Positions 1 through 64,000 of a DNA stretch of 64,000 nucleotides are shown here, one piece after another; position 1 is the stretch's first letter; the number at the start of each line of letters is the position of its first letter. Source of the stretch: Candidatus Blautia faecipullorum. GTDB lineage: Bacteria; Bacillota; Clostridia; Lachnospirales; Lachnospiraceae. The DNA is taken from assembly GCA_019115125.1 (NCBI GenBank), contig DXEG01000051.1:19143-83142 (forward strand), read 5' to 3'. The translations under genes were made by a program, and so were the position numbers. Under the pieces are notes generated by a model. That model had not been told where the DNA came from. It did not search any database and saw only the letters and a program-made list of their open reading frames with translations.

Positions 1-152
1 CCATTGATGAAAAAGCGATCCTTGATTTCATAGGACCGTATTTCGGAGAGGACGCTGAAATCAAGGTGGAGTATGTGGACGAGATTCCTGTTTTGAATTC
101 CGGCAAGCGGAAATCATTTGAGAACCGCTGCGAGAAGTATATCCGCAGATAA
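1..152 (+). CDS. CapK/phenylacetate-CoA ligase-like protein, C-terminal fragment
   Basis: Only the last 49 codons are inside the window; the reading frame is open from base 3 to the TAA at 150-152. The tail YVDEIPVLNSGKRK matches the tail of the adenylate-forming gene at 1537-2856 (YVDEIPIEASGKRM), including the Gly-Lys near the C-terminus that corresponds to the catalytic lysine region of ANL enzymes. It is therefore a second CapK-like adenylating enzyme in the same surface-polysaccharide locus. Substrate unknown; CapK relatives are thought to activate carboxylates during capsule synthesis. Confidence 0.75.
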   Translation, partial: IDEKAILDFIGPYFGEDAEIKVEYVDEIPVLNSGKRKSFENRCEKYIRR

Positions 153-255
153 GCAGGCGGCGGAAACATTTCGCAGTGAATTTTCGGCAGATATGATATT
201 TCTGGTGCGGATTTAAGCAAACAGAAAAGGGATGGGGACAAAAGGAGGAAACTCT

Positions 256-1497
256 TTGGCTTCAAAAGATAGACAAAAAAGAATCATATCCAATACAGCC
301 TACACCATAGGCGGCGCGCTTCTCATGAACGGAGTTCTGCAGATTCTGGTTTATCCGCTGCTGAACCGGTTCATGGGAAGCGGCCAGCTTGGCAAGCTGC
401 TGTATCTTATGGGGCTGGTGGCGATCCTCTGTCCTTCGGTGGGACAGGCGCTGAACACCAGCCGTCTTGTTGTTCGCAGAGATTATGAGGTGACTAACGG
501 AGACTACAACCTTCTCCTTCTTGGCTTCGGTGGGATCGGAACCGCCGTGTCCCTGGCGGTGGCAAAGGACTCCATGACCTCGGGAATGACCGTTTTCTGG
601 ACGATAGTTCTTCTCATGACTACCATCTTCCGGTATTACGGGGATGTGGAGTACCGTCTGAACCTGAATTACCGGAGATATTTCTGCTATTACGCGGTGC
701 TGACGGCGGGATATGCGGCTGGATTCGTCCTGTATCTTCTTACAAAGAACTGGTTTCTGGTTTTTATCACAGGAGAAGCGGCCTGTCTGGCGTATCTTGG
801 GATTACGGGAACGGTATTTCAGGGGTTTTTCCAGAGGAGCCGGTGGTTCGGAAAGGCGTTTCAGCGGGGCGGGTTTCTGGTATTTTCTTATCTGATCACC
901 AATCTTACGCTGAATATCGACCGGATCGTCCTGGAGCATCTGATCGGTTCTCTGGCGGTAACACAGTATTATGTCACCTCTCTCATAGGAAAAACGCTGG
1001 TGCTTTTGGTGGCGCCTGTGAATACGATCATCATTTCTTATCTGACGAGGGACCAGAAACGGATGGACAGGAAGCAATTCCTGAAATTTACAGGTATCGG
1101 CGCGGCTGTGAGCCTGGTGTTTTTTCTGGGCGCCCAGATCGGAACCCCGCTTTTTGTGCGGCTGTTTTACAGGGAGCTCTATGATTCGGTAAGACCGATG
1201 ATAACCGTGGTGAATTTGAGCCAGATACTGGGAGTTCTGTCCACTTATCTTTTTATTGTGGCGCTGACCTTCACGGAAGAAAAATGGCAGTTGATCCTTC
1301 AGATCTTTCATTTGCTTCTGATCGGAGTTCTTGTATTGATTTTCACCGGCAAAGGCGGTATTATGGGATTTGCTGACGCGGTTCTGATCGCCAATGCTGT
1401 TCGGGTGGCGGCGGTGATCCTTCTGGGTTTGTGGAAAGCGGGAAAGCACGGCGGCGGCCCGGAGAAGAAAAGCGGCGCGGAAGAGAGAACGCCATAA
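256..1497 (+). CDS. polysaccharide flippase (Wzx/MATE-like membrane protein)
   Basis: About 413 residues with roughly 12 hydrophobic segments and an N-terminal helix that begins shortly after a KDRQKR basic patch, as in the oligosaccharidyl-lipid flippase superfamily. These proteins move lipid-linked sugar units across the membrane. I chose the TTG at 256 because AAAGGAGG lies at 241-248 with 7-nt spacing; an in-frame ATG at 232 sits upstream of that ribosome site and would put the site inside the gene. Flanking CapK-like and glycosyltransferase genes support the role. The C-terminus is a basic, glycine-rich cytoplasmic tail. Family assignment is from topology and context, since flippases are poorly conserved. 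Confidence 0.8.
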   Translation: MASKDRQKRIISNTAYTIGGALLMNGVLQILVYPLLNRFMGSGQLGKLLYLMGLVAILCPSVGQALNTSRLVVRRDYEVTNGDYNLLLLGFGGIGTAVSLAVAKDSMTSGMTVFWTIVLLMTTIFRYYGDVEYRLNLNYRRYFCYYAVLTAGYAAGFVLYLLTKNWFLVFITGEAACLAYLGITGTVFQGFFQRSRWFGKAFQRGGFLVFSYLITNLTLNIDRIVLEHLIGSLAVTQYYVTSLIGKTLVLLVAPVNTIIISYLTRDQKRMDRKQFLKFTGIGAAVSLVFFLGAQIGTPLFVRLFYRELYDSVRPMITVVNLSQILGVLSTYLFIVALTFTEEKWQLILQIFHLLLIGVLVLIFTGKGGIMGFADAVLIANAVRVAAVILLGLWKAGKHGGGPEKKSGAEERTP

Positions 1498-1536
1498 TTG
1501 ATATATTGGAATAGGGAAGGAAGAGATTAAGAAATT

Positions 1537-2856
1537 ATGCAGGCAGGCGAAGTATTAAGAAGAACCGCTTTCGTGACTCTGGATAAGCTTCAGGGCGGGA
1601 AGCTGGACAAAATAAAAAAAGTGAATAAGCGGGAGATCGTGGAAGGCATTACAAAAGAATATGCGGACCGCCGTATAGACGCTCTTCTGGATTACGCGGG
1701 AAAGCACTCGGAATATTACAGAGAGTGGAGGGGCGTGGAGGATATCACGAAATATCCGGTTATGACCAAGATGGAATATAACCAGAACAAGGACAGGATT
1801 CTCTGCGATACCTTTCAGGATAAGAAGGACAGCCTTTTCCGTTTAAGCACCAGCGGCTCTACGGGAGCCCCCTTTACGGTGCTCTGCGACGGTGATAAGA
1901 TGAACCGTGTGAACATGAACTTTATTTCTTTTATGGAGCTGAACGGGTTCCGTATGGGAATGAAGAGAGGGGAATTTCGTGTATGGATTCCCGGAAAAAA
2001 TGTGATCTCCAGGTGGAAATCCTTCAAAAATAATCTGATCATGATCGATATTTCCAATATGGGAGACGATGCTCTTGCCGCCATATGCGAAAAGATACGG
2101 AGAGAAAGGATACAGGTGCTTGTGATCTATTCCAGCGCGCTGATCGTTCTCGCCAATTATCTCAAAAGAAAAAATGTGGATATCAGAAAGTGGGATGTGG
2201 AGATGGTGTTCGCCATGGGAGAGGCGCTCCCTCAGCCCACTTATGATCTGGTAAAGGAGATTTTTGGTTTTTCCCCGGTGCGCTCCTACGGAAACAACGA
2301 GAACGGCTTTCTTGCCTGTCAGGTAGGAGAGGAAGACCGCTATACAGTAGATCTCTATAATTTTTATATTGAAATGCTGAGCCTGGATTCGGACGACCCG
2401 GTGAAGCCGGGAGAGCTGGGCCGTATCGTGGTGACTGATTTTTACAATAAGGCCTTTCCTATGATCCGCTATGATACCGGAGATACGGGAATCTACCAGG
2501 AGGTAACAGATGAGAAGGGCAGGATCCACGGATACTTTACGGAAATTTACGGGCGCAGGGGCTCTATGATGTACAACTGCAGCGGGGAGCCGTTGTCCAT
2601 TCATGTGTTTATGAATGTTCTGATCAATCTGGAGGGCATCGTCCATCAGGCCAAATGCATCCAGTGGGAGAAAAAGAGATACCAGCTTCTTCTCAACGCG
2701 GACAGAGATAAGGTGGACGAGGCGGCTGTGGTGGCCTCCTACCGTAGATATCTGGGCCAGGAAGCCGAGATCGAGGTGACCTATGTGGACGAAATTCCCA
2801 TAGAAGCTTCCGGAAAGCGGATGGTATGCGAGCAGAAGTGCCCGGATTATCAGTAG
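1537..2856 (+). CDS. CapK-like adenylate-forming ligase (phenylacetate-CoA ligase family)
   Basis: 439 residues, the usual length for PaaK/CapK proteins. The phosphate-binding motif STSGSTGAPF is at about residue 102, an aromatic-rich adenine/acyl site YGNNENGF at about 251, and YDTGDTG at about 313 corresponds to the ribose-binding Asp region. The C-terminal GKR fits the mobile lysine domain. Enzymes of this family adenylate a carboxylate and usually pass it to CoA; CapK homologues occur in capsule loci with unproved substrates. It lies 39 bp after the flippase and 18 bp before the TPP enzyme, so it is almost certainly in the same operon. GGAAGG at about 1516 serves the ATG start. A paralogue ends at 152. 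Confidence 0.8.
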   Translation: MQAGEVLRRTAFVTLDKLQGGKLDKIKKVNKREIVEGITKEYADRRIDALLDYAGKHSEYYREWRGVEDITKYPVMTKMEYNQNKDRILCDTFQDKKDSLFRLSTSGSTGAPFTVLCDGDKMNRVNMNFISFMELNGFRMGMKRGEFRVWIPGKNVISRWKSFKNNLIMIDISNMGDDALAAICEKIRRERIQVLVIYSSALIVLANYLKRKNVDIRKWDVEMVFAMGEALPQPTYDLVKEIFGFSPVRSYGNNENGFLACQVGEEDRYTVDLYNFYIEMLSLDSDDPVKPGELGRIVVTDFYNKAFPMIRYDTGDTGIYQEVTDEKGRIHGYFTEIYGRRGSMMYNCSGEPLSIHVFMNVLINLEGIVHQAKCIQWEKKRYQLLLNADRDKVDEAAVVASYRRYLGQEAEIEVTYVDEIPIEASGKRMVCEQKCPDYQ

Positions 2857-2874
2857 GAACAGGAGCAGAACAAA

Positions 2875-4710
2875 ATGAAACAGAAAGTATCGGATTTTAT
2901 AGCGGATTATATAGCCGGATGGGGCATACGGGACGTGTTTACCGTCACCGGGGGAGGAGCCATGCACATGAACGATTCCTTTGGCCATCATGCTGCGCTC
3001 CATTGTACCTACCAGCATCATGAGCAGGCCTGCGCCATGGCGGCGGAGGCCTACGCCAGAGTAGACAATCATATGGCGGCGGTCTGTGTGACCACAGGCC
3101 CGGGAGCTACCAACGCCATTACAGGAGTCCTGGGAGGCTGGATGGATTCCATTCCAATGGTGATTTTTTCAGGACAGGCGAGATATGCCACCACGGTTCC
3201 GGCATCGGGCCTGCCCCTTCGCAGCATGGGCGTCCAGGAATGCAGCATTGTTCCGGTTGTGGCTTCTCTGACGAAATACGCCGTGATGGTGATCCGGCCG
3301 GAGGAGATCCGCTATCATCTGGAAAAGGCTCTGTATTTGGCTGTGAACGGACGGCCAGGCCCGGTGTGGCTGGATATACCGCTGGACGTTCAGGGAGCCG
3401 TCATAGAAACAGAAGAATTAAAGGGCTATGATCCGGGGGAAAATCCTGAACAGAGGCCGGGAGAAATTTCAGAGGAAATCGTTGAGAAGATTCTGGATAA
3501 GATTGTTTCCAGCAGCCGTCCGGTGATGTTCCCGGGAAACGGTGTGCGTCTTGCCGGAGCGATAAAGGAATTTCGTCAGCTTGTGGAAGTGCTGGGGATC
3601 CCGGTGATCACCGGAATGAGCAGCGTGGACGCTATAGAATCGGAGCATCCCTTTTTTGTGGGACGGAGCGGAAGCACAGGCACAAGACCGGGAAATTTTG
3701 CCCTTCAGAACAGCGATCTGCTGCTGTCTCTGGGGAACCGTCAGGGCTTTGCCCAGACAGGGTTTCAGTTTCAGGACTGGGCCCGGAACAGCTATACGAT
3801 CCTCAATGACATTGATGAAAATGAACTGAAGAAGCCCAGTCTTCATGTGAGTCTGCCGGTCTGCGGGGACGCCGGGGAACTGATACGGAAGCTGCTCAAA
3901 GGAGCCGCGGACAGAGGCGCGAATGCCGAAAATCCTCTTTTCCGGGGAAAGGCCTGGATGGAGCAGTGCCGTACATGGAAGGCCAAATATCCTGTGGTAA
4001 CAGAAAAGCATTATGAAACCATTGAGGAGGGCTGTACCAATATATACGCCTTTTATGAAGAACTGTCAAAAGCAATGGGAGAGAACCAGAATCTACTGGT
4101 GAGCGTGGGAACCTCCCGTGTGGCGGGAAGCCAGGCTTTCCGGATAAAAAAGGGCCAGAGATTTATTACTAATCCAAACACAGCCTCCATGGGCTTCTGC
4201 CTGCCGGGAGCGGAGGGCGTGTGCATTGCCTCCGGAAGAAAACCGGTGGTCTGCGTCACCGGGGAAGGAAGCCTTCAGATGAATATTCAGGAGCTTCAGA
4301 CCATCCGGCAGAATAAGCTCCCGGTGAAATTATTTGTGATCAATAACCAGGGCTATCATTCTATCCGCCAGACGCAGCAGGGCTACTTCGGCGAGCCTCT
4401 GGTGGGAGTGGGTGAGGAGAGCGGGGATCTGAGCTTTCCGGATCTTAGCAGACTGGCTCCTGCCTATGGATTCCCCTACAGGGCGATTCACAGCTCTGCG
4501 GAGCTGCCGGGAACCATAAAAGCGGTGCTGGAGCAGGAAGGGGCTGTGATCTGCGAGGTGTTTGTGACAAAATACCAGAAAACGGAACCAAAAACCTCTT
4601 CCAGAAAGCTTTCTGACGGCAGGATGGTGTCCGCTCCTCTGGAGGATATGTACCCTTTCCTTTCCAGAGAGGAGCTGGAGGAAAATATGAAGATTTCCCG
4701 GAGAAAATAA
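2875..4710 (+). CDS. thiamine-pyrophosphate-dependent enzyme, acetolactate-synthase-like
   Basis: 611 residues with the three-domain plan of the acetolactate synthase family. The N-terminal Pyr domain has the conserved Glu in HHEQACAMAAEAYAR, the middle domain runs about 200-340, and the C-terminal domain carries the TPP/Mg motif, here GEGSLQMN...NN instead of the usual GDG start. The GEG variant is a conservative change at a metal ligand. In polysaccharide loci such enzymes make keto acids or add two-carbon branches to keto-sugars (YerE-type chemistry). Being followed by an NAD-dependent epimerase/reductase fits sugar modification, but branched-chain amino acid synthesis is unlikely here because no small subunit or ilv genes are present. 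The product is unknown. Confidence 0.82.
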   Translation: MKQKVSDFIADYIAGWGIRDVFTVTGGGAMHMNDSFGHHAALHCTYQHHEQACAMAAEAYARVDNHMAAVCVTTGPGATNAITGVLGGWMDSIPMVIFSGQARYATTVPASGLPLRSMGVQECSIVPVVASLTKYAVMVIRPEEIRYHLEKALYLAVNGRPGPVWLDIPLDVQGAVIETEELKGYDPGENPEQRPGEISEEIVEKILDKIVSSSRPVMFPGNGVRLAGAIKEFRQLVEVLGIPVITGMSSVDAIESEHPFFVGRSGSTGTRPGNFALQNSDLLLSLGNRQGFAQTGFQFQDWARNSYTILNDIDENELKKPSLHVSLPVCGDAGELIRKLLKGAADRGANAENPLFRGKAWMEQCRTWKAKYPVVTEKHYETIEEGCTNIYAFYEELSKAMGENQNLLVSVGTSRVAGSQAFRIKKGQRFITNPNTASMGFCLPGAEGVCIASGRKPVVCVTGEGSLQMNIQELQTIRQNKLPVKLFVINNQGYHSIRQTQQGYFGEPLVGVGEESGDLSFPDLSRLAPAYGFPYRAIHSSAELPGTIKAVLEQEGAVICEVFVTKYQKTEPKTSSRKLSDGRMVSAPLEDMYPFLSREELEENMKISRRK

Positions 4711-4792
4711 TATTCAGAAGCTTTTTGTATCTGTCAGAATGGATCACAGGAGAAGCAAGGGAAATATCAAAAATATATAAGGAAAAACAAAT

Positions 4793-5716
4793 ATGAAACG
4801 AATTGTTGTCACCGGAGCCACCAGTATGATCGGGGCGGCTCTGATCGAAGAATGTGTGAGACATGGGGTTGAGGTGTACGCGGTGGTCCGCGCTTCCTCA
4901 GGCAAACAGAACCGCCTGCCTGAAAGCGAAACAGTCCATCTTATAGACTGTGCGCTGGAGGAGCTGGAACGCCTGCCTGAACGGATCCCCAAAGGCTGCG
5001 ACACGTTTTTCCACTTTGCCTGGGGAAATACAGGAGAGTGCAGAAACAAAAGCACAGAGCTTCAGAGCAGAAATATATTTTATACGTTGAAAGCGGTCCG
5101 GGTGGCAGAGACGCTGGGCTGCGGCCGTTTTGTGGGGGCAGGCTCCCAGGCGGAGTACGGCCCCATGGATGTGGATAAAATTTCTCCGGACAGTCCTGTG
5201 AATCCCACTACGCCCTACGGCGCCAGCAAGCTTGCCGCCGGGCAGCTTGCCCGGATGCTGTGCAGAGAGCTTGGAATGGAATGTATCTGGCCGAGGATTT
5301 TCAGTGTTTATGGGATTTATGAAAAGGATACGACCATGATCGCCTCGGGACTCCGCAGAATGCTGGCAGGAGAACCTACAGAATTTACTCCGGCGGAGCA
5401 GAGATGGGATTATCTGTACAGCAGGGACGCGGGACGGGCATATTACCTGATCGGAGAGAAGGGTAAGGACGGTGCCGTCTACTGTATCGGAAGCGGTCAG
5501 GCCAGACCGCTGAGAGAATATATCGAAGAGATGGCACGGCTTACGGGAGCCCGGAATCCGGGAATCGGAGCAAAGCCCTATCCTGAGGGCGCGGTGATGA
5601 ATCTTTGCGCGGATATCGGAGCTCTGCGCAGAGATACCGGATTTTTGCCGGAATATACCTTTGAACAGGGAATTCGGGAGACGATCCAGTGGCTGAAAGA
5701 GAAGAATACTTTGTGA
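4793..5716 (+). CDS. NAD-dependent epimerase/dehydratase (extended SDR)
   Basis: 307 residues. The Rossmann start is VVTGATSMIGAAL (TGxxxxxG, residues about 5-17) and the catalytic YxxxK is in TPYGASKLAAGQ at about residue 143, with the upstream Ser of GAGSQAEYG completing the triad. This is an extended short-chain dehydrogenase acting on a nucleotide-activated sugar: epimerisation, dehydration or keto reduction. The position directly after the TPP enzyme suggests that the two act on the same sugar. It starts 82 bp after the preceding stop; this gap has no promoter I could recognise. The exact sugar cannot be read from sequence. Confidence 0.85.
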   Translation: MKRIVVTGATSMIGAALIEECVRHGVEVYAVVRASSGKQNRLPESETVHLIDCALEELERLPERIPKGCDTFFHFAWGNTGECRNKSTELQSRNIFYTLKAVRVAETLGCGRFVGAGSQAEYGPMDVDKISPDSPVNPTTPYGASKLAAGQLARMLCRELGMECIWPRIFSVYGIYEKDTTMIASGLRRMLAGEPTEFTPAEQRWDYLYSRDAGRAYYLIGEKGKDGAVYCIGSGQARPLREYIEEMARLTGARNPGIGAKPYPEGAVMNLCADIGALRRDTGFLPEYTFEQGIRETIQWLKEKNTL

Positions 5717-5752
5717 GATTTTCCATCAGAAGTATAAAAAGGATGAGTACAG

Positions 5753-6886
5753 ATGAAAATGAAAAAGAAAATTTCGGTGGTCATTCCCACCTACAATGAG
5801 GAAGCCAATGTGGTTCCTCTCGCAAAGGCCATTGTGGAGGTCATGGAGAGAGAGCTTAGTCATTACGACTATGAGATCCTGTTTATCGACAACCACTCCA
5901 GGGACAATACCCAGGCTCTTCTGCGGGGACTCTGCGGTGAAAACAAAAAGATCAAGGCTATATTCAACGCCCGAAATTTCGGACAGGCCCGCTCTCCGGT
6001 GTACGGCATGAAGCAGGCCTACGGAGATTGTGTGGTGCGTATGTGCGCGGATTTTCAGGACCCGGTAGAGATGATCCCGGTTTTTGTAAAGGAATGGGAG
6101 CAGGGACATAAGATTGTGATCGGGGTAAAAAACGCCAGCCAGGAGCGCAAAAGGATGTACTGGCTCCGGGGCGTCTATTACAAAATGATCCGAAAGATTA
6201 CGGATATCGATCATATCGAGCAGTTTACCGGATTTGGCCTATATGACAAAAAATTTGTCGATGTGGTCAGGGACCTCCACGATCCCATGCCTTATCTGCG
6301 GGGGATCATTGCGGAGCTGGGCTTCGACTATAAGGCGGTGCCTTATACCCAGCCAAAACGGAGAGCGGGAAAAAGCAAAAACAATTTTTACAGTCTTTAT
6401 GATTATGCCATGATCGGAATTACCTCCTACTCTAAGGTAGTGATGCGTCTTGCCACCTTTGCGGGCTTTATCATCGGCGGCCTGAGCTTCCTGGCAGCGA
6501 TTGTGTATCTGGTGCTGAAGCTGATGTACTGGGACCGTTTTTCCGCAGGCGTGGCGCCCATGGTCATCGGCGTATTCTTCCTGGGTGCTCTGCAGTTGTT
6601 TTTTATCGGTTTTCTGGGAGAATATGTGCTGAGCATTAATACCAGGGTGCTGGACCGCCCTCTTGTAGTGGAGGAGGAACGGCTGAATTTTGATGAGAAT
6701 GAGGAAAACAGCCCGGTAAAAATAACCGGAGAGTCCAGAAGCGCAGACGGGACAGGATCGATCACGCCGGAGACCCTGGCGGCCGTGGGGATGCTGCTGC
6801 AGCAGTATTCCGCCGCTGCCCGCAGCGCCAAGGAAAGTGATATGGAAGATCCGGCTGATAAGCCGGGGGAGCAGACAGGAGTATGA
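5753..6886 (+). CDS. GT2 glycosyltransferase, GtrB/DPM1-like, membrane-anchored
   Basis: 377 residues. The GT-A domain opens with VVIPTYNEEANV, followed by FIDNHSRDNT and the metal-site region CADFQDP, with RNFGQ in between, all hallmarks of polyprenyl-phosphate glycosyltransferases such as GtrB or dolichol-phosphate mannosyltransferase. Two membrane helices lie at about 235-300. The last 60 residues form an unusual hydrophilic, probably disordered tail rich in Glu and Ser. Such enzymes load a sugar on undecaprenyl phosphate for use on the outer face of the membrane by a GT-C enzyme, and the next gene is a plausible partner. Its stop almost abuts the next start. Confidence 0.85.
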   Translation: MKMKKKISVVIPTYNEEANVVPLAKAIVEVMERELSHYDYEILFIDNHSRDNTQALLRGLCGENKKIKAIFNARNFGQARSPVYGMKQAYGDCVVRMCADFQDPVEMIPVFVKEWEQGHKIVIGVKNASQERKRMYWLRGVYYKMIRKITDIDHIEQFTGFGLYDKKFVDVVRDLHDPMPYLRGIIAELGFDYKAVPYTQPKRRAGKSKNNFYSLYDYAMIGITSYSKVVMRLATFAGFIIGGLSFLAAIVYLVLKLMYWDRFSAGVAPMVIGVFFLGALQLFFIGFLGEYVLSINTRVLDRPLVVEEERLNFDENEENSPVKITGESRSADGTGSITPETLAAVGMLLQQYSAAARSAKESDMEDPADKPGEQTGV

Positions 6887-6888
6887 AA

Positions 6889-8742
6889 ATGAATAAAAAA
6901 GCAGTGACAAAATCACCCGGATTTTTCGCCGGGCTACGGACAGAATGGAAAAGTATGCGGTTTTTCTGCGGAAGCGAGCTGTGCCGCCTGGACTGGATCC
7001 TTTCCTTTTTGATCCTGGCTTTTCTGTTTGTGGCCTGCGCTCATTCGGACGTCAAGCTGACGGGAAACCGTTCTTTTCTGATGTACGGACATTTTACAGA
7101 CTTTTACCAGGCCAGCTATGAGCAGTCGGGAGGCTATTGGGCCAATTATCTGCCCAGTACTTTTCTGGCGTATGCCATCTGGAATCTGCCCCTGTATCTG
7201 ACAGGGCATGTGCCGGAGGAGATTCTGACCAACAGCTTTGTGAATACAATGTGGTACAAGCTGCTTCCTGTGATCCTGTATTTTGTCACAGCCCAGCTCA
7301 TGTACAAAATCGGAAAAGAGATGGGCTTTGGCGAGAAAAAAGCCCTGCTGTGCAAGTTTGCTTTCCTGATTTTTCCTATGGGGGTGTTCAGCCAGTTTAT
7401 TTTCAGCCAGTATGATATTTTTACTGTATTCTTTATTGTTCTGGGCTTCTGGCTTTATCTCAGGGGAAAGCTCTGGAAAACAGCTCTGATGTTCGGTATC
7501 GCGGCTACGTTCAAATATCACGCCATTCTTTATTTTCTGGCGCTGATTCTTTTAAAAGAGAAGAAGATCAGGAATCTGATCAAATATACGGCAGTGATGT
7601 CTCTTCCTCTCCTGGTGGAAATTGTGCCGAATCTGGGTTCAGAGGCATTCAGGAGGAACGTATTCGGCTTTGGGGCTCTTGAGTATGTACAAAAGTCCTT
7701 CTCCGTAGGATTTTTCAGCGGGATCAATCTGATGGCGGCGGCGGCGGCCTTTGTTCTGGTATGGGCTTACCAGAAGAAAACACAGGATCAGGAGTCTCTT
7801 AGTTCCTGGGCGGTGTTCTTCTGTGTGGCAGTGAGCTTTTCCATTTTCGGGTTTTCCACCTGGAATCCCCAGTGGATCCTTCTGATGGCGCCTTTCCTGG
7901 TTCTGAACATCTTTATCAGTGAAAACGGAAATCTGATGCTGATGATCACCAATATTTTTATGCTTGCCATGTATATTTTCAGCAGTCAGAGTATGGTGGA
8001 CGAGAGGGTTCTGAACGGCGGTATCCTGAAATATGTATTGAAAGACCGCAGCTTTGCCGTCCGTATGTGGGATCTTTACGGTTTCCACGACCAGGAGCTC
8101 CTGTGTACCGCTATGTGGATCGTTCTGGTTCTCTATGTGGTATTTGGACATCCGCGCTATCACAGCAGAAAGGGAGCTTCCATCGCCAAAGGACTGATCT
8201 GGCAGATGAGGGCGGCGTTTCTGTTTGGCACGGCGGCCTTTATGGTTCCGGCTCTTGTATGCGCGGCGGGAGTTCTTCAGGGAAAAGTGATCTTCTTTGA
8301 CAACAGCCGGCAGAATATGGAAATGGAAAATATTGCGGCGCTGGAAAAGGACAAACCTATTGTTCAGGAATTTACAGCGGACGGGGATACTCTGTCGGAT
8401 ATTAAGATCCGCGTATGGGCGGAGACAGGCTCCTCGGACAGCCTGCACAGCCTGAAAGTGACGCTCCGGGAAAAGGATTCCGGGGAAGTGATCTATGAGA
8501 GCCAGGGAGATACCTACGGGCTGAAAGAAAATACGGCGCTGTATTCCTTCCTGAAACATCCGGTAGATGTGGAAAATGGAAAGGTTTATGAGCTGGAGAT
8601 CGCCAGCGACGCTCCTGAAGGCAGCGGTCTGGGCCTTTACTGTGTGACGGCCTCAGGTGAAACGGAGCTTCTTACCAGTCCCCGGGGGGATGAAGCATCC
8701 AAAGAGAGCAGTCTCCAGATGTGTGTAACAGGAATTCAGTAG
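6889..8742 (+). CDS. large integral membrane glycosyltransferase (GT-C-like)
   Basis: About 617 residues. After a basic N-terminus, some 10-12 hydrophobic segments span about 35-465, then a soluble C-terminal part of about 150 residues with alternating beta character begins near VIFFDNSRQN and probably sits outside the cell. The Asp-containing first loop (ACAHSDVKLTG) resembles the catalytic loop of polyprenyl-phosphate-sugar-dependent GT-C enzymes. It follows the GtrB-like gene with a 2-bp gap, so the pair looks like a donor maker and its transferase. I prefer ATG 6889 over ATG 6883 because ACAGGAG ends at 6881, giving workable spacing only for 6889. The acceptor polymer is not known. Confidence 0.65.
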   Translation: MNKKAVTKSPGFFAGLRTEWKSMRFFCGSELCRLDWILSFLILAFLFVACAHSDVKLTGNRSFLMYGHFTDFYQASYEQSGGYWANYLPSTFLAYAIWNLPLYLTGHVPEEILTNSFVNTMWYKLLPVILYFVTAQLMYKIGKEMGFGEKKALLCKFAFLIFPMGVFSQFIFSQYDIFTVFFIVLGFWLYLRGKLWKTALMFGIAATFKYHAILYFLALILLKEKKIRNLIKYTAVMSLPLLVEIVPNLGSEAFRRNVFGFGALEYVQKSFSVGFFSGINLMAAAAAFVLVWAYQKKTQDQESLSSWAVFFCVAVSFSIFGFSTWNPQWILLMAPFLVLNIFISENGNLMLMITNIFMLAMYIFSSQSMVDERVLNGGILKYVLKDRSFAVRMWDLYGFHDQELLCTAMWIVLVLYVVFGHPRYHSRKGASIAKGLIWQMRAAFLFGTAAFMVPALVCAAGVLQGKVIFFDNSRQNMEMENIAALEKDKPIVQEFTADGDTLSDIKIRVWAETGSSDSLHSLKVTLREKDSGEVIYESQGDTYGLKENTALYSFLKHPVDVENGKVYELEIASDAPEGSGLGLYCVTASGETELLTSPRGDEASKESSLQMCVTGIQ

Positions 8743-8789
8743 CGTACAGCGAACAGCTTTGCTGCGGGCCGCGCCGTATGGCGGGGAGT

Positions 8790-8820
8790 CGGAGAGGGGA
8801 AAGGAGCTTTCCCCTCCCCG
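8790..8820. terminator. strong GC hairpin between convergent genes
   Basis: A 14-bp stem with one mismatch (CGGAGAGGGGAAAG / CTTTCCCCTCCCCG) and a 3-nt loop lies between the end of the polysaccharide locus and the convergent nuclease-like gene. There is no long T-run on either side, so it may act as a bidirectional but weak terminator or as an mRNA end barrier. Confidence 0.5.
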
Positions 8821-8877
8821 ATTGTCATTAAAAGCATCAGGGGCAGAGATGTCCGCGTTTCTGGGTTAAATGGAAAT

Positions 8878-9933
8878 TTACAAGTCAAATTCCTCAAAGA
8901 GCTTCTGCTGAAAAGCCTCATCGGAGGCGGATTTTACGATATCGTCTATCCTGCCTGACTGTGAAAGCTTCAGGATAAGAGTGTTCATTTGTTTTTGGTT
9001 TTCCGCGATGCCTTTCGCTTTTCCCTCGGCGATACCTTCTGCTCGTCCTTCTGCTCGTCCTTCTGCTCGTCCTTCTGCTTTTCCTTCCGCGATGCCTTTC
9101 GCTTTTCCTTCGGCAATGCCTTTCGCTTTTCCCTCGGCTAATCCTTTTGCGATGCCTCTCTCGAATCCCCTTGCCATGACAACCTCCTCCATGGCCTCCA
9201 TCTTTTCTTTTATCACATCTGCCATCAGCTCTTCCAATGCTTCGCACATACCCTTCACCTCCTCGAAACAGGCTTTGTTTGCGTTTATAATTATATTCAT
9301 TACAGAGCGGTAGAGTGGGTTTTTCAGATTGCTTCTGTACTCCCCCAATAATTTCTTTGCCGTATCCTGGTTCTTTAGCTGATCGGTCAGGCTGCTCAGC
9401 CAAAGGTTTTTATCCGGGGATAATTCTCCGATAATAAGGAGCTGTATGGGGATCAGATCCCCGTTTATGTAATAGATCCCCTCGTCCGCCTGTTCTATGG
9501 AATAATTCCTGACATGCTTTAGATGCTCCGACAGTCTCCGGGGATATCTGTGGCAGACCAGAGTGATCGTCAGCTCTTCAACGGGAATGCTGTCCATGCT
9601 TACAGCGTCCGCCTTATAAAAGCAGGCGTAGCCGTATACTTTATAAAAATCGTCGATGCTCAGATAATCGCCGGGCCCCTTGTATTCCACAAGATTATAT
9701 TTGCGGAAAATCTTCCCGATATTTTTATGAACCGGAACGGATGCTTCCTTTTTTATGATGATCACGTCAATCTCCATGGGTCTGGTGGCAAGCTGGTGCT
9801 CATTTTCAAATACAAGATTCCCGGAATCGTCTTTTAATTCAATCTGCATATCGGCGTAAAATGCCGGATGCCACTGGAAAAGATTCTTTTGTCCTGAGCG
9901 CTTCCCGGCGGCAGTGCGTGATTTTTTGTTCAT
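8878..9933 (-). CDS. PD-(D/E)XK nuclease-like protein with tandem-repeat segment
   Basis: 351 residues from the ATG at 9933, preceded on the minus strand by GGGAGG with good spacing; a longer frame to 10017 has no ribosome site. The core EIDVIII (Asp56) followed by LVEYKGP (Glu83, Lys85) is a PD-(D/E)XK nuclease signature, as in the Rpn/YhgA-like proteins common in Clostridia. Residues about 255-310 are a run of AEGKAKGI/AEGRAEGR-type hexapeptides encoded by near-identical 12-bp units. The C-terminal 40 residues are helical. Rpn proteins promote DNA recombination in E. coli; the role here is not established. It stands alone with its own promoter. Confidence 0.72.
   Translation of the reverse strand: MNKKSRTAAGKRSGQKNLFQWHPAFYADMQIELKDDSGNLVFENEHQLATRPMEIDVIIIKKEASVPVHKNIGKIFRKYNLVEYKGPGDYLSIDDFYKVYGYACFYKADAVSMDSIPVEELTITLVCHRYPRRLSEHLKHVRNYSIEQADEGIYYINGDLIPIQLLIIGELSPDKNLWLSSLTDQLKNQDTAKKLLGEYRSNLKNPLYRSVMNIIINANKACFEEVKGMCEALEELMADVIKEKMEAMEEVVMARGFERGIAKGLAEGKAKGIAEGKAKGIAEGKAEGRAEGRAEGRAEGIAEGKAKGIAENQKQMNTLILKLSQSGRIDDIVKSASDEAFQQKLFEEFDL
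9001..9170. repeat. 12-bp tandem repeat array inside the nuclease-like gene
   Basis: Three perfect copies of the 12-mer TTCTGCTCGTCC lie at 9037-9072, flanked by about ten degenerate copies of the same 12-bp period. It encodes alternating Ala-Glu-Gly-Lys/Arg-(Ala/Gly)-Gly/Ile units on the minus strand. Because the unit is a multiple of three, copy changes keep the frame, so length variation between strains is expected. Confidence 0.8.
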
Positions 9934-10093
9934 ATAAAACCTCCCAGGGTATATCCTATCAGTCGTTGCATTTCGCCGCGGACATGCAGGAATACCTGAG
10001 AAGGTACAGAATTTCAAGAAAGGGCAGGCATAGCGCCTGTAGAATGAAATGCCTCAGAAATGATCAGAACAAATAGAATACATATTTTCTTTT

Positions 10094-10122
10094 ATATTAT
10101 CACTGCCGTACAGAAGCCGCAA
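10094..10122 (-). promoter_or_regulatory. probable promoter of the nuclease-like gene
   Basis: On the minus strand TTGCGG (10117-10122) and TAATAT (10094-10099) are 17 bp apart, pointing to the gene whose ATG is at 9933. The leader would be about 150 nt. Matches are moderate, hence modest confidence. Confidence 0.45.
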
Positions 10123-10262
10123 GAGCGAAAAATGGCATGTTTTGTCGAATTATAAAGAAATATCTGAGGGCTTTTTGTACTGGACGAAAATGCCGGGAGT
10201 GGATCAATAGTACTCGCAAGCAATCTATATATCTGAAAAATACATAAAAAAACGGTAAAGTG

Positions 10263-10292
10263 TTGTTAAAATTCACGGGCATGTGATATAAT
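10263..10292 (+). promoter_or_regulatory. promoter of hpf
   Basis: TTGTTA (10263-10268) and TATAAT (10287-10292) are 18 bp apart, with a TG two bases upstream of the -10 (extended -10). It lies about 95 bp before the hpf start. The rest of the 9934-10386 gap is AT-rich and holds the divergent promoter for the nuclease-like gene; I see nothing else in it. Confidence 0.7.
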
Positions 10293-10386
10293 GAACTTAT
10301 AAGCAGCAGACCAATAGAGAACAGACGGCGGCCGGCCGCTTATAAATTCAGTTAGACCCAAAATAAACAGCAAAGGGGATGGAAGT

Positions 10387-10914
10387 ATGAAATTTATTAT
10401 TAGCGGGAAAAACATCACAGTTTCTGAAGGACTCAGAACAGCAGTTGAAGACAAGCTTGGAAAGCTGGAACGTTATTTCACTCCTGACACCGAAGTTGTA
10501 GTAACTTTAAGTGTGGAAAAAGAAAGACAGAAGATCGAGGTCACGATTCCCATGAAGGGAAGTATTATTCGTTCTGAGCAGGTCAGCAATGACATGTATG
10601 TGTCCATCGACCTGGTAGAAGAGGTTATAGAGCGTCAGCTTCGGAAATACAAGAATAAGATTGTGGACAAGAAGCAGTCCCACGGAAATTTCCAGAAGGA
10701 ATATCTGGACAAGGAATACGACGAGGATGAAGAGGTAAAGATCATCCGCACAAAGAAATTTGACATTAAGCCCATGTATCCGGAAGACGCCTGTGTGCAG
10801 ATGGAGCTTCTGGGCCATAATTTCTTCGTATTCTGCAACGCCGAGACAGACCAGGTCAATGTTGTGTATAAGCGCAAGGGAAATACCTACGGGCTGATTG
10901 AGCCGGAAGTATAA
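10387..10914 (+). CDS. hpf: ribosome hibernation promoting factor, long form
   Basis: 175 residues, the length typical of long HPF in Firmicutes. The N-terminal S30AE domain (about 1-95) begins MKFIISGKNITVSEGL and the C-terminal dimerisation domain (about 115-175) contains KKFDIKPMYPEDACVQMELLGHNFFVF, split by an acidic linker DKEYDEDEE. Long HPF binds the small-subunit decoding region and pairs 70S ribosomes into inactive 100S dimers in slow growth. It is a single-gene unit: promoter at 10263-10292, AAAGGGGATGGAAGT before the ATG, and a terminator at 11018. Confidence 0.95.
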   Translation: MKFIISGKNITVSEGLRTAVEDKLGKLERYFTPDTEVVVTLSVEKERQKIEVTIPMKGSIIRSEQVSNDMYVSIDLVEEVIERQLRKYKNKIVDKKQSHGNFQKEYLDKEYDEDEEVKIIRTKKFDIKPMYPEDACVQMELLGHNFFVFCNAETDQVNVVYKRKGNTYGLIEPEV

Positions 10915-11017
10915 TTCCGGGACGGGAAGACACGGATTTGTGATGTCCGAAGCCGCTCATTTTCCAGCGGCATACAGATTCTGAAATATTATCTCAAATT
11001 TCACATCAGCTCAGCCG

Positions 11018-11058
11018 CAGGCCTCATCTCTCATTCTGAGAATGGGGCCTGATTTTTT
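11018..11058 (+). terminator. rho-independent terminator after hpf
   Basis: CAGGCC (11018-11023) pairs with GGCCTG (11046-11051) with an inner CATTCT/GAATG stem, followed by ATTTTTT. A smaller CCGCT/AGCGG hairpin lies upstream at about 10950-10971. The remainder of 10915-11220 shows no gene. Confidence 0.65.
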
Positions 11059-11220
11059 GGTGTTATAGGAAAACACTCCATATTGTACTAAACTCAAATG
11101 GCATTCCTATGATATAAAACGCTCCCCTGTCCTCTCAATCTGTAATTGTGCGATATTCACAAAAAATCCCTTTGAAATTCTTGAAAAATCACGAATCGTA
11201 AATTCTGGCAAGAAAAAATC

Positions 11221-11249
11221 TTGCTATTTTTCTGTGGATGTGCTATGTT
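11221..11249 (+). promoter_or_regulatory. promoter of the first sugar ABC operon
   Basis: TTGCTA (11221-11226) and TATGTT (11244-11249) are 17 bp apart, with TG one base before the -10. The expected transcription start at about 11256 is immediately followed by the operator-like palindromes, the usual place for repression by a LacI-family protein. Confidence 0.65.
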
Positions 11250-11260
11250 TAATTCACGAA

Positions 11261-11276
11261 CCGGAAACGTTACCGG
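11261..11276. promoter_or_regulatory. LacI-family operator-like palindrome
   Basis: CCGGAAACGTTACCGG is a 16-bp inverted repeat with a single mismatch and a central CG, the shape of LacI/GalR operators. It sits just after the predicted transcription start. The LacI-type gene at 14824 in the same locus is the natural candidate to bind it. Confidence 0.65.
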
Positions 11277-11284
11277 ATACATTA

Positions 11285-11300
11285 CCGGAAGCGTTTTCGA
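11285..11300. promoter_or_regulatory. second operator or catabolite-responsive element
   Basis: CCGGAAGCGTTTTCGA resembles both the palindrome 24 bp upstream and the catabolite-responsive element consensus (WGNAANCGNTNNCW). It could be a CcpA site or a second site for the local repressor; sequence alone cannot decide. Confidence 0.5.
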
Positions 11301-11338
11301 AAAACAAAAAAACACAAAAAGAAAGGAAGGTAAAAGAG

Positions 11339-12703
11339 ATGAAGAAAGCAAAAAAATGGGCGGCTTTAGGTCTTTCAGCCATGATGGCGGTTTCCGCGGC
11401 TGCAGTTCCGGCGTATGCGGGAGAGGATTCCGGAGATGATTTTGACTACAGCTCCATTACAGGAAAGGTTTACTGGCTGAACCAGAAACCGGAGGACGGC
11501 ACGATCCTGGAGGAGGAGCTGATTCCTGCCTTTACTGAAGAAACAGGAATTGAGGCGAAGGTGGTAACTGCCGGAGCCAATACATATGAGAATATGCTCC
11601 GCTCTGAGATTGCCAAGGATGAGCCCCCTACACTGTTCCAGATCGGAAGCAAGGTAGCGCTTGAGCGCTGGAAACCCTATGCGCTGGATCTGACGGATAC
11701 AGACTGGTATGACAGCCTGACGGACAAGAGCCTTGCCATCGCTGACGACGACGGAGTATTTTCCATTCCCTATACAGTAGAAGGATACGGAATCATCGCA
11801 AACAAGAGAATCATTGAAGAATACTGCGAGACAGACGGCGCGGTAATTGAGTCTGTAGAGGACATCAACAATTTTGATACCCTGAAGGCTGTTGCGGAGG
11901 ATATGCAGGCCAAGGCGGATGATCTTGGAATCCTGGGAGCCTTTGCTTCCACATCTTTCTCACCTGGAGAGGAGTGGAGATGGACGAACCATTTATTCAA
12001 CATGCCGCTGTACTATGAGTACAAGGATATGGGAGTAGACGATTCTGATACGCTGTCCGGAACCTACATGGACAATTTCAAACAGATCTTTGATCTGTAC
12101 ATCAACAATTCCTGCACAGAGCCGGCAATGCTTTCCAGCATGACGACAGAAAACGCAATGGCTGAGTTCGCTCTGGAAGAGGTTGCTTTCGTACAGAACG
12201 GAAACTGGGCATGGACCACTATCGCAGAGAACAATGAAGATTTCTCCGCGGACGATATCTGCTTCCTTCCGATCTATATCGGTGTAGAAGGCGAGGAGAA
12301 CCAGGGCATCTGCATCGGCTCTGAGGCAAACCTTGGCATCAACAACCAGGTTTCTGAGGAAGACCAGGAAGCTACTCTGGCATTTATCCACTGGCTGTTC
12401 AACAGCGAGACAGGAAAAGATATGTGCATCAACAAGCTTGGCTGGATCTCTCCGTATGATACCTTCGGCGAGGACGAGGTTCCGAGCAATCCGCTGGCAG
12501 CAGAGGTTATGGAATGGTCTAATTCCGGCAAGGAAACAGTATCCTGGGCATTCAACACTATCCCGAACCAGACATACAAAGACGCGTTTGGCTCCGCTCT
12601 TCTGGAATACGCGCAGGGAACCGGCGAATGGGAGCCTGTAGTGGAAGCGGCTATCGACAACTGGTCTGTGGAAAAAGGAAACATCCAGGAAGAAGCTGAA
12701 TAA
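11339..12703 (+). CDS. sugar ABC transporter substrate-binding protein (CUT1)
   Basis: 454 residues from the ATG at 11339, chosen because GAAAGGAAGG lies at 11321-11330 and the frame then opens with a signal peptide (MKKAKKWAALGLSAMM...PAYA). The signal ends at an AYA-G type cleavage site with no lipobox cysteine. The mature protein has the fold pattern of extracellular solute-binding family 1 proteins (VYWLNQKPED, FTEETGIEAKVV). It should capture an oligosaccharide for the permeases downstream; the GH13 enzyme in the same locus suggests an alpha-glucan fragment. It starts the operon and is preceded by operator-like palindromes. The stop is 43 bp before the next gene. Confidence 0.88.
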   Translation: MKKAKKWAALGLSAMMAVSAAAVPAYAGEDSGDDFDYSSITGKVYWLNQKPEDGTILEEELIPAFTEETGIEAKVVTAGANTYENMLRSEIAKDEPPTLFQIGSKVALERWKPYALDLTDTDWYDSLTDKSLAIADDDGVFSIPYTVEGYGIIANKRIIEEYCETDGAVIESVEDINNFDTLKAVAEDMQAKADDLGILGAFASTSFSPGEEWRWTNHLFNMPLYYEYKDMGVDDSDTLSGTYMDNFKQIFDLYINNSCTEPAMLSSMTTENAMAEFALEEVAFVQNGNWAWTTIAENNEDFSADDICFLPIYIGVEGEENQGICIGSEANLGINNQVSEEDQEATLAFIHWLFNSETGKDMCINKLGWISPYDTFGEDEVPSNPLAAEVMEWSNSGKETVSWAFNTIPNQTYKDAFGSALLEYAQGTGEWEPVVEAAIDNWSVEKGNIQEEAE

Positions 12704-12746
12704 CCTGATTTCTCAGAGAAAAAGGTTATAAGAGGGAGGAAAACAA

Positions 12747-13592
12747 ATGAACAATAAATCCATGAAAAGATATTTTCCAATCTTTGCCCTTCCTACCTTA
12801 ATCGCGTTTATCGTTGGATTCGTCGTTCCGTTCATCCTGGGCGTGTATCTGTCATTCTGCAAGTTCACGACGGTAACGGACGCACAGTGGATTGGATTTT
12901 CTAACTATACTAAGATTTTTTCTGATGGTGATTTTCTTCACGCGCTTGGCTTTACGGTTCTGTTCACCATAGTGTCGGTAATCACGATCAATGTTCTGGC
13001 TTTTGTGATCGCTCTGGCGCTTACAAGAGGAATTAAGGGAACAAATATTTTCCGTACGGTATTTTTTATGCCGAACCTGATCGGTGGAATTATCCTTGGA
13101 TATATCTGGCAGCTTATTATCAACGGCGTGCTGGGATATTTCGGTAAGACCATCACCTTCAGCGCCAGCTACGGTTTCTGGGGAATGATCATTCTGATGA
13201 ACTGGCAGAGCATCGGATATATGATGATCATTTATGTGGCGGGTCTCCAGAATATTCCTGGAGAACTGATCGAGGCCGCGCAGATTGACGGAGCTTCAAA
13301 ATGGGCTACACTCTTTAAGGTAAAAATACCTATGATGATGTCGTCCATTACCATCTGTACCTTCCTGACACTGACGAACTCCTTTAAGATGTTTGACCAG
13401 AACCTTGCCCTTACTGCCGGGGCACCCTCCAATAAAACGCAGATGCTGGCGCTGAACATCTACAAGACATTCTATGACAGGCCCGGTACAGAAGGCGTCG
13501 GTCAGGCGAAGGCGGTAATCTTCTTCCTGATCGTGGCGGCTATCGCTCTGGTACAGCTCAGGGCTACGAAGAGTAAGGAGGTGCAGCAGTAA
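12747..13592 (+). CDS. sugar ABC transporter permease (MalF-type)
   Basis: 281 residues with six membrane spans. The cytoplasmic EAA loop reads ELIEAAQIDGASKWATLFKV, which is the docking site for the ATPase. It pairs with the next gene to form the membrane channel of a CUT1 importer. The ATG is preceded by GAGGGAGG, and the stop codon TAA overlaps the next ATG by one base, implying translational coupling. Confidence 0.92.
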   Translation: MNNKSMKRYFPIFALPTLIAFIVGFVVPFILGVYLSFCKFTTVTDAQWIGFSNYTKIFSDGDFLHALGFTVLFTIVSVITINVLAFVIALALTRGIKGTNIFRTVFFMPNLIGGIILGYIWQLIINGVLGYFGKTITFSASYGFWGMIILMNWQSIGYMMIIYVAGLQNIPGELIEAAQIDGASKWATLFKVKIPMMMSSITICTFLTLTNSFKMFDQNLALTAGAPSNKTQMLALNIYKTFYDRPGTEGVGQAKAVIFFLIVAAIALVQLRATKSKEVQQ

Positions 13593-14425
13593 TGGTAAAA
13601 AGCAAAAAAGGCAATATGGCGCTGACGGTTCTCTTTACTGTGATCAGCCTTCTCTGGATCTTTCCGATCCTGGAGGTGGTGCTGAACTCCTTTAAAAAGA
13701 AAGCGTATATCAGCAGGGATCCATTTGCGCTTCCTACTGACAAGATGTTCGAGGGACTGAAAAACTATGTCAATGGAATTGAGAAAACAGACTTCTTCCG
13801 GGCGTTTGGACTGAGCGTCCTGGTAACAGTGCTGTCTGTGGCGGTGCTCCTCCTTTGTACCTCCATGTGCGCGTGGTATATTGTCCGGGTAAAGAGCGTG
13901 ATTTCATCTGTCATGTTTTATGGGTTTGTATTCTCTATGATCGTACCCTTCCAGATGGTTATGTTCACGCTGTCAAAAATCGCGAACATGCTGAAGCTGA
14001 CCACACCTCTGGGCCTGGTGCTTGTATATCTGGGATTCGGAGCGGGACTCTGCGTGTTCATGTTCACCGGATTCGTGCAGTCCATACCTCTGGAAATCGA
14101 AGAGTCGGCCATGATTGACGGATGTAATCCCATTCAGGCGTATTTCCAGATCGTGCTTCCTATCATGAAGCCGACCTGCATCACAGTGGCGATCCTGGAA
14201 GCTATGTGGATCTGGAACGACTACCTGCTTCCTCTGCTGGTACTGGACAGCGATTATCAGACAATTCCCATCGCCATTCAGTATCTGAAGGGCGGACATG
14301 GATCCGTGGATATGGGAGCGATGATGGCTACACTGGTGCTTTCCATTATTCCGATTGTTATATTCTATATGATATGTCAGAAGTATATTATTGAAGGCGT
14401 TGTTGCAGGCGCCGTGAAAGGCTGA
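13592..14425 (+). CDS. sugar ABC transporter permease (MalG-type)
   Basis: 277 residues, six predicted spans, EAA loop EIEESAMIDGCNPIQAYFQI, and the C-terminal IIEGVVAGAVKG ending typical of MalG-type permeases. No ATPase gene follows; in many Firmicutes a shared MsmK-type ATPase elsewhere energises several such importers. The start overlaps the previous stop. A weak AAGG/CCTT hairpin with six Ts follows the stop. Confidence 0.92.
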   Translation: MVKSKKGNMALTVLFTVISLLWIFPILEVVLNSFKKKAYISRDPFALPTDKMFEGLKNYVNGIEKTDFFRAFGLSVLVTVLSVAVLLLCTSMCAWYIVRVKSVISSVMFYGFVFSMIVPFQMVMFTLSKIANMLKLTTPLGLVLVYLGFGAGLCVFMFTGFVQSIPLEIEESAMIDGCNPIQAYFQIVLPIMKPTCITVAILEAMWIWNDYLLPLLVLDSDYQTIPIAIQYLKGGHGSVDMGAMMATLVLSIIPIVIFYMICQKYIIEGVVAGAVKG

Positions 14426-14445
14426 TCCTTCCCTTTTTTACATAA

Positions 14446-14534
14446 CCGGACTGGCAGGGAGCGGACAGGAGCCGGGATACAGCCGCCGGGGGCGGCGGCA
14501 TATTCCTGGCAGCCGTCCTTCCCTGCGGAGCCGG
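14446..14534. repeat. imperfect inverted repeat after the permease genes
   Basis: GGCAGGGA (14453-14460) can pair with TCCCTGC (14520-14526), and a GC-rich GCCGCC/GGCGGC hairpin (14482-14499) lies inside. There is no clear T-run. It may protect or end the permease mRNA. Confidence 0.45.
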
Positions 14535-14544
14535 AAATGAAATG

Positions 14545-14708
14545 GTAACAGTTCAGCCATACAGTGGTCGGAAAGCATAAAACATGCTTGCATGTTTTTG
14601 CGAGCGGACATCTGTATGAGCTGAGCGCCCGTTTATGAGTAAAACAGTGGCATCAGCCACAGTAAGCACGCAGTGCGGTTTTACGAATGGCGCGGGCTGA
14701 ACTGTTAC
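14545..14708. repeat. structured intergenic element with nested hairpins
   Basis: A perfect 14-bp inverted repeat, GTAACAGTTCAGCC (14545-14558) and GGCTGAACTGTTAC (14695-14708), encloses further stems. AAACATG/CATGTTT is at about 14580-14596. A small three-way arrangement follows: outer stem GTAAAAC (14638-14645 region) with GTTTTAC (about 14678-14684), holding GTGGC/GCCAC and GCAC/GTGC hairpins. No open reading frame fits. From memory, similar elements occur between genes in other Lachnospiraceae, but I could not check that. It could be a MITE-like repeat or a structured RNA, and it lies directly upstream of the LacI-type regulator. Confidence 0.6.
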
Positions 14709-14823
14709 ATGAAATGTATGGCTGGGAGCCCTAATTGTTGCTTTTTTATCTTGTAATTGATAAAATATGGTTGGAATAGTGAAAATGTGTAAACAGTAGA
14801 AAATACAGACAGGAATGAAGCAT

Positions 14824-15852
14824 ATGGAATCAGTTACAATTAAGGATATAGCGAAAAGATGTAATGTGGCGGTGAGTACGGTGTCCAGAGCGATCAACAA
14901 TCATCCGGATATCAATCCTGAGACACGGCGGAAGATCATGCAGGTGATCGAGGAGAATCATTATATTCCCAACAACAGCGCCCAGAATCTGAAAAAAAGT
15001 GTTTCCAAAACCATCGGCGTAGTGATCAAGGGTGCGGATAATCAGCTTTTTGCTAAAATGAGGCCTGTTCTGGTAGAGGGAATCGCCCAGTATGATTACG
15101 ATTCCGATATGGAGTATATCAGTATCTCAGGAGACGAGATAAGGGAAGCCCTCCGGCTGGTGAAGGAGAAACGCCTCAAAGGGCTGATCTTTCTGGGAGG
15201 AAACCACAACAGAACAGCGGAAGAGCTGAAATCTGTTCCGGTGCCCTTTGTGATGTGTACGGTGGATATGGAAGAGACGGTTCCAAAAGAGCTTTATTCT
15301 TCCGTTTCGGTGGACAGCTACAGGGAGAGCTACCGGATGGTGGATTATCTGTGTACCAAGGGATACCGCAAGATCGCGATCCTTGCCGGCAGCAAGGGAG
15401 ACGAAAGTGTCGGAAGACTCCGTCTGAACGGGTACAGGGACGCGCTGGCGGCACATCAGATCCCCATGGAGGAAAAGCGGATCTTGTACAGCCAGGACTG
15501 GGCGGAGGATGTGTTCAGCATGGAAAACGGATACCGCATGGCAAAGAAACTGATAGAATCAGAGGTTGATTTTGACTGTGTTTACGCGGTGGCCGATTCC
15601 ATCGCCATCGGAGCCTGCAGAGCTCTTCTCCAGAGCGGGCTGAAGATACCGGAGCAGTGCGGCCTCGCGGGATTCGACGGGTTGGATGAAACGAAGTATT
15701 ATTATCCGTCCATCACGACCATGAGGCAGCCGGTAAAGGAAATGGCCGAGGAGGCCGTGAGAATGTTATTTTCCATGCTCCATAAGGGAGCGCCCAACCA
15801 GCACAGTATTTTTCCCGGAGAATTGACAGAACGGGAATCAACAATGAAATAA
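14824..15852 (+). CDS. LacI-family transcriptional regulator of the alpha-glucan locus
   Basis: 342 residues from ATG 14824, which has AGGAATG at suitable distance; an ATG at 14815 lies within that site. The N-terminal helix-turn-helix VTIKDIAKRCNVAVSTVSRAINN is followed by the hinge helix region NSAQNLKKSVSKTIG and a periplasmic-binding-protein-like sensor domain (about 60-342). It sits between the transporter and GH13 genes and probably binds the palindromes at 11261-11300, releasing them on sugar binding. A terminator follows the stop. Confidence 0.9.
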   Translation: MESVTIKDIAKRCNVAVSTVSRAINNHPDINPETRRKIMQVIEENHYIPNNSAQNLKKSVSKTIGVVIKGADNQLFAKMRPVLVEGIAQYDYDSDMEYISISGDEIREALRLVKEKRLKGLIFLGGNHNRTAEELKSVPVPFVMCTVDMEETVPKELYSSVSVDSYRESYRMVDYLCTKGYRKIAILAGSKGDESVGRLRLNGYRDALAAHQIPMEEKRILYSQDWAEDVFSMENGYRMAKKLIESEVDFDCVYAVADSIAIGACRALLQSGLKIPEQCGLAGFDGLDETKYYYPSITTMRQPVKEMAEEAVRMLFSMLHKGAPNQHSIFPGELTERESTMK

Positions 15853-15861
15853 AGATGATCA

Positions 15862-15887
15862 GGCCCCGTTATCAAACGGGGCCTTTT
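15862..15887 (+). terminator. rho-independent terminator after the LacI-type gene
   Basis: A perfect 9-bp stem, GGCCCCGTT / AACGGGGCC, with an ATCA loop is followed by TTTT. It lies only 20 bp before the GH13 start, so GH13 expression needs read-through or its own promoter. Confidence 0.85.
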
Positions 15888-15906
15888 AACTAATCAGGAG
15901 GATATT

Positions 15907-17190
15907 ATGGCTAAAGAGACAAAAAAGACCTTGAGAAATATGGTGATTTATTCGGTATATGTGAGGAATCATTCTGAGGAAGGCACTTTCGCAGGCGTTG
16001 AGCGGGATCTGGACAGGATCAAAGAACTGGGAACGGATATTGTCTGGCTTATGCCGGTTTATCCTATCGGGAAAAAGAATAAAAAAGGCTCTCTGGGATG
16101 CCCTTATGCCATTGCTGATTACAGAGCTGTGAATCCGGATTACGGAACAAGAGAGGATCTGGAACGTCTGACGGCGGAAATCCATAAAAGAGGGATGAAG
16201 CTTATGATGGATGTGGTTTTCAACCATACGTCTCCCGATTCCTGGCTCAGCGAGAATAGACCGGAATTTTTCTACAAAAAACCGGACGGCTCCTTCGGCA
16301 ATAAAACCGGTGACTGGGGAGATGTAATTGACCTGGATTACAGTAACAGAGAGCTGTGGGACTATCAGATTGAGACGCTTTGCCAGTGGGCGGAGCTGGC
16401 GGACGGTTTCCGCTGCGACGTAGCGCCGCTTGTGCCGGTGGAATTCTGGATAGAGGCGCGTAAGGCGGTGGAGAAGGTGAAACCGGGCTTTATCTGGCTT
16501 GCGGAATCTGTGGAGCCCTGCTTTATCCGTGACAACCGGAAATTCGGGCAGGTAGGCCAGTCTGACGGCGAGATGTATCAGGCCTTCGATATGGAATATG
16601 ATTATGATATCTGGAGCTTCCGGGATCAGTATCTCGCGGGAAAGATCAGTCTGGATGTGTATGTGCAGATTTTGAACCAGCAGCACATTACTTATCCGGA
16701 CAATTATGTGAAGATGCGCTGCCTGGAAAATCATGATCAGAGAAGAGCAAAGGCGGCCGTTCCCAATGAGAGCGATCTGATCAACTGGACTGCTTTTATG
16801 TTTTTCCAGCAGGGCTCCGCTCTGATATACGGAGGACAGGAGACGGAGAACGATCACACTCCCAGTCTGTTCGATATCGATAAGGTGAACTGGAATACAG
16901 GAAAAGATATCAGCGGGCTGCTGAAAAAGCTGGCATCTATTAAGAAAAAAGAGATCATGGCCTACGGGGATTATTTTCTGTATGCGGATGATCTCACAGA
17001 CACGGTAGTGGGAACCTATGAGATGAATGAGAAAAAGCTGGTGGGTGTATTCGCCCTGAAAAGCCAGCAGGCAAATGTGAAGGTGGATCTGAAGGACGGC
17101 GAGTACACGAATCTGATCGACGGGACTACGGTGACTGTGGAAGCAGAGCGCATGAAAACCTGTGGAAAGCCTGTGATTCTTGAAGTATAA
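15907..17190 (+). CDS. GH13 alpha-amylase-family enzyme, cytoplasmic
   Basis: 427 residues with no signal peptide, so it probably acts on imported oligosaccharides. GH13 regions are all present: DVVFNH (about 97), nucleophile Asp171 in GFRCDVA, acid/base Glu200 in IWLAESVE, and Asp277 in LENHDQ. It is shorter than most amylases and ends with a small beta domain. Exact specificity (alpha-glucosidase, neopullulanase or cyclodextrinase-like) cannot be set by eye. The upstream importer and regulator point to alpha-glucan use. TCAGGAGGATATT precedes the ATG. Confidence 0.88.
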   Translation: MAKETKKTLRNMVIYSVYVRNHSEEGTFAGVERDLDRIKELGTDIVWLMPVYPIGKKNKKGSLGCPYAIADYRAVNPDYGTREDLERLTAEIHKRGMKLMMDVVFNHTSPDSWLSENRPEFFYKKPDGSFGNKTGDWGDVIDLDYSNRELWDYQIETLCQWAELADGFRCDVAPLVPVEFWIEARKAVEKVKPGFIWLAESVEPCFIRDNRKFGQVGQSDGEMYQAFDMEYDYDIWSFRDQYLAGKISLDVYVQILNQQHITYPDNYVKMRCLENHDQRRAKAAVPNESDLINWTAFMFFQQGSALIYGGQETENDHTPSLFDIDKVNWNTGKDISGLLKKLASIKKKEIMAYGDYFLYADDLTDTVVGTYEMNEKKLVGVFALKSQQANVKVDLKDGEYTNLIDGTTVTVEAERMKTCGKPVILEV

Positions 17191-17246
17191 TTCCCCCATA
17201 ATCTGCCAATACTGTAAGCATAAAACATGTGAAAAGGAGTGCAGAT

Positions 17247-17843
17247 ATGGCAGTGGATTTTAAAAACAGCGAAACCAAGGATAATCTGATGAGGGCTTTT
17301 GCGGGAGAGAGCCAGGCCCGGAACCGTTATACCTTCGGAGCGGCTCAGGCCCGCAGGGAAGACCAGGCCGCTGTGGCTCAGGTATTTCTTTATACGGCGG
17401 ATCAGGAAAAAGAACACGCGGAGATTTTTTATAAGCACCTGAAGGAGCTGGCCGGCGAGACGATCCATGTGGACGGAGGTTATCCGGTGGATATCACGGA
17501 CAGTCTTTCGGAGCTTCTACGCATGGCGCAGCACAATGAGTACGAGGAGCATGACGTGGTATACAAGGCCTTTGGCGATAAGGCTAAGGAGGAGGGCTTC
17601 GACAAGGTTGCGCGGTCTTTTTATAATATCGCGGAAATTGAGAAGTATCACGGAGACCGTTTTGGAAAGTTTGCTCAGTGGCTTGAGGAAAACAAGCTTT
17701 ATGTTTCCGATGCCTCCCAGGGATGGATCTGCCTGAACTGCGGTTATATCTGTGAATCAAAAGAGGCTCCCGCAAAATGCCCTGTCTGCGACCACGACCG
17801 AGGATATTTTATCCGTCTGGAGCTGTCGCCGTTTGCGGAATAG
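17247..17843 (+). CDS. rbr: rubrerythrin
   Basis: 198 residues from ATG 17247 with AAAAGGAG upstream; an in-frame GTG at 17229 precedes that site. The N-terminal ferritin-like four-helix bundle carries Glu-rich metal-ligand segments (AGESQARNRY, DQEKEHAEIF), and the C-terminal rubredoxin-like domain has two CxxC knuckles (CLNC and CPVC) for one iron. Rubrerythrin reduces hydrogen peroxide in anaerobes. It lies 56 bp after the GH13 gene without a clear terminator but is functionally unrelated. Confidence 0.93.
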   Translation: MAVDFKNSETKDNLMRAFAGESQARNRYTFGAAQARREDQAAVAQVFLYTADQEKEHAEIFYKHLKELAGETIHVDGGYPVDITDSLSELLRMAQHNEYEEHDVVYKAFGDKAKEEGFDKVARSFYNIAEIEKYHGDRFGKFAQWLEENKLYVSDASQGWICLNCGYICESKEAPAKCPVCDHDRGYFIRLELSPFAE

Positions 17844-17970
17844 ATACGTCGGAGCGTGAACAGTACATGCCGTGCGCTGCCTTGATATCGCGGGAGGGGA
17901 TTAACATTTCCTGTCCGGCGGCCTCCGCTGCATAACAGCGGAATCGGCTATTAAAAATTTCGAAATTTTC

Positions 17971-17999
17971 TTGACAGTCAATAATACTGGTGTTATATT
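17971..17999 (+). promoter_or_regulatory. near-consensus extended promoter
   Basis: TTGACA (17971-17976) and TATATT (17994-17999) are exactly 17 bp apart, with TG before the -10. It is one of the best sigma-A promoters in the window. Its transcript would start near 18006 and meet a terminator hairpin within about 55 nt. The rest of the 17844-18160 gap shows no gene. Confidence 0.8.
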
Positions 18000-18024
18000 A
18001 CAGATAGAACAAATCTGCAGAAAG

Positions 18025-18059
18025 GAGATGCGTTGGAGACATGACGGCATCTCTTTTTT
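18025..18059 (+). terminator. terminator/attenuator in the leader of the J-protein gene
   Basis: GAGATGC (18025-18031) pairs with GCATCTC (18047-18053), followed by six Ts. A smaller CAGAT/ATCTG hairpin lies just upstream at about 18001-18017. Together with the promoter at 17971 this makes either a short terminated RNA or an attenuator for the gene at 18161. Confidence 0.7.
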
Positions 18060-18160
18060 GTGAAAACTGTTTGGAAAAGGGGGAAGGCTTCTGTACAATC
18101 TGATACGGAGCTTTCCTGAAAGCAGCATTTAGATCGGAGTTTTTAACCGGAGGTGGCATT

Positions 18161-19264
18161 ATGGCTAAAAGAGATTATTACGAGATCCTTGGAGTCGGGA
18201 GAAATGCCGATGCCAGGGAAATAAAACGCGCATACAGGAAGCTTGCGAAAAAATATCATCCGGATACTAATCCGGGGGATAAACAGGCGGAACAGAAATT
18301 TAAGGAAGTCACAGAGGCATATAATGTACTCAGTGATACGGAGAAGAAAAAGCTGTACGACCAGTTCGGCTTTGCGGCATTTGAGGAAGGGGCCGGAGGA
18401 GCCACTTATCAGGGAAATGCCGGAAACAGTCAGGGCGGCGGTTTTGGCGGCTTTGAGGGCTTCGGGTTTGATGGAAACGGCGGCCCTTACCGGGAATATC
18501 ATTTTGAGACCGGCAGTATGAACGGGAATATGGACGATATCTTCGGAGATATTTTCGGGAATATGTTTCACGGATACTCTGAAGGAGGATTTGCCGGACA
18601 GGGGAGCGGCGGTTTCAATAGCTACGGAGGCTTCTCCGGCCAGGACGGCAGAGGTTATGGAGGAAACCAGAACCGCGGCTTCGGGAACCGTAAGGCCCGG
18701 GGAAGGGATCAGCAGTCTGAGCTGACGGTCAGCTTCGAGGAAGCGGCGTTTGGATGTGATAAAACGCTCAGATTTTCAGAGGCGGAAAGAACGGGCAAAA
18801 GCCAGACCCTTCAGGTTCACGTTCCGGCGGGAATCGACGACGGTAAATGTATCCGTCTGAGGGGGAAGGGGGCTCCCGGCTACGGAGGAGCGCCGGACGG
18901 AGATCTGCTTCTGAAGGTGCATGTAGAGCCAAAGGCGGGATATGAGAGAAAAGGCATGGACGTCTATACCACTGCCCGGATTCCCTTCACAACGGCAGTA
19001 CTGGGAGGAGAGGCGAGAGTTTCTACTCTTTACGGCGACGTTGTATGCAAAATCCCGAAGAGAACCAGACCGGGAGGTAAGATCCGTCTGAGAGGCAAGG
19101 GAATTGTTTCCATGAAGGATCCTTCCGTCCGGGGAGATCATTATGTGACCATAGAGATACAGGTACCGGAAACATTAAATCCTGAGGCGGAACAGAAGCT
19201 GAGAGAATTTGAACAGGCACTGAAACAGAGCCGGACCGCAAACAGAAGGGGAAGCGCCGCGTAA
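18161..19264 (+). CDS. DnaJ-family co-chaperone without zinc fingers (CbpA-like)
   Basis: 367 residues. The J domain (1-70) has the HPD motif in [11 protein letters not shown], which stimulates the ATPase of DnaK. A long Gly/Phe-rich stretch (about 75-190) follows, then the C-terminal substrate-binding domains (about 195-345). The four CxxCxGxG zinc motifs of true DnaJ are absent, so it is a type II protein like CbpA. It is not next to dnaK or grpE. AACCGGAGGTG is a strong ribosome site. The stop lies inside the arm of a perfect terminator. Confidence 0.9.
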
Positions 19265-19287
19265 CGGGCGCTTCCCCTTCTGTTTTT
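19241..19287 (+). terminator. 18-bp perfect terminator hairpin overlapping the J-protein stop
   Basis: AACAGAAGGGGAAGCGCC (19241-19258) pairs perfectly with 19267-19284 and runs into TTTTT. The left arm encodes the last residues of the protein. Confidence 0.9.
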
Positions 19288-19500
19288 GCCGTTTTGCCGG
19301 GACAGCCGCCGGAGTACAGGGACTATCTTTTTCCGTAGGAGGTGTGGTACAATATACTCGAAAATCCAGCCGCTTCGCGTCTGTCGCGCCTTGTGCTCTG
19401 TGATTTTCTCGTTACCATACCAGGTGAAAACAAATGCCTGCTTTGCCGCCGCTTTTTTCGCGCGCATGGGGCAGAAGAATTACAGAAAGGATAGAGAAAA

Positions 19501-20034
19501 ATGGAATTATATAATGGAAGACCAGAAAATACAGAGGGAAGACTGGAGAAGGAGATCCGGACGTACGATTTTCTGGATTCACTGGGAATCACATATGAGC
19601 GGGTGGATCACGAGCCCGCGATGACGATCGAGGCCTGCGAAGAGATTGACCGTACACTGGGGATCTCCATCTGCAAAAATCTGTTTCTCTGCAACCGTCA
19701 GGAGACAAATTTCTACCTTCTGATGCTTCCGGGAGACAAAAAATTCAGGACAAAGGATCTTTCCGCCCAGATAGGCTCCGCCAGGCTTTCCTTTGGGAAG
19801 CCGGAGTATATGGAGCGGTTTCTTGACATCACGCCGGGATCACTCAGCGTACTGGGCCTGATGAATGATAAAGACCAAAACGTACAGCTTCTGATCGACG
19901 AGGATGTGCTGAAGGAGCCCTTTATGGCATGTCATCCCTGCATCAACACAACAAGCCTGAAAATGAAAACAGAGGATCTTACGAAAAAAATTATTCCGGA
20001 AATGAAGCATACGCCGGTGATCGTTCGTTTATAA
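19501..20034 (+). CDS. prolyl-tRNA editing protein (YbaK/ProX family)
   Basis: 177 residues. The single YbaK domain starts YDFLDSLGITYERVDHEPAMT, has the conserved Lys in SICKNLFLCN, and GxxxHP-type residues near CHPCINTTSLK. Family members hydrolyse mischarged Ala-tRNA(Pro) in trans (ProXp-ala / PrdX type). The length and the long N-terminal part match PrdX-like stand-alone proteins. A second YbaK-family gene lies at 22404. The ATG follows AGAAAGGATAGAG. The 236 bp upstream hold no gene. Confidence 0.85.
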   Translation: MELYNGRPENTEGRLEKEIRTYDFLDSLGITYERVDHEPAMTIEACEEIDRTLGISICKNLFLCNRQETNFYLLMLPGDKKFRTKDLSAQIGSARLSFGKPEYMERFLDITPGSLSVLGLMNDKDQNVQLLIDEDVLKEPFMACHPCINTTSLKMKTEDLTKKIIPEMKHTPVIVRL

Positions 20035-20243
20035 ATATAGACGCGTCAGTACAGGAACAGAGGTCTGAAATGCATAACAAAAAACTGTATAAAATAAATA
20101 TGAAATTTTTGTAAAACCATTCATTTTCAGCATTTTATGCATTGATTAAATAGTATAATAAGGTATACTATTAGCAATGGAAACCGAGAGTTCATAAAGG
20201 CAGTTTTCCGGTGACGCCGGATAATATTTAGAAAGGTGATAGT

Positions 20244-21494
20244 TTGAACTGGCTAAAAAAATCAAAACATATATGGATCATTCCGGTATACGGCGCTTTG
20301 TATATGCTGGCCTTTATGCTTATGGAGAACAGCGACGCAAAGCCCCATCTGATCCACTCCCTTGTGGATGATAAGATACCGTTCTGCGAATACTTTATTA
20401 TTCCTTATGTGATCTGGTATTTTTTCCTGATCGGAACGGTTCTGTATTTTACATTTTTCTGCGGCAGCAAAAAGGAATATTATCAGGTATTGGGGACTTT
20501 GGGCCTTGGGATGACCGTTTTTCTGATCGTTTCCTATGTGTATCCCAACGGTCAGAACCTCCGGCCGGAGCTTTCCGGAGACAGCGTATTCATCCAGGCT
20601 GTGCAGTTTTTGTACAAAATTGACACGCCCACGAATATTTTTCCCAGTATGCATGTATTTAACGCAACTGCGAGCTGTGTGGCCCTGCTGCAGAATGAGA
20701 GATGCAGGAAACACAAAATATGCTCCGCAGGGATTCTGGCTCTTACCGTGTCCATTGTCCTGTCCACTATGTTTTTGAAGCAGCACAGCGTGGCGGACGT
20801 ACTGACTGCTCTGATCCTGAATATCCTGTGTTATCAGCTTTTCTATAAGCTGATTCCCGGCAGTCAGGAGAAGGTGGCGCAGCTTTTGTCCCGGAAGGAG
20901 CTTCTGACTGTGCCGAATCTCCTCAGCGTGCTCCGGCTGATGCTGGCGCTGCTGTTTCTTGGGATTTTTGAGAGACATGGACTGGAAACGCAGAAGATGC
21001 TGCTGTCCGTGATCCTGATCGCGGCTGCGGCCACGGATTTTCTGGACGGCAGGATCGCGAGGATGTTTCATCAGATAAGCATGATGGGCAAAATTCTGGA
21101 TCCGCTGGCGGATAAAGTCATGCAGGGCGCGGTTCTGATCTGTTTAAGCGCCCATTATTCCCTGGCGAAGCCTGTGCTTATTCTTTTCTTTCTGAAGGAG
21201 AGCTATATGCTTGTCCGCGGATGGAAAGTGTTTATGATGACAAACGCCCAGTGGGGCGCTCAGTGGCACGGCAAGCTGAATACAGCAGTATGCTACGCGG
21301 TAGCCCTGATATTGTTCGCGGGCCCGGGTATTCCACGTTCCACCGCCAATGTCCTTATCGGGGCCAGCGCGGTCTGCATGACCATGTCGCTGCTCATGTA
21401 CATAGATGAATTTCGCGTGCTGCTGGGAAGGACGAAGCATCCTGTCCGGAGAAAAGTACCGGAGAGAATACAGAGAGAAAATCTGCTGCCATAA
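20244..21494 (+). CDS. PAP2 phosphatase - CDP-alcohol phosphotransferase fusion
   Basis: 416 residues, starting at TTG 20244 with AAAGGTGAT at 20232-20240. Residues about 1-205 are a six-helix PAP2-like domain with PSMH (in NIFPSMHVFNA) and a C-terminal KQHSVADV that matches the HxxxD motif. Residues about 215-400 are a CDP-alcohol phosphatidyltransferase: DFLDGRIAR then GKILDPLADK matches DGxxAR...GxxxDxxxD. Such a protein could make a phospholipid or inositol-phosphate-type lipid and remove a phosphate in one polypeptide. The fusion is unusual. Terminator follows. Confidence 0.85.
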   Translation: MNWLKKSKHIWIIPVYGALYMLAFMLMENSDAKPHLIHSLVDDKIPFCEYFIIPYVIWYFFLIGTVLYFTFFCGSKKEYYQVLGTLGLGMTVFLIVSYVYPNGQNLRPELSGDSVFIQAVQFLYKIDTPTNIFPSMHVFNATASCVALLQNERCRKHKICSAGILALTVSIVLSTMFLKQHSVADVLTALILNILCYQLFYKLIPGSQEKVAQLLSRKELLTVPNLLSVLRLMLALLFLGIFERHGLETQKMLLSVILIAAAATDFLDGRIARMFHQISMMGKILDPLADKVMQGAVLICLSAHYSLAKPVLILFFLKESYMLVRGWKVFMMTNAQWGAQWHGKLNTAVCYAVALILFAGPGIPRSTANVLIGASAVCMTMSLLMYIDEFRVLLGRTKHPVRRKVPERIQRENLLP

Positions 21495-21504
21495 ATAAGA
21501 GAAC

Positions 21505-21548
21505 AAAGAGAGCTTTTTGAGTTGTATGCCTCGAAAGCTCTCTTTTTC
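21505..21548 (+). terminator. rho-independent terminator after the PAP2 fusion gene
   Basis: AAAGAGAGCTTT (21505-21516) pairs perfectly with AAAGCTCTCTTT (21534-21545), followed by more Ts. A TATAAT at 21605-21610 downstream probably belongs to the upp promoter. Confidence 0.88.
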
Positions 21549-21648
21549 TATGGCAGGATACCGGGGCGATTGTTTTTCCGGTGGAAGTTTCGGGAAAAAT
21601 AGAGTATAATCAGCATAGCTGATGAAAAAAGGTATAAGGGAGACTGTT

Positions 21649-22278
21649 ATGGAAAATATCTTTATCATGGATCACCCGCTGATCCAGCATAAAATTTCAT
21701 TGCTGAGAGATAAAAATACGGGGACGAACGAATTCCGGAAACTCACGGAGGAAATCGCGGTTCTTATGGGTTACGAGGCTCTTCGGGATCTGCCGGTGGA
21801 GGATGTGGAGGTGGAGACTCCGCTGGAAACATGTATGACTCCCATGATTTCAGGAAAGAAACTGGCAGTGGTGCCGGTACTCCGGGCCGGACTGGGAATG
21901 GTCAACGGAATTACGACACTGGTTCCATCCGCGAAGATCGGTCACATCGGTTTATACAGGGATCCGGAAACCCATGAACCCCACGAGTACTACTGCAAGC
22001 TACCGGATCCTATCGACCAGAGACTGATCGTGGTGACGGATCCCATGCTGGCTACCGGCGGTTCCGCAGTGGCAGCAGTGGATTTTATCAAGCGGCACGG
22101 GGGCAAAAATATCAAATGTATGTTTATTATCGCGGCTCCGGAGGGACTGGAGCGGCTTCGCAGCGCGCATCCTGACGTGCAGATCTATGTAGGACATTTA
22201 GACCGGGAGCTGAATGACGCGGCCTATATCTGTCCGGGTCTTGGGGACGCGGGAGACCGTATTTTCGGGACAAAGTAA
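21649..22278 (+). CDS. upp: uracil phosphoribosyltransferase
   Basis: 209 residues from ATG 21649, the standard Upp length, with AAGGGAGA at proper distance; an upstream in-frame ATG at 21622 lacks one. The PRPP-binding motif is [13 protein letters not shown], and the uracil-binding C-terminal region is [16 protein letters not shown]. It converts uracil and PRPP to UMP in pyrimidine salvage. It lies alone, 126 bp before the YbaK gene. Confidence 0.96.
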
Positions 22279-22403
22279 GAAGCCGAAACAGCAGCCGGGA
22301 CAGAGCTTCCGCCATACGCGGAGAGCCGCCGGGAGCGAAAGATACATGGTATCCGGTCAGAAGACCGGAAGAGGAGAAGAAACAGAAAAAGGAGTGGAGA
22401 ACA

Positions 22404-22874
22404 ATGTCAGTTGAGAGAGTGAAAAAATACTTTGCGGAAGAAGGGATCGCGGACAGGATTCAGGAATTCGAGGTGTCCAGCGCCACGGTGGATTTGGCGG
22501 CTCAGGCCCTTCACTGCGAGGGATGCCGGATCGCCAAAACACTTTCCTTCCATCTGGACGACAGAGTGATTCTGGTAGTCGCGGCGGGTGACGCGAAGAT
22601 CGACAATCGTAAATATAAAGACAAATTTGGAAAGAAGGCGAAAATGCTGGCCTTTGAGGAGGCGGAACCTCTGACCGGACACGCGGTGGGAGGCGTCTGT
22701 CCCTTTGCGGTAAACGATGGAGTAGAGGTATATCTGGACGATTCCCTGCACAGATTCGAGACCGTATTTCCTGCCTGCGGAAGCTCCAACAGCGCTATTG
22801 AGCTGACAATACCGGAGCTGGAAAAATACTCTCACTATAAAGAGTGGGTGGATGTCTGCAAAACGCAGGCCTGA
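22404..22874 (+). CDS. YbaK/EbsC-family aminoacyl-tRNA deacylase
   Basis: 156 residues with a complete YbaK domain: conserved Lys in GCRIAKTLSFHL, GAKx-like region AAGDAKIDNRKY, and the GHAVGGVCPFAV segment typical of YbaK/EbsC. Such proteins clear mischarged tRNA in trans (Cys or Ala on tRNA-Pro, or others). Specificity is not readable. It is 28 bp upstream of nth and probably cotranscribed. Confidence 0.87.
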   Translation: MSVERVKKYFAEEGIADRIQEFEVSSATVDLAAQALHCEGCRIAKTLSFHLDDRVILVVAAGDAKIDNRKYKDKFGKKAKMLAFEEAEPLTGHAVGGVCPFAVNDGVEVYLDDSLHRFETVFPACGSSNSAIELTIPELEKYSHYKEWVDVCKTQA

Positions 22875-22902
22875 AAACAAAAGTGAAAAGGAATGAAATA
22901 AG

Positions 22903-23535
22903 ATGACAAAAAAGGAACTGGCTCTGGAGGTGATCCGGAGATTAAAGGAGGAATATCCGGACGCGGGCTGTACTCTGGATTACGACCAGGCGTGGAAGCT
23001 TTTGGTAAGCGTCCGCCTGGCGGCTCAGTGTACGGACGCGAGAGTGAATGTGGTGGTGGAGGATCTTTACGCGAAATACCCGGATGTGGAAGCCCTGGCG
23101 AAGGCTGAGCCGGAGGATATTGAGGCGATTGTGAAGCCCTGCGGTCTGGGAAAGAGCAAGGCCAGAGATATCAGCGCCTGTATGAGGATCCTGCATGAGC
23201 AGTATGGGGATAATATACCAACCACCTTTGAGGAGCTTTTGAAGCTGCCCGGGGTAGGAAGAAAAAGCGCGAACCTGATCATGGGGGACGTGTTCGGGAA
23301 GCCGGCGATCGTGACAGATACACACTGTATCCGGCTCACCAACCGGATCGGGCTGGTGGATAACATCAAAGAACCCAAGAAGGTTGAAATGGCTTTGTGG
23401 AAGATCATTCCTCCTGAAGAGGGCAGCGATTTCTGCCACCGTCTTGTTTATCATGGAAGAGACGTCTGTACAGCCAGAACGGCGCCTTACTGCGATAAAT
23501 GCTGTCTGAACGATATCTGCAGGAAAAACATCTGA
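22903..23535 (+). CDS. nth: endonuclease III
   Basis: 210 residues. The helix-hairpin-helix is LLKLPGVGRKSANL with catalytic Lys121, and catalytic Asp139 is in IVTDTHCIRL. The C-terminal iron-sulfur cluster ligands are present in VCTARTAPYCDKCCLNDIC, with spacing C-x7-C-x2-C-x5-C, one residue longer in the first gap than the usual x6. It removes oxidised pyrimidines and nicks the DNA by beta-elimination. A terminator follows at 23648. Confidence 0.95.
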   Translation: MTKKELALEVIRRLKEEYPDAGCTLDYDQAWKLLVSVRLAAQCTDARVNVVVEDLYAKYPDVEALAKAEPEDIEAIVKPCGLGKSKARDISACMRILHEQYGDNIPTTFEELLKLPGVGRKSANLIMGDVFGKPAIVTDTHCIRLTNRIGLVDNIKEPKKVEMALWKIIPPEEGSDFCHRLVYHGRDVCTARTAPYCDKCCLNDICRKNI

Positions 23536-23647
23536 CCTGGCAGCGGCGTATACCTGTGCCGCCTGCGTGCTCCTGTACAGGGAGCGGAATATATAAATAA
23601 ACTAATAAATACAGAGATACAAAGGAAATTTTGTACATATAAAAAAT

Positions 23648-23684
23648 ACCTGCCTTAAAATTATCTTTAAGGTGGGTGTTTTTT
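23648..23684 (+). terminator. rho-independent terminator after nth
   Basis: ACCTGCCTTAAA pairs with TTTAAGGTGGGT (one G-U, one mismatch) across a 6-nt loop and ends in a T-run. It overlaps the -35 of the next promoter. Confidence 0.82.
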
Positions 23685-23712
23685 GCATATTTTTCTGAAT
23701 GGTTGGTATAAT
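23683..23712 (+). promoter_or_regulatory. promoter of the CdaR-type regulator
   Basis: TTGCAT (23683-23688) and TATAAT (23707-23712) are 18 bp apart, with TG before the -10. The start codon is about 200 nt further on, so the transcript has a long leader. Confidence 0.7.
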
Positions 23713-23728
23713 AAACAGGAATAAAATG

Positions 23729-23807
23729 AAAAAACTGTTACGAGGAACATTGATGATAAAAGTTCCCTCTTATATAATTTTTATATTAGAGAATATCACA
23801 GTTTTTT
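23729..23807 (+). promoter_or_regulatory. long hairpin ending in Ts in the regulator leader
   Basis: AAAAAACTGT (23729-23738) pairs with ACAGTTTTTT (23798-23807), enclosing a second stem GAGGAAC/GTTCCCTC. The whole is about 80 nt and ends with six Ts, so it may act as an attenuator between the promoter at 23683 and the start at 23917. Bases 23808-23900 hold further weak inverted repeats but no gene. Confidence 0.5.
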
Positions 23808-23916
23808 ATTAAAATGCCATGAGACTGAAAACGGTTCGTCCTCTGGGTGCAATGACGCGGCCTGAGACAGTTTGTCTTTGGTACGCCGACGCTAAGTGAA
23901 AAAGGGAGGAATGTCT

Positions 23917-25080
23917 GTGATTATCCCAAGAAAACAAATGCAGAATATTGTAGAGGAATTAGAGGACACGATTCAGAAAAACATCAACATTATGGATGAA
24001 ACCGGCTGTATCATCGCCAGCTCGGATATGTCCCGGATAGGAACCTACCATTCCGGGGCGCAGCGGGTCATCAACCAAAGCCTCTCCGAGCTTGTGATCA
24101 GTGAAGAGGATAATTATGCCGGCGCCAAGAACGGCATTAATCTTCCGATCATCATTGAAAATGAGATAGTAGGAGTGGTGGGAATCACCGGAGAACGGGA
24201 AGAGGTTCAGATCCTTGGAAAGATCATCCAGAAAATGACCAAGATCCTGATTATGGAAAATTACCAGAACAACCAGAAGAAGGATATGGAAAACATGAGG
24301 AATAATTTCCTTTTCAGTTGGCTTTTTGCCAGTGAGGAAAACGGCGAAACAGAGGAAAACATGAAGCTCCGGGGACAGCTTCTGGGAATTGATATTAATC
24401 TGGACAGGGTGGCCGTGGTTCTGGGGGTTGTACACAAGGGAGACGGGATAAAAATTCAGGAGGCGGAGGTCGAGCAGAAGGTTTACGACAGAATTATCCG
24501 GGAAATCAACCGATGCCTGAAAAAGGACTCTCATCATCTGGTATTCCAAATAGGAATTAAGGTGATTATTTTTTTTCACAGCTCAGATATGCAGGTGATC
24601 CAGCGATCCGTCCAGGAGATCATCGACAGTGTGGAAAAGCAGTACGACTGCCGCCTTTACGGAGGCATCGGTTCTGTGGGAACCAACCGCGCGGAGATAC
24701 GCCGCTCCTACAGAGAAGCGGACACCGCCTGCAATCTGGCGCTTCGACTGAAAAACAGAAAGATTAAAATTTACTCGGATGTGGATATGGAGCTTCTCCT
24801 TGAAAATATTTCGAAGCATGACAGGGATCTTTTTGTCAAACGTGTTTTCAAGAACTGCAAGGACGGCGACATTCTCCGCTGGGTGCAGCTTCTGCGCTGC
24901 TATTCTGAGAATAATGGTTCCATCACCAAGACGGCGGAGGACTGCTATATTCATAAAAATACATTACAGTACCGATTATCAAAGCTGAAAGAAGTAACCG
25001 GATACGATCCCCGGAACATCAACGAATCCATTCCGCTTTATATTGCCATGCTGATTTACGAATTTGACCATGTGGTGTGA
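23917..25080 (+). CDS. CdaR-family (sugar diacid/PucR-type) transcriptional regulator
   Basis: 387 residues from GTG 23917, which has AGGGAGGA at 903-910 with 6-nt spacing; ATG 23911 is too close to that site. The N-terminal part (about 1-130) matches the diacid-recognition domain (QKNINIMDETGCIIASSD), a middle GGDEF-like domain follows, and the C-terminal PucR helix-turn-helix is SITKTAEDCYIHKNTLQYRLSKL. E. coli CdaR activates glycerate kinase and sugar-diacid genes; here a glycerate kinase is the first gene downstream. It probably senses the carboxylate used by the 25.4-39.1 kb cluster. A terminator separates it from that cluster. Confidence 0.88.
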   Translation: MIIPRKQMQNIVEELEDTIQKNINIMDETGCIIASSDMSRIGTYHSGAQRVINQSLSELVISEEDNYAGAKNGINLPIIIENEIVGVVGITGEREEVQILGKIIQKMTKILIMENYQNNQKKDMENMRNNFLFSWLFASEENGETEENMKLRGQLLGIDINLDRVAVVLGVVHKGDGIKIQEAEVEQKVYDRIIREINRCLKKDSHHLVFQIGIKVIIFFHSSDMQVIQRSVQEIIDSVEKQYDCRLYGGIGSVGTNRAEIRRSYREADTACNLALRLKNRKIKIYSDVDMELLLENISKHDRDLFVKRVFKNCKDGDILRWVQLLRCYSENNGSITKTAEDCYIHKNTLQYRLSKLKEVTGYDPRNINESIPLYIAMLIYEFDHVV

Positions 25081-25122
25081 CGGGGACTGCATCCATATTT
25101 AGATTATTATGATGGCTTGAAC

Positions 25123-25169
25123 AAAGCTCCTGCCTGTACAGGTGTATTCTGTGCAGACAGGAGCTTTTT
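25123..25169 (+). terminator. terminator after the CdaR-type gene
   Basis: AAAGCTCCTG (from 25123) pairs with CAGGAGCTTT (25158-25167), with partial extension CCTGTACA/TGTGCAGACAGG, ending in Ts. The 25081-25410 gap also holds a very AT-rich stretch with the promoter region of the next operon. Confidence 0.82.
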
Positions 25170-25273
25170 GAAGTTTATCATATTTGGCAATGTAATTGGA
25201 ACTGCTTTTTGATGATATGGAAAAAATGTTTTTGGTGCTATATGTTTTGCACAACAAAAAAAGTAAAAATTAT

Positions 25274-25295
25274 TTGTTATACATAATATTGTTAT
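25274..25295 (+). promoter_or_regulatory. TTGTTAT direct repeats upstream of glycerate kinase
   Basis: TTGTTAT occurs at 25274-25280 and 25289-25295, a period of 15 bp, in an AT-rich region about 120-140 bp before the glycerate kinase start. This is a possible activator site for the CdaR-type protein. I could not fix a convincing -35/-10 pair here. Confidence 0.35.
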
Positions 25296-25410
25296 GCAAT
25301 TTTATTTTCTATACAATTCTAATTAGTAAAAACGCACATATAAAAGCGAAGATAGATATAAAAAGTATAAATTATATACAAAAACAAGGGAAAAGGAGGC
25401 GGGACAGACT

Positions 25411-26556
25411 GTGAAAATGTTATTGGCATCAGATTCCTATAAGGGTAGTTTAACCACTATGCAGGTGGCTGAACAGATAAAAAAAGGCGTAAAAAAAGTT
25501 TTCCCAGGAGCAGAATTTATGTGTGTTCCGGTTGCGGACGGTGGAGAGGGTACTGTAGAAACAATGATCAGTAATCTCGGAGGAGAATATCGTACTGTGG
25601 AGGTGACAGCGCCTGACGGAAGCAGGATTCAGGCGAAATACGGGATATTAAAAAACAGAATCGCAGTTATAGAGATGGCGGCGGCATCGGGGCTTCCGAT
25701 CATTCCAAAAGAAAAGAGAAATGTCATGACAGCGACAACATATGGGACAGGAGAACTGATCCGCGCCGCACTTTCAGAAGATTGTGATCAGATTTATATT
25801 GGAGTAGGCGGTTCAGCGACAAATGACGGCGGTGTAGGAATGGCTCAGGCTCTTGGATATTCTTTTCGTGATCAATATGGAAATGAAGTGGGATTTGGCG
25901 GAGGTGAGCTGATAAAAATAGCTGAAATAGATTCTTCGAAAGTTGATCCCAGACTGAAAAACAAAAAGATTATAGTAATGAGTGATGTGATCAATCCTTT
26001 ATGTGGGGAATCGGGAGCCGCGGCGATCTACGGCCCTCAAAAAGGAGCAACGCCAAGTCAGGTTCTGGAACTGGATGTGGGGCTGAAGCATTTGGCAGGA
26101 TTGATTAAAGAAAAAATGAAAATAGATCTGGAGGAATTACCGGGAGCCGGAGCGGCAGGCGGACTTGGAGCGGGCTTGGTTGCTTTTGCGGGAGCTGAAA
26201 TACGGTCTGGAATAAAAACAGTTCTGGAGCTCGCAAATTTTGAAGATAAACTGGAGTGGGCGGATATCGTAATTACTGGAGAAGGCAAAATTGATTCTCA
26301 GTCAGTTCTCGGAAAGGTGATATCCGGAATATCCCAGATGGCGAAGAAAAAGAACGTTCCGGTTATAGCTGTCTCGGGCGCTATTGAATATGGTGCTGAA
26401 ATTATTTATGAAAAAGGCGTCTCTACTATGGAAGCTGCGGTATGCAAAACCATGCAGTTGGATGAGGCTGTGAAGAATGCGGATATTTTAGTGGAAAATG
26501 CTGTGGAAAGAGTTATGAGAGCTATTCAAATCGGGCAAAGGATTGGAGAAATGTAA
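25411..26556 (+). CDS. garK: glycerate 2-kinase
   Basis: 381 residues, standard for the GarK/GlxK family. The N-terminus LLASDSYKGSLT and the motif GVGGSATNDGGVGMAQALG are diagnostic. It phosphorylates D-glycerate, normally to 2-phosphoglycerate, feeding lower glycolysis. The GTG start at 25411 follows AAAAGGAGG at 25390-25399. It heads a long AT-richer gene run and is preceded by a CdaR-type regulator, as in glucarate/galactarate systems, but no aldolase or dehydratase for sugar diacids is present. The glycerate source is therefore unclear. Confidence 0.93.
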   Translation: MKMLLASDSYKGSLTTMQVAEQIKKGVKKVFPGAEFMCVPVADGGEGTVETMISNLGGEYRTVEVTAPDGSRIQAKYGILKNRIAVIEMAAASGLPIIPKEKRNVMTATTYGTGELIRAALSEDCDQIYIGVGGSATNDGGVGMAQALGYSFRDQYGNEVGFGGGELIKIAEIDSSKVDPRLKNKKIIVMSDVINPLCGESGAAAIYGPQKGATPSQVLELDVGLKHLAGLIKEKMKIDLEELPGAGAAGGLGAGLVAFAGAEIRSGIKTVLELANFEDKLEWADIVITGEGKIDSQSVLGKVISGISQMAKKKNVPVIAVSGAIEYGAEIIYEKGVSTMEAAVCKTMQLDEAVKNADILVENAVERVMRAIQIGQRIGEM

Positions 26557-26649
26557 TCTGGGAATACCATATTTCCAGAAAAACCAGATTTTGTGTTTGT
26601 CTTTTTATTAATTTTGATTGATATACAGTTTGCCGGGAGATGAGACAGA

Positions 26650-28215
26650 ATGAAGACAGATAGAATCTATGAGAACCTTTATGATGCACTGAAAAACTCG
26701 GCCGAAAGATATCCGGATAAAATCGCGGTTATTCAGGAAAAGCAGTCTATTACATATCAAAAGCTATTGGAAAGAACAGATAAGGCAGCTCTGTGGCTTA
26801 AAACAAATTTTGCTGTAAAGAAAGGCGAAAGAGTTGGGCTCTTATTTGTGAACAGTATTGATTTTTATATTGCGTTTTATGCAGTCATGAAACTGGGAGC
26901 TATTGCTGTTCTGGTGAATACGAAAATGCAAAGTGAAGAAATTGCATTTGTACTAAAAGACACAAAAACACATTGCCTGATCATGAATACACGTTGGATT
27001 GAGAAGGTAAAGAAGATTTTACCAGAGATAAAAGTGGATCGTATTCTGACGGACAGAAAGGAAGAGATAGATTGTGATGAAGTAAAGATATTTTCTATGG
27101 AAGAAATATTCCGCAGCGAGAATATCTGTATGGGCTGTAATTGTGCAAGTGTACAGGCGGATGAGCTGACAGCAGTGATCCTGCATACTTCTGGCACTAC
27201 CGGAAATCCCAAGGGAATTATGGTATCACATAAGAATATTATGGGCACAGCCTATGGCTATAAAGAGGCTCTCCGTGTAACAGCGGATGATATTACGGTT
27301 CTCTCTGTCCCGGTCTTTCATATTTTAGGTTTAAGCTGTGTTTCAAATTTATTTTTTTACATTGGCGGAACTATTGTAGTATTTGAAAAATTTGAGGCAA
27401 ATAAGGTTCTGGAGGCCATTGAAAAATACCATGGTACACATTTTCATTCTGTACCTGCTGTTTATATAAAATTGATGAATGAGGCGGCAAGACATTATGA
27501 TCTGGACTCTCTGCGTATAGCTGTATGCGGAGGTGCTTTGATCAGCCAGGAAGATAAAGAAAGATTTTATGAGATGGCGCCAAGGGCTTCCTTTCGGATA
27601 GCATATGGACTTACAGAAACCGCCGGTTCCGGAGTTTTATCTTACCGCCATGGCGATCCGGGCAGGGAAGTGTTTAACTGTAAAGTTCAGATTCAGGACG
27701 AAAATGGCAGAGTTTTGGATTATGGCGAAGGAGAAGCTTTGTGCAGTGGAAATATAGTGACTACGAAAATCTGGGGACGGGAAGACACTGAACATGAGGT
27801 ACTCCATACGGGAGATATTATACGGAAAGAAAAAGATGGAAGTATTTTTATTTTAGACAGAATAAAGGATGTTATAAACAGAGGCGGTGAGAAACTGTTT
27901 CCATCTTTTATTGAAAATGTTTTGACTCAATACCCGGGAATTCAACAGGCGGCAGTATTTCCTGTGGGAGATGAAATTTATGGAGAAGTACCGGCAGCCG
28001 TAATTGTATTAGATGATGGAAAAGAGATAGAGATAAAAAAATTAAATATATATCTTCAGGAAAAGCTTGGAAAATTTGAGATTCCGCAGTATATCGAAAT
28101 ATGGAATGGGAGTGTAATTCCAGTTACTGGGAATGGGAAAGTAAAAAAGAGAGAATTAAGAAATATTTTTGAACAAAAGCTTGCAGATAAAGGAGAAAAG
28201 AATGAGAAAACCTGA
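26650..28215 (+). CDS. acyl-CoA synthetase (AMP-forming, class I ANL)
   Basis: 521 residues. The P-loop-like motif is ILHTSGTTGNPKGI, the ANL core YGLTETAGSG, the hinge/ribose motif GDIIRKEKDGSIFILDR with DRIKDVINRGGEKLFP, and the catalytic lysine PVTGNGKVKKRE. It activates a carboxylic acid to its CoA thioester. Together with the Liv-type importer and the CoA-transferase it gives two ways to form the CoA ester in this cluster. Chain length is not readable. Its end overlaps the next start by 14 bp. Confidence 0.9.
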   Translation: MKTDRIYENLYDALKNSAERYPDKIAVIQEKQSITYQKLLERTDKAALWLKTNFAVKKGERVGLLFVNSIDFYIAFYAVMKLGAIAVLVNTKMQSEEIAFVLKDTKTHCLIMNTRWIEKVKKILPEIKVDRILTDRKEEIDCDEVKIFSMEEIFRSENICMGCNCASVQADELTAVILHTSGTTGNPKGIMVSHKNIMGTAYGYKEALRVTADDITVLSVPVFHILGLSCVSNLFFYIGGTIVVFEKFEANKVLEAIEKYHGTHFHSVPAVYIKLMNEAARHYDLDSLRIAVCGGALISQEDKERFYEMAPRASFRIAYGLTETAGSGVLSYRHGDPGREVFNCKVQIQDENGRVLDYGEGEALCSGNIVTTKIWGREDTEHEVLHTGDIIRKEKDGSIFILDRIKDVINRGGEKLFPSFIENVLTQYPGIQQAAVFPVGDEIYGEVPAAVIVLDDGKEIEIKKLNIYLQEKLGKFEIPQYIEIWNGSVIPVTGNGKVKKRELRNIFEQKLADKGEKNEKT

Positions 28216-29788
28216 GTTTATTACGGCAAAAGAGGCAGTGGACAGAATTAAAAGCGGCAGCACGATATGTACGATCGGAATGACACTGGTATCTGCCTGT
28301 GAATCTATTTTGAAAGAACTGGAAAATCGTTTCCTGGAAACCGGCAGTCCGAATCAGCTTACATATGTACATACCTGCGGACAATCTGATAGAAAAGCGG
28401 GGGCTGTGTACCATATGGCGCACGAGGGACTTACAAAAAGAATTATTGGCGGTCACTGGGGACTTTGCCCCAAAATGATGGAGCTTATTTCTGAGAACAA
28501 AGTAGAGGCATATAATCTGCCGCAGGGACAGATGGCCAATATGTTTCACAGCATGGCGCTGAGGGAACCTGGAAAAATCAGTAAAATCGGTCTTGGTACA
28601 TTTATTGATCCCAGAATTGAAGGGGGAAAAATGAATGACAGAACCAAGCCCCTGGAAGATATTGTAGACGTAATAGAAATTGATGGAGAGGAGTATCTGC
28701 GTTATCGGGAGATTCCTATTGACACTTTATTGATCAGAGGAACTTATGCTGATGAAAATGGAAATATTTCCACGTCGGAAGAAGCTATGGTGTTAGAACT
28801 TCTTCCTGCGGTTATGGCTACTAAAAGGTTTGGGGGACAGGTTATCTGTCAAGTGAAACAGACAGTAAAAGCGGGAACTCTTAGTCCAAAGGAAGTGATT
28901 GTACCTGGGGTACTGGTAGACGCGGTGGTGGTATGTGAGGAACCGGAAGTGAATCACAGACAGACATCTTCCTGGTATTATGATCCGACATACAGCGGAC
29001 AGGCGTGGGCTCCGGAATCTAAAACAGATCCGATACCTCTGAATGTGCGGAAAGTAATCGGAAGAAGAGCAATGATGGAATTGGAACCTGACGTAGTGAT
29101 CAATGTAGGAACAGGAATTCCGAATGATGTAATCGGAGCGATTATTGCCGAAGAGAATATTTCGAGTGATGTGACTATTACTGTGGAATCGGGAATATAC
29201 GGCGGAGTTCCGGCAGGAGGGATTGATTTTGGAATCTCCAGGAACGCACAGGCTTTGGTACCCCATGACAGACAATTTGAATATTACAATGGAGCGGGAA
29301 TTGATTTTACATTTATGGGCGCCGGAGAAATGGATGAAAAGGGTAATGTAAACGCTACCCGAATGGGGGACAAAGCTCCTGGAGCGGGAGGCTTTATTGA
29401 CATTACTGCCCGCGCGAAAAATGTGATTTTCTGCTCGACTTTTACCGGAAAAGGTTTGAAGGTGGAGTTTGATGAAGAGGGGCTTCGAATCATTCAAGAG
29501 GGGAAGATCCGTAAAATGGTCAAAAAAGTGCAGCAGATCTCTTATAATGGGGAAATTGCGGGAAAAATGCAGCAGAACATGGTGTATGTAACAGAACGCG
29601 CTGTATTCAGACTTACTCCGGAAGGACCGATGCTGGTAGAAATCGCCAAGGGAATTGATCTTCAGAAAGATGTTCTGGATCAGATGGACTTTAAGCCAAT
29701 TATTGCAGATGATCTCAAAATTACAGATACCCGGATCTATTTAGAAAAGTGGGCCGGGTTGAAGGAGATAATACAAAATAAAAGATAG
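28202..29788 (+). CDS. acyl-CoA:carboxylate CoA-transferase (type I, fused alpha-beta)
   Basis: 528 residues from ATG 28202, preceded by AAAGGAGAAAAG. The fused A and B halves are typical of YdiF / propionate CoA-transferase-like enzymes. The catalytic glutamate is Glu329 in [14 protein letters not shown], where the CoA adduct forms. It swaps CoA between acyl-CoA and acetate or another acid, saving ATP. Overlap with the ligase gene indicates a shared operon. The exact acid is unknown. Confidence 0.92.
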
Positions 29789-29799
29789 GAGGTAAAGAG

Positions 29800-30651
29800 A
29801 TGAATGTAAGCAAAGTGATGGTTGTGGGAGCTGGAATTATGGGTAGCGGCATTGCTCAGGTATGTATAGAACACGGTATCCAGACAGTTCTCACAGACAT
29901 TTCACAGGAACTGGCAGACAAAGGAAAAGCTAAGATTGATCATTTTCTTCAGAGAAAAATTGAAAAAGGGAAAATTTCCCAGGAGCAAAAAGATCAGGCC
30001 ATGGCGCTTCTGTCAACTGCCGGTGATTATAAAGCCGGTTCAGATGCCGATTTTGTAATCGAAGCAGCAACAGAAAATGTTCCGATTAAACTTAAAATTT
30101 TTGAGCAGTTAGATGAGATTATGCAGGAAACAGCTATTCTTGCCACGAATACATCTACCATCTCTATCACGAAAATAGCAGGAGCAACAAAGCATCCTGA
30201 CCGTGTAATTGGAACACACTTTTTTGTTCCGCCGCCTGCAATGAAGCTTCTTGAGATTATTCCGGGAATTCTTACCAGCGGCGAGACAGAGAAAACAGCA
30301 TTTGAATTTGCGGAGAAAATTGGAAAAACGGCAATCAAAGCGCCAGATACATCCGGTTTTCTTGTAAACCGTATGTTGGTTCCTATGCAGAACGAAGCTA
30401 TTTTTCTGGTAATGGAAGGAAATGATCCTAAGGATGTCGATCAGTCTATGAAATTGGGAGCTAATTTCCCTATGGGGCCATTGGAATTAACTGATTTTGC
30501 AGGACTCGATACAGTGCTGGCCGTAATGACACAGATGTATGAGGATCTGGGGGATCCCAAATACAGGCCGTGTCCGCTTCTGAAAAAGATGGTAAATGCA
30601 CATTTATTGGGAAGAAAGTCAGGAAAAGGTTTTTACGACTATACAAAATAA
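29800..30651 (+). CDS. hbd: 3-hydroxyacyl-CoA dehydrogenase (Hbd-like)
   Basis: 283 residues, the size of clostridial 3-hydroxybutyryl-CoA dehydrogenase. The Rossmann motif is [13 protein letters not shown], catalytic His140 is in [13 protein letters not shown], and the conserved Asn is in SGFLVNRML. The usual Asn after THFF is Val here. It oxidises an (S)-3-hydroxyacyl-CoA with NAD, or runs in reverse. It is 11 bp after the CoA-transferase stop with AGGAGG at the junction. Confidence 0.9.
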
Positions 30652-30666
30652 AAAGGAGGGTTACTT

Positions 30667-31935
30667 ATGAAGTGTAGAAAAATAATTGCAGGGTTAATGG
30701 CAGGTGTGTTGGCAAGTATGTCCCTTGTTTCTGTTGTTTCGGCAGAGGCTGAGGATGATCCGATTAAGGTGGGATGTGTATTTCCCATTACAGGAAACAA
30801 TGCGGACCAGGGTGTATTTAATGTAGATGGATGCCAGTTTGCTATTGATTATATTAACGATAATGGCGGAATCAAATCTCTTGGCGGAAGAAAACTGGAA
30901 CTTGTCAGCTATGACAATCAGTCGGATGCAGACCAGTCTAAAGCGGCCGCAGAGCGTCTGATCAATGAAAATCCTGATATTGTAGCTGTAACAGGCGCTG
31001 CTTCAAGCTCATTTGTACTTCCGATGCTTCCTGTGTTTGAGAAAAACAGTATGCCGTTTTTGACAGCGCAGGTGTCAGAATCCATTACAAATCAGGGTTA
31101 TCAGTATGTATTCCGGTTTGGCTCTACGGGCGGCAGCTTTTCAGAGTATCAAGTGAAATTCCTGGATTGGCTGAACGAGGAATATGGCCTTGGAATTTCC
31201 AAGATTGGTATTATATATGAGGATACAGAGTATGGCATTTCCAATACAGAGGGAGCGGTTGCGGCAATTGAAGAGTCGGCGGAAAACGGCTCCGGACTGG
31301 AAATCGCATATAATGAATCGTTTACAGCAGGTTCTTCTGACCTTACAAACATTGTTGTGGGTCTGAAGCAGGCTGGCTGCGAAGTTGTATTTCCTACCTG
31401 CTATACACAGGATGCAAAGCTTCTCTTTAATACGATGAAAAGCATGAATTACAATCCTCTGATCATTGGCGGTGGCGGCGGTTTCCTGTATCCGGCTTTT
31501 GGAGAGGAGCTGGGAGATCTTGTTGACGGCGTTGTATCTGTTACCGGGCATAACTATGATATTCAGACAATTACAAATAACGAAGAGATTGCAAATATCG
31601 GAGAACAGTTTGAAGAAGAGTATGGATATTTTATGCCGGAGCAGAGTGCATCTGCATTCAGTGCGATTTATCTGATCGCGCAGGCGCTGGAAAATGCGGC
31701 GTCTACCGACCATGATGCGGTTGCTGGAGCGCTTAGGGAGCTTACCTGTCTGGCAGCAACTCCGGGCGGAGAGGTTGCTTTCGATGAAACAGGAGCAAAC
31801 GTTAATGCGCATGCGGTAATTGTACAGTGGCAGAAGGGAGAAGATGATGTTTACAGGACACGCTGTGTATTCCCGGATGATGAAGCTGGTGCGGAATTTC
31901 AGATGACCGAAGACTTAGAGGCGATGCAGAAGTAA
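30667..31935 (+). CDS. Liv-type ABC transporter substrate-binding protein
   Basis: 422 residues. The signal peptide MKCRKIIAGLMAGVL...VVSA ends at an Ala-Glu junction with no lipobox Cys. The mature part has the family signature of branched-chain amino acid-type receptors: IKVGCVFPITGNNADQG, and the Ser/Thr-rich ligand loop VTGAASSSFVLPML. Members bind amino acids, aromatic acids, amides or short organic acids. Being surrounded by CoA-ester genes suggests a carboxylate ligand. A perfect hairpin follows the stop. Confidence 0.9.
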   Translation: MKCRKIIAGLMAGVLASMSLVSVVSAEAEDDPIKVGCVFPITGNNADQGVFNVDGCQFAIDYINDNGGIKSLGGRKLELVSYDNQSDADQSKAAAERLINENPDIVAVTGAASSSFVLPMLPVFEKNSMPFLTAQVSESITNQGYQYVFRFGSTGGSFSEYQVKFLDWLNEEYGLGISKIGIIYEDTEYGISNTEGAVAAIEESAENGSGLEIAYNESFTAGSSDLTNIVVGLKQAGCEVVFPTCYTQDAKLLFNTMKSMNYNPLIIGGGGGFLYPAFGEELGDLVDGVVSVTGHNYDIQTITNNEEIANIGEQFEEEYGYFMPEQSASAFSAIYLIAQALENAASTDHDAVAGALRELTCLAATPGGEVAFDETGANVNAHAVIVQWQKGEDDVYRTRCVFPDDEAGAEFQMTEDLEAMQK

Positions 31936-31951
31936 GCCAATATAGGATTTC

Positions 31952-31988
31952 ATACGGGATGTATTGTTTTATGTAATACATCCCGTAT
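31952..31988 (+). terminator. 14-bp perfect hairpin between binding protein and permease genes
   Basis: ATACGGGATGTATT (31952-31965) pairs perfectly with 31975-31988 around a 9-nt loop and has no T-run. Hairpins at this place often stabilise the binding-protein mRNA and reduce read-through, giving excess receptor over permease. Confidence 0.7.
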
Positions 31989-32008
31989 TACATAAAGGAG
32001 GTTACTAC

Positions 32009-32884
32009 ATGACTTGGGTATTTTTTCAGTCCCTGATCAGCGGCATACTTGCCGGAGGTGTATATGCATTATTCGGCGTAGGTATTACAATCATCTTCGG
32101 CGTTATGAAAATGGTTGATTTTTCCGCCTGTGCACAGTTGGTATGGGGAATGTATTTTACATATCTGTTCTATTCCTGGACAGGCCTGAACTGTTATTGG
32201 GCGATCCCCTTCGTGGTAATTTGTATGGGGCTTCTGGCCTGGATCATTTTTAAACTGATTGTCAGGCCGTTGATCGGTTCTGACGATACATCGTTTATTC
32301 TCGTAACATTGGGGCTATCTTATTTCCTCCAGAATCTCGCAGAATTTGCGTTTGGAGCAGATCCCAAATCCGTACCATCGGATATTAAAACATCTTCTAT
32401 TATTATTGGAGATTACAGCATTGGCCTTCCAAGACTGATTGCGTTTATAGCTATGGTAATTCTGGTCTTAGGCGTATATTTGCTTTTGAATAAAACTACT
32501 TTAGGACGGGCAATGAGAGCTACATCTGAAAAAAGAGAAGTTGCGCAGATGCTTGGGATTAATACGAAAAAAACATTTACAATCGCATTTATGATTGGCG
32601 TTGTTTTTGCAGGCTTGTCAGGTCTGTTGATCACACCCATATATTATGTAACTCCTACAGCAGGCGCCATGTTCCGTACCACTGCATATATTGCGGTTAT
32701 TATCGGCGGTCTTGGAGATATCAAAGGCGCATTGGTCGGCGGACTTGCAGTGGGAATTATCGAAGCTCTTGTGACGGGTATGATTTCTAATGATCTTGGC
32801 CCGGTTGGTGTCTGTGTGGCACTTCTGATCGTTCTCTATCTGAGACCACAGGGATTCTTCGGGAAAGGAGAAAGACAGGCATGA
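32009..32884 (+). CDS. Liv-type ABC transporter permease (LivH-like)
   Basis: 291 residues from ATG 32009, with AAAGGAGG just upstream; an earlier in-frame start would include the hairpin. Eight or nine hydrophobic segments, opening with QSLISGILAGGVYALFGVGI as in LivH, and the ATPase-docking loop RATSEKREVAQMLGIN. It forms the membrane channel with the next gene, which its stop overlaps by four bases. Confidence 0.92.
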   Translation: MTWVFFQSLISGILAGGVYALFGVGITIIFGVMKMVDFSACAQLVWGMYFTYLFYSWTGLNCYWAIPFVVICMGLLAWIIFKLIVRPLIGSDDTSFILVTLGLSYFLQNLAEFAFGADPKSVPSDIKTSSIIIGDYSIGLPRLIAFIAMVILVLGVYLLLNKTTLGRAMRATSEKREVAQMLGINTKKTFTIAFMIGVVFAGLSGLLITPIYYVTPTAGAMFRTTAYIAVIIGGLGDIKGALVGGLAVGIIEALVTGMISNDLGPVGVCVALLIVLYLRPQGFFGKGERQA

Positions 32885-33879
32885 ATAAATTTTTATCGAA
32901 GAAATACATTCCGGCTTATGTGCTGCTGGTGATTTTTCTGCTGATTCCTGCAGTGACATCTGGAAACTATATTATATCCAATCTTGTAAACTGTATGTTT
33001 TTTGCATCTATGGCAGGCTGTTGGAATATCATCGGCGGTTATGGAGGGCAGGTTTCCTGGTGTCACGCATCCTTTGTAGCTATGGGAGCATATGCAAACT
33101 TTATTATGAGTACGGAATTAGGACTTTCTCCTTTTATTTCTCTTCCGATGGGAATGGCTATTGCAGTGCTTATTGCTACAGTTATCGGATATTCTACATT
33201 CAGGCTCCATGGCCCCTATTTTTCCATTGCGACAATCGCCTGCGGAGAAGCTATCCGTGTGTTGATACAGCATTTTGATACGGTGACGAAAGGAGCGGCA
33301 GGAATTTATGTTACATATAGAAAACCGGATTTCTGGGCGCTGACCTTTGAGAATGATATTCCATTTTATTATATTGCTCTGGTGATCACATTGCTGATGG
33401 TACTGGTAACCTATATATTTACAAAGTCTAAGACCGGTTACTATTTAAGCGCGATTAAGGGAGATGAAACTGCGGCGGAATCTCTCGGGATTGAAACTTT
33501 CAAAATTAAATTGAGAGCGTTTCAGGTAAGCGCTATGATGGCAGCGGTTGTGGGATGTTTTTATGCCTCTTTCCTGACATATATTGCGCCAACCAGTACG
33601 GCGAGCTTTGATTTGTCCATGAAAATCGGTGTAGTGGCTATTGTAGGCGGCGTGGCAAGTCTTTGGGGACCTGTAATTGGTGGATTCGTTGTAATTCTTT
33701 TGATTGAAGCTACCAGTGTCTTGTTTGGATCAGCAGGCGGAAGCCAGATGGTTTACGGAATTCTTTTGATGGTTGTGATTATTTTCAAACCAGAAGGGAT
33801 CATTGGATTTTTCCGAAAGGATAATACCGTTAATAAAAAATCCGGTCTGCGTTTCCGGAGGAAGAAGGAGGGAGCATAA
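32881..33879 (+). CDS. Liv-type ABC transporter permease (LivM-like)
   Basis: 332 residues with the LivM segment GGYGGQVSWCHASFVAMGAY and docking loop AIKGDETAAESLGI. The ATG overlaps the previous TGA and its own stop overlaps the next ATG, so permease and ATPase are translationally coupled. The basic C-terminal tail (SGLRFRRKK) is cytoplasmic. Confidence 0.92.
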   Translation: MNKFLSKKYIPAYVLLVIFLLIPAVTSGNYIISNLVNCMFFASMAGCWNIIGGYGGQVSWCHASFVAMGAYANFIMSTELGLSPFISLPMGMAIAVLIATVIGYSTFRLHGPYFSIATIACGEAIRVLIQHFDTVTKGAAGIYVTYRKPDFWALTFENDIPFYYIALVITLLMVLVTYIFTKSKTGYYLSAIKGDETAAESLGIETFKIKLRAFQVSAMMAAVVGCFYASFLTYIAPTSTASFDLSMKIGVVAIVGGVASLWGPVIGGFVVILLIEATSVLFGSAGGSQMVYGILLMVVIIFKPEGIIGFFRKDNTVNKKSGLRFRRKKEGA

Positions 33880-34613
33880 TGGGAAAACTGTTAGAGGTGA
33901 AAGATCTGTCGATTTCCTTCGGTGGTATTAAAGCGGTTCAGGATTTGAATTTTCATATTGATAAAGGAGAAGTGCTTGCTCTAATCGGGCCGAATGGATC
34001 CGGCAAATCGACGACAGTCAATATGATATCAGGTGTTTATATACAAAATAAAGGAACCATCACTTTTGACGGAAAGGAAATCCAGCCGAAGATGAGTATT
34101 GCCCAGAGGGCTAAAATGGGGATATCAAGGACATTTCAAACTCCAAAACCGTTTGCTCATCTTACTGTATACGATAATATCTATACAATCGCACTGCAGC
34201 AGAATTCTAAGGCTCAGGCGGCTGAACTGACAGATGAAATTTTAAATCTTACAAAATTGTATGACCTTCGCGAAACAAAAAGCGGAAAATTATCCATTGA
34301 GAAACGCAAATGGATGGATCTTGCGCGTTGTATGGCTACTAAACCTAAAATTATTATGATGGATGAGGTTATGGCAGGACTGAACCCCTCGGAGATGGAA
34401 TCGAGTCTGGATCTGGTTAGGACAATCAATAAGGAAGGGATTACTGTACTGTTTATTGAACATGTTATGAAAGCCGTAGTATCTGTATGTACGAGAGCGA
34501 TCGTGCTGAATCAGGGCAAACTGCTTTGTGAAGGGGAACCTAGAGAAGTTTTGAATAATCCGGATGTAGTTGCCGCGTATCTGGGAGGTGAATCAAATGT
34601 TGCTGGAAATTAA
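33879..34613 (+). CDS. Liv-type ABC transporter ATPase (LivG-like)
   Basis: 244 residues. Walker A is GPNGSGKST and Walker B is KIIMMDEVMAGLNP. The signature region reads KLSIEKRKWMDLARCMA instead of the canonical LSxGQ, a divergence seen in some Liv-type ATPases. It powers uptake together with the next gene. RBS GAAGAAGGAGGG lies in the end of the LivM gene. Confidence 0.92.
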   Translation: MGKLLEVKDLSISFGGIKAVQDLNFHIDKGEVLALIGPNGSGKSTTVNMISGVYIQNKGTITFDGKEIQPKMSIAQRAKMGISRTFQTPKPFAHLTVYDNIYTIALQQNSKAQAAELTDEILNLTKLYDLRETKSGKLSIEKRKWMDLARCMATKPKIIMMDEVMAGLNPSEMESSLDLVRTINKEGITVLFIEHVMKAVVSVCTRAIVLNQGKLLCEGEPREVLNNPDVVAAYLGGESNVAGN

Positions 34614-35304
34614 AGATTTATGTGCAGGATACGGCGACCTTCAGGTCCTTTTCAATATTTCGATGAAAGTGAACGAGGGGGAGGTTGTGTCTCTGGTCGG
34701 CTCAAATGGAGCCGGAAAAACAACACTGCTTCGTATTTTATCCGGATTAGAGCCTGTAAAATCAGGCAGTATTCTGTATCAGGGACAGGATCTGACCAAA
34801 ATTAAACCATATGAAAAGGCGGATCATGGAATTGCGCACATTCCACAGGGAAGAGGTATTTTAGGAAGCCTGACAGTGAAAGAGAATCTTGTGATGGGAG
34901 CGTATCCCAAGGCAGCCCGCGCCGCTATGGATAAAAATATCGAAAAGTCATTTGAAATGTTTCCTATTTTGAAAGAACGCCAGAATCAGATGGCCGGTTC
35001 TCTAAGCGGTGGAGAACAGCAGATGCTGGCTATAGCAAGAGCTCTTATGATCAGTCCTAAGCTTTTAATGCTGGATGAACCATCTCTTGGACTTGCGCCC
35101 ATTGTAGTTAAAGATATGTTTGATATTATTTCAAATGTAGCGAAGCAGGGCGTTAGTATTTTGATTGTGGAACAGAACCTGAATCAGGCTTTGTCTGTAG
35201 CCGACAGAGGATATGTACTGGAAACAGGACAGATTGTTATGGAGGGGAAAGCGTCGGATCTTCTGGCTAATGAGGAAATCCAGGCAGCTTATCTTGGAAT
35301 ATAA
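34597..35304 (+). CDS. Liv-type ABC transporter ATPase (LivF-like)
   Basis: 235 residues from ATG 34597, preceded by GGGAGGTGAATC inside the previous gene. Walker A GSNGAGKTT, canonical signature SLSGGEQQML, Walker B LLMLDEPSLGLAP. As LivF has a canonical signature and LivG does not, the two ATP sites of the heterodimer are probably unequal. Overlaps the LivG gene by 17 bp. Confidence 0.93.
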   Translation: MLLEIKDLCAGYGDLQVLFNISMKVNEGEVVSLVGSNGAGKTTLLRILSGLEPVKSGSILYQGQDLTKIKPYEKADHGIAHIPQGRGILGSLTVKENLVMGAYPKAARAAMDKNIEKSFEMFPILKERQNQMAGSLSGGEQQMLAIARALMISPKLLMLDEPSLGLAPIVVKDMFDIISNVAKQGVSILIVEQNLNQALSVADRGYVLETGQIVMEGKASDLLANEEIQAAYLGI

Positions 35305-35341
35305 CAGTGCCGGATAATACGCCGGGGTATGGGGGAATGGT

Positions 35342-36301
35342 ATGAAGAATGAAATACAGGCGGCAGTGATTGGAGCTGGGATGATCGGTCTTAGCATGTG
35401 CGCGCTGCTGACAGGAAATGGAATAAAAACAAAACTGTATGTGCGGAGAGATCCCTTAAAACGAAAAGAACAATATAAGGGAGTTATGGATGATCTGGCA
35501 GAACAGAAACTATTGCCCTCAGACGCAGGTTCAAAATGCAGTTCTTATTTAAAAGTGGTAACCTCCTATGAGGAGTTGCAGAATGTTGAGGTGGTTTTTG
35601 AGTGCGCCTCTGAAGAGCTGGGAATAAAACAAAAGATTTACAGCGATTTGCTGGAACATTGTCCATTTCTGAAGGTGATTGCTTCAACCACCTCTGCAAT
35701 TCCATCAGAAGAGCTGGCGAAAGGAACATGCTCACCGGAAAAAATAGTTGTCGCACATCCTTTTTATCCGCCTCATTTGATTCCCTGTGTGGAAGTGATT
35801 CCTAACCGGTATACTTCAGATGGCACATTGAACAGTCTTATGGAACTGCTTAGATATTTAGGCAGGAAACCAGTACTGCTTAAAAGGGATGCCAGAGGAT
35901 TTGTGGCAAACAGGCTGCAGTACGCTATGCTCAGAGAAGCGGTACATATTGTGGAGGAAGGGATTGCACGGCCGGAAGATGTAGACGAGATTTTAATGTA
36001 CAGCTTTGCTCCAAGATATACCTCTATAGGAATTTTTGAGCATTTTGATAATTGCGGGCTTGATCTGACCGGTAAGATATGTAAAGACCTATATCCGGAT
36101 TTATCACGCGAAACAGAAGTGCAGGAGCTTGTACAGAAGCATTGCAGAAGCGGTGAATACGGAGTCAAGACCGAAAAAGGAATTTATGATTGGAAGGAAA
36201 AGAATATTTCAGAATTTCGGTTCAGAATAAGAGAACCTTATTTGAAATATTTTTCATGGCGGCTTCCGGAGAAAGAATGTAACTGGGAGGAAACACAATG
36301 A
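35342..36301 (+). CDS. 3-hydroxyacyl-CoA dehydrogenase-family protein, lambda-crystallin-like
   Basis: 319 residues. Rossmann start AVIGAGMIGLSM; the catalytic His139 lies in VVAHPFYPPHLIPCVEV, which resembles the HPxNPPxxIPLVE motif of L-gulonate 3-dehydrogenase, lambda-crystallin and L-carnitine dehydrogenase rather than the THFFNP of Hbd. The C-terminal domain has GFVANRLQYA. It may thus oxidise a free 3-hydroxy acid instead of a CoA ester. It differs clearly from the Hbd-like protein of the same cluster. It overlaps the VOC gene by four bases. Confidence 0.82.
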   Translation: MKNEIQAAVIGAGMIGLSMCALLTGNGIKTKLYVRRDPLKRKEQYKGVMDDLAEQKLLPSDAGSKCSSYLKVVTSYEELQNVEVVFECASEELGIKQKIYSDLLEHCPFLKVIASTTSAIPSEELAKGTCSPEKIVVAHPFYPPHLIPCVEVIPNRYTSDGTLNSLMELLRYLGRKPVLLKRDARGFVANRLQYAMLREAVHIVEEGIARPEDVDEILMYSFAPRYTSIGIFEHFDNCGLDLTGKICKDLYPDLSRETEVQELVQKHCRSGEYGVKTEKGIYDWKEKNISEFRFRIREPYLKYFSWRLPEKECNWEETQ

Positions 36302-36696
36302 AACCAATGAGACTTCATCATGTGGGAATTATACTGCTTTCTATGCAAAAAGCAGAGGAATTTATGGAACAATTTGGATTGGAAAAAGATTACATGGAAT
36401 ATGTAGAGGCATATCATGCATATTGCCTGTTTACAAAATATGGTGAAAATGAATCCCCCATTGAATTGATTATCCCGACAGAAGGCGTACTGACAGAATT
36501 CAGAAATGGTAAAGGCGGACTGCACCATATTGCTTTTGAGGTGGAGGATGTAGAAAAGGCACGTCAGGAATTTGAGGAAAAAGGCTTGGAAATGCTGGAA
36601 AAAACTGCGGTCCCCGGAGCTGGAGGAATTATTGTAAACTTTTTGAGACCAAGATTCGGCTTTGGAGTCCTGGTGGAGTTTGTGCAACAGAAATAA
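36298..36696 (+). CDS. VOC-family protein, methylmalonyl-CoA epimerase-like
   Basis: 132 residues with two beta-alpha-beta-beta-beta modules. The N-terminal metal-ligand His is in RLHHVGIILLS and another is in GGLHHIAFEVED, plus the Glu in VLVEFVQ, matching methylmalonyl-CoA epimerase. Such enzymes invert an acidic carbon next to a thioester. No mutase or carboxylase gene is nearby, so the substrate may be a different alpha-branched acyl-CoA. Translationally coupled to the upstream dehydrogenase. Confidence 0.8.
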   Translation: MKPMRLHHVGIILLSMQKAEEFMEQFGLEKDYMEYVEAYHAYCLFTKYGENESPIELIIPTEGVLTEFRNGKGGLHHIAFEVEDVEKARQEFEEKGLEMLEKTAVPGAGGIIVNFLRPRFGFGVLVEFVQQK

Positions 36697-36717
36697 AGAG
36701 CAGCAGGAGGTGTTGTT

Positions 36718-37911
36718 ATGAGTGAATTTAAGGATGTAGTGATCGTAAGTGGATGCAGGACTGCCGTAGGTTCTTATGGAGGAAGCCTGAAGGGGGTTTC
36801 CGCTATTGATATGGGAGCCCTGGTTGTGAAAGAAGCCGTAAAAAGGGCGGGTATTCAGCCGTCTGATGTGGATGAGGTGATTATTGGACAGGTGGGACAG
36901 ATTGCCGAATGTGGATTTGTGGCCAGAGCGATCAGCCTGAAAGCGGGGATGCCTAAAGAGACAACCGCATATTCTGTAAACCGCCAATGTGGCTCCAGTC
37001 TTCAGGCTATAGCAGATGCGGTTATGGAAATTCAGACGGGCTTTGCCGATGTAGTGGTTGCCGGCGGTTCGGAGAATATTTCCCAGCTTCCCTATTATGT
37101 AAAAGAGGCTCGGTGGGGCGCAAGAATGGGGCATAAGACGTTTGAAGATGGTGTAATCGACATTCTTACCTGGCCATTGGACGGCAACCATAATGGAGTC
37201 ACCGCTGAAAATGTAGCAAATACATATCATGTTTCCAGAGAGGAGCAGGATGCCTTTGCTATGCAGAGTCATCAGAGAGCGTGTGATGCTATTAAGGCGG
37301 GGAAATTTAAGGAAGAAATTGTCCCGGTGGAACTGAAGGATCGTAAAGGAAACGTTATTATTTTTGATACTGACGAGGGACCGAGAGAGGGACAGACGAT
37401 GGAAAAACTTGCGAGACTTCGGCCCTGTTTTGTAAAAGACGGAACTGTTACGGCGGGAAATTCCTCCAGTCTGAACGATGCGGCAGCAGCAGTTGTAGTA
37501 ATGTCGAGGGAAAAAGCGGAAGAGCTTGGTGTGGTTCCTAAACTTTGTATTAAAGGATATGCTGTGGCCGGGTTCGATGCGGAGCTTATGGGATATTCTC
37601 CAAAACTTTCGAGTGAGAAATTAGCCAGACAGTTGGGGGTTGAACTGTGTGACGTTGACATGATTGAGATCAATGAAGCGTTTGCCAGTCAGGCGGTAGC
37701 TGTTATCAGAGATTTAGGGCTTGATATAAATAAAGTAAACATTTATGGCGGAGGAATTTCAATAGGGCATCCAATTGGTGCAACAGGATGTATTTTAACC
37801 GTAAAAGTGATGTATGAGCTGATGAGAACGGAAAAGAGAAATGCGATGATCAGCATGTGTATTGGCGGAGGTCAGGGTATTTCTATGTATTTTGAGAAAT
37901 GTGAGGGATGA
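36718..37911 (+). CDS. thiolase (acetyl-CoA C-acyltransferase), copy 1
   Basis: 397 residues. Catalytic Cys91 in SVNRQCGSSLQA, NEAFASQAV, the GHPIGATG histidine and the C-terminal Cys in SMCIGGGQG are all present, so it should be active. It cleaves a 3-oxoacyl-CoA with CoA, or condenses in reverse. AGCAGGAGGTG precedes the ATG. It is a close paralogue of the next gene and overlaps its start region. Confidence 0.93.
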   Translation: MSEFKDVVIVSGCRTAVGSYGGSLKGVSAIDMGALVVKEAVKRAGIQPSDVDEVIIGQVGQIAECGFVARAISLKAGMPKETTAYSVNRQCGSSLQAIADAVMEIQTGFADVVVAGGSENISQLPYYVKEARWGARMGHKTFEDGVIDILTWPLDGNHNGVTAENVANTYHVSREEQDAFAMQSHQRACDAIKAGKFKEEIVPVELKDRKGNVIIFDTDEGPREGQTMEKLARLRPCFVKDGTVTAGNSSSLNDAAAAVVVMSREKAEELGVVPKLCIKGYAVAGFDAELMGYSPKLSSEKLARQLGVELCDVDMIEINEAFASQAVAVIRDLGLDINKVNIYGGGISIGHPIGATGCILTVKVMYELMRTEKRNAMISMCIGGGQGISMYFEKCEG

Positions 37912-37913
37912 TC

Positions 37914-39098
37914 ATGAAGGAAAGCATTGTAATTATGTCTGGAGCCAGAACGGCTATTGGAAGTTTTGGAGGCTCTCTGAAAGATCTGGAAGCTACAGAT
38001 TTAGGGGGGATTGCAATCAAAGAAGCCTTAAAGCGCGCTCAAGTAGCTCCTGAAGATGTAGATGAAGTAGTAATGGGATGTGTGGGGCAGGCCGCAGAGA
38101 ACGCATTTATGGCAAGAGTTAGTTCTATAAAAGCAGGAATACCTTATGAGGCCACTGCTTTAACTGTAAACCGTTTATGTTCATCTGGATTACAGGCCAT
38201 TGTAACAGCGGCCATGGAAATCGATAATGGATTTTGTGAAATTGCTGTTGCCGGCGGTGGTGAGAGTATGGATAATATTCCTTATTATCTCCGAAAAGCA
38301 AGAAGAGGATACCGGATGGGACATGCGGAGCTGGAAGACGGGCTTGTAACAGCACTTTCTGATCCGATTACCAGAGACCATATGGGAATTACAGCGGAAA
38401 ATATAGCAGAGCGCTATCAGATTTCCCGGGAGGATCAGGATGCGTATGCTTTGATGAGTCAGCAGAGGGCTGCCAAAGCCAGGGATGAGGGCAGATTTAA
38501 AGATGAAATTATTCCTGTAGAAGTAAAAGTAAATAAAAAAGAAACAAAGATTTTTGATACGGACGAACATATCAGAGATAATACTACATTAGAAAAGCTC
38601 GCAAAACTTCGGCCGGCTTTCAAAAAAGATGGTACGGTAACGGCAGGCAACGCATCAGGAATTAATGACTGTGGCGCGGCGGTAGTTTTAATGAAGGAAG
38701 AAGAGGCAAAGCGCCGTGGACGCAAACCTATTGTCCGTATTGTTGATTTTGCCGCGGCGGGAGTAGATCCTGCATATATGGGAATTGGTCCGGTTCCTGC
38801 TGTACGGAAGCTGCTGAAAAAAACAGGGCTTACATTGGATGATATTGGGCTGATTGAATTAAATGAAGCATTTGCAAGCCAATCCCTGGCCTGTATCAGG
38901 GAACTTGGGCTGGATATGGAAAAAGTAAATGTGAACGGCAGCGGAATTTCCATGGGACATCCAATTGGCGCTACCGGATGTATTATTACTATAAAATTGA
39001 TGAATGAAATGGTTCGGCGTCAGGTGAAATATGGAATTGCAACCCTATGCATTGGCGGGGGCCAGGGTTTAGCGGTGCTTTTTGAGCGGTGTGAGTGA
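37914..39098 (+). CDS. thiolase (acetyl-CoA C-acyltransferase), copy 2
   Basis: 394 residues from ATG 37914, which has GAGGG at 37903-37907; an ATG at 37908 overlaps this site. Catalytic Cys89 in VNRLCSSGLQ, NEAFASQ, GHPIGATG and LCIGGGQG are intact. It parallels the previous gene throughout but differs around the acyl pocket (LCSSG versus QCGSS, YMGIGP versus LMGYSP), suggesting different chain or branch preference. Last gene of the AT-richer run. Confidence 0.93.
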   Translation: MKESIVIMSGARTAIGSFGGSLKDLEATDLGGIAIKEALKRAQVAPEDVDEVVMGCVGQAAENAFMARVSSIKAGIPYEATALTVNRLCSSGLQAIVTAAMEIDNGFCEIAVAGGGESMDNIPYYLRKARRGYRMGHAELEDGLVTALSDPITRDHMGITAENIAERYQISREDQDAYALMSQQRAAKARDEGRFKDEIIPVEVKVNKKETKIFDTDEHIRDNTTLEKLAKLRPAFKKDGTVTAGNASGINDCGAAVVLMKEEEAKRRGRKPIVRIVDFAAAGVDPAYMGIGPVPAVRKLLKKTGLTLDDIGLIELNEAFASQSLACIRELGLDMEKVNVNGSGISMGHPIGATGCIITIKLMNEMVRRQVKYGIATLCIGGGQGLAVLFERCE

Positions 39099-39154
39099 AA
39101 GCCTTATGTACAGGATATAAACAGGCCCTGACAGGCCGGGAAAGTGGTGATTAT

Positions 39155-39628
39155 ATGCGCAGACAAAAATATGTGGAGGATTCCCGCACAGAAAATACCT
39201 ATCTTATCATGCCAAAGCACATCAACGGGTACGGCAGGCTGTTCGGCGGAGTTCTGATGCAGTGGATTGACGAGGTGGCGGGCACCGTGGCCCGCCGCCA
39301 CGCGGGCAGCATAGTGACCACAGCCTGTGTGGACAACCTGAATTTCAAAGCGGGAGCCTATCTGGGTAATACGATCGTCCTCATTGGAAAAATGACCTAT
39401 GTGGGAAAAACCTCCATGGAAGTCAGAGTGGATACTTATGTGGAAGACATGGACGGAACCCGGAAGATCATCAACAGAGCCTATGAGGTGCTGGTGGCCA
39501 TTGATCAGGATAACAACAAGCTGGAGGTTCCTGGGCTGGCCGTGGAGACAGAGTCGGAAAAGGCCGAATGGATCGGCGGTGAAAAACGTTATGCACTGCG
39601 GAAGCAGAGACGCAGAGAAGGATACTGA
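39155..39628 (+). CDS. acyl-CoA thioesterase (hotdog fold)
   Basis: 157 residues from ATG 39155, preceded by AAGTGGTGAT. The YciA-like hotdog core has GRLFGGVLMQWIDEVAG with the Asp/Glu of the active site and an HAGSIVTTACVDNLNF strand. It hydrolyses acyl-CoA. Its codon use is GC-richer than the preceding cluster, so it may be the first resident gene beyond the cluster border instead of a member of it. A terminator follows. Confidence 0.87.
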   Translation: MRRQKYVEDSRTENTYLIMPKHINGYGRLFGGVLMQWIDEVAGTVARRHAGSIVTTACVDNLNFKAGAYLGNTIVLIGKMTYVGKTSMEVRVDTYVEDMDGTRKIINRAYEVLVAIDQDNNKLEVPGLAVETESEKAEWIGGEKRYALRKQRRREGY

Positions 39629-39631
39629 CAG

Positions 39632-39653
39632 AGAGGCGCCGGGAGGCGCCTCT
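39632..39653 (+). terminator. hairpin after the thioesterase gene
   Basis: AGAGGCGCC (39632-39640) pairs perfectly with GGCGCCTCT (39645-39653) over a 4-nt loop; only a short T-rich tail follows. Confidence 0.65.
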
Positions 39654-39743
39654 ATTCGTATTATAAGAAAGACTTTCGATTTGTTCCAGGACAAATGATC
39701 TGACATTGCTGAAATCATAACAAAATTTTCTGTTTTTTTGCTC

Positions 39744-39772
39744 TTGCAGAGTATTTTTACCCATGATACTAT
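39744..39772 (+). promoter_or_regulatory. promoter upstream of the YjbR/winged-helix gene
   Basis: TTGCAG (39744-39749) and TACTAT (39767-39772) are 17 bp apart. The transcript would start near 39779 and contain the structured leader at 39824-39930. Confidence 0.6.
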
Positions 39773-39823
39773 AAAAGAAAAGCTGTTCTATTTGCTCTGG
39801 GAGGAATTGATGGAGAATGTGCT

Positions 39824-39844
39824 GAGGGATAAGTCCCTTTAGCC
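39824..39844 (+). repeat. 21-bp direct repeat, copy 1
   Basis: Starts GAGGGATAAGTCCC and ends TTTAGCC; identical in all 21 bases to 40860-40880. GGGA/TCCC forms a small hairpin inside it. The two copies flank the gene at 40083-40808. Confidence 0.9.
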
Positions 39845-39930
39845 GATGCTGATAAAAGTATAAAAATTTCTGCTGGTATTTAGGCGGAAAGTGTCGCGGA
39901 GGCGGTCAGCATGGCTAAAGCGGACTTTTT
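39832..39930 (+). terminator. terminator-like structure with 53-nt loop in the leader
   Basis: The arm 39832-39852 pairs with 39906-39926 (about 19 of 21 positions, one bulge on each side), ending in TTTTT at 39926-39930. The left arm overlaps the GGGA-TAAG-TCCC hairpin of the repeat, so the two structures exclude each other. A ten-codon frame (ATG 39811 to TAG 39843) with GGGAGGA in front ends within the arm. This has the layout of an attenuator. The other bases of 39629-40082 show no gene. Confidence 0.6.
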
Positions 39931-40082
39931 GTGTTCAGGTAGATAACGAATTTTGCACAGAGGACCTTACTTATACAGCCCCTGAAAGATTTTTTGATCT
40001 GATTTCTCAAGAATACGAGCCCAATATGGCAGAAAAATTTTAGGTACAAATAATAGACTATTAATGTGGAGAAATTTAATTC

Positions 40083-40808
40083 ATGACAAGGCAACAGGTT
40101 TTTGATTATGCAAAAATAAAATATGGCACGACTCCGGATTATCCCTGGTGTGATAATAATGCTGTCCTGCGTCATTCCGACAACAATAAGTGGTATGGCC
40201 TTGTTATGGAGGTTGGACGATATAAGCTGGGGCTTTCTGGTGATGGCATGGTGGATGTGGTTACGGTGAAATGCGATCCTATGCTGGGAGGTTCCCTGCG
40301 AATGCAGGAGGGGTTTCATCCAGCGTATCATATGAACAAGGATAAGTGGCTTACGATCCGGTTGGACGGCAGCGTGCCGGATGAAGAGATCCGAAGCCTG
40401 ATTGATTTGAGCTATGAGTTGACAGCAGCGAAGAAAAAACGGATTAATCTGTATCGTGGAAATGTTGCTGTAGAAAATGTCGGAAAAACTGGCAAAAAAA
40501 CTAAAACCAGCAGAGAAACCAGTACAGAAAACGAAGAAACCAGCGGAGAAACTAGCAGAGAAACTAACTCAGAAAGCGAAGAAACTAGCGGAGAAAGTGG
40601 TGCAGAAACAAAAAGAGGCAACAAAACAACTACTGAGAGAGTCATCGAAGAAATTAAGAATAATCCATCCGTCACGCAAAAACAGTTGGCGGAGAGGATT
40701 GGGTTATCCTATGCCGGAATTCGTTATGTTATGAAAAAGCTTCAGGAAGAGGGTACACTGGAAAGAATCGGCTCCACTAAGAAAGGCCGCTGGATAATAA
40801 ATGCATAA
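40083..40808 (+). CDS. MmcQ/YjbR-like domain fused to a winged helix
   Basis: 241 residues. The N-terminal half (1-118) is a YjbR/MmcQ-type domain (TRQQVFDYAKIKYGTTPDYPW, HMNKDKWLTIRL), a fold related to DNA-binding CyaY-like proteins. Residues about 135-185 are a Glu/Thr/Ser-rich, repetitive linker (SGETSRETNSESEETSGES). The last 55 residues form a winged helix (PSVTQKQLAERIGLSYAGIR), like those at the end of AlbA-type ATPase proteins. YjbR proteins usually stop after the first domain. It is flanked by two 21-bp repeats, suggesting an insertion or a modular unit. No function is proposed beyond DNA binding. Confidence 0.75.
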   Translation: MTRQQVFDYAKIKYGTTPDYPWCDNNAVLRHSDNNKWYGLVMEVGRYKLGLSGDGMVDVVTVKCDPMLGGSLRMQEGFHPAYHMNKDKWLTIRLDGSVPDEEIRSLIDLSYELTAAKKKRINLYRGNVAVENVGKTGKKTKTSRETSTENEETSGETSRETNSESEETSGESGAETKRGNKTTTERVIEEIKNNPSVTQKQLAERIGLSYAGIRYVMKKLQEEGTLERIGSTKKGRWIINA

Positions 40809-40859
40809 CCTTTCGAATTTGGTGGGTTCAATCCATGTCGAGACTGCAGCCTCCAGCAG

Positions 40860-40880
40860 GAGGGATAAGTCCCTTTAGCC
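40860..40880 (+). repeat. 21-bp direct repeat, copy 2
   Basis: Identical to 39824-39844. Here it is preceded by CCTCC-AGCA-GGAGG and lies within a possible outer stem GTGGG (about 40822) / CCCAC (about 40878), followed by TTTT. It is directly upstream of the phosphodiesterase gene. Confidence 0.9.
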
Positions 40881-40919
40881 CACTTTTAATATCAATACGA
40901 AAACAAAGGAGGAATCTCA

Positions 40920-41381
40920 ATGGCAAAAAGACTGGGGATCATATCAGACACTCACGGCCTTCTCAGGCCAGAAGTTCTGGAGATACTGAGAACCTGCGAT
41001 TGTATTCTGCATGGAGGAGATATCAATAAACCGGAAATCCTGGACGAGCTGCGTCCCCTGGCGGCCATTTACACAGTGCGGGGAAATAATGACAGAGAGT
41101 GGGCGGAGGGACTGGCGAAGACCCTGCGCTTTACCATAGAGGGCGTGGAATTTTTTATGACTCACAACAAAAAGGATGTGGCATGGGAACTGGGCGGCGC
41201 CCAGGTAGTTGTGTTCGGCCATACGCACAAATATTTCCAGGAGATGATAGACGGGCGTCTCTGGCTGAATCCGGGAAGCTGCGGACGCCGCCGTTTTAAT
41301 CAGGAAATCACCATGGCGGTGATGACAGTGGAAAATGGTGACTGGAAGGTTGAAAAGATTGTAATTTCAGAAGAAAAGTGA
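40920..41381 (+). CDS. YfcE/MJ0936-family phosphodiesterase
   Basis: 153 residues with all five calcineurin-like metal motifs: ISDTHG, HGGDI, RGNND, THNKK and FGHTHK, then NPGSCGRRR. This is the small YfcE-type metallophosphoesterase that cleaves phosphodiesters with Mn. AAAGGAGGAATCTCA precedes the ATG. Physiological substrate unknown. Confidence 0.92.
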   Translation: MAKRLGIISDTHGLLRPEVLEILRTCDCILHGGDINKPEILDELRPLAAIYTVRGNNDREWAEGLAKTLRFTIEGVEFFMTHNKKDVAWELGGAQVVVFGHTHKYFQEMIDGRLWLNPGSCGRRRFNQEITMAVMTVENGDWKVEKIVISEEK

Positions 41382-41466
41382 GAGAATTCTGAAAACGAAT
41401 ATTTGTTCTGTGAACAAACTTTCGATTAAATTTGGTTTATCCCGTTTTATTGGACATAGTTTGTGG

Positions 41467-41472
41467 TATAAT
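41467..41472 (+). promoter_or_regulatory. extended -10 promoter before the small membrane protein gene
   Basis: TGTGGTATAAT (-10 at 41467-41472) has the TG extension; the -35 is poor (GTTTTA at 41444-41449, 17 bp). An expected start near 41479 gives a 65-nt leader. Confidence 0.5.
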
Positions 41473-41542
41473 AGATTTCAACAGGAAGGAACGTTCAGAA
41501 AATACGTTCAGAAAAAATGTTCGATATAAGGGGGATTGCACA

Positions 41543-41815
41543 ATGTGGAGCGGACAGAGAGGTTACAGAAGTGATAAGATTGTCGCACTGGCGGAGGCGG
41601 GGTATTATACAGACCGGGAGTACCGGAAGCCCAGAGGGAAGAAGAAGCTTTCTCGTATCATGGCAATGCTTCTGGGTGCAGTGGTTACGCTGGAGCTGCT
41701 GGTCATGGGGGCCATGTTCATGAATATAGATTTCCGTTCGGCAGATCATATCACTTTGATCCTGGGAGCGGCAGTTCTCTATTTTGGGGTGGTTGCTTTC
41801 CTGACAGATAAATAG
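41543..41815 (+). CDS. small membrane protein, two predicted helices
   Basis: 90 residues from ATG 41543, preceded by AAGGGGG. A basic N-terminal half with RGYRSDKIVALAEAGYYTDREY is followed by two hydrophobic helices (about 42-62 and 70-88). I do not recognise a family. It lies 28 bp before the WYL regulator and is probably cotranscribed with it. Confidence 0.7.
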   Translation: MWSGQRGYRSDKIVALAEAGYYTDREYRKPRGKKKLSRIMAMLLGAVVTLELLVMGAMFMNIDFRSADHITLILGAAVLYFGVVAFLTDK

Positions 41816-41843
41816 ACGGCAAAAGCGCAGAAGGAGTACCGTT

Positions 41844-42833
41844 ATGCCAAAATCCTTTAACCAGAAACTGAAGATCCTCTACCTGATGAAAATCCTCCAG
41901 GAAAAAACAGACCAGGATCATCCTGTTCCGGTAAAAGATATCATTCTTGATCTGGAAGGATACGGGATCAACGTAGAGCGCAAGACGGTTTATGATGATA
42001 TTGAAACTCTCCGGCTTTTTGGGATGGATATCCGCAGCCGCAGAGGAAAAGCGTCAGGCTATTATCTGGCGGACCGGACGTTCCGGCTTCCTGAGCTGAA
42101 ATTCCTGATGGACGCGGTTCAGTCGTCAAAATTTATTACAGAAGGACAGTCCAGGATCCTTGTAAAGAAGCTGGAGAGTCTGGCCAGTGTCCACGAGGCC
42201 CGGAAGCTGCAGGGACAGGTGATGGAGAAGCAGGGAATCAAGACGGTCAATGAGGAGATTTATACCAATATTGAGATGATTTATGACGCGATCGCGCAGA
42301 ATCAGCAGATCACCTTTCACTATTATGAGTGGACGGTTTCTAAAAAGCTTGTGAAGAAGAGGGATGGGAAGAGATACAGGGTCAGTCCCGGCAAGCTGCT
42401 CTGGAAGAATGACAGTTATTATCTCCTTGCTTTGGACGAGCTCAGCGGGATAGTGAAGCATTACCGCGTGGATAAGATGATGCATGTGGAGATAGAGAAT
42501 CGGAAGCGCAACGGCGAGGCTATTTTCCGTGATTTTGATATGGGTAAATTTTCTTCCGGCACCTTCGGGATGTTCGGCGGCAGGGAGACGATCCTGAAGA
42601 TAAAATTTGAGAATGATCTGGTGGGCGTAGTTCTGGACCGTTTCGGACAGCAGGCGTCAATTCTTCCGGAGGATGAAGGCTTTTTTGTTCTGCAGGCCCG
42701 TATTCGTGTGAGCGGCCAGTTTTTCGGCTGGCTCGCGGGGCTGGGAGCGGGGGCGGAGATCGTTTATCCCCCGGAAGTGAGACGGGAATATATTAATTTT
42801 CTCAGAAACACCCTGCAAAAATATATAGATTAA
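41844..42833 (+). CDS. WYL-domain transcriptional regulator
   Basis: 329 residues. An N-terminal winged helix (KDIILDLEGYGINVERKTVYDD) is followed by a WYL domain (about 145-225; YRVSPGKLLWKNDSYYLLAL) and a C-terminal extension (about 240-329). WYL proteins bind a ligand, often nucleic acid or nucleotide, and control DNA-damage, phage-defence or metabolic genes. No defence gene is nearby. AGAAGGAGT precedes the ATG, and a terminator follows. Confidence 0.88.
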   Translation: MPKSFNQKLKILYLMKILQEKTDQDHPVPVKDIILDLEGYGINVERKTVYDDIETLRLFGMDIRSRRGKASGYYLADRTFRLPELKFLMDAVQSSKFITEGQSRILVKKLESLASVHEARKLQGQVMEKQGIKTVNEEIYTNIEMIYDAIAQNQQITFHYYEWTVSKKLVKKRDGKRYRVSPGKLLWKNDSYYLLALDELSGIVKHYRVDKMMHVEIENRKRNGEAIFRDFDMGKFSSGTFGMFGGRETILKIKFENDLVGVVLDRFGQQASILPEDEGFFVLQARIRVSGQFFGWLAGLGAGAEIVYPPEVRREYINFLRNTLQKYID

Positions 42834-42898
42834 GATAGAGATAGTGAGAACAGTAAAAAGCAGACGTTGACGAACGAATCTGCATGAAATAATGATAT

Positions 42899-42930
42899 GG
42901 GCGTTTTGTACAAAAAACGCTCTTTTTTTT
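42899..42930 (+). terminator. terminator after the WYL gene
   Basis: GGGCGTTTT pairs with AAAACGCTC across a short loop (arms 42899-42907 and 42914-42922), followed by eight Ts. It isolates the regulator from the ATP synthase operon. Confidence 0.8.
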
Positions 42931-43043
42931 GTGCAAAATAGTCAAATATAATATTGACTTTCGAAACTTCAAAGAGCAAAATAAAGAAATCAAATAAGTC
43001 GGTCTGACCAATATCGGCGGACTGGGGAAAAGGAGGGAGTGAA

Positions 43044-43730
43044 ACGAACAGTTTAACAGAAACGCTGAAAGAAGAACTGAACTGCCGGACAGTATTTACG
43101 ATTCCGGTCTTTGACGGAATTCCGGTTTTTGAATCTGTGGTAGTTACCTGGGTGATTATGGCGGTGCTTCTGGTGCTGTCCCTGCTTCTGGTGCGGAATC
43201 TTAAAGTTGAGAATCCGGGGAAAAAACAGCTTCTTCTGGAGTCAGGCGTGGATTTTCTCAGAAAATTCTTCCGCGGCCTTCTGGGTGAAGACGGAGAACG
43301 ATACATTCCTTATATGATGACAGTTCTGGTGTACCTGGGAGTGGCAAATGTATCCTCTATTTTTGGAGTGAAGCCGCCCACGAAGGATCTGAATGTTACG
43401 CTTGCTCTTGCGGTAATGAGTATGTTCCTTATAGAATATTCCGGTATCCATAAAAAAGGTCTGAAAGGTTTTTTTAAAAGCTTTCTTGATCCGATACCGG
43501 TCATGCTGCCAATGAATATCATGGAGGTTCTGATCCGTCCCACGGCTCTCTGCTTCCGGTTGTTCGGCAACATTCTCGGAGGCTTCGTGGTAATGGCCCT
43601 CGTGGAGTTTATCTGTCCCGCGGTGCTTCCTATTCCGTTCAGCCTGTATTTTGATTTCTTTGACGGATTCATACAGGCGTACATTTTCGTTTTTCTGACG
43701 TCTATGTTTATGAGAGAGACGATGGACTGA
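43044..43730 (+). CDS. atpB: ATP synthase Fo subunit a (apparent ACG start)
   Basis: Coding signal extends well upstream of the first canonical start (GTG 43137). The in-frame segment reads ELNCRTVFTIPVFDGIP, which looks like a true subunit a N-terminus, but it has no ATG, GTG or TTG. AGGAGGG (43031-43037) is followed after 6 nt by ACG at 43044. From there the protein would be 228 residues; from 43137 it would be 197 and lack a ribosome site. The conserved Arg is in CFRLFGNILGGF. Subunit a forms the half-channels next to the c-ring. If ACG is rejected, use 43137-43730. Confidence 0.85.
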   Translation, partial: TNSLTETLKEELNCRTVFTIPVFDGIPVFESVVVTWVIMAVLLVLSLLLVRNLKVENPGKKQLLLESGVDFLRKFFRGLLGEDGERYIPYMMTVLVYLGVANVSSIFGVKPPTKDLNVTLALAVMSMFLIEYSGIHKKGLKGFFKSFLDPIPVMLPMNIMEVLIRPTALCFRLFGNILGGFVVMALVEFICPAVLPIPFSLYFDFFDGFIQAYIFVFLTSMFMRETMD

Positions 43731-43808
43731 CCGGGAGTAAACAGCAGACCCGCCGGTTCTGATCTGAAAACAAAATATAAAAATAAGAAAAATTCAGGAG
43801 GAAAAATC

Positions 43809-44033
43809 ATGACAAGTTTAATTGCTATTGGAGCAGGTATTGCAGCTTTAACAGGTATTGGAGCAGGAATCGGTATCGGTCTTGCCACTTCTAAAGCAGT
43901 AGAGGCGATTGCGAGACAGCCGGAGGCAGAGAGCAAGATCAGCAAAAACCTTCTGTTGGGATGCGCCCTTGCCGAAGGTACCGCGATCTTTGGTTTTGTA
44001 GTAGGTCTTCTGATCGTCGTTATGCTTGGCTGA
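43809..44033 (+). CDS. atpE: ATP synthase Fo subunit c
   Basis: 74 residues, two helices around the polar loop RQP (36-38). The ion-carrying carboxylate is Glu56 in LGCALAEGTAIFGF. The residues that mark sodium rings (a Gln in helix 1 and Ser/Thr directly after the Glu) are not there: helix 1 has GIGIG and Glu56 is followed by Gly. Proton coupling is therefore more likely, by inference. CAGGAGGAAAAATC is its ribosome site. Confidence 0.95.
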   Translation: MTSLIAIGAGIAALTGIGAGIGIGLATSKAVEAIARQPEAESKISKNLLLGCALAEGTAIFGFVVGLLIVVMLG

Positions 44034-44099
44034 TCCGCATATCTTTTCATGCGGCGCCGGTGTACGGTTATTATTACATAAGAAAGGCAGAGATAGACG

Positions 44100-44600
44100 A
44101 TGGTTCAAATCAATCTGAATCTTGTCTTTACGATCATTAACCTGTTGATTCTTTATCTTCTGATGAAGAGGTTTTTATTCGGACCGATCATACGGGTGAT
44201 GGATGAGCGAAAGGCTATGATAGAGCAGCAGTTTCAGGCTGCCAGGGAAACAGAAGATAAGGCCGAAGAGCTGCGGCGGCATTATGAGGACGCGCTGAAG
44301 TCCGCGAAGGAGGAATCTTTCCGGATTGTTGAGCAGGCCCGGCAGGAAGCAAGGATGCAGGCAGATCAAAGCGCCCGGGAAACCCAGGCCCGCGCGGAGG
44401 CGATGCTTGCCGGCGCCCGGGAGGACATCCGCAGCGAGCGGGAGAACGCCATGAGGCAGATGCAGTCCGAGATTGGGAAGCTGGCCATGGAGGCGGCGGC
44501 TAAAATCATGGCGGATGAAAGCGGACCCGAAAAAAATCTGGCCTTATACGATCAATTTCTAAAAGAAGCAGGTGATTCCGATGACGACAGCGGCTGTTAA
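44100..44600 (+). CDS. atpF: ATP synthase Fo subunit b
   Basis: 166 residues: one N-terminal membrane helix (about 8-25), then a long charged helix rich in Glu, Arg and Gln that forms the peripheral stalk. The end overlaps atpH by 20 bp, which is tight coupling. Confidence 0.93.
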   Translation: MVQINLNLVFTIINLLILYLLMKRFLFGPIIRVMDERKAMIEQQFQAARETEDKAEELRRHYEDALKSAKEESFRIVEQARQEARMQADQSARETQARAEAMLAGAREDIRSERENAMRQMQSEIGKLAMEAAAKIMADESGPEKNLALYDQFLKEAGDSDDDSGC

Positions 44601-45084
44601 TTACGCAAAGGTTCTGTATGAACTGTCCGTATCCTGGGATTCTGTAGAAAGCACGAAAAAACTGCTTCGGGAAGCGCCGGAATTTATAGCGGTGCTGAAG
44701 AATCCTCTGGTATCCTTTCGGGATAAGGAAAGGGCTGTCGACCGGATCCTGCCGGAAGAGATGCAAAGCTTTGTAAAAACAGTCTGCAGACATCACAGGG
44801 CGGAGCTTCTGGAAGAGATCATCAGCAGCTACGAGGAGCTCTGCAGAAAACAGCAGGGGATCCTGACGGCAGTATTGAGATATGTAACGCCGCCGGAGGA
44901 GGAACAACTGGAAAATATTCGGAAATTTCTGTGCGGGAGGTTTCACGCCCAGAGGGCGGATATTGAGCTGACAGAGGATAAGGATCTGATCGGCGGTTTT
45001 ATCCTCCAGGCGGAAGGACAGGAATACGACTGGAGTCTGCGGGGGCGCTGCCGCAGACTGGAACAGAAATTGACACGGAGGTGA
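44581..45084 (+). CDS. atpH: ATP synthase F1 subunit delta
   Basis: 167 residues from ATG 44581 with GCAGGTGA in front. The N-terminal helical bundle ([15 protein letters not shown]) and C-terminal [21 protein letters not shown] are the OSCP/delta pattern. It links subunit b to the alpha-beta head. The final bases provide the ribosome site of atpA. Confidence 0.92.
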
Positions 45085-45089
45085 ACACA

Positions 45090-46619
45090 TTGAGTGCAAT
45101 CAATCCAGATGAGATTATTTCCATCTTAAAGGAAGAAATAAAGAATTACGATGAAATCAGCAAAAACCAGGAGATTGGCACTGTCATTTCCGTGGGAGAC
45201 GGAATCGCTTCCGTCTATGGAATTGACCATGCCATGTACGGCGAGGTTGTTGTTTTTGAGAACGGTCTGAAGGGGATGGTGCAGGATATCCGCGCCAACA
45301 GCATGGGCTGCATACTCTTCGGCAGCGACACCGGGATCCGTGAAGGCACAAAGGTGACAAGGACCGGCAGACAGGCCGGTATCCCTGTAGGCGAGGGTTT
45401 TATCGGCAGGATCGTGAACGCCCTTGGAGCGCCGGTAGACGGCAGGGGAGAAATTAAAGAAAGTGGATACAGACCGGTGGAATATCCGGCTCCCGGGATC
45501 ATTGACAGAAAATCGGTCACGGTACCTCTGGAGACAGGAATTCTCTCTATTGACTCCATGTTTCCTATTGGAAGAGGCCAGCGTGAGCTGATCATCGGGG
45601 ACAGACAGACAGGAAAGACCTCTCTTGCCATCGACGCTGTTCTGAACCAGAAGGGGAAGGATGTTCTCTGTATTTACGTGGCGGTAGGGCAGAAGGCTTC
45701 CACTGTGGCCAAGGTGGTTTCCACACTGGAAAAGCACGGCGCTATGGAATATACTACGGTATTTTCCTCCACAGCCAGCGACTGCGCGCCTCTTCAGTAT
45801 ATTGTACCCTATGCGGGGACGGCTCTGGCGGAGTACTTTATGTATCAGGGGAAGGATGTGCTGATCGTATATGACGACCTTTCCAAGCACGCGGTGGCTT
45901 ACCGCGCCCTTTCCCTTCTGCTGGAGCGTTCTCCGGGACGCGAGGCATATCCCGGCGACGTATTTTATCTTCATTCCAGGCTCCTGGAGCGTTCCAGCCG
46001 TCTGAACGAGGAGGCGGGAGGAGGCTCTATCACGGCGCTTCCTATTGTTGAGACTCAGGCCGGAGACGTATCGGCGTACATACCGACAAATGTGATCTCC
46101 ATAACAGACGGACAGATTTTTCTGGAAAGCGATCTGTTTTTTGCGGGTATGAGACCGGCGGTAAATGTGGGACTTTCCGTATCCCGTGTGGGAGGCGCCG
46201 CCCAGACAAAGGCAATGAAAAAGGCGTCGGGAAGTATTCGTATTGATCTTGCCCAATACAGGGAGATGGAAGTATTTACGCAATTCAGTTCAGATCTGGA
46301 CGACGCCACCAAGGCTCAGCTTGCTTACGGGAGCTGTCTGATGGAGCTTCTGAAGCAGCCCCTGTGTAATCCCCTGAAGCTTCATGAGCAGGTGATCACA
46401 TTGTGGACAGCCACCCATAAAAAGCTGGTCCATGTGGAGAAAAAACAGATCAGGCAGTATCAAAAGGATATGCTGGCTTATTTTGATCATGTTTATCCGG
46501 AGATTGGAAGAGAAATTGAGGAGACGAAGCAGCTTTCCGACGAGCTGGGAGAAAAGATTCTCCGGGCCGCGGAGGAATTCGCCAGCCGCAGGCTGGATCA
46601 GGATCAGGCGGTTCGTTAA
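45090..46619 (+). CDS. atpA: ATP synthase F1 subunit alpha
   Basis: 509 residues from TTG 45090, which follows GGAGGTGA by about 6 nt; the in-frame GTG at 45081 lies in that site. Walker A is [13 protein letters not shown], the Walker B region is [12 protein letters not shown], and the arginine finger segment is [12 protein letters not shown]. Non-catalytic nucleotide subunit of F1. Confidence 0.96.
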
Positions 46620-46636
46620 ATCGGCAGGAGGGACCT

Positions 46637-47524
46637 ATGGCAAGCGCAAGAGAAATACAGAGCAGAATAAAAAGCGTCAGGGATACTATGAAGATCACAA
46701 ATGCCATGTATATGATCTCCTCTTCAAAAATGAAGAAAGCAAAGAAGATACTGGAAGACACTGAACCTTATTTCTATAATATGCAGGCCGCCATTGCCAG
46801 GATCCTGCGCCATGTGCCGGATCTCCAGCATCCTTTTTTCAGCGCCCGTCACCTGATTCCCCGCGAAGAGCGGAAAATCGCGACCATTGTGGTGACCGGG
46901 GACAAGGGAATGGCAGGCGCTTATAACCATAACATCACCAGGATGACGGACGAGTTTATGAAGGAGCCGGGCCGCCACAAGCTGTATGTGCTTGGAATGG
47001 TGGGCCGTCAGTACTACGGCAGGAGGATGGCGGATGTGGACGAAAGCTTCCGGTATACGGTACAGAAGCCTACAATGCACAGGGCAAGGCTGATCAGCGA
47101 CGAGATCGTAAGGGCATTTCTGGAGAGAGAGCTGGATGAGGTTCATATCATCTATACGCAGATGCAGAACGCGGCGTTGATGGAGCCTGTGAATATGCAG
47201 CTTCTTCCTCTGAAAAAAACAAATTTTACATCTTCTGAGCTTGTGGCGGGTATGATGCAGGAGGAAATTGAAATGTTTCCATCGGCCGATGCGGTGCTGG
47301 ATACGATCATCCCTAATTATCTGACAGGTGTGATCTACGGGTGTCTTGTGGAGGCCTACGCCAGTGAGAACAACGCCCGAATGACGGCCATGCAGTCGTC
47401 TACTGAAAGCGCGAAGAAAATGCTCGCGGATCTTTCGGTTCAGTTTAACCGGGCCCGCCAGGCGGCCATTACTCAGGAGATCACAGAGGTGATCGGCGGC
47501 GCGAAAGCCCAGAGAAGCAGGTGA
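46637..47524 (+). CDS. atpG: ATP synthase F1 subunit gamma
   Basis: 295 residues. The N-terminal ASAREIQSRIKSVRDTMKIT and the C-terminal ENNARMTAMQSSTESAKKML helices form the rotor coiled coil. It has the expected position between alpha and beta. GGCAGGAGGGACCT is the ribosome site. Confidence 0.95.
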   Translation: MASAREIQSRIKSVRDTMKITNAMYMISSSKMKKAKKILEDTEPYFYNMQAAIARILRHVPDLQHPFFSARHLIPREERKIATIVVTGDKGMAGAYNHNITRMTDEFMKEPGRHKLYVLGMVGRQYYGRRMADVDESFRYTVQKPTMHRARLISDEIVRAFLERELDEVHIIYTQMQNAALMEPVNMQLLPLKKTNFTSSELVAGMMQEEIEMFPSADAVLDTIIPNYLTGVIYGCLVEAYASENNARMTAMQSSTESAKKMLADLSVQFNRARQAAITQEITEVIGGAKAQRSR

Positions 47525-47581
47525 TAAATCTGGAAACAGAATTTCAAATCTGCCTGGACGTCGTGTCGGAAGCGTCAATAG

Positions 47582-48982
<1,401 letters not shown>

Positions 48983-48994
48983 GAGTGAAGCGTT

Positions 48995-49402
48995 ATGAAC
49001 AGTACCTTTGGACTGGAGATATATGCCAGCAACAAGCTATTTTACGCAGGCCGGGCCCAGTCTCTCGTGATCCCGGTTGAGGACGGGGAAAAAGCCTTCC
49101 TCGCCCATCACGCGAATACCATTTCCGCCATTGTTCCGGGGGAAATGCGGTATCAGGATACAGAGGGAAACTGGAATACGGCTGCGGTGAGCTCCGGATT
49201 TGTGGAGATGATCAATAACCGCGCCAAGCTGTTCTGCCTTACTGTGGAACGGCCGGAGGAAATTGACGTTCTGAGAGCGCAGGAAGCCCGGGAACGTGCG
49301 GAAGAGCAGCTTCGCCAGAAGCAGAGCATCCAGGAATATCACAGGAATCAGATGGCTCTTGCAAGGGCGATGACGAGACTCCGTGTTACAAAAAATATCT
49401 GA
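48995..49402 (+). CDS. atpC: ATP synthase F1 subunit epsilon
   Basis: 135 residues. The N-terminal beta barrel (FGLEIYASNKLFYAG...) is followed by a C-terminal helical hairpin rich in Ala, Glu, Arg and Gln, which can inhibit hydrolysis. It ends the operon; a hairpin terminator follows within 10 bp. Confidence 0.93.
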   Translation: MNSTFGLEIYASNKLFYAGRAQSLVIPVEDGEKAFLAHHANTISAIVPGEMRYQDTEGNWNTAAVSSGFVEMINNRAKLFCLTVERPEEIDVLRAQEARERAEEQLRQKQSIQEYHRNQMALARAMTRLRVTKNI

Positions 49403-49407
49403 AAAAT

Positions 49408-49437
49408 AAGAGCCAGGTCTTTTGAGGCCTGGCTCTT
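49408..49437. terminator. terminator of the atp operon
   Basis: AAGAGCCAGG (49408-49417) pairs perfectly with CCTGGCTCTT (49428-49437). It ends in only two Ts on the plus strand, but A-rich sequence on the other side gives a T-tail to minus-strand transcripts, so it may work both ways. Confidence 0.78.
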
Positions 49438-49569
49438 GGTATAAGACAGTTTTTATGTGATAAATCTGTCATGTAAACATGAACAGATATCTGACAGGAG
49501 GACAGCCGCCGGTTTATCAGAAGCCCCGGTATCCGGCCGCCGCTTTGTCTGTAAAATGTCTGCCGGTAT

Positions 49570-50385
49570 TCAGGTATTGGAAGAATTCTCCGCCTTCTCC
49601 GGATCCGCTGGAGATATTTCCGAAGAAAGGGTACTGGCTGCCGGAGCCTCCTGAGAGGCCGCAATCTCCGTCTCTGTTTCCGCTGCCAGGGAGACTGCTG
49701 TCTCTGCTTCGGCTTCCGGGGAGACTGCTGTCTCGGCTTCCGCGGTCTGGGTCTCCGGAACCTCCGTAGGGGGGGTGTAAGGTTCTGTTTCAGCCTCTGC
49801 ATCCACAGACTGCCGGTAGGGGCGGTATGGCGCCCAGTAGTGCTCCTCCGGGGTTTCTGAGTTCTCTTCTGTGTCTAACTGCTGCTTCTTGTTCCGAAGA
49901 AGATAGACTCCCGCGGCAATGATAGCGACTGCCACGACGGAACCGGGAAGCTGATAGAAGACCGTGGAAAGAAAATTTCCGAAGAACCGCGGCATGATCC
50001 AGTATAAAATATCAGTAAGATTATTCCACAGGATAGACGCTCCGAAGAAAATCAAAAGAGCGGCCACGACAGTCTGGTGTTTTTTGAAGGCGTTGTCAGT
50101 ACTTCCGATAAACTGATCCAGATGGAGGATATATGTATCCTCCACAGAGTAAAAGTCCTCCTCTGAAAGAGATTTCAGATTGTGTACATTGAAGAAGCTG
50201 TAAAGCCACAGTACAGGGATCAGGAAGATCAGCCAGTCAAGGCCGGTCATGGAACCCAGGGCAATGGCTCCCCAGAAAAGCAGCATGATGCTTACGCCCT
50301 GTTTCCGGAATCCCATGTACATTTCTCCCGCTCCCGGGATCAGCGAAGCGATGAATACCAAAAATCCATGTTTTTGCTTTGTCAT
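49570..50385 (-). CDS. membrane protein of the sigma-factor operon with Glu/Thr/Ala-rich tail
   Basis: 271 residues. Hydrophobic segments lie at about 8-60, 105-125 and 150-170; the first contains LIPGAGEMYMGFRKQG, similar to the PGAGxMYxG motif of TM2-like proteins. The last 90 residues are a low-complexity series (EAETAVSPEAEAETAVSLAAE) with internal duplication. Probably a membrane partner in the response controlled by the sigma and anti-sigma genes, whose stop it overlaps by 4 bp. Function unknown. Confidence 0.72.
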   Translation of the reverse strand: MTKQKHGFLVFIASLIPGAGEMYMGFRKQGVSIMLLFWGAIALGSMTGLDWLIFLIPVLWLYSFFNVHNLKSLSEEDFYSVEDTYILHLDQFIGSTDNAFKKHQTVVAALLIFFGASILWNNLTDILYWIMPRFFGNFLSTVFYQLPGSVVAVAIIAAGVYLLRNKKQQLDTEENSETPEEHYWAPYRPYRQSVDAEAETEPYTPPTEVPETQTAEAETAVSPEAEAETAVSLAAETETEIAASQEAPAASTLSSEISPADPEKAENSSNT

Positions 50386-50906
50386 TCTTTTTCTCCTCCT
50401 CTTAATATATTATTTGGAAAATGTCCCAGATAGTCTGCAAGTTTATCAGAGCCGGCGGAAATCCCCGAGCCCAGCGATCTGGAGATCCGCTGAAGTCCGG
50501 CGGCCGGATTGGGCGCGCCGTGGCTGCTGTCAGAAGTAAATTCCCTTGTCTGCGCGGAGGGGAATACGCGCGGTATGCTGAACTCCATGCGGTTTGCGCA
50601 GAACAGCAGAACCAGCGCCGCGGCTACTCCTGCGGCAGTTCTGAGTCCATAGCAGAAAAGCTGAAGCCTGCGGGAAGCGGAAGCCATGGCTTTTGACGCC
50701 TGCACGTCCAAGGAAGCAGCCTGCTTCAGGATTTCTCCGCTGAGATATGACGGCGCCGGTCCGGACGGATTCCGGCTTTCCTCCTCAAGCATCTGGTCAA
50801 GGCAGAAATCGCAGCGGTCCAGATGCTCCAGGAAGGCGATTATTTCGTCTGTATCCCTGAGCTCGTTATGTTCAAAGATCTCTATGTTTTTTTTCGGAAT
50901 ATGCAT
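50382..50906 (-). CDS. putative anti-sigma factor with zinc-binding motif
   Basis: 174 residues. The N-terminal EHLDRCDFCLDQM gives a His-x3-Cys-x2-Cys motif like the ZAS domain that holds an ECF sigma factor. One membrane helix (about 85-110, AAGVAAALVLLFCANRM) precedes an outside domain. It starts 1 bp after the sigma stop and overlaps the next gene, the classic sigma / anti-sigma order. Confidence 0.78.
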   Translation of the reverse strand: MHIPKKNIEIFEHNELRDTDEIIAFLEHLDRCDFCLDQMLEEESRNPSGPAPSYLSGEILKQAASLDVQASKAMASASRRLQLFCYGLRTAAGVAAALVLLFCANRMEFSIPRVFPSAQTREFTSDSSHGAPNPAAGLQRISRSLGSGISAGSDKLADYLGHFPNNILRGGEKE

Positions 50907-50907
50907 A

Positions 50908-51414
50908 TCAGCCGCTCCTTTCTTTTGAATTTCCAGGCGGAACCAGAAGCTTTTTCAGCATGGCTTTTGAACGGTAAAGCTGGGTCTGGATCGTCTTGGG
51001 ATTTTTCTGCATCCGCCGGGCAATTTCTCCAACGGAAAGCTGCATACAAAAATGTGCCTCGGCAACTTCTTTATAGGGGCTTTTGAGCTGCTGGCATAAA
51101 GCGTATACCTGCCGTTCGGAATCTGTTTTCAGGCAGAGCGCTTCCGGTGTGGAAGAATTGTCCGGTATTTGAGAAAAGTAGGTATCCTCGGTTGGAATGC
51201 AGCGCCGTCCGGCGGCTTTCAGATAATCAAGACATTTACGGACGGCAATTTTGCTTAACCAGGCTTTTTCATATGTGCCATCGAAACGGGAAAGGTTTTT
51301 GTAAGCTGACAGAAATACTTCCTGTGTCAGATCCTCCGCGTCAAAAGGATTGCCGATAGATTTCAGACAGATGGAATAGATCAGATTCTGATACTGTTCC
51401 AGCAAATATTTCAA
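50908..51414 (-). CDS. ECF-type RNA polymerase sigma factor
   Basis: 168 residues from a TTG at 51414 with AGGAAG upstream on the minus strand. Region 2 reads NPFDAEDLTQEVFLSAYKNL and region 4 has the helix-turn-helix LSVGEIARRMQKNPKTIQTQL. Typical sigma-70 family group 4 protein. Promoters it recognises are not identifiable. The 51415-51724 gap holds its own promoter region, a GGCCGGG/CCCGGTT-like hairpin at about 51470, and the divergent promoter of the LacI-type gene. Confidence 0.9.
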   Translation of the reverse strand: MKYLLEQYQNLIYSICLKSIGNPFDAEDLTQEVFLSAYKNLSRFDGTYEKAWLSKIAVRKCLDYLKAAGRRCIPTEDTYFSQIPDNSSTPEALCLKTDSERQVYALCQQLKSPYKEVAEAHFCMQLSVGEIARRMQKNPKTIQTQLYRSKAMLKKLLVPPGNSKERSG

Positions 51415-51627
51415 ATATTCTTCCTGTGAAATACGATCAGCCCCTTTCCTTTTGTACCGGACATGGATGTTTGGCCGGGAAAGCTGCCCGGTTCTATGTC
51501 CCGTTCATTTATTATAACGCGGAAGAGCGGTAAAAACACTTCAAATCATAAAATAAATTTTTAGGTCACGGCCCCCTGTATAGATAGGGTAACGAAAAAT
51601 GAGAGAATTTTTATTGCAGGCTGTTAA

Positions 51628-51656
51628 TTGTAAAGGCGTTTCCTGTGTGCTATAAT
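51628..51656 (+). promoter_or_regulatory. promoter of the second LacI-type gene
   Basis: TTGTAA (51628-51633) and TATAAT (51651-51656) are 17 bp apart and the -10 has the TG extension. About 60 nt separate the predicted start from the ATG. Confidence 0.75.
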
Positions 51657-51724
51657 TTTTTGCAGAAAAAGAAAAGCTTCCGCGGGCAGAAAAATGCTCC
51701 GGAGCGTAACGAAGGAAATGAAGT

Positions 51725-52726
51725 ATGGCAAGTATCAGAGATGTGGCACAGAGAGCCGGAGTCGGCGTGGGTACTGTGTCGAGAGTTTTAAATGGAAACG
51801 GCTATGTGGCCGAGGATACAAGAAAAAAAATAGAAACGGCGATCAGTGAGCTGGAGTATACGCCCAACGAACTGGCCCGCAATCTTTTCCGTAATAAGAC
51901 GGGAATCATCGGCGTTCTGGTTCCTGACCTGGATCATCCGTTTTTTTCGGCCTTCGCCCGGGAGACGGAGATCGCTCTTTATAAAGAGGGGTATAAGGCA
52001 ATGATCTGCAACACCATCGGAAGCAGCAACAGAGAGATGGATTATCTTTATATGCTGGACCGTAATATGGTGGACGGGATAATCACAGGCTCTCATACCC
52101 TCCATGTAGACGAATACCTGAAAAGAAAAGGGAAGATCGTTTCCCTGGATCAGGAATTCGGGCCTGGTATTCCCATGGTGGGCTCGGATCATATATCGGG
52201 AGGAAAAATAGCGGCGGAGGTTATGCTGAAAAATAAGTGCAAAAAAGTGCTGCATATCACCGGCGTGGCTCCCAATGTGGCGGCCAATGACAGGCACGCG
52301 ATTTTTGAGGCGGAGCTTACCGAAAACGGAGTGGATGTGGTGGACATGATGATGGAATGGAACCTGTTTGATCATCAGTCCTACTGGGCGGCCGCTGAGG
52401 AAGCCATCCGTAAGTGCGACGGCATCGACGGGGTGTTTGCGGCGGACGAACCGGCTATCTGCTACATGCATCTGGCGATGAAGGCGGGACGCCGGGTACC
52501 GGAGGACCTGAAGGTGGTCACCTACGACGGGATGGATATTACCAGGCTGTGTTATCCGGAGGTTACCTGCATCTGCCAGAATGTTAAATTTTTAGCAGAG
52601 ACATGTGCGGATACTATGATAAAATTAATCGCAGGAAAGGAACCCGTTCCACAAAAACAAATTTTATCTGTGGGATTCCGACAGGGACAAAGCACATTTC
52701 CTGTAGAGCTTGACGGAAAATACTAG
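51725..52726 (+). CDS. LacI-family regulator of the fructan/sucrose locus
   Basis: 333 residues. The helix-turn-helix ASIRDVAQRAGVGVGTVSRVLN is followed by the hinge ELARNLFRNKTGIIGVLVPD and a sugar-binding domain (about 60-330). It is immediately upstream of an ABC importer and GH32 gene and most likely binds the paired operators at 53077 and 53140. Terminator at 52750. Confidence 0.9.
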   Translation: MASIRDVAQRAGVGVGTVSRVLNGNGYVAEDTRKKIETAISELEYTPNELARNLFRNKTGIIGVLVPDLDHPFFSAFARETEIALYKEGYKAMICNTIGSSNREMDYLYMLDRNMVDGIITGSHTLHVDEYLKRKGKIVSLDQEFGPGIPMVGSDHISGGKIAAEVMLKNKCKKVLHITGVAPNVAANDRHAIFEAELTENGVDVVDMMMEWNLFDHQSYWAAAEEAIRKCDGIDGVFAADEPAICYMHLAMKAGRRVPEDLKVVTYDGMDITRLCYPEVTCICQNVKFLAETCADTMIKLIAGKEPVPQKQILSVGFRQGQSTFPVELDGKY

Positions 52727-52749
52727 AGAATATTCAGTTAATAATGGGA

Positions 52750-52787
52750 AGAGACTGCTTGGTATTAAAAAGCAGTCTCTTTTTTTG
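52750..52787 (+). terminator. terminator after the LacI-type gene
   Basis: AGAGACTGCTT (52750-52760) pairs perfectly with AAGCAGTCTCT (52770-52780), followed by seven Ts. The 52788-53030 stretch is very AT-rich and carries no gene. Confidence 0.92.
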
Positions 52788-53034
52788 CGGATAAATCATA
52801 ATTAAAAAGATTAATAAAGAATAAATGAGAAATTTTAAGAATGTTTGTCATGTAAGATTTTGGCAGAGTCATAAAGAGAACCCAAATAAAAAGAGTTTAG
52901 GTGAAAAAATAAAATATAATATGTATGTTAAAAAAACGACAATGATAAATTGTGCAATATATACAAAAGAAAAACTTTAAAATAGAAGAAATTTACAAAA
53001 ATGCATTGCGGAAAAGTGTTTTCTGTAAATACTA

Positions 53035-53064
53035 TTGACAAATAGAGAAAAAGAAACTATGATA
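53035..53064 (+). promoter_or_regulatory. promoter of the fructan/sucrose ABC operon
   Basis: TTGACA (53035-53040) and TATGAT (53059-53064) are 18 bp apart. Operator 1 begins 13 bp downstream of the -10, so a bound repressor would block initiation or clearance. Confidence 0.75.
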
Positions 53065-53076
53065 AAAACACAATAT

Positions 53077-53090
53077 GAAACGGGTTCCAC
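53077..53090. promoter_or_regulatory. operator 1
   Basis: TGAAACGGGTTCCA is an imperfect palindrome with the AACNNGTT core of LacI-type operators. The same pattern recurs at 53140-53153. Confidence 0.7.
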
Positions 53091-53139
53091 ATCTGAAAGA
53101 CTGAAAATAAAAAAACAGATAGTTCAGTATATGGTATGT

Positions 53140-53153
53140 GGAACGGGTTCTAT
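53140..53153. promoter_or_regulatory. operator 2
   Basis: TGGAACGGGTTCTA matches operator 1 at 12 of 14 positions. The distance of 63 bp is six helical turns, so both sites face the same side of the DNA and could be bridged by a tetramer. Confidence 0.7.
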
Positions 53154-53200
53154 AAATTTCCAGGCGCGCGGGAAATGGCAAAATTAAGGAGGAAGAGAAC

Positions 53201-54514
53201 ATGAAGAAAGCAGTTAGCATGGCAATGGCAGTAACAGTTGCTCTTTCAACAGCAGCGACTACAGTTCCGGTAATGGCGGACGATCCGGTGGAGCTGACAA
53301 TCTGGAGTCCTACAGATACAGAGGCGATCGAAGCCTGGTGGGAAGAGAAGCTTGCGGAATGGAACGAGGCGAATCCAGATATTCAGGTGAGCCGTGAGGC
53401 GATTGACCGTTCCGATTCATACGCATACGACAATAAGATCGCTACAGCAGTAACCTCCAGCGATCTTCCGGACATCTTTTATGTAGACGGACCGCAGGTT
53501 TCCTACTACGCGGCAAACGGAATCACTGTTCCGCTGGACGATTACTTCTCAGAAGATGATCTGGCTGATTTTGTAGATTCTGCTGTTGCGCAGAATACAT
53601 ATGACGGTTCTCTGTATGCCATCGGCGCCACAGAGTCCTCAGTAGCTTTCTATTATAATAAAGACTACCTTACCGAGTGCGGCGTGGATGTTGAGGATCT
53701 GGATTCCCGCACCATTGATAACCCGATCACCTGGTCTGAATTTGCGGAAATCGCTGAAAAATGTACTACAGACGATTATGTAGGCGCGCACATCATTATG
53801 GACCACGGCGAAGGCCTTCCCTATGCTCTGGAGCCCATGTATCTTTCCGCCGGAAAGGACTACATCAGTGAGGACGGTACAACAGCGGACGGTTATGTAA
53901 ACAGCGAGGAAGCAGTAGAGACAACTTCCTACCTGGCGGATATGATCGCCAAAGGCTACGCGAACGTAGAACCTATCACAGACGAGTTCCTGAACGGCGC
54001 ATGCGCGACAATGCTGGGAGGCTCCTGGGAAATCGCGACTCTGGAGGCGAATGCTGACTTTGAGTGGGGCATCACCTACTATCCGGTAAATGACGACACA
54101 AGCGAGGCAGTTTCTCCCTGCGGAGACTGGTCGGCTGCCATCAGCAAGGATTGCGAGAATGTAGACGCGGCAGGTCAGTTCCTTCAGTGGCTGATGAATA
54201 CAGAAAACGTAGCGACCTACGCGGCGGCTATCGCAAAACCGGCAACCCGTACTTCCGCTTATGAGGAAGAGGCTATGGCGGATTATCAGGAAGGAAGCCG
54301 CGCTCTGATCAAAGAGCAGCTTGAAAATACGGCGGTTCCCCGTCCGAGAACACCTTCCTACGCAACCTTCTCCTCTGCTTACGCAGAAGCTATGTCCAAT
54401 ATTTTCTCTGATGCGGCCAGCAATGGAGAAGTAGACAACGACTATATCCAGTCTGAGCTTGACACAGTATCTGACACCTTCACAGAGGACTATGAAACCT
54501 ATTACGCTGAATAA
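53201..54514 (+). CDS. sugar ABC transporter substrate-binding protein
   Basis: 437 residues. Signal peptide MKKAVSMAMAVTVAL...PVMA ends at an AxA site without lipobox Cys. The mature part shows the family 1 extracellular binding-protein pattern (ELTIWSPTDTEAIEAWW, DIFYVDGPQ). The operon context with GH32 suggests a fructose-containing sugar as ligand. AAGGAGGAAGAGAAC precedes the ATG. A 69-bp gap with a short GC hairpin (GGGCCGCAT...GTGCGGCC) separates it from the permeases. Confidence 0.9.
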   Translation: MKKAVSMAMAVTVALSTAATTVPVMADDPVELTIWSPTDTEAIEAWWEEKLAEWNEANPDIQVSREAIDRSDSYAYDNKIATAVTSSDLPDIFYVDGPQVSYYAANGITVPLDDYFSEDDLADFVDSAVAQNTYDGSLYAIGATESSVAFYYNKDYLTECGVDVEDLDSRTIDNPITWSEFAEIAEKCTTDDYVGAHIIMDHGEGLPYALEPMYLSAGKDYISEDGTTADGYVNSEEAVETTSYLADMIAKGYANVEPITDEFLNGACATMLGGSWEIATLEANADFEWGITYYPVNDDTSEAVSPCGDWSAAISKDCENVDAAGQFLQWLMNTENVATYAAAIAKPATRTSAYEEEAMADYQEGSRALIKEQLENTAVPRPRTPSYATFSSAYAEAMSNIFSDAASNGEVDNDYIQSELDTVSDTFTEDYETYYAE

Positions 54515-54583
54515 AACTGGAAGGTCATAAATCTGGGCCGCATCGCTGGACGGTGCGGCCTGTTTTTAAAAGGGGGAAAGGCT

Positions 54584-55483
54584 ATGGCTAAGACAAAGAA
54601 ACTTACAGGCCGGAAGCGTGATGAGAGAGTTGCTGCATATGTGTTCGTGGCGCCTGCAGTAATTCTTCTGATCGCATTTCTGGTAGTGCCGATGATCTAT
54701 ACCGTATATTTTTCCGGATTTAAATATCAGATCATGCGGCCGGACGCCATTGAATTCATTGGTCTTGAGAATTACCAGAAGCTTTTCAGCGATAAAAACT
54801 TCTGGATGGCGCTGAAAAATACCGTATATTTCACCGTGATCGTAGTGCCCTGCCAGTGTGCTCTGGCTCTGGGACTTGCGCTTCTTGTATCAAAGAAATT
54901 CCGCGGAGTGGCGATTTTCAGAACCATGTATTTCAGCCCGCAGCTTACTTCTATGGTAGTTATCTCCGTTCTGTGGTCGGTTCTTTACAACGCGAACCCC
55001 AACACAGGTCTGATCAACTCCCTTCTGGTTTCACTGGGCTTTGATCCGATCAGCTTCCTGAACGACGCGGATACGGCCATGAACTCGATCATTTTCATGT
55101 CCGCATGGCAGGGAGCCGGATATCAGATGATGATTTTCCTGGCGGGTCTGCAGGGAATTCCGCGGGATCAGTACGAGGCGGCTTCTGTGGACGGAGCTAC
55201 GAAGTTTAAACAGTTCCTGTATATTACGCTTCCCGGATTGAAGGGAACCATCAAATATGTTATCATGATCACCATGATCCAGGCGATGAAGCTCTTCACC
55301 CAGCCTTATATCATGACTCAGGGCGGACCGAAAAACTCCACCAAAACTCTGGTATATTACATCTACACCCAGGGCTTCCAGAAGGGTAACTTCGGCTATG
55401 CCTGCTCAATAGCGGCTGTATTCTTCGTGATTGTCGTCTGCATGTCCATGGCGATGAAGAAGATTACCGCGGCGACAGATTAA
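54584..55483 (+). CDS. sugar ABC transporter permease, first
   Basis: 299 residues, six spans after a basic N-terminus (KKLTGRKRDERV). The EAA loop is DQYEAASVDGATKFKQFLY. AAAGGGGGAAAGG is the ribosome site. It forms the channel with the next gene, 16 bp away. Confidence 0.93.
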   Translation: MAKTKKLTGRKRDERVAAYVFVAPAVILLIAFLVVPMIYTVYFSGFKYQIMRPDAIEFIGLENYQKLFSDKNFWMALKNTVYFTVIVVPCQCALALGLALLVSKKFRGVAIFRTMYFSPQLTSMVVISVLWSVLYNANPNTGLINSLLVSLGFDPISFLNDADTAMNSIIFMSAWQGAGYQMMIFLAGLQGIPRDQYEAASVDGATKFKQFLYITLPGLKGTIKYVIMITMIQAMKLFTQPYIMTQGGPKNSTKTLVYYIYTQGFQKGNFGYACSIAAVFFVIVVCMSMAMKKITAATD

Positions 55484-55499
55484 GGGAGGTGGAGAGACT

Positions 55500-56348
55500 A
55501 TGACGAAATCAATGAAGTTTTCTGCCAGATTCGGCAAGTTCATGTTTTATTTTGGAAATATCATCATCGGCATTATCTTTGTTTCTCCTCTGATCTGGAT
55601 GATTTCCGCTTCTCTGAAGCCGGAGGCAGAGATTTTTGCAAACATGGATTCCCTGACGACATTCCTGCCGGTGCAGGCGTCCCTGGATAATTACGCGGAG
55701 GTTTTTTCCAGGCTCAATCTGCCCCAGGTGTTTAAAAATACGCTTTTATATATCGGACTGATCCTGATCCTGGATCTTCTGGTAAACTCCATGTGCGGCT
55801 ATGCGCTGGCAAAATTTGAGTTTAAAGGCAAAGGAGCGATCCTGAATCTTGTTATCGCTCTGATGGTACTTCCGATGGAAGCGATCATGCTTCCTCTGTA
55901 TATCGAGATGTCCCAGCTTGGCTGGGTTAATACCCTGGCGGCTCTGGTAATTCCCTTTGTTGCCAAGTGTTTTTCGATCTATATGTTCCGGCAGTTTTTC
56001 TGCGATGTGCCGGACGACCTGATCGAAGCGGCGGCGATTGACGGCTGCAGTCCGATCGGGACCTTTTTTAAGATCGTTGTTCCTATTTCCAAGACGGTCT
56101 ATGCAACCGTATTTATTCTTGATTTTGTAGCCCACTGGAACGACTTTATGTGGCCGTTCCTGGTTATGACAGGAGAGGATAAACGTACCATCCAGCTTGC
56201 GGTGCAGTCCTTCTTCGGCACCCAGCCGGTTCATTACAGCGCGATCATGGCGGCTCTGGTTGTTTCTGCGATTCCGATGATCATCATGTTTGTCTTCATG
56301 CAGAAATACTATGTGGAAGGTATCGCTTCCTCTGGTATCAAGGGATAG
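55500..56348 (+). CDS. sugar ABC transporter permease, second
   Basis: 282 residues, six spans, EAA loop DLIEAAAIDGCSPIGTFFKI, and the C-terminal YYVEGIASSGIKG ending of MalG-type permeases. No ATPase gene is present in the locus. AGGGAGGTGGAGA precedes the ATG. Confidence 0.93.
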   Translation: MTKSMKFSARFGKFMFYFGNIIIGIIFVSPLIWMISASLKPEAEIFANMDSLTTFLPVQASLDNYAEVFSRLNLPQVFKNTLLYIGLILILDLLVNSMCGYALAKFEFKGKGAILNLVIALMVLPMEAIMLPLYIEMSQLGWVNTLAALVIPFVAKCFSIYMFRQFFCDVPDDLIEAAAIDGCSPIGTFFKIVVPISKTVYATVFILDFVAHWNDFMWPFLVMTGEDKRTIQLAVQSFFGTQPVHYSAIMAALVVSAIPMIIMFVFMQKYYVEGIASSGIKG

Positions 56349-56433
56349 CGCGGACGGAACGGATAAGTTATTGTTCGCCCGCAGGCTTGACATTGGCCGT
56401 CAGGTTATGCGCCAGTATGTTAAATAATAAGAT

Positions 56434-56512
56434 GCAGCATTTCAGCCCCATGCATCAAAGATACATATGAAGCGGGCTGAAATCGCTGCAGTTCGCAGGT
56501 GTCTGTGAACTG
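56434..56512. repeat. two adjacent hairpins upstream of GH32
   Basis: GCAGCATTTCAGCCC (56434-56448) pairs with GGGCTGAAATCGCTGC (56474-56489) with one bulge, and CAGTTC (56489-56494) pairs with GAACTG (56507-56512). No T-run follows. The location between permease and GH32 suggests an mRNA processing or partial termination point. Confidence 0.55.
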
Positions 56513-56547
56513 TAACGATTTAAGTAAGCGAAAGGCAGGATCATGAT

Positions 56548-58029
56548 ATGACCAGTAAACTATTACAGCAGGCACGAGAATTTGAAAGAGAGCATATCAA
56601 AGATATACGTCCTGAGGAGCGTCCCTGCTATCATGTGACAGGCGGACACGGCTGGATCAACGATCCCAACGGATTCTCATATTATAAGGGCGAATATCAT
56701 CTGTTTTACCAGTACCATCCATATTCCAATATATGGGGACCGATGCACTGGGGGCATGTGGTGAGCAGAGATCTGATCACCTGGGAGCGCCGTCCGGCCA
56801 TTATGGCGCCTGATGAAAGCTATGACGACGCGGGCTGTTTTTCCGGAAGCGCTCTCGAAATGTCCGACGGCCGTCACCTGCTGATGTATACAGGCGTGAA
56901 AAGGGTGATTGAGCCGGATGGAAGTGAGAGACACTACCAGACTCAGTGCATGGCCACAGGGGATGGAACGGATTATGTGAAATATGAGGGAAACCCGGTC
57001 CTGACGGTAAAGGATGTTCCCGAAGGAGGAAGCCCGGTGGATTTCCGGGATCCCAAGATCTGGCAGGATACCGATGGGAAGTTTTACGCGGTGGCGGCCA
57101 ACGCCACAGAGGACGGAAACAGTGCCATCCTTTTGTTTGAGAGTGAGGACGCTTTTCACTGGAGCTTCTGCAATGTGCTGGACAGAAGCAGCAAAAAGCT
57201 GGGAGGAATGTGGGAATGTCCGGATTTCTTCGAGCTTGACGGCAGACATATCCTGTTTGTAAGTCCTATGGAGATGATGCCGGAAGGCCTGAAGTATCAC
57301 GCGGGCCACTGTACGCTGTGCATTTCCGGCTCCTATGACAAAGAGAGCCGCAGCTTCAGCAGGGAAGCGGTTCAGCCCATTGACAGCGGAATTGATTTTT
57401 ACGCGCCTCAGACCATGCTGACGCCGGACGGACGGCGGGTGATGGTCGCGTGGATGCAGTCCTGGAGCAATACGAAGTTTGTTCCGAAGGGTGTGAAATA
57501 TTTTGGTCAGCTTACGGTTCCCAGAGAACTGAGCTTCCGGGATGGAAAGCTGATCCAGAAGCCCGTCCGGGAGCTGGAAGCATACCGCGGTGAACGGGTC
57601 TGCTGCAGACAGACGGAGATTTCCCAGGAAACTTCTCTGGAGGGAATCCGGGGAAGAGTGATGGATATGACTATTCGCCTGAAAGTGAATGGAGAATTCC
57701 AGGAATTTTGTATGAAGTTTGCCTGCGGAGAGGAATATTATACATCTGTAACCTATGATCCGGCGGAGGAGGTGCTCTGCGTAGACAGAAGCCACAGCGG
57801 ATATCTGTATGATATTGTTCACAGCAGGAAACTCCGGGTATCTCCCATGAACGGAGAGGTGACGCTCCGGTGCCTGGCGGACCGTTTCAGTCTGGAAATT
57901 TTTATCAATGACGGAAGCCAGACAGCGTCTGTAACCTTATATACGCCCCTGAGCGCCGACGGTATCACCTTTGCGGCGAAGGGGAAAGCAACGATTGATA
58001 TTGAAAAATACAACCTTTCTTTTTCTTGA
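56548..58029 (+). CDS. GH32 beta-fructosidase (sucrose/fructan hydrolase)
   Basis: 493 residues, no signal peptide. GH32 motifs: nucleophile Asp39 in WINDPNG, FRDPKIW with the transition-state Asp, and acid/base Glu in MWECPDFFE. The C-terminal beta-sandwich (about 350-490) has the EIFINDG strand. It should split terminal fructose from sucrose or short fructo-oligosaccharides in the cytoplasm. Delivery by an ABC importer means that the substrate arrives unphosphorylated. GGCAGGATC precedes the ATG. Terminator at 58042. Confidence 0.93.
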   Translation: MTSKLLQQAREFEREHIKDIRPEERPCYHVTGGHGWINDPNGFSYYKGEYHLFYQYHPYSNIWGPMHWGHVVSRDLITWERRPAIMAPDESYDDAGCFSGSALEMSDGRHLLMYTGVKRVIEPDGSERHYQTQCMATGDGTDYVKYEGNPVLTVKDVPEGGSPVDFRDPKIWQDTDGKFYAVAANATEDGNSAILLFESEDAFHWSFCNVLDRSSKKLGGMWECPDFFELDGRHILFVSPMEMMPEGLKYHAGHCTLCISGSYDKESRSFSREAVQPIDSGIDFYAPQTMLTPDGRRVMVAWMQSWSNTKFVPKGVKYFGQLTVPRELSFRDGKLIQKPVRELEAYRGERVCCRQTEISQETSLEGIRGRVMDMTIRLKVNGEFQEFCMKFACGEEYYTSVTYDPAEEVLCVDRSHSGYLYDIVHSRKLRVSPMNGEVTLRCLADRFSLEIFINDGSQTASVTLYTPLSADGITFAAKGKATIDIEKYNLSFS

Positions 58030-58041
58030 TATAATATTCGG

Positions 58042-58093
58042 CAGAAAAAGCGGCTCTTAAATGACAGCGGTCTCAAAGGGGCCGCTTTTTCTG
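58042..58093 (+). terminator. terminator after GH32
   Basis: CAGAAAAAGCGGC (58042-58054) pairs perfectly with GCCGCTTTTTCTG (58081-58093); the T-run lies in the right arm. Confidence 0.85.
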
Positions 58094-58121
58094 TTGACAG
58101 AAAACACTTCTCTGCGGACTG

Positions 58122-58148
58122 TTCACAAAATCAAAGCTGTGTTATACT
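58122..58148 (+). promoter_or_regulatory. probable promoter of the AlaX gene
   Basis: TTCACA (58122-58127) and TATACT (58143-58148) with only 15-bp spacing, compensated by an extended -10 TG. The start codon is about 112 bp downstream. Confidence 0.45.
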
Positions 58149-58260
58149 GAAGACTGGATAAATCAGAAAACGCGCGTTTTACAGTCTCGCCTCTCCGCCT
58201 GGGGCCTGGACGGGCTGTTCTGGAAAGCAGAAGCGCGGAAGAGAAAGAAGGTTATACAGA

Positions 58261-59418
58261 ATGACGGACACTATACGGTTATATTATGAGGATGTATATA
58301 CAAAGGAGTTTCAGGGAGCAGTAACAGAATGCAGGGAAACAGAACGGGGATATCAGATCCTTCTGGACCGGAGTGCCTTTTATCCCGAGGGAGGAGGCCA
58401 GCCCTGCGATCTGGGTACGCTGAACGGGATCCGGGTTATGGACGTACAGGAGGAGAAGGGGGAATTGATCCATTATACAGAAAGTCCCCTGGAACCGGGA
58501 ACCGCGGTGGAAGGACGGATTGACTGGGATCTCCGGTTTGACCTGATGCAGCAGCATTCCGGGGAACACATTGTAAGCGGGCTGGTTCACGCTGCCTATG
58601 GTTATAATAATGTGGGATTTCATATGGGAAGCGATGTGATCACCATTGATTTCAGCGGTGTGCTGGACCGGGAGCAGCTTGTGGAAATAGAGGACAAAGC
58701 AAACCGGAAAATATGGGAAAACAGCAGGGTGAAGATCTTTTACCCGGAGAAGGAGGAATTGAAAAGTCTTCCTTACCGGAGCAAAAAAGAGCTGGAAGGC
58801 AGGATCCGCCTGGTGGAGTTTCCGGGGGCGGATCTCTGCGCCTGCTGCGGGACTCATGTGACATATACCGGGGAGATCGGCATGGTGAAGCTTCTCGATG
58901 CGGAGAATTTTCGAGAAGGCGTCCGGGTGACTATGATCAGCGGAAAAAGAGTCATGGACTATCTGAGCAGGATCCATGAGCAGAACAGGCGTATATCTGT
59001 GAAGCTGTCGGCAAAAACAGAGGAGACAGCCCAGGCTGTGGAACGGCTGTGGGAGGAAAATTACCGTTTGAAGGGCCGCGCGCTTCATATGGAGCAGGAG
59101 CTGTGCCGCACAGAGGCCGAAAGATGGAACGGCGCGGGAAATGTACTTTTGTTCCATGAGGGGCTGGACGCCGACGGCGTGCGCAGGATGGCGGACGCGG
59201 TCATGCAGACATGCGGAGGGCGCTGCGCGGTCTTTTCCGGAGATCCGGACGAAGGCTATAAGTATGCCGTCGGAGAAAAAAACGGCGATCTCCGTCAGTT
59301 TGTGAAGGAAATGAACCAGGCCTTAAACGGACGGGGCGGCGGCAGACCATTCTTCGCTCAGGGATCCGTGAAGGCATCTCCGGAGGAGATCAGAGAATTT
59401 TTCCGCGGACAGGGGTGA
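58261..59418 (+). CDS. alanyl-tRNA editing protein (AlaX-type with DHHA1 domain)
   Basis: 385 residues. The editing core has GGGQPCDLG, zinc ligands His99 and His103 (QHSGEHIVSG) and Cys195 and His199 (CACCGTH). A coiled segment (about 235-280) leads to a C-terminal DHHA1-like domain (about 285-385). This is the long AlaX form, which removes Ser or Gly from mischarged tRNA-Ala. GAAAGAAGG is near the start. Next gene is 53 bp away. Confidence 0.92.
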   Translation: MTDTIRLYYEDVYTKEFQGAVTECRETERGYQILLDRSAFYPEGGGQPCDLGTLNGIRVMDVQEEKGELIHYTESPLEPGTAVEGRIDWDLRFDLMQQHSGEHIVSGLVHAAYGYNNVGFHMGSDVITIDFSGVLDREQLVEIEDKANRKIWENSRVKIFYPEKEELKSLPYRSKKELEGRIRLVEFPGADLCACCGTHVTYTGEIGMVKLLDAENFREGVRVTMISGKRVMDYLSRIHEQNRRISVKLSAKTEETAQAVERLWEENYRLKGRALHMEQELCRTEAERWNGAGNVLLFHEGLDADGVRRMADAVMQTCGGRCAVFSGDPDEGYKYAVGEKNGDLRQFVKEMNQALNGRGGGRPFFAQGSVKASPEEIREFFRGQG

Positions 59419-59471
59419 AAAACCACGGGAGAATTTTGCTGCAATGTTATTATTATGCGGGGTGAAGAAAA

Positions 59472-60341
59472 ATGTTTGGGGAATGTCATGCTCATGTGAT
59501 CATGGACGGGATCAATTACCGGGACGCCGTGAAGCGTCACAGACAGGGGCCTGATGAGGCTGTCGTGCGGAAATGCCTGGAGACCTACCGGAAGGCGGAG
59601 GTGACCTTCATAAGAGACGGGGGCGACGCCGGGGGCGTGTCTCTTCTGGCAAAAAAGCTGGCTCCGGAATACGGCATTGATTATCGTACGCCTGTTTTTG
59701 CCATACATAAAGAGGGGCATTATGGGAGCATTGTAGGCAATGGATTTTCGGATCTGAAGGAATTTCATGCCCTTGTACTCAGAGCGGCTGATCTGGGCGC
59801 TGATTTTATCAAGATCATGACCACGGGCCTTTTGGATTTTCATAAACATGGAGAGATCACAGGGACGCCTCTGGATAAGGCGGAGGTGCGCGAAATGGTG
59901 CATATTGCTCACGAGGAGGGATTCGCCGTGATGAGCCATACCAATGGGATTTACGGCGCCAGAGCCGCTATTGAGGCCGGAGTGGACAGCCTGGAGCATG
60001 GAAACTATATGGACGGGGAAACGCTGTCCATGCTGGCGGACAGCTCTGCAGTATGGGTTCCCACACTGGTGACTGTAAGAAATCTTCTGGGATGCGGAAG
60101 ATATGAGGACGCCACCCTGAGGCCCATTATAGAGAGCGGGGAGAAAAATCTGAAAATCGCTTTTGCCGAAAAAGTAAAAACAGCTCTCGGAAGCGACGCG
60201 GGCGCTTTCTGCGTTATGCACGGGCAGGGGATCCTGGACGAGTACAGAGCGTTTCTGGAGATACTGGGAGATTCTCCGGAGGTGACGGACTGGCTGAGCC
60301 AGGGCGAGGCGGAAATCCGCGAAAGATTCCGCCGGAGATAG
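59472..60341 (+). CDS. amidohydrolase-family protein
   Basis: 289 residues. Metal-site residues of the amidohydrolase superfamily are present: HxH (CHAHVI, residues 6 and 8), candidate bridging Lys in DFIKIMTTG, His in VMSHTNG, His in SLEHGNY, and catalytic Asp in LGSDAGAF. It is shorter than imidazolonepropionase-like relatives because it lacks the N-terminal beta domain. Substrate unknown. GGGGTGAAG precedes the ATG. Confidence 0.82.
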   Translation: MFGECHAHVIMDGINYRDAVKRHRQGPDEAVVRKCLETYRKAEVTFIRDGGDAGGVSLLAKKLAPEYGIDYRTPVFAIHKEGHYGSIVGNGFSDLKEFHALVLRAADLGADFIKIMTTGLLDFHKHGEITGTPLDKAEVREMVHIAHEEGFAVMSHTNGIYGARAAIEAGVDSLEHGNYMDGETLSMLADSSAVWVPTLVTVRNLLGCGRYEDATLRPIIESGEKNLKIAFAEKVKTALGSDAGAFCVMHGQGILDEYRAFLEILGDSPEVTDWLSQGEAEIRERFRRR

Positions 60342-60363
60342 GGTCGCTTTAGTAAAAAGTAAG

Positions 60364-60407
60364 GGCGGTATATTGGAGAAAGCTGAAATCTCCATATACC
60401 GCCATTT
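60364..60407. terminator. bidirectional terminator
   Basis: GGCGGTATATTGGAGA pairs with TCTCCATATACCGCC (one bulge) between two convergent genes, with ATTTTG on one side and A-rich sequence on the other. Confidence 0.82.
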
Positions 60408-60436
60408 TGACTTGAACTATTGAATGAAAGTGGCTG

Positions 60437-61576
60437 TCAGGCGTCCTCGATCCTGAGGCAGGTGTAAATATTAGATTCCCTGGAAGCCGCGGGATTAAAG
60501 GTAATCTTCACGGAGCTTCCGGTCAGAAGTCCTCCGGTAGAGGTGTTGTCGGCCTTATCCGTGCTGCAGGTGACGCTGGCGCCGTCGCCTGTGAGGATGG
60601 TGACAGTGTTTGCTGTGGAAGCGGTGATTTCTCCCGTAACCGTATAATTCATCGACCGTTCGTTCATATTTTCCGGGATTTCCCCGGTAACGCCCAGGAC
60701 AGTGATCCCATCCAGATTCCGGTTGTTGAATTCTCCGGTATAGGTAATTGTCACATAAGAGCCCGGAGCGGCTCCTCCGCTGAAATGACAGGGAATTCCT
60801 GACAAATTAAGACTCAGAGCGACATCGGAATTGGCCACAGTTACATCCAGGGTATTCAGCCGGATGTTCCGGATGACCGCGCGGAACTGTTTTTCCTGCT
60901 CCGGAGTTTCTCCTTCCGCCGGCTTGGGCGTGGGGGTCGGGGAGGGAACCTTGAGCGGATCGATATCCGATACGCTGAGAACCTTCAGATGAGACGCGTC
61001 CAGCGCTTTGGGGGCGTCGGAGGATTCCCCGAAGCTGCCTTTATAATGCAGGTATACCCATGCTCCGGAGCGAATGCCGTTCTGATAATATTGCTCCGTT
61101 CCGGTGATGGGATAGGTGGCGGTATAGCCGGTGCGGGATTTCAGAGTGACGGTATTGGCGGTAAGATTCTGGACCTGACCGTAGGTGGTTTTATTTTCCA
61201 GCGGCTTTTTATTGTGATATTCGTCCGCGACCTTCAGGACATGAACCGTACCGGTGTCTGTGCCGTTCATCTTTCCCTCGTAGATGACGCTGATCTTATC
61301 TCCGGCGATCATGCCGTCTTTACATTCCAGGGTGGCCTGGGAGATATCAAAAACATAGGTATCTGTATCGTCGAGAACGGTGAGACGGTTTCCGTCAAAA
61401 TCCTTCAGCGTTCCATGGATCTCATCCATATAAACCCGCTGTTTATCAGGGGCCGGTTCCGAAATCTGTGGATCTCCCGAGGACGCGAGCTGTTCGATCA
61501 CAGACTCCGGGCTGGAGCAGCCGGACAAAGCGGCTGTCAAAAGGATACAGATACATGCGGTGCGTGCTTTTTTCAT
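60437..61576 (-). CDS. lipoprotein with four beta-rich repeats
   Basis: 379 residues. Signal peptide with lipobox LSGC (Cys20). The mature protein contains about four weakly similar modules of 60-70 residues, each of the form G-x-(V/I)-x-(D/A)-x5-(L/V)-T-(V/I)-L followed by a Gly-rich turn and VxIxYxG (e.g. DKISVIYEGKMNG, GSYVTITYTGEFN, GSSVKITFNP). A Pro/Thr linker SPTPTPKP splits them two and two. They resemble DUF5666-type OB-like domains. Function unknown; probably a cell-envelope protein. GGAGGAAACA precedes the ATG. Confidence 0.75.
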   Translation of the reverse strand: MKKARTACICILLTAALSGCSSPESVIEQLASSGDPQISEPAPDKQRVYMDEIHGTLKDFDGNRLTVLDDTDTYVFDISQATLECKDGMIAGDKISVIYEGKMNGTDTGTVHVLKVADEYHNKKPLENKTTYGQVQNLTANTVTLKSRTGYTATYPITGTEQYYQNGIRSGAWVYLHYKGSFGESSDAPKALDASHLKVLSVSDIDPLKVPSPTPTPKPAEGETPEQEKQFRAVIRNIRLNTLDVTVANSDVALSLNLSGIPCHFSGGAAPGSYVTITYTGEFNNRNLDGITVLGVTGEIPENMNERSMNYTVTGEITASTANTVTILTGDGASVTCSTDKADNTSTGGLLTGSSVKITFNPAASRESNIYTCLRIEDA

Positions 61577-61624
61577 TTGTTTCCTCCGGCAGGATAAAAT
61601 TACCGGAATTTCAGGCAGCGGTAT

Positions 61625-61819
61625 TCAGCTCCGGCGTTTTTCGGACTTGGGAGATCTGGCCGAAAAATCAAAAATCTCATGGTATGCCTCCCACTCGTCG
61701 CCGTCTTCGGCGGCATGGGGTATGAGACCGGTACATTCTGTGCAGGCGTTGGTATTCAGGTAATTTTCATAAGAGATATTGTAAGGGTTTTCTTTTTTGA
61801 TTTCTGTGTTTTTTTTCAT
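61625..61819 (-). CDS. small conserved-looking protein with CTEC motif
   Basis: 64 residues from the ATG at 61819, which has GGAGGT 6 nt upstream on the minus strand. The sequence includes NPYNISYENYLNT and CTECTGLIP, then an acidic stretch (EDGDEWEAYHEIFDF) and a basic tail. No signal peptide or membrane helix. It is 48 bp upstream of the lipoprotein gene and probably cotranscribed. I do not recognise a named family. Confidence 0.6.
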   Translation of the reverse strand: MKKNTEIKKENPYNISYENYLNTNACTECTGLIPHAAEDGDEWEAYHEIFDFSARSPKSEKRRS

Positions 61820-62055
61820 CATACTACCTCCATGTAAGCTGTCTGTATTCTGCGTTTATAGTGTATGAAAAAAAACGAAAAGCATACAAAAAAAGAAAAA
61901 CTGACATTGCTGGTCAAGTGGTTTCATTATATCAGAAACATATAGAAACTTCCATATGGAAACAGGGGAAACTTTTGTGATCTCCCTCCTTTTTTATATC
62001 AAAAATACGATATAAAAAAGGAAAAAAATAGTTGTCATTTTTTTAACAAAATGTA

Positions 62056-62083
62056 TTGAAATATATGCGAAGTGTGATATACT
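62056..62083 (+). promoter_or_regulatory. promoter of the folate transporter unit
   Basis: TTGAAA (62056-62061) and TATACT (62078-62083) are 16 bp apart with a TG extension. It drives the riboswitch leader. The 61820-62055 stretch is very AT-rich and holds the promoter region of the divergent small-protein gene; no further gene was seen. Confidence 0.7.
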
Positions 62084-62097
62084 TAGGGCAAGTAAAT

Positions 62098-62212
62098 AAT
62101 AGCGAAGTAGGAATTTATGCGTTAAGTGTTCATTGGCTGGGGAGTCGCCGTGAAACGAAAAGCTGCTTTATGGAGAGGCTTACGATATATTTTCCGCACC
62201 CGTTGCTACATA
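62098..62212 (+). ncRNA. tetrahydrofolate (THF) riboswitch
   Basis: Key conserved segments of the folT-type THF aptamer are in order: GCGTTAAGTG (62120-62129), a TGGGGAGT loop, ACGAAAAGC (62155-62163) and CCGCACCC (62194-62201), closed by TAGC (62100-62103) with GCTA (62205-62208). The downstream gene encodes a folate transporter, the usual target. High THF should reduce expression. ACATATGAG pairs with CTCATAATGT right after the aptamer and adjoins a GGAGGG ribosome site, so control is probably at translation. Confidence 0.85.
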
Positions 62213-62247
62213 TGAGAACATCTCATAATGTGGAGGGATTATTATTT

Positions 62248-62271
62248 ATGGTAAATACTCTGACTCGGTGA
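62248..62271 (+). CDS. possible seven-codon leader peptide
   Basis: ATG 62248 to TGA 62269 encodes MVNTLTR, with GGAGGG (62232-62237) upstream and the FolT ribosome site right after its stop. It would couple riboswitch-controlled initiation to the transporter. Very short, so only tentative. Confidence 0.35.
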   Translation: MVNTLTR

Positions 62272-62295
62272 AAGCATTATGGAGGTGTTTTTATT

Positions 62296-62865
62296 ATGGA
62301 GAAAAACAGGTACAAAACTCACTGGAACGTAAAAACTCTGGTATTTATGGCGCTGATGGTGGCGATGCATCTTGTGCTGACCAGGGTATTCGTGGTAGAG
62401 CTGGGCGCATACCGCATAGCCATAGGAAGCGTGAGCACCATTCTGGCGGGGCTCTGGATGGGACCGGCGGCCGGCGCTGCCTGCGGCCTGACCGCGGATG
62501 TTCTCGGCTGCTTTATAAAAGGCTATGCCATTGATCCCTTTATTACGGCAGCAGCCATATGCTGGGGACTTCTTCCCGCGCTGGCGAGACCCCTTTACGC
62601 CAACAGAACGAAAAAAGGCAAAACCGCAGCAATCGTGGTTTCTATCGTATGTACCGCGGTATTGAGTTCTCTGGTGCTTACAACGATGGGACTTGTGATT
62701 TTTGAGGGATATAATTTCTATACGATCATTCCGGGAAGACTGGTTCAGTTCGCGATTCTCATCCCGATCTACAGTGTGCTGACCTGCATTATTTATTTCA
62801 GCCCTCTGACTTCTCTGGTGGTAGGCACAGTAACGCCTGCGGTGCTGAAGAAAAAGACAGTATAG
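62296..62865 (+). CDS. folT: folate ECF transporter S component
   Basis: 189 residues with five or six helices. WNVKTLVFMALMVAMHLVLTR and the substrate-site region YRIAIGSVSTILAGLWMGP match FolT-type S components. It binds folate and works with a shared energy-coupling module (EcfA/A'/T) encoded elsewhere. TGGAGGTG precedes the ATG. The THF riboswitch upstream strongly supports the substrate. Confidence 0.9.
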   Translation: MEKNRYKTHWNVKTLVFMALMVAMHLVLTRVFVVELGAYRIAIGSVSTILAGLWMGPAAGAACGLTADVLGCFIKGYAIDPFITAAAICWGLLPALARPLYANRTKKGKTAAIVVSIVCTAVLSSLVLTTMGLVIFEGYNFYTIIPGRLVQFAILIPIYSVLTCIIYFSPLTSLVVGTVTPAVLKKKTV

Positions 62866-62926
62866 ATACATAAAAACAGAACAGAATAAAAAATATAAAT
62901 TGAATAAAGAATACGATTCCCCGAAA

Positions 62927-62953
62927 CAGGGCGCGGCATTTTGCCGCGCCCTG
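62927..62953. terminator. bidirectional terminator after folT
   Basis: CAGGGCGCGGC pairs perfectly with GCCGCGCCCTG over a 5-nt loop (arms 62927-62937, 62943-62953), between convergent genes. Confidence 0.78.
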
Positions 62954-62964
62954 CTGTATGTGCG

Positions 62965-63717
62965 TCACACTTGCGGCTGTACCCGGAACCAGTAGGTATA
63001 GAACTGCCGGAACCCCAGAGACATATACAGCTTTTTGGCGGAGGTATTGCCGTCTACGACCTGAAGATAAGCGTTTTCGGCCCCTTTTTTCATGCCCTCT
63101 GTCAGAAGCCCCGTGCAGATCTGGCGGGCCAAGCCCTGACGGCGGTACTGTTCTTTTACATGAATGGCATAGATGCCGATATAATCCCGGTCCAGTATTC
63201 CGAGGCCGGTAGCTATGATACGTCCCTCTTTCTGAACAGAAGCGCAGATGGTTTCCTTGGGGATGGCGCGGTACATGGAAGGAACTACTGTGCGGTGCAT
63301 CAGATTCGTGGTTCCTTTCAGATCAAAAAGGCTGCAGATCCAGGAATCGGGGATGACGGATGAAAAAGAAACATCTTGATAAGGGGTATCCAGCAAGGCG
63401 TCGGACAGACAGAGGGTCATTACGTCTGTTGTGTGCTGGATTTCATATCCGCGGTTTTCCAGAGTATAGTCAAAATCAGGAGAAACCAGAGGACTGATCT
63501 TGAAAATCGCCGGCGTTCCCAGCCGCTTATATTCGTTTTCGCAGTAGGGGATTTTTTCCCTCCAGGGCAGCGAGGAGGTTCCGAACAGCTCCACGCTGTT
63601 GGTCCTGTGCGTATAGAAATATGAAAAACGCAGGATCCAGCCGTCATAAAGCTCCATTTTATGGGATGGCCATGCGTTCAGCGACATATCCTCGATTTTT
63701 TTGATATTTGTTTCCAT
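62965..63717 (-). CDS. GNAT-family N-acetyltransferase
   Basis: 250 residues. The C-terminal GNAT domain has the acetyl-CoA loop EQYRRQGLARQICTGLL (Q/RxxGxG/A) and LQVVDGNTSAKKLYMSLGF. The N-terminal 120 residues form a second, diverged GNAT-like half. Substrate unknown. CAGGAGGGGACAGC precedes the ATG on the minus strand. Confidence 0.88.
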   Translation of the reverse strand: METNIKKIEDMSLNAWPSHKMELYDGWILRFSYFYTHRTNSVELFGTSSLPWREKIPYCENEYKRLGTPAIFKISPLVSPDFDYTLENRGYEIQHTTDVMTLCLSDALLDTPYQDVSFSSVIPDSWICSLFDLKGTTNLMHRTVVPSMYRAIPKETICASVQKEGRIIATGLGILDRDYIGIYAIHVKEQYRRQGLARQICTGLLTEGMKKGAENAYLQVVDGNTSAKKLYMSLGFRQFYTYWFRVQPQV

Positions 63718-63824
63718 GCTGTCCCCTCCTGTAAAATCTGTTTACTGTCGTTTTTGACCCGGACGCTTTAGTCTGTATCCGGCGTGCAAAGCGTGTCTGC
63801 GTACTACGGTCTTTATCTTTCTGT

Positions 63825-63853
63825 ATTATACAGAAAAACATGGACGGCTGCAA
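63825..63853 (-). promoter_or_regulatory. promoter of the GNAT gene
   Basis: On the minus strand TTGCAG (63848-63853) and TATAAT (63825-63830) are 17 bp apart. The leader to the ATG at 63717 is about 100 nt. Bases 63854-64000 are AT-rich with no supportable gene. Confidence 0.7.
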
Positions 63854-64000
63854 TGAAAATGCACAGGCCAGCAGCGGTAAAGAATAAAATATTAAAATCA
63901 ATTGTTTCTCATCCTGATTTTGTATTTGTGTGATATAAAACACATATACAACAAAATCCAGATGAGTTATCCACATTCCATGAGTATGGTTCACCCATCC

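Follow-up and report, generated by a model that had tools for sequence, protein, structure and literature searches.

A cluster of thirteen genes at positions 25411-39098 of a 64,000-nucleotide stretch from Candidatus Blautia faecipullorum (hereafter the window) probably encodes a modified version of the acyl-CoA route by which 2-deoxy-pentonates such as deoxyribonate are broken down, a reading to which we assign a probability of about 0.68. We infer a 2-deoxy-pentonate as the most likely substrate, perhaps a stereoisomer other than 2-deoxy-D-ribonate. The CoA-transferase and thiolase 1 fall into the same clades as their counterparts in Klebsiella deoxyribonate clusters, and glycerate kinase is associated with related loci. 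The earlier note on this DNA had proposed that the imported acid already carries a 3-hydroxy or 3-oxo group and may yield glycerate, and was aware of no published pathway combining exactly these genes. The first proposal, for a 3-hydroxyl, gains support by analogy, the same core set being explained in this way in excerpts of PMC6365646. The second gives way for the core, whereas the form found here, with HAD-type dehydrogenases including HAD2, a Liv importer, a VOC protein and thiolase 2, differs from the route as those excerpts describe it.

Gene content of the cluster

All thirteen same-strand ORFs are present, and the families named for them in the earlier note, as well as the CdaR-type regulator, were borne out by profile searches (Table 1). 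The genes had been called mostly overlapping, which holds at 6 of the 12 junctions and fails at the other 6, where gaps reach at most 93 bp. Structure searches with the CoA-transferase, the VOC protein, HAD2 (best matches 4om8 and 3ado) and the binding protein matched families in the PDB and did not reveal a substrate.

Table 1 Features of the cluster and its flanks, in window positions
Feature	Positions	Strand	Remarks
nth, left flank of insertion site	22903..23535	+	family resemblance suggests endonuclease III; common to cluster-free and cluster-bearing relatives
CdaR-type regulator, sugar diacid recognition domain	23896..25080	+	PF05651/PF17853/PF13556
Glycerate kinase, GlxK/GarK family	25411..26556	+	TIGR00045 463.6 bits, PF02595 476.8 bits
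Acyl-CoA synthetase, AMP-forming	26650..28215	+	PF00501 256 bits
Single-chain CoA-transferase, YdiF/FadX type	28202..29788 (ORF opens 28169)	+	YdiF structure 2ahu, E 4.3e-119
HAD1, 3-hydroxyacyl-CoA dehydrogenase, PRK05808 type	29800..30651	+	377.1 bits, below model cut-off 408
Liv-type solute-binding protein	30667..31935	+	closest solved structure 8wch, E 9.7e-38
Liv permease, LivH type	31964..32884	+	
Liv permease, LivM type	32881..33879	+	
ABC ATPase, LivG type	33879..34613	+	
ABC ATPase, LivF type	34597..35304	+	
HAD2, lambda-crystallin/FHMPC-dehydrogenase-like	35342..36301	+	PRK06129 and FHMPC_DH about 171 bits, both below cut-off
VOC protein, epimerase-like	36298..36696	+	TIGR03081 70.9 bits, below cut-off 114.95
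Thiolase 1, BktB-like	36718..37911	+	in clade of Klebsiella deoxyribonate-cluster thiolase
Thiolase 2, BktB-like	37908..39098	+	sister clade, tied to VOC
4HBT thioesterase	39095..39628 (alternative start 39152)	+	PF03061; downstream of thiolase 2

Judged by sequence, the binding protein seems unlikely to bind branched-chain amino acids only. Glu226 of LIV-BP, which we take to be the acidic residue holding the alpha-amino group, is replaced by Gly in the window protein and its five closest aligned relatives; Glu occupies this position in none of 21 aligned relatives, and Asp in one (L136). The binding protein thus appears, from alignment, to lack the amine-binding acid of branched-chain amino acid binders.

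Relation to the Klebsiella route

According to excerpts of PMC6365646, genes BWI76_RS23695-RS23730 of K. michiganensis M5al, the one bacterium in which the acyl-CoA route of deoxyribonate oxidation is shown genetically (by mutant fitness), encode a CoA-synthetase, a single-chain CoA-transferase, a 3-hydroxyacyl-CoA dehydrogenase, a thiolase and a glycerate kinase. The products are acetyl-CoA and, via glyceryl-CoA, glycerate; this chemistry is proposed there, and the need for the genes comes from fitness. The Klebsiella locus is ordered ligase, CoA-transferase, SDR, thiolase, MFS carrier, lactonase, MFS carrier, glycerate kinase and CdaR-type regulator, in agreement with the order implied by locus tags RS23695-RS23730. 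The window cluster likewise has a CoA-synthetase of the same superfamily, the 3-hydroxyacyl-CoA dehydrogenase step, the glycerate kinase (38.7% identity) and a CdaR-type regulator, for which the Klebsiella loci compared are those of K. pneumoniae and K. oxytoca.

Two enzymes tie the systems more closely. The best matches of the CoA-transferase in the plasmid collection are from Klebsiella, and it is 55.6% identical to the deoxyribonate-cluster enzyme. In a quick-method tree of 108 rows with long branches among the outgroup rows, an 80-row clade (SH-aLRT 99) holds the window enzyme together with those of Klebsiella, sampled from K. pneumoniae and K. oxytoca rather than from M5al, and leaves YdiF and 22 paralogue controls outside; Glu329 aligns with YdiF Glu333. 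Thiolase 1 is 54.8% identical to the Klebsiella enzyme and shares its clade (SH-aLRT 99; quick-method tree of 77 rows).

The two systems also differ. Klebsiella uses an SDR, whereas the cluster has HAD1 and HAD2 instead and no SDR (FabG-type) 3-hydroxyacyl-CoA dehydrogenase; Klebsiella has two MFS carriers and a lactonase, none of which occurs among window genes 23896-39628, whereas the window has a Liv ABC importer. The window adds thiolase 2, from a sister clade, HAD2 and the VOC protein, which a VOC of the Klebsiella region (after fucP, ahead of the ligase) does not match at E 1e-5. The missing SDR, lactonase and MFS carriers weigh against the deoxyribonate reading, as do identities of only 27.6% for the ligase, a distant member of the same superfamily, and 23% for the regulator, which is 80-88% identical in cluster-bearing same-genus relatives. 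An SDR elsewhere in the genome was considered as a substitute and set aside: the best match (51%), on contig C54, sits between two partial Thiolase_N matches and is read as a FabG of fatty-acid synthesis. The only full-length Thiolase_N matches in the genome are the two cluster thiolases.

Other systems share parts of this set. In excerpts of PMC6365646, the oxidative route of Pseudomonas simiae and Burkholderia relatives is likewise proposed to run through glyceryl-CoA and glycerate to 2-phosphoglycerate and needs glycerate kinase, but there the acid is oxidised in its free form and split by a beta-keto acid cleavage enzyme, which is absent from the cluster genes. E. coli ydiF-ydiO-ydiQRST-fadK has a homologous CoA-transferase, but beside acyl-CoA dehydrogenase, ETF-like genes and fadK. 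Three further papers (PMC11300592, PMC8632339 and PMC10754987) do no more than list Price et al. (PMC6365646) among their references.

Proposed pathway

Every reaction proposed here for this organism is inferred, the core chemistry by likeness to the K. michiganensis route. The Liv importer would take up a 3,4,5-trihydroxy-pentanoate-type acid, which the acyl-CoA synthetase is proposed to activate with ATP; once CoA esters exist, the CoA-transferase could make the ester instead. HAD1, and perhaps HAD2 as well, would oxidise the 3-hydroxyl to a ketone, and thiolase 1 and/or 2 would use CoA to split the resulting 3-oxoacyl-CoA, giving acetyl-CoA and glyceryl-CoA. Glycerate would then be released by the CoA-transferase or a thioesterase and phosphorylated to 2-phosphoglycerate by glycerate kinase. 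No desaturation or hydration would be needed because the hydroxyl is already on the acid, and a route of this type explains the kinase. The enzyme that hydrolyses glyceryl-CoA is unknown according to the GapMind authors, in excerpts of PMC9007349. Sources of deoxyribonate may include oxidised DNA and metabolism, and the compound occurs in human urine (PMC6365646).

Census of related loci

Related loci were ranked by how closely their CoA-transferase matches the window alignment, and the best 80 of 114 were compared (3.2 to 21.6 kb long, 25 of the 80 being under 20 kb and cut by contig ends), with gene presence called by identity thresholds that we set. Controls were 22 paralogous Lachnospiraceae CoA-transferases, hand-picked, one per genome, from 41-48% matches and tallied by hand. 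Glycerate kinase lies at 28 of the best 80 loci, and a non-homologous MOFRL-type kinase at two more (L096 and L104), giving 30/80 against 0/22 controls; without Pseudomonadota the counts are 15/60, or 17/60 with MOFRL, from the same best 80 of 114. In L096, a relative with VOC, HAD2 and Liv genes, the MOFRL kinase directly follows HAD2. Lachnospiraceae, Blautia-like ones among them, and spirochaetes carry this same core, so that loci otherwise taken for stray beta-oxidation genes gain a likely annotation, and named strains and single enzymes become available for substrate tests.

The most serious alternative, which we hold unlikely, keeps the CoA route and replaces the substrate with another 3-hydroxy or polyhydroxy acid (3,4-dihydroxybutyrate, a 2-deoxy-hexonate or 3-hydroxybutyrate); the kinase would then serve a separate supply of glycerate or glucarate, CdaR-kinase pairs being common. 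Regulator and kinase are indeed the first genes in cluster order, a 93 bp gap separates the kinase from the ligase gene, and the genome has a second glycerate kinase elsewhere. Glycerate kinase was not found at 50 of the best 80 of 114 loci; since 28 of the 55 loci of at least 20 kb also show none, the family at large may handle various 3-hydroxy acids. Importers and ligases also vary among relatives at the same insertion site, which suggests changing substrates. Against this, the kinase association recurs in all three thiolase groups (5/16, 8/36 and 15/23 loci of the best 80 of 114), 26 of the 28 kinases share the CoA-transferase strand, and L096 and L104 have a non-homologous kinase. In the thiolase-2 group minus three loci of the window genus, the kinase stands at 4/13 against 0/22 controls (p 0.014; Fisher values here take no account of shared ancestry). 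GntP-type permeases were dropped as support for a sugar acid; they lie near 5 of the best 80 of 114 loci and near 6 of the 22 controls too, and so do not tell the substrate.

VOC protein and thiolase 2

The VOC gene lies beside 15 of 16 thiolase-2 loci and none of 59 others typed among the best 80 of 114 (Fisher p 7e-15, which overstates independence because only 3 changes explain VOC presence on the thiolase tree). Thiolases were typed by best BLAST match, which the tree then confirmed for 16/16 thiolase-2 loci and 51/59 others, the remaining 8 being absent from it; five of the 80 loci, without a typed thiolase, are excluded, and two of them (L097 and L102) have VOC. The gene is not exclusive to the thiolase-2 clade, as control L171 has a homologue (48%) near its CoA-transferase. 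HAD2 is present at 3 of the best 80 of 114 loci. HAD2, VOC and thiolase 2 most likely handle another stereoisomer, with VOC inverting the carbon beside a carbonyl or thioester. The core also occurs in a second form that carries an epimerase-like protein and has a thiolase clade to itself.

His8, Glu56, His77 and Glu127 of VOC, presumably the four metal-ligand positions, are conserved in at least 18 of 19 aligned rows. The protein shares the VOC fold family and these positions with methylmalonyl-CoA epimerase, but falls under the TIGR03081 cut-off, and position 37, which we take to lie close to where true methylmalonyl-CoA epimerases have their second catalytic Glu, is not conserved. This resemblance and the tie to thiolase 2 are what favour an alpha-branched 3-hydroxy acid, with VOC as a 2-methyl-3-oxoacyl-CoA epimerase; BktB-like thiolases can take alpha-branched chains. 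The earlier note had suggested 2-methyl-3-hydroxybutyrate, now improbable as the substrate: it leaves glycerate kinase without explanation, the VOC score is well below the family cut-off, and no methylmalonyl-CoA mutase for the propionyl-CoA was found in the genome.

Within the 2-deoxy-pentonate reading, a more speculative possibility, on balance doubtful, is a modular kit for stereoisomers. SDR clusters would take the D-3-hydroxyl (2-deoxy-D-ribonate, as in Klebsiella), HAD-only clusters, the present one included, the L-3-hydroxyl, and clusters with both would take both; an L-configured C4 would be handled by thiolase 2 together with VOC, which would act as an undescribed epimerase of glyceryl-CoA or 4-hydroxy-3-oxoacyl-CoA. 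The window, with both thiolases, would then use more than one isomer.

Missing beta-oxidation steps

The absence of dehydrogenation and hydration steps from the cluster, asserted in the earlier note, extends genome-wide for the two families searched: PF00441 (Acyl-CoA_dh_1) and, for hydratases, the crotonase family PF00378 (ECH_1) gave no match in the assembly, which is 97.28% complete, and 9/14 and 13/14 control genomes, respectively, were positive. Nor do the missing enzymes generally stand beside the cluster in relatives, acyl-CoA dehydrogenase being at 1 and crotonase at 7 of the best 80 of 114 loci, against 8 and 10 of the 22 controls. HAD1 and the thiolases are of kinds used in beta-oxidation and butyrate metabolism, but the idea that the cluster is a piece of such a pathway whose other enzymes are encoded elsewhere is refuted as far as these two families in this assembly go.

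Insertion site and transcription unit

The cluster occupies an insertion site between nth and the thioesterase gene. In the cluster-free same-genus relatives L221, L222 and L223 the thioesterase directly follows nth, which makes it an earlier occupant of the site than the cluster; as a candidate for the missing glyceryl-CoA hydrolase it was dropped as evidence. It may have been recruited as an accessory of the cluster. Of the best 80 of 114 loci, 11 have a thioesterase homologue nearby. A promoter scan did no better than shuffles (41 found; shuffle mean 35.3, sd 5.7). The transcription unit may extend past thiolase 2 to the thioesterase gene: the top-ranked terminator-like hairpin (24 sites against a shuffle mean of 12.4) lies just after it, at 39632-39653.

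A described route that probably accounts for the core gene set

A gene cluster of Klebsiella michiganensis required for growth on deoxyribonate encodes a CoA-synthetase, a CoA-transferase, a β-hydroxyacyl-CoA dehydrogenase, a thiolase, a lactonase, two MFS carriers and a glycerate kinase (Price et al. 2019, PMC6365646). The route proposed in that paper runs from deoxyribonyl-CoA through 3-keto-deoxyribonyl-CoA to glyceryl-CoA and acetyl-CoA, with glyceryl-CoA continuing via glycerate to 2-phosphoglycerate; the cleavage step is presented there as a proposal, without direct demonstration (PMC6365646). This scheme has the same core enzyme set as the window cluster, and accounts both for the glycerate kinase and for the absent dehydrogenation and hydration steps. 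The earlier note had seen no described pathway with this exact set; the core set, however, is already in that scheme (PMC6365646). The window cluster is probably a new form of a route already known in outline.

Features of the cluster and its left and right neighbors
Feature	Coordinates	Type
nth	22903-23535
Regulator	23896-25080	CdaR type
Thirteen-gene cluster	25411-39098
Glycerate kinase	25411-26556
Ligase/synthetase	26650-28215
CoA-transferase	28202-29788	single-chain YdiF/FadX type
HAD1	29800-30651	PRK05808 type
Binding protein	30667-31935	Liv type
HAD2	35342-36301
VOC	36298-36696	epimerase-like
Thiolase 1	36718-37911
Thiolase 2	37908-39098
Thioesterase	39095-39628	4HBT

Contig C29 of the assembly (3.5 Mb, 97.28% complete) holds all thirteen genes, together with the CdaR-type regulator, as first described. 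The claim that dehydrogenation and hydration steps are lacking was borne out across the whole assembly: profile searches for ECH_1 and Acyl-CoA_dh_1 returned nothing, with 13 and 9 of 14 control genomes positive, respectively. Both full-length Thiolase_N matches in the assembly are the cluster thiolases, and no methylmalonyl-CoA mutase was found in it. Glu333 of YdiF aligns with Glu329 of the window CoA-transferase, and both thiolases retain the Cys, GHP and CxGGGxG motifs, all of them with catalytic roles. The same genome carries a second GlxK-type glycerate kinase outside the cluster (G000:C5:32556-33665).

Homology to the Klebsiella cluster

When the window CoA-transferase served as query against the proteins of a plasmid collection, the top match came from Klebsiella. 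The genes at that locus are ordered as in the published cluster; its dehydrogenase is an SDR, and a CdaR-type regulator stands last. Identity to the window proteins is 55.6% for the CoA-transferase, 54.8% for thiolase 1 and 54.4% for thiolase 2, and 38.7%, 27.6% and 23.3% for the glycerate kinase, ligase and regulator. From a genome scan with the CoA-transferase alignment we took the best 80 of 114 related loci, whose hosts are Lachnospiraceae, other Bacillota, spirochaetes and Pseudomonadota, including Klebsiella oxytoca and K. pneumoniae. Variants also occur in the named strains Anaerobium acetethylicum GluBS11 (L091) and Lactonifactor longoviformis DSM 17459 (L111). The CoA-transferase tree (108 rows, representing 77 of the 80 loci) places the window and Klebsiella proteins in one 80-row clade, with YdiF and 22 control proteins outside. 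The thiolase tree (77 rows) holds 73 cluster thiolases, which come from the window, L021, L078 and 67 of the 80 loci. They form two clades: one of 55 rows contains the Klebsiella proteins together with window thiolase 1, the other, of 18 rows, contains window thiolase 2. Judged from these comparisons, the window cluster is related to that of Klebsiella by homology, beyond mere resemblance.

In locus L079, an IS element separates the thiolase from the MFS genes. The cluster of K. pneumoniae ATCC 13883 (L164) ends within the second MFS gene, with no glycerate kinase or regulator match beyond. Record CP125156.1 (L078) is labelled a K. pneumoniae plasmid, yet its size of 5.37 Mb suggests a chromosome.

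Gene content of related loci

The hand-picked controls were 22 loci of the same bacterial family, one per genome, with paralogous CoA-transferases (41-48% identical). A GlxK-type glycerate kinase lies in 28 of the best 80 of 114 loci, on the CoA-transferase strand in 26 of these 28; two further loci among the 80, L096 and L104, hold a protein of MOFRL type, a glycerate kinase family. Among the 55 loci of at least 20 kb, 27 have a glycerate kinase. Neither kinase type was found near any of the 22 control CoA-transferases. The glycerate kinase difference gave a Fisher p of 3e-4, and p of 0.008 without the 20 Pseudomonadota loci (GlxK in 15 of 60), values that ignore shared ancestry. Acyl-CoA dehydrogenase occurs in 1/80 loci versus 8/22 controls (Fisher p 1e-5), and crotonase in 7/80 versus 10/22 (p 2e-4). 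Locus L096 is of particular note. Like the window it combines HAD1, HAD2, VOC and thiolase 2 with a Liv importer, and directly after HAD2 stands a non-homologous kinase, the MOFRL-type one.

MaoC-type hydratase homologues lie near nine of the 80 loci (L098, L101, L106, L108, L111, L119, L135, L145 and L154), some of which also have a crotonase; such clusters may act on other acids.

Exchange of dehydrogenases and the VOC protein

Unlike the Klebsiella cluster, the window cluster has no SDR. Among the best 80 of 114 loci, 47 have an SDR alone, 19 an SDR and a HAD protein, nine a HAD protein alone, and five neither in view. HAD enzymes use L-(S)-3-hydroxyacyl-CoA and FabG-type SDRs D-(R)-3-hydroxyacyl-CoA; because of this preference, the exchange may reflect opposite configuration at C3.

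A VOC gene adjoins 15 of 16 thiolase-2 loci versus none of 59 others, a count omitting five loci without a typed thiolase, two of which have VOC; one of the 22 controls also has a homologue. Both thiolase types occur together in the window and, within the best 80 of 114 loci, only in L085, which is the same contig as L021 of G059; the window is syntenic with it at 59-93% identity. Outside this census, same-genus genome G052 (L029) has the regulator, kinase, HAD1, CoA-transferase and VOC, followed downstream (L227) by an SDR and then by both thiolases, adjacent to each other and 79.8% and 90.6% identical to those of the window. This fits the link between VOC and thiolase 2; it also means that an SDR can accompany the two-thiolase form. 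At least 18 of 19 aligned VOC rows retain His8, Glu56, His77 and Glu127, the metal-ligand positions of VOC epimerases; the score falls under the methylmalonyl-CoA epimerase cut-off. The protein may invert the carbon destined to become C2 of glycerate.

Several genes separate the CoA-transferase from VOC in G052:C5. The VOC match in L089 (about 11609-11900) is in two separate pieces and looks frame-broken. L146 (JAJQEA010000171.1) has two adjacent thiolase-1-type thiolases, 75% and 76% identical to window thiolase 1. HAD2-like proteins (38-40% identical) occur in same-genus genomes G002, G030 and G049 (L023, L022 and L024), with no other cluster genes in view save weak ABC-ATPase matches.

Uptake

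In LIV-BP the amino group is held by Glu226. The window binding protein and the five relatives closest to it have Gly at this position, and none of 21 aligned relatives has Glu there. Carriers near the core in other loci are of TRAP, GntP or MFS type; since GntP carriers also lie near 6 of 22 controls, carrier type is no guide to substrate.

Insertion site

In cluster-free loci of the same genus, the gene after nth is the thioesterase, with yfcE behind it in L222 and no yfcE match visible in L221 and L223, or, in L225, yfcE itself; L226 has 3.7 kb between nth and yfcE without a match to any cluster gene. The cluster occupies this site in the window (22903-40920) and in G019 (L224/L027); the right flank points to the same position in G025 (L028) and in G059 (L021; thioesterase absent). 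G019 and G025 carry a variant with an SDR, a different Liv set and a different ligase, while identity to the window is 74-88% for the CoA-transferase, VOC and thiolase 2, as well as for CdaR in G019. The nth/yfcE site thus carries a core combined with genes for import and activation that are exchangeable. G+C content is 43.3% in the cluster stretch versus 49% on both flanks.
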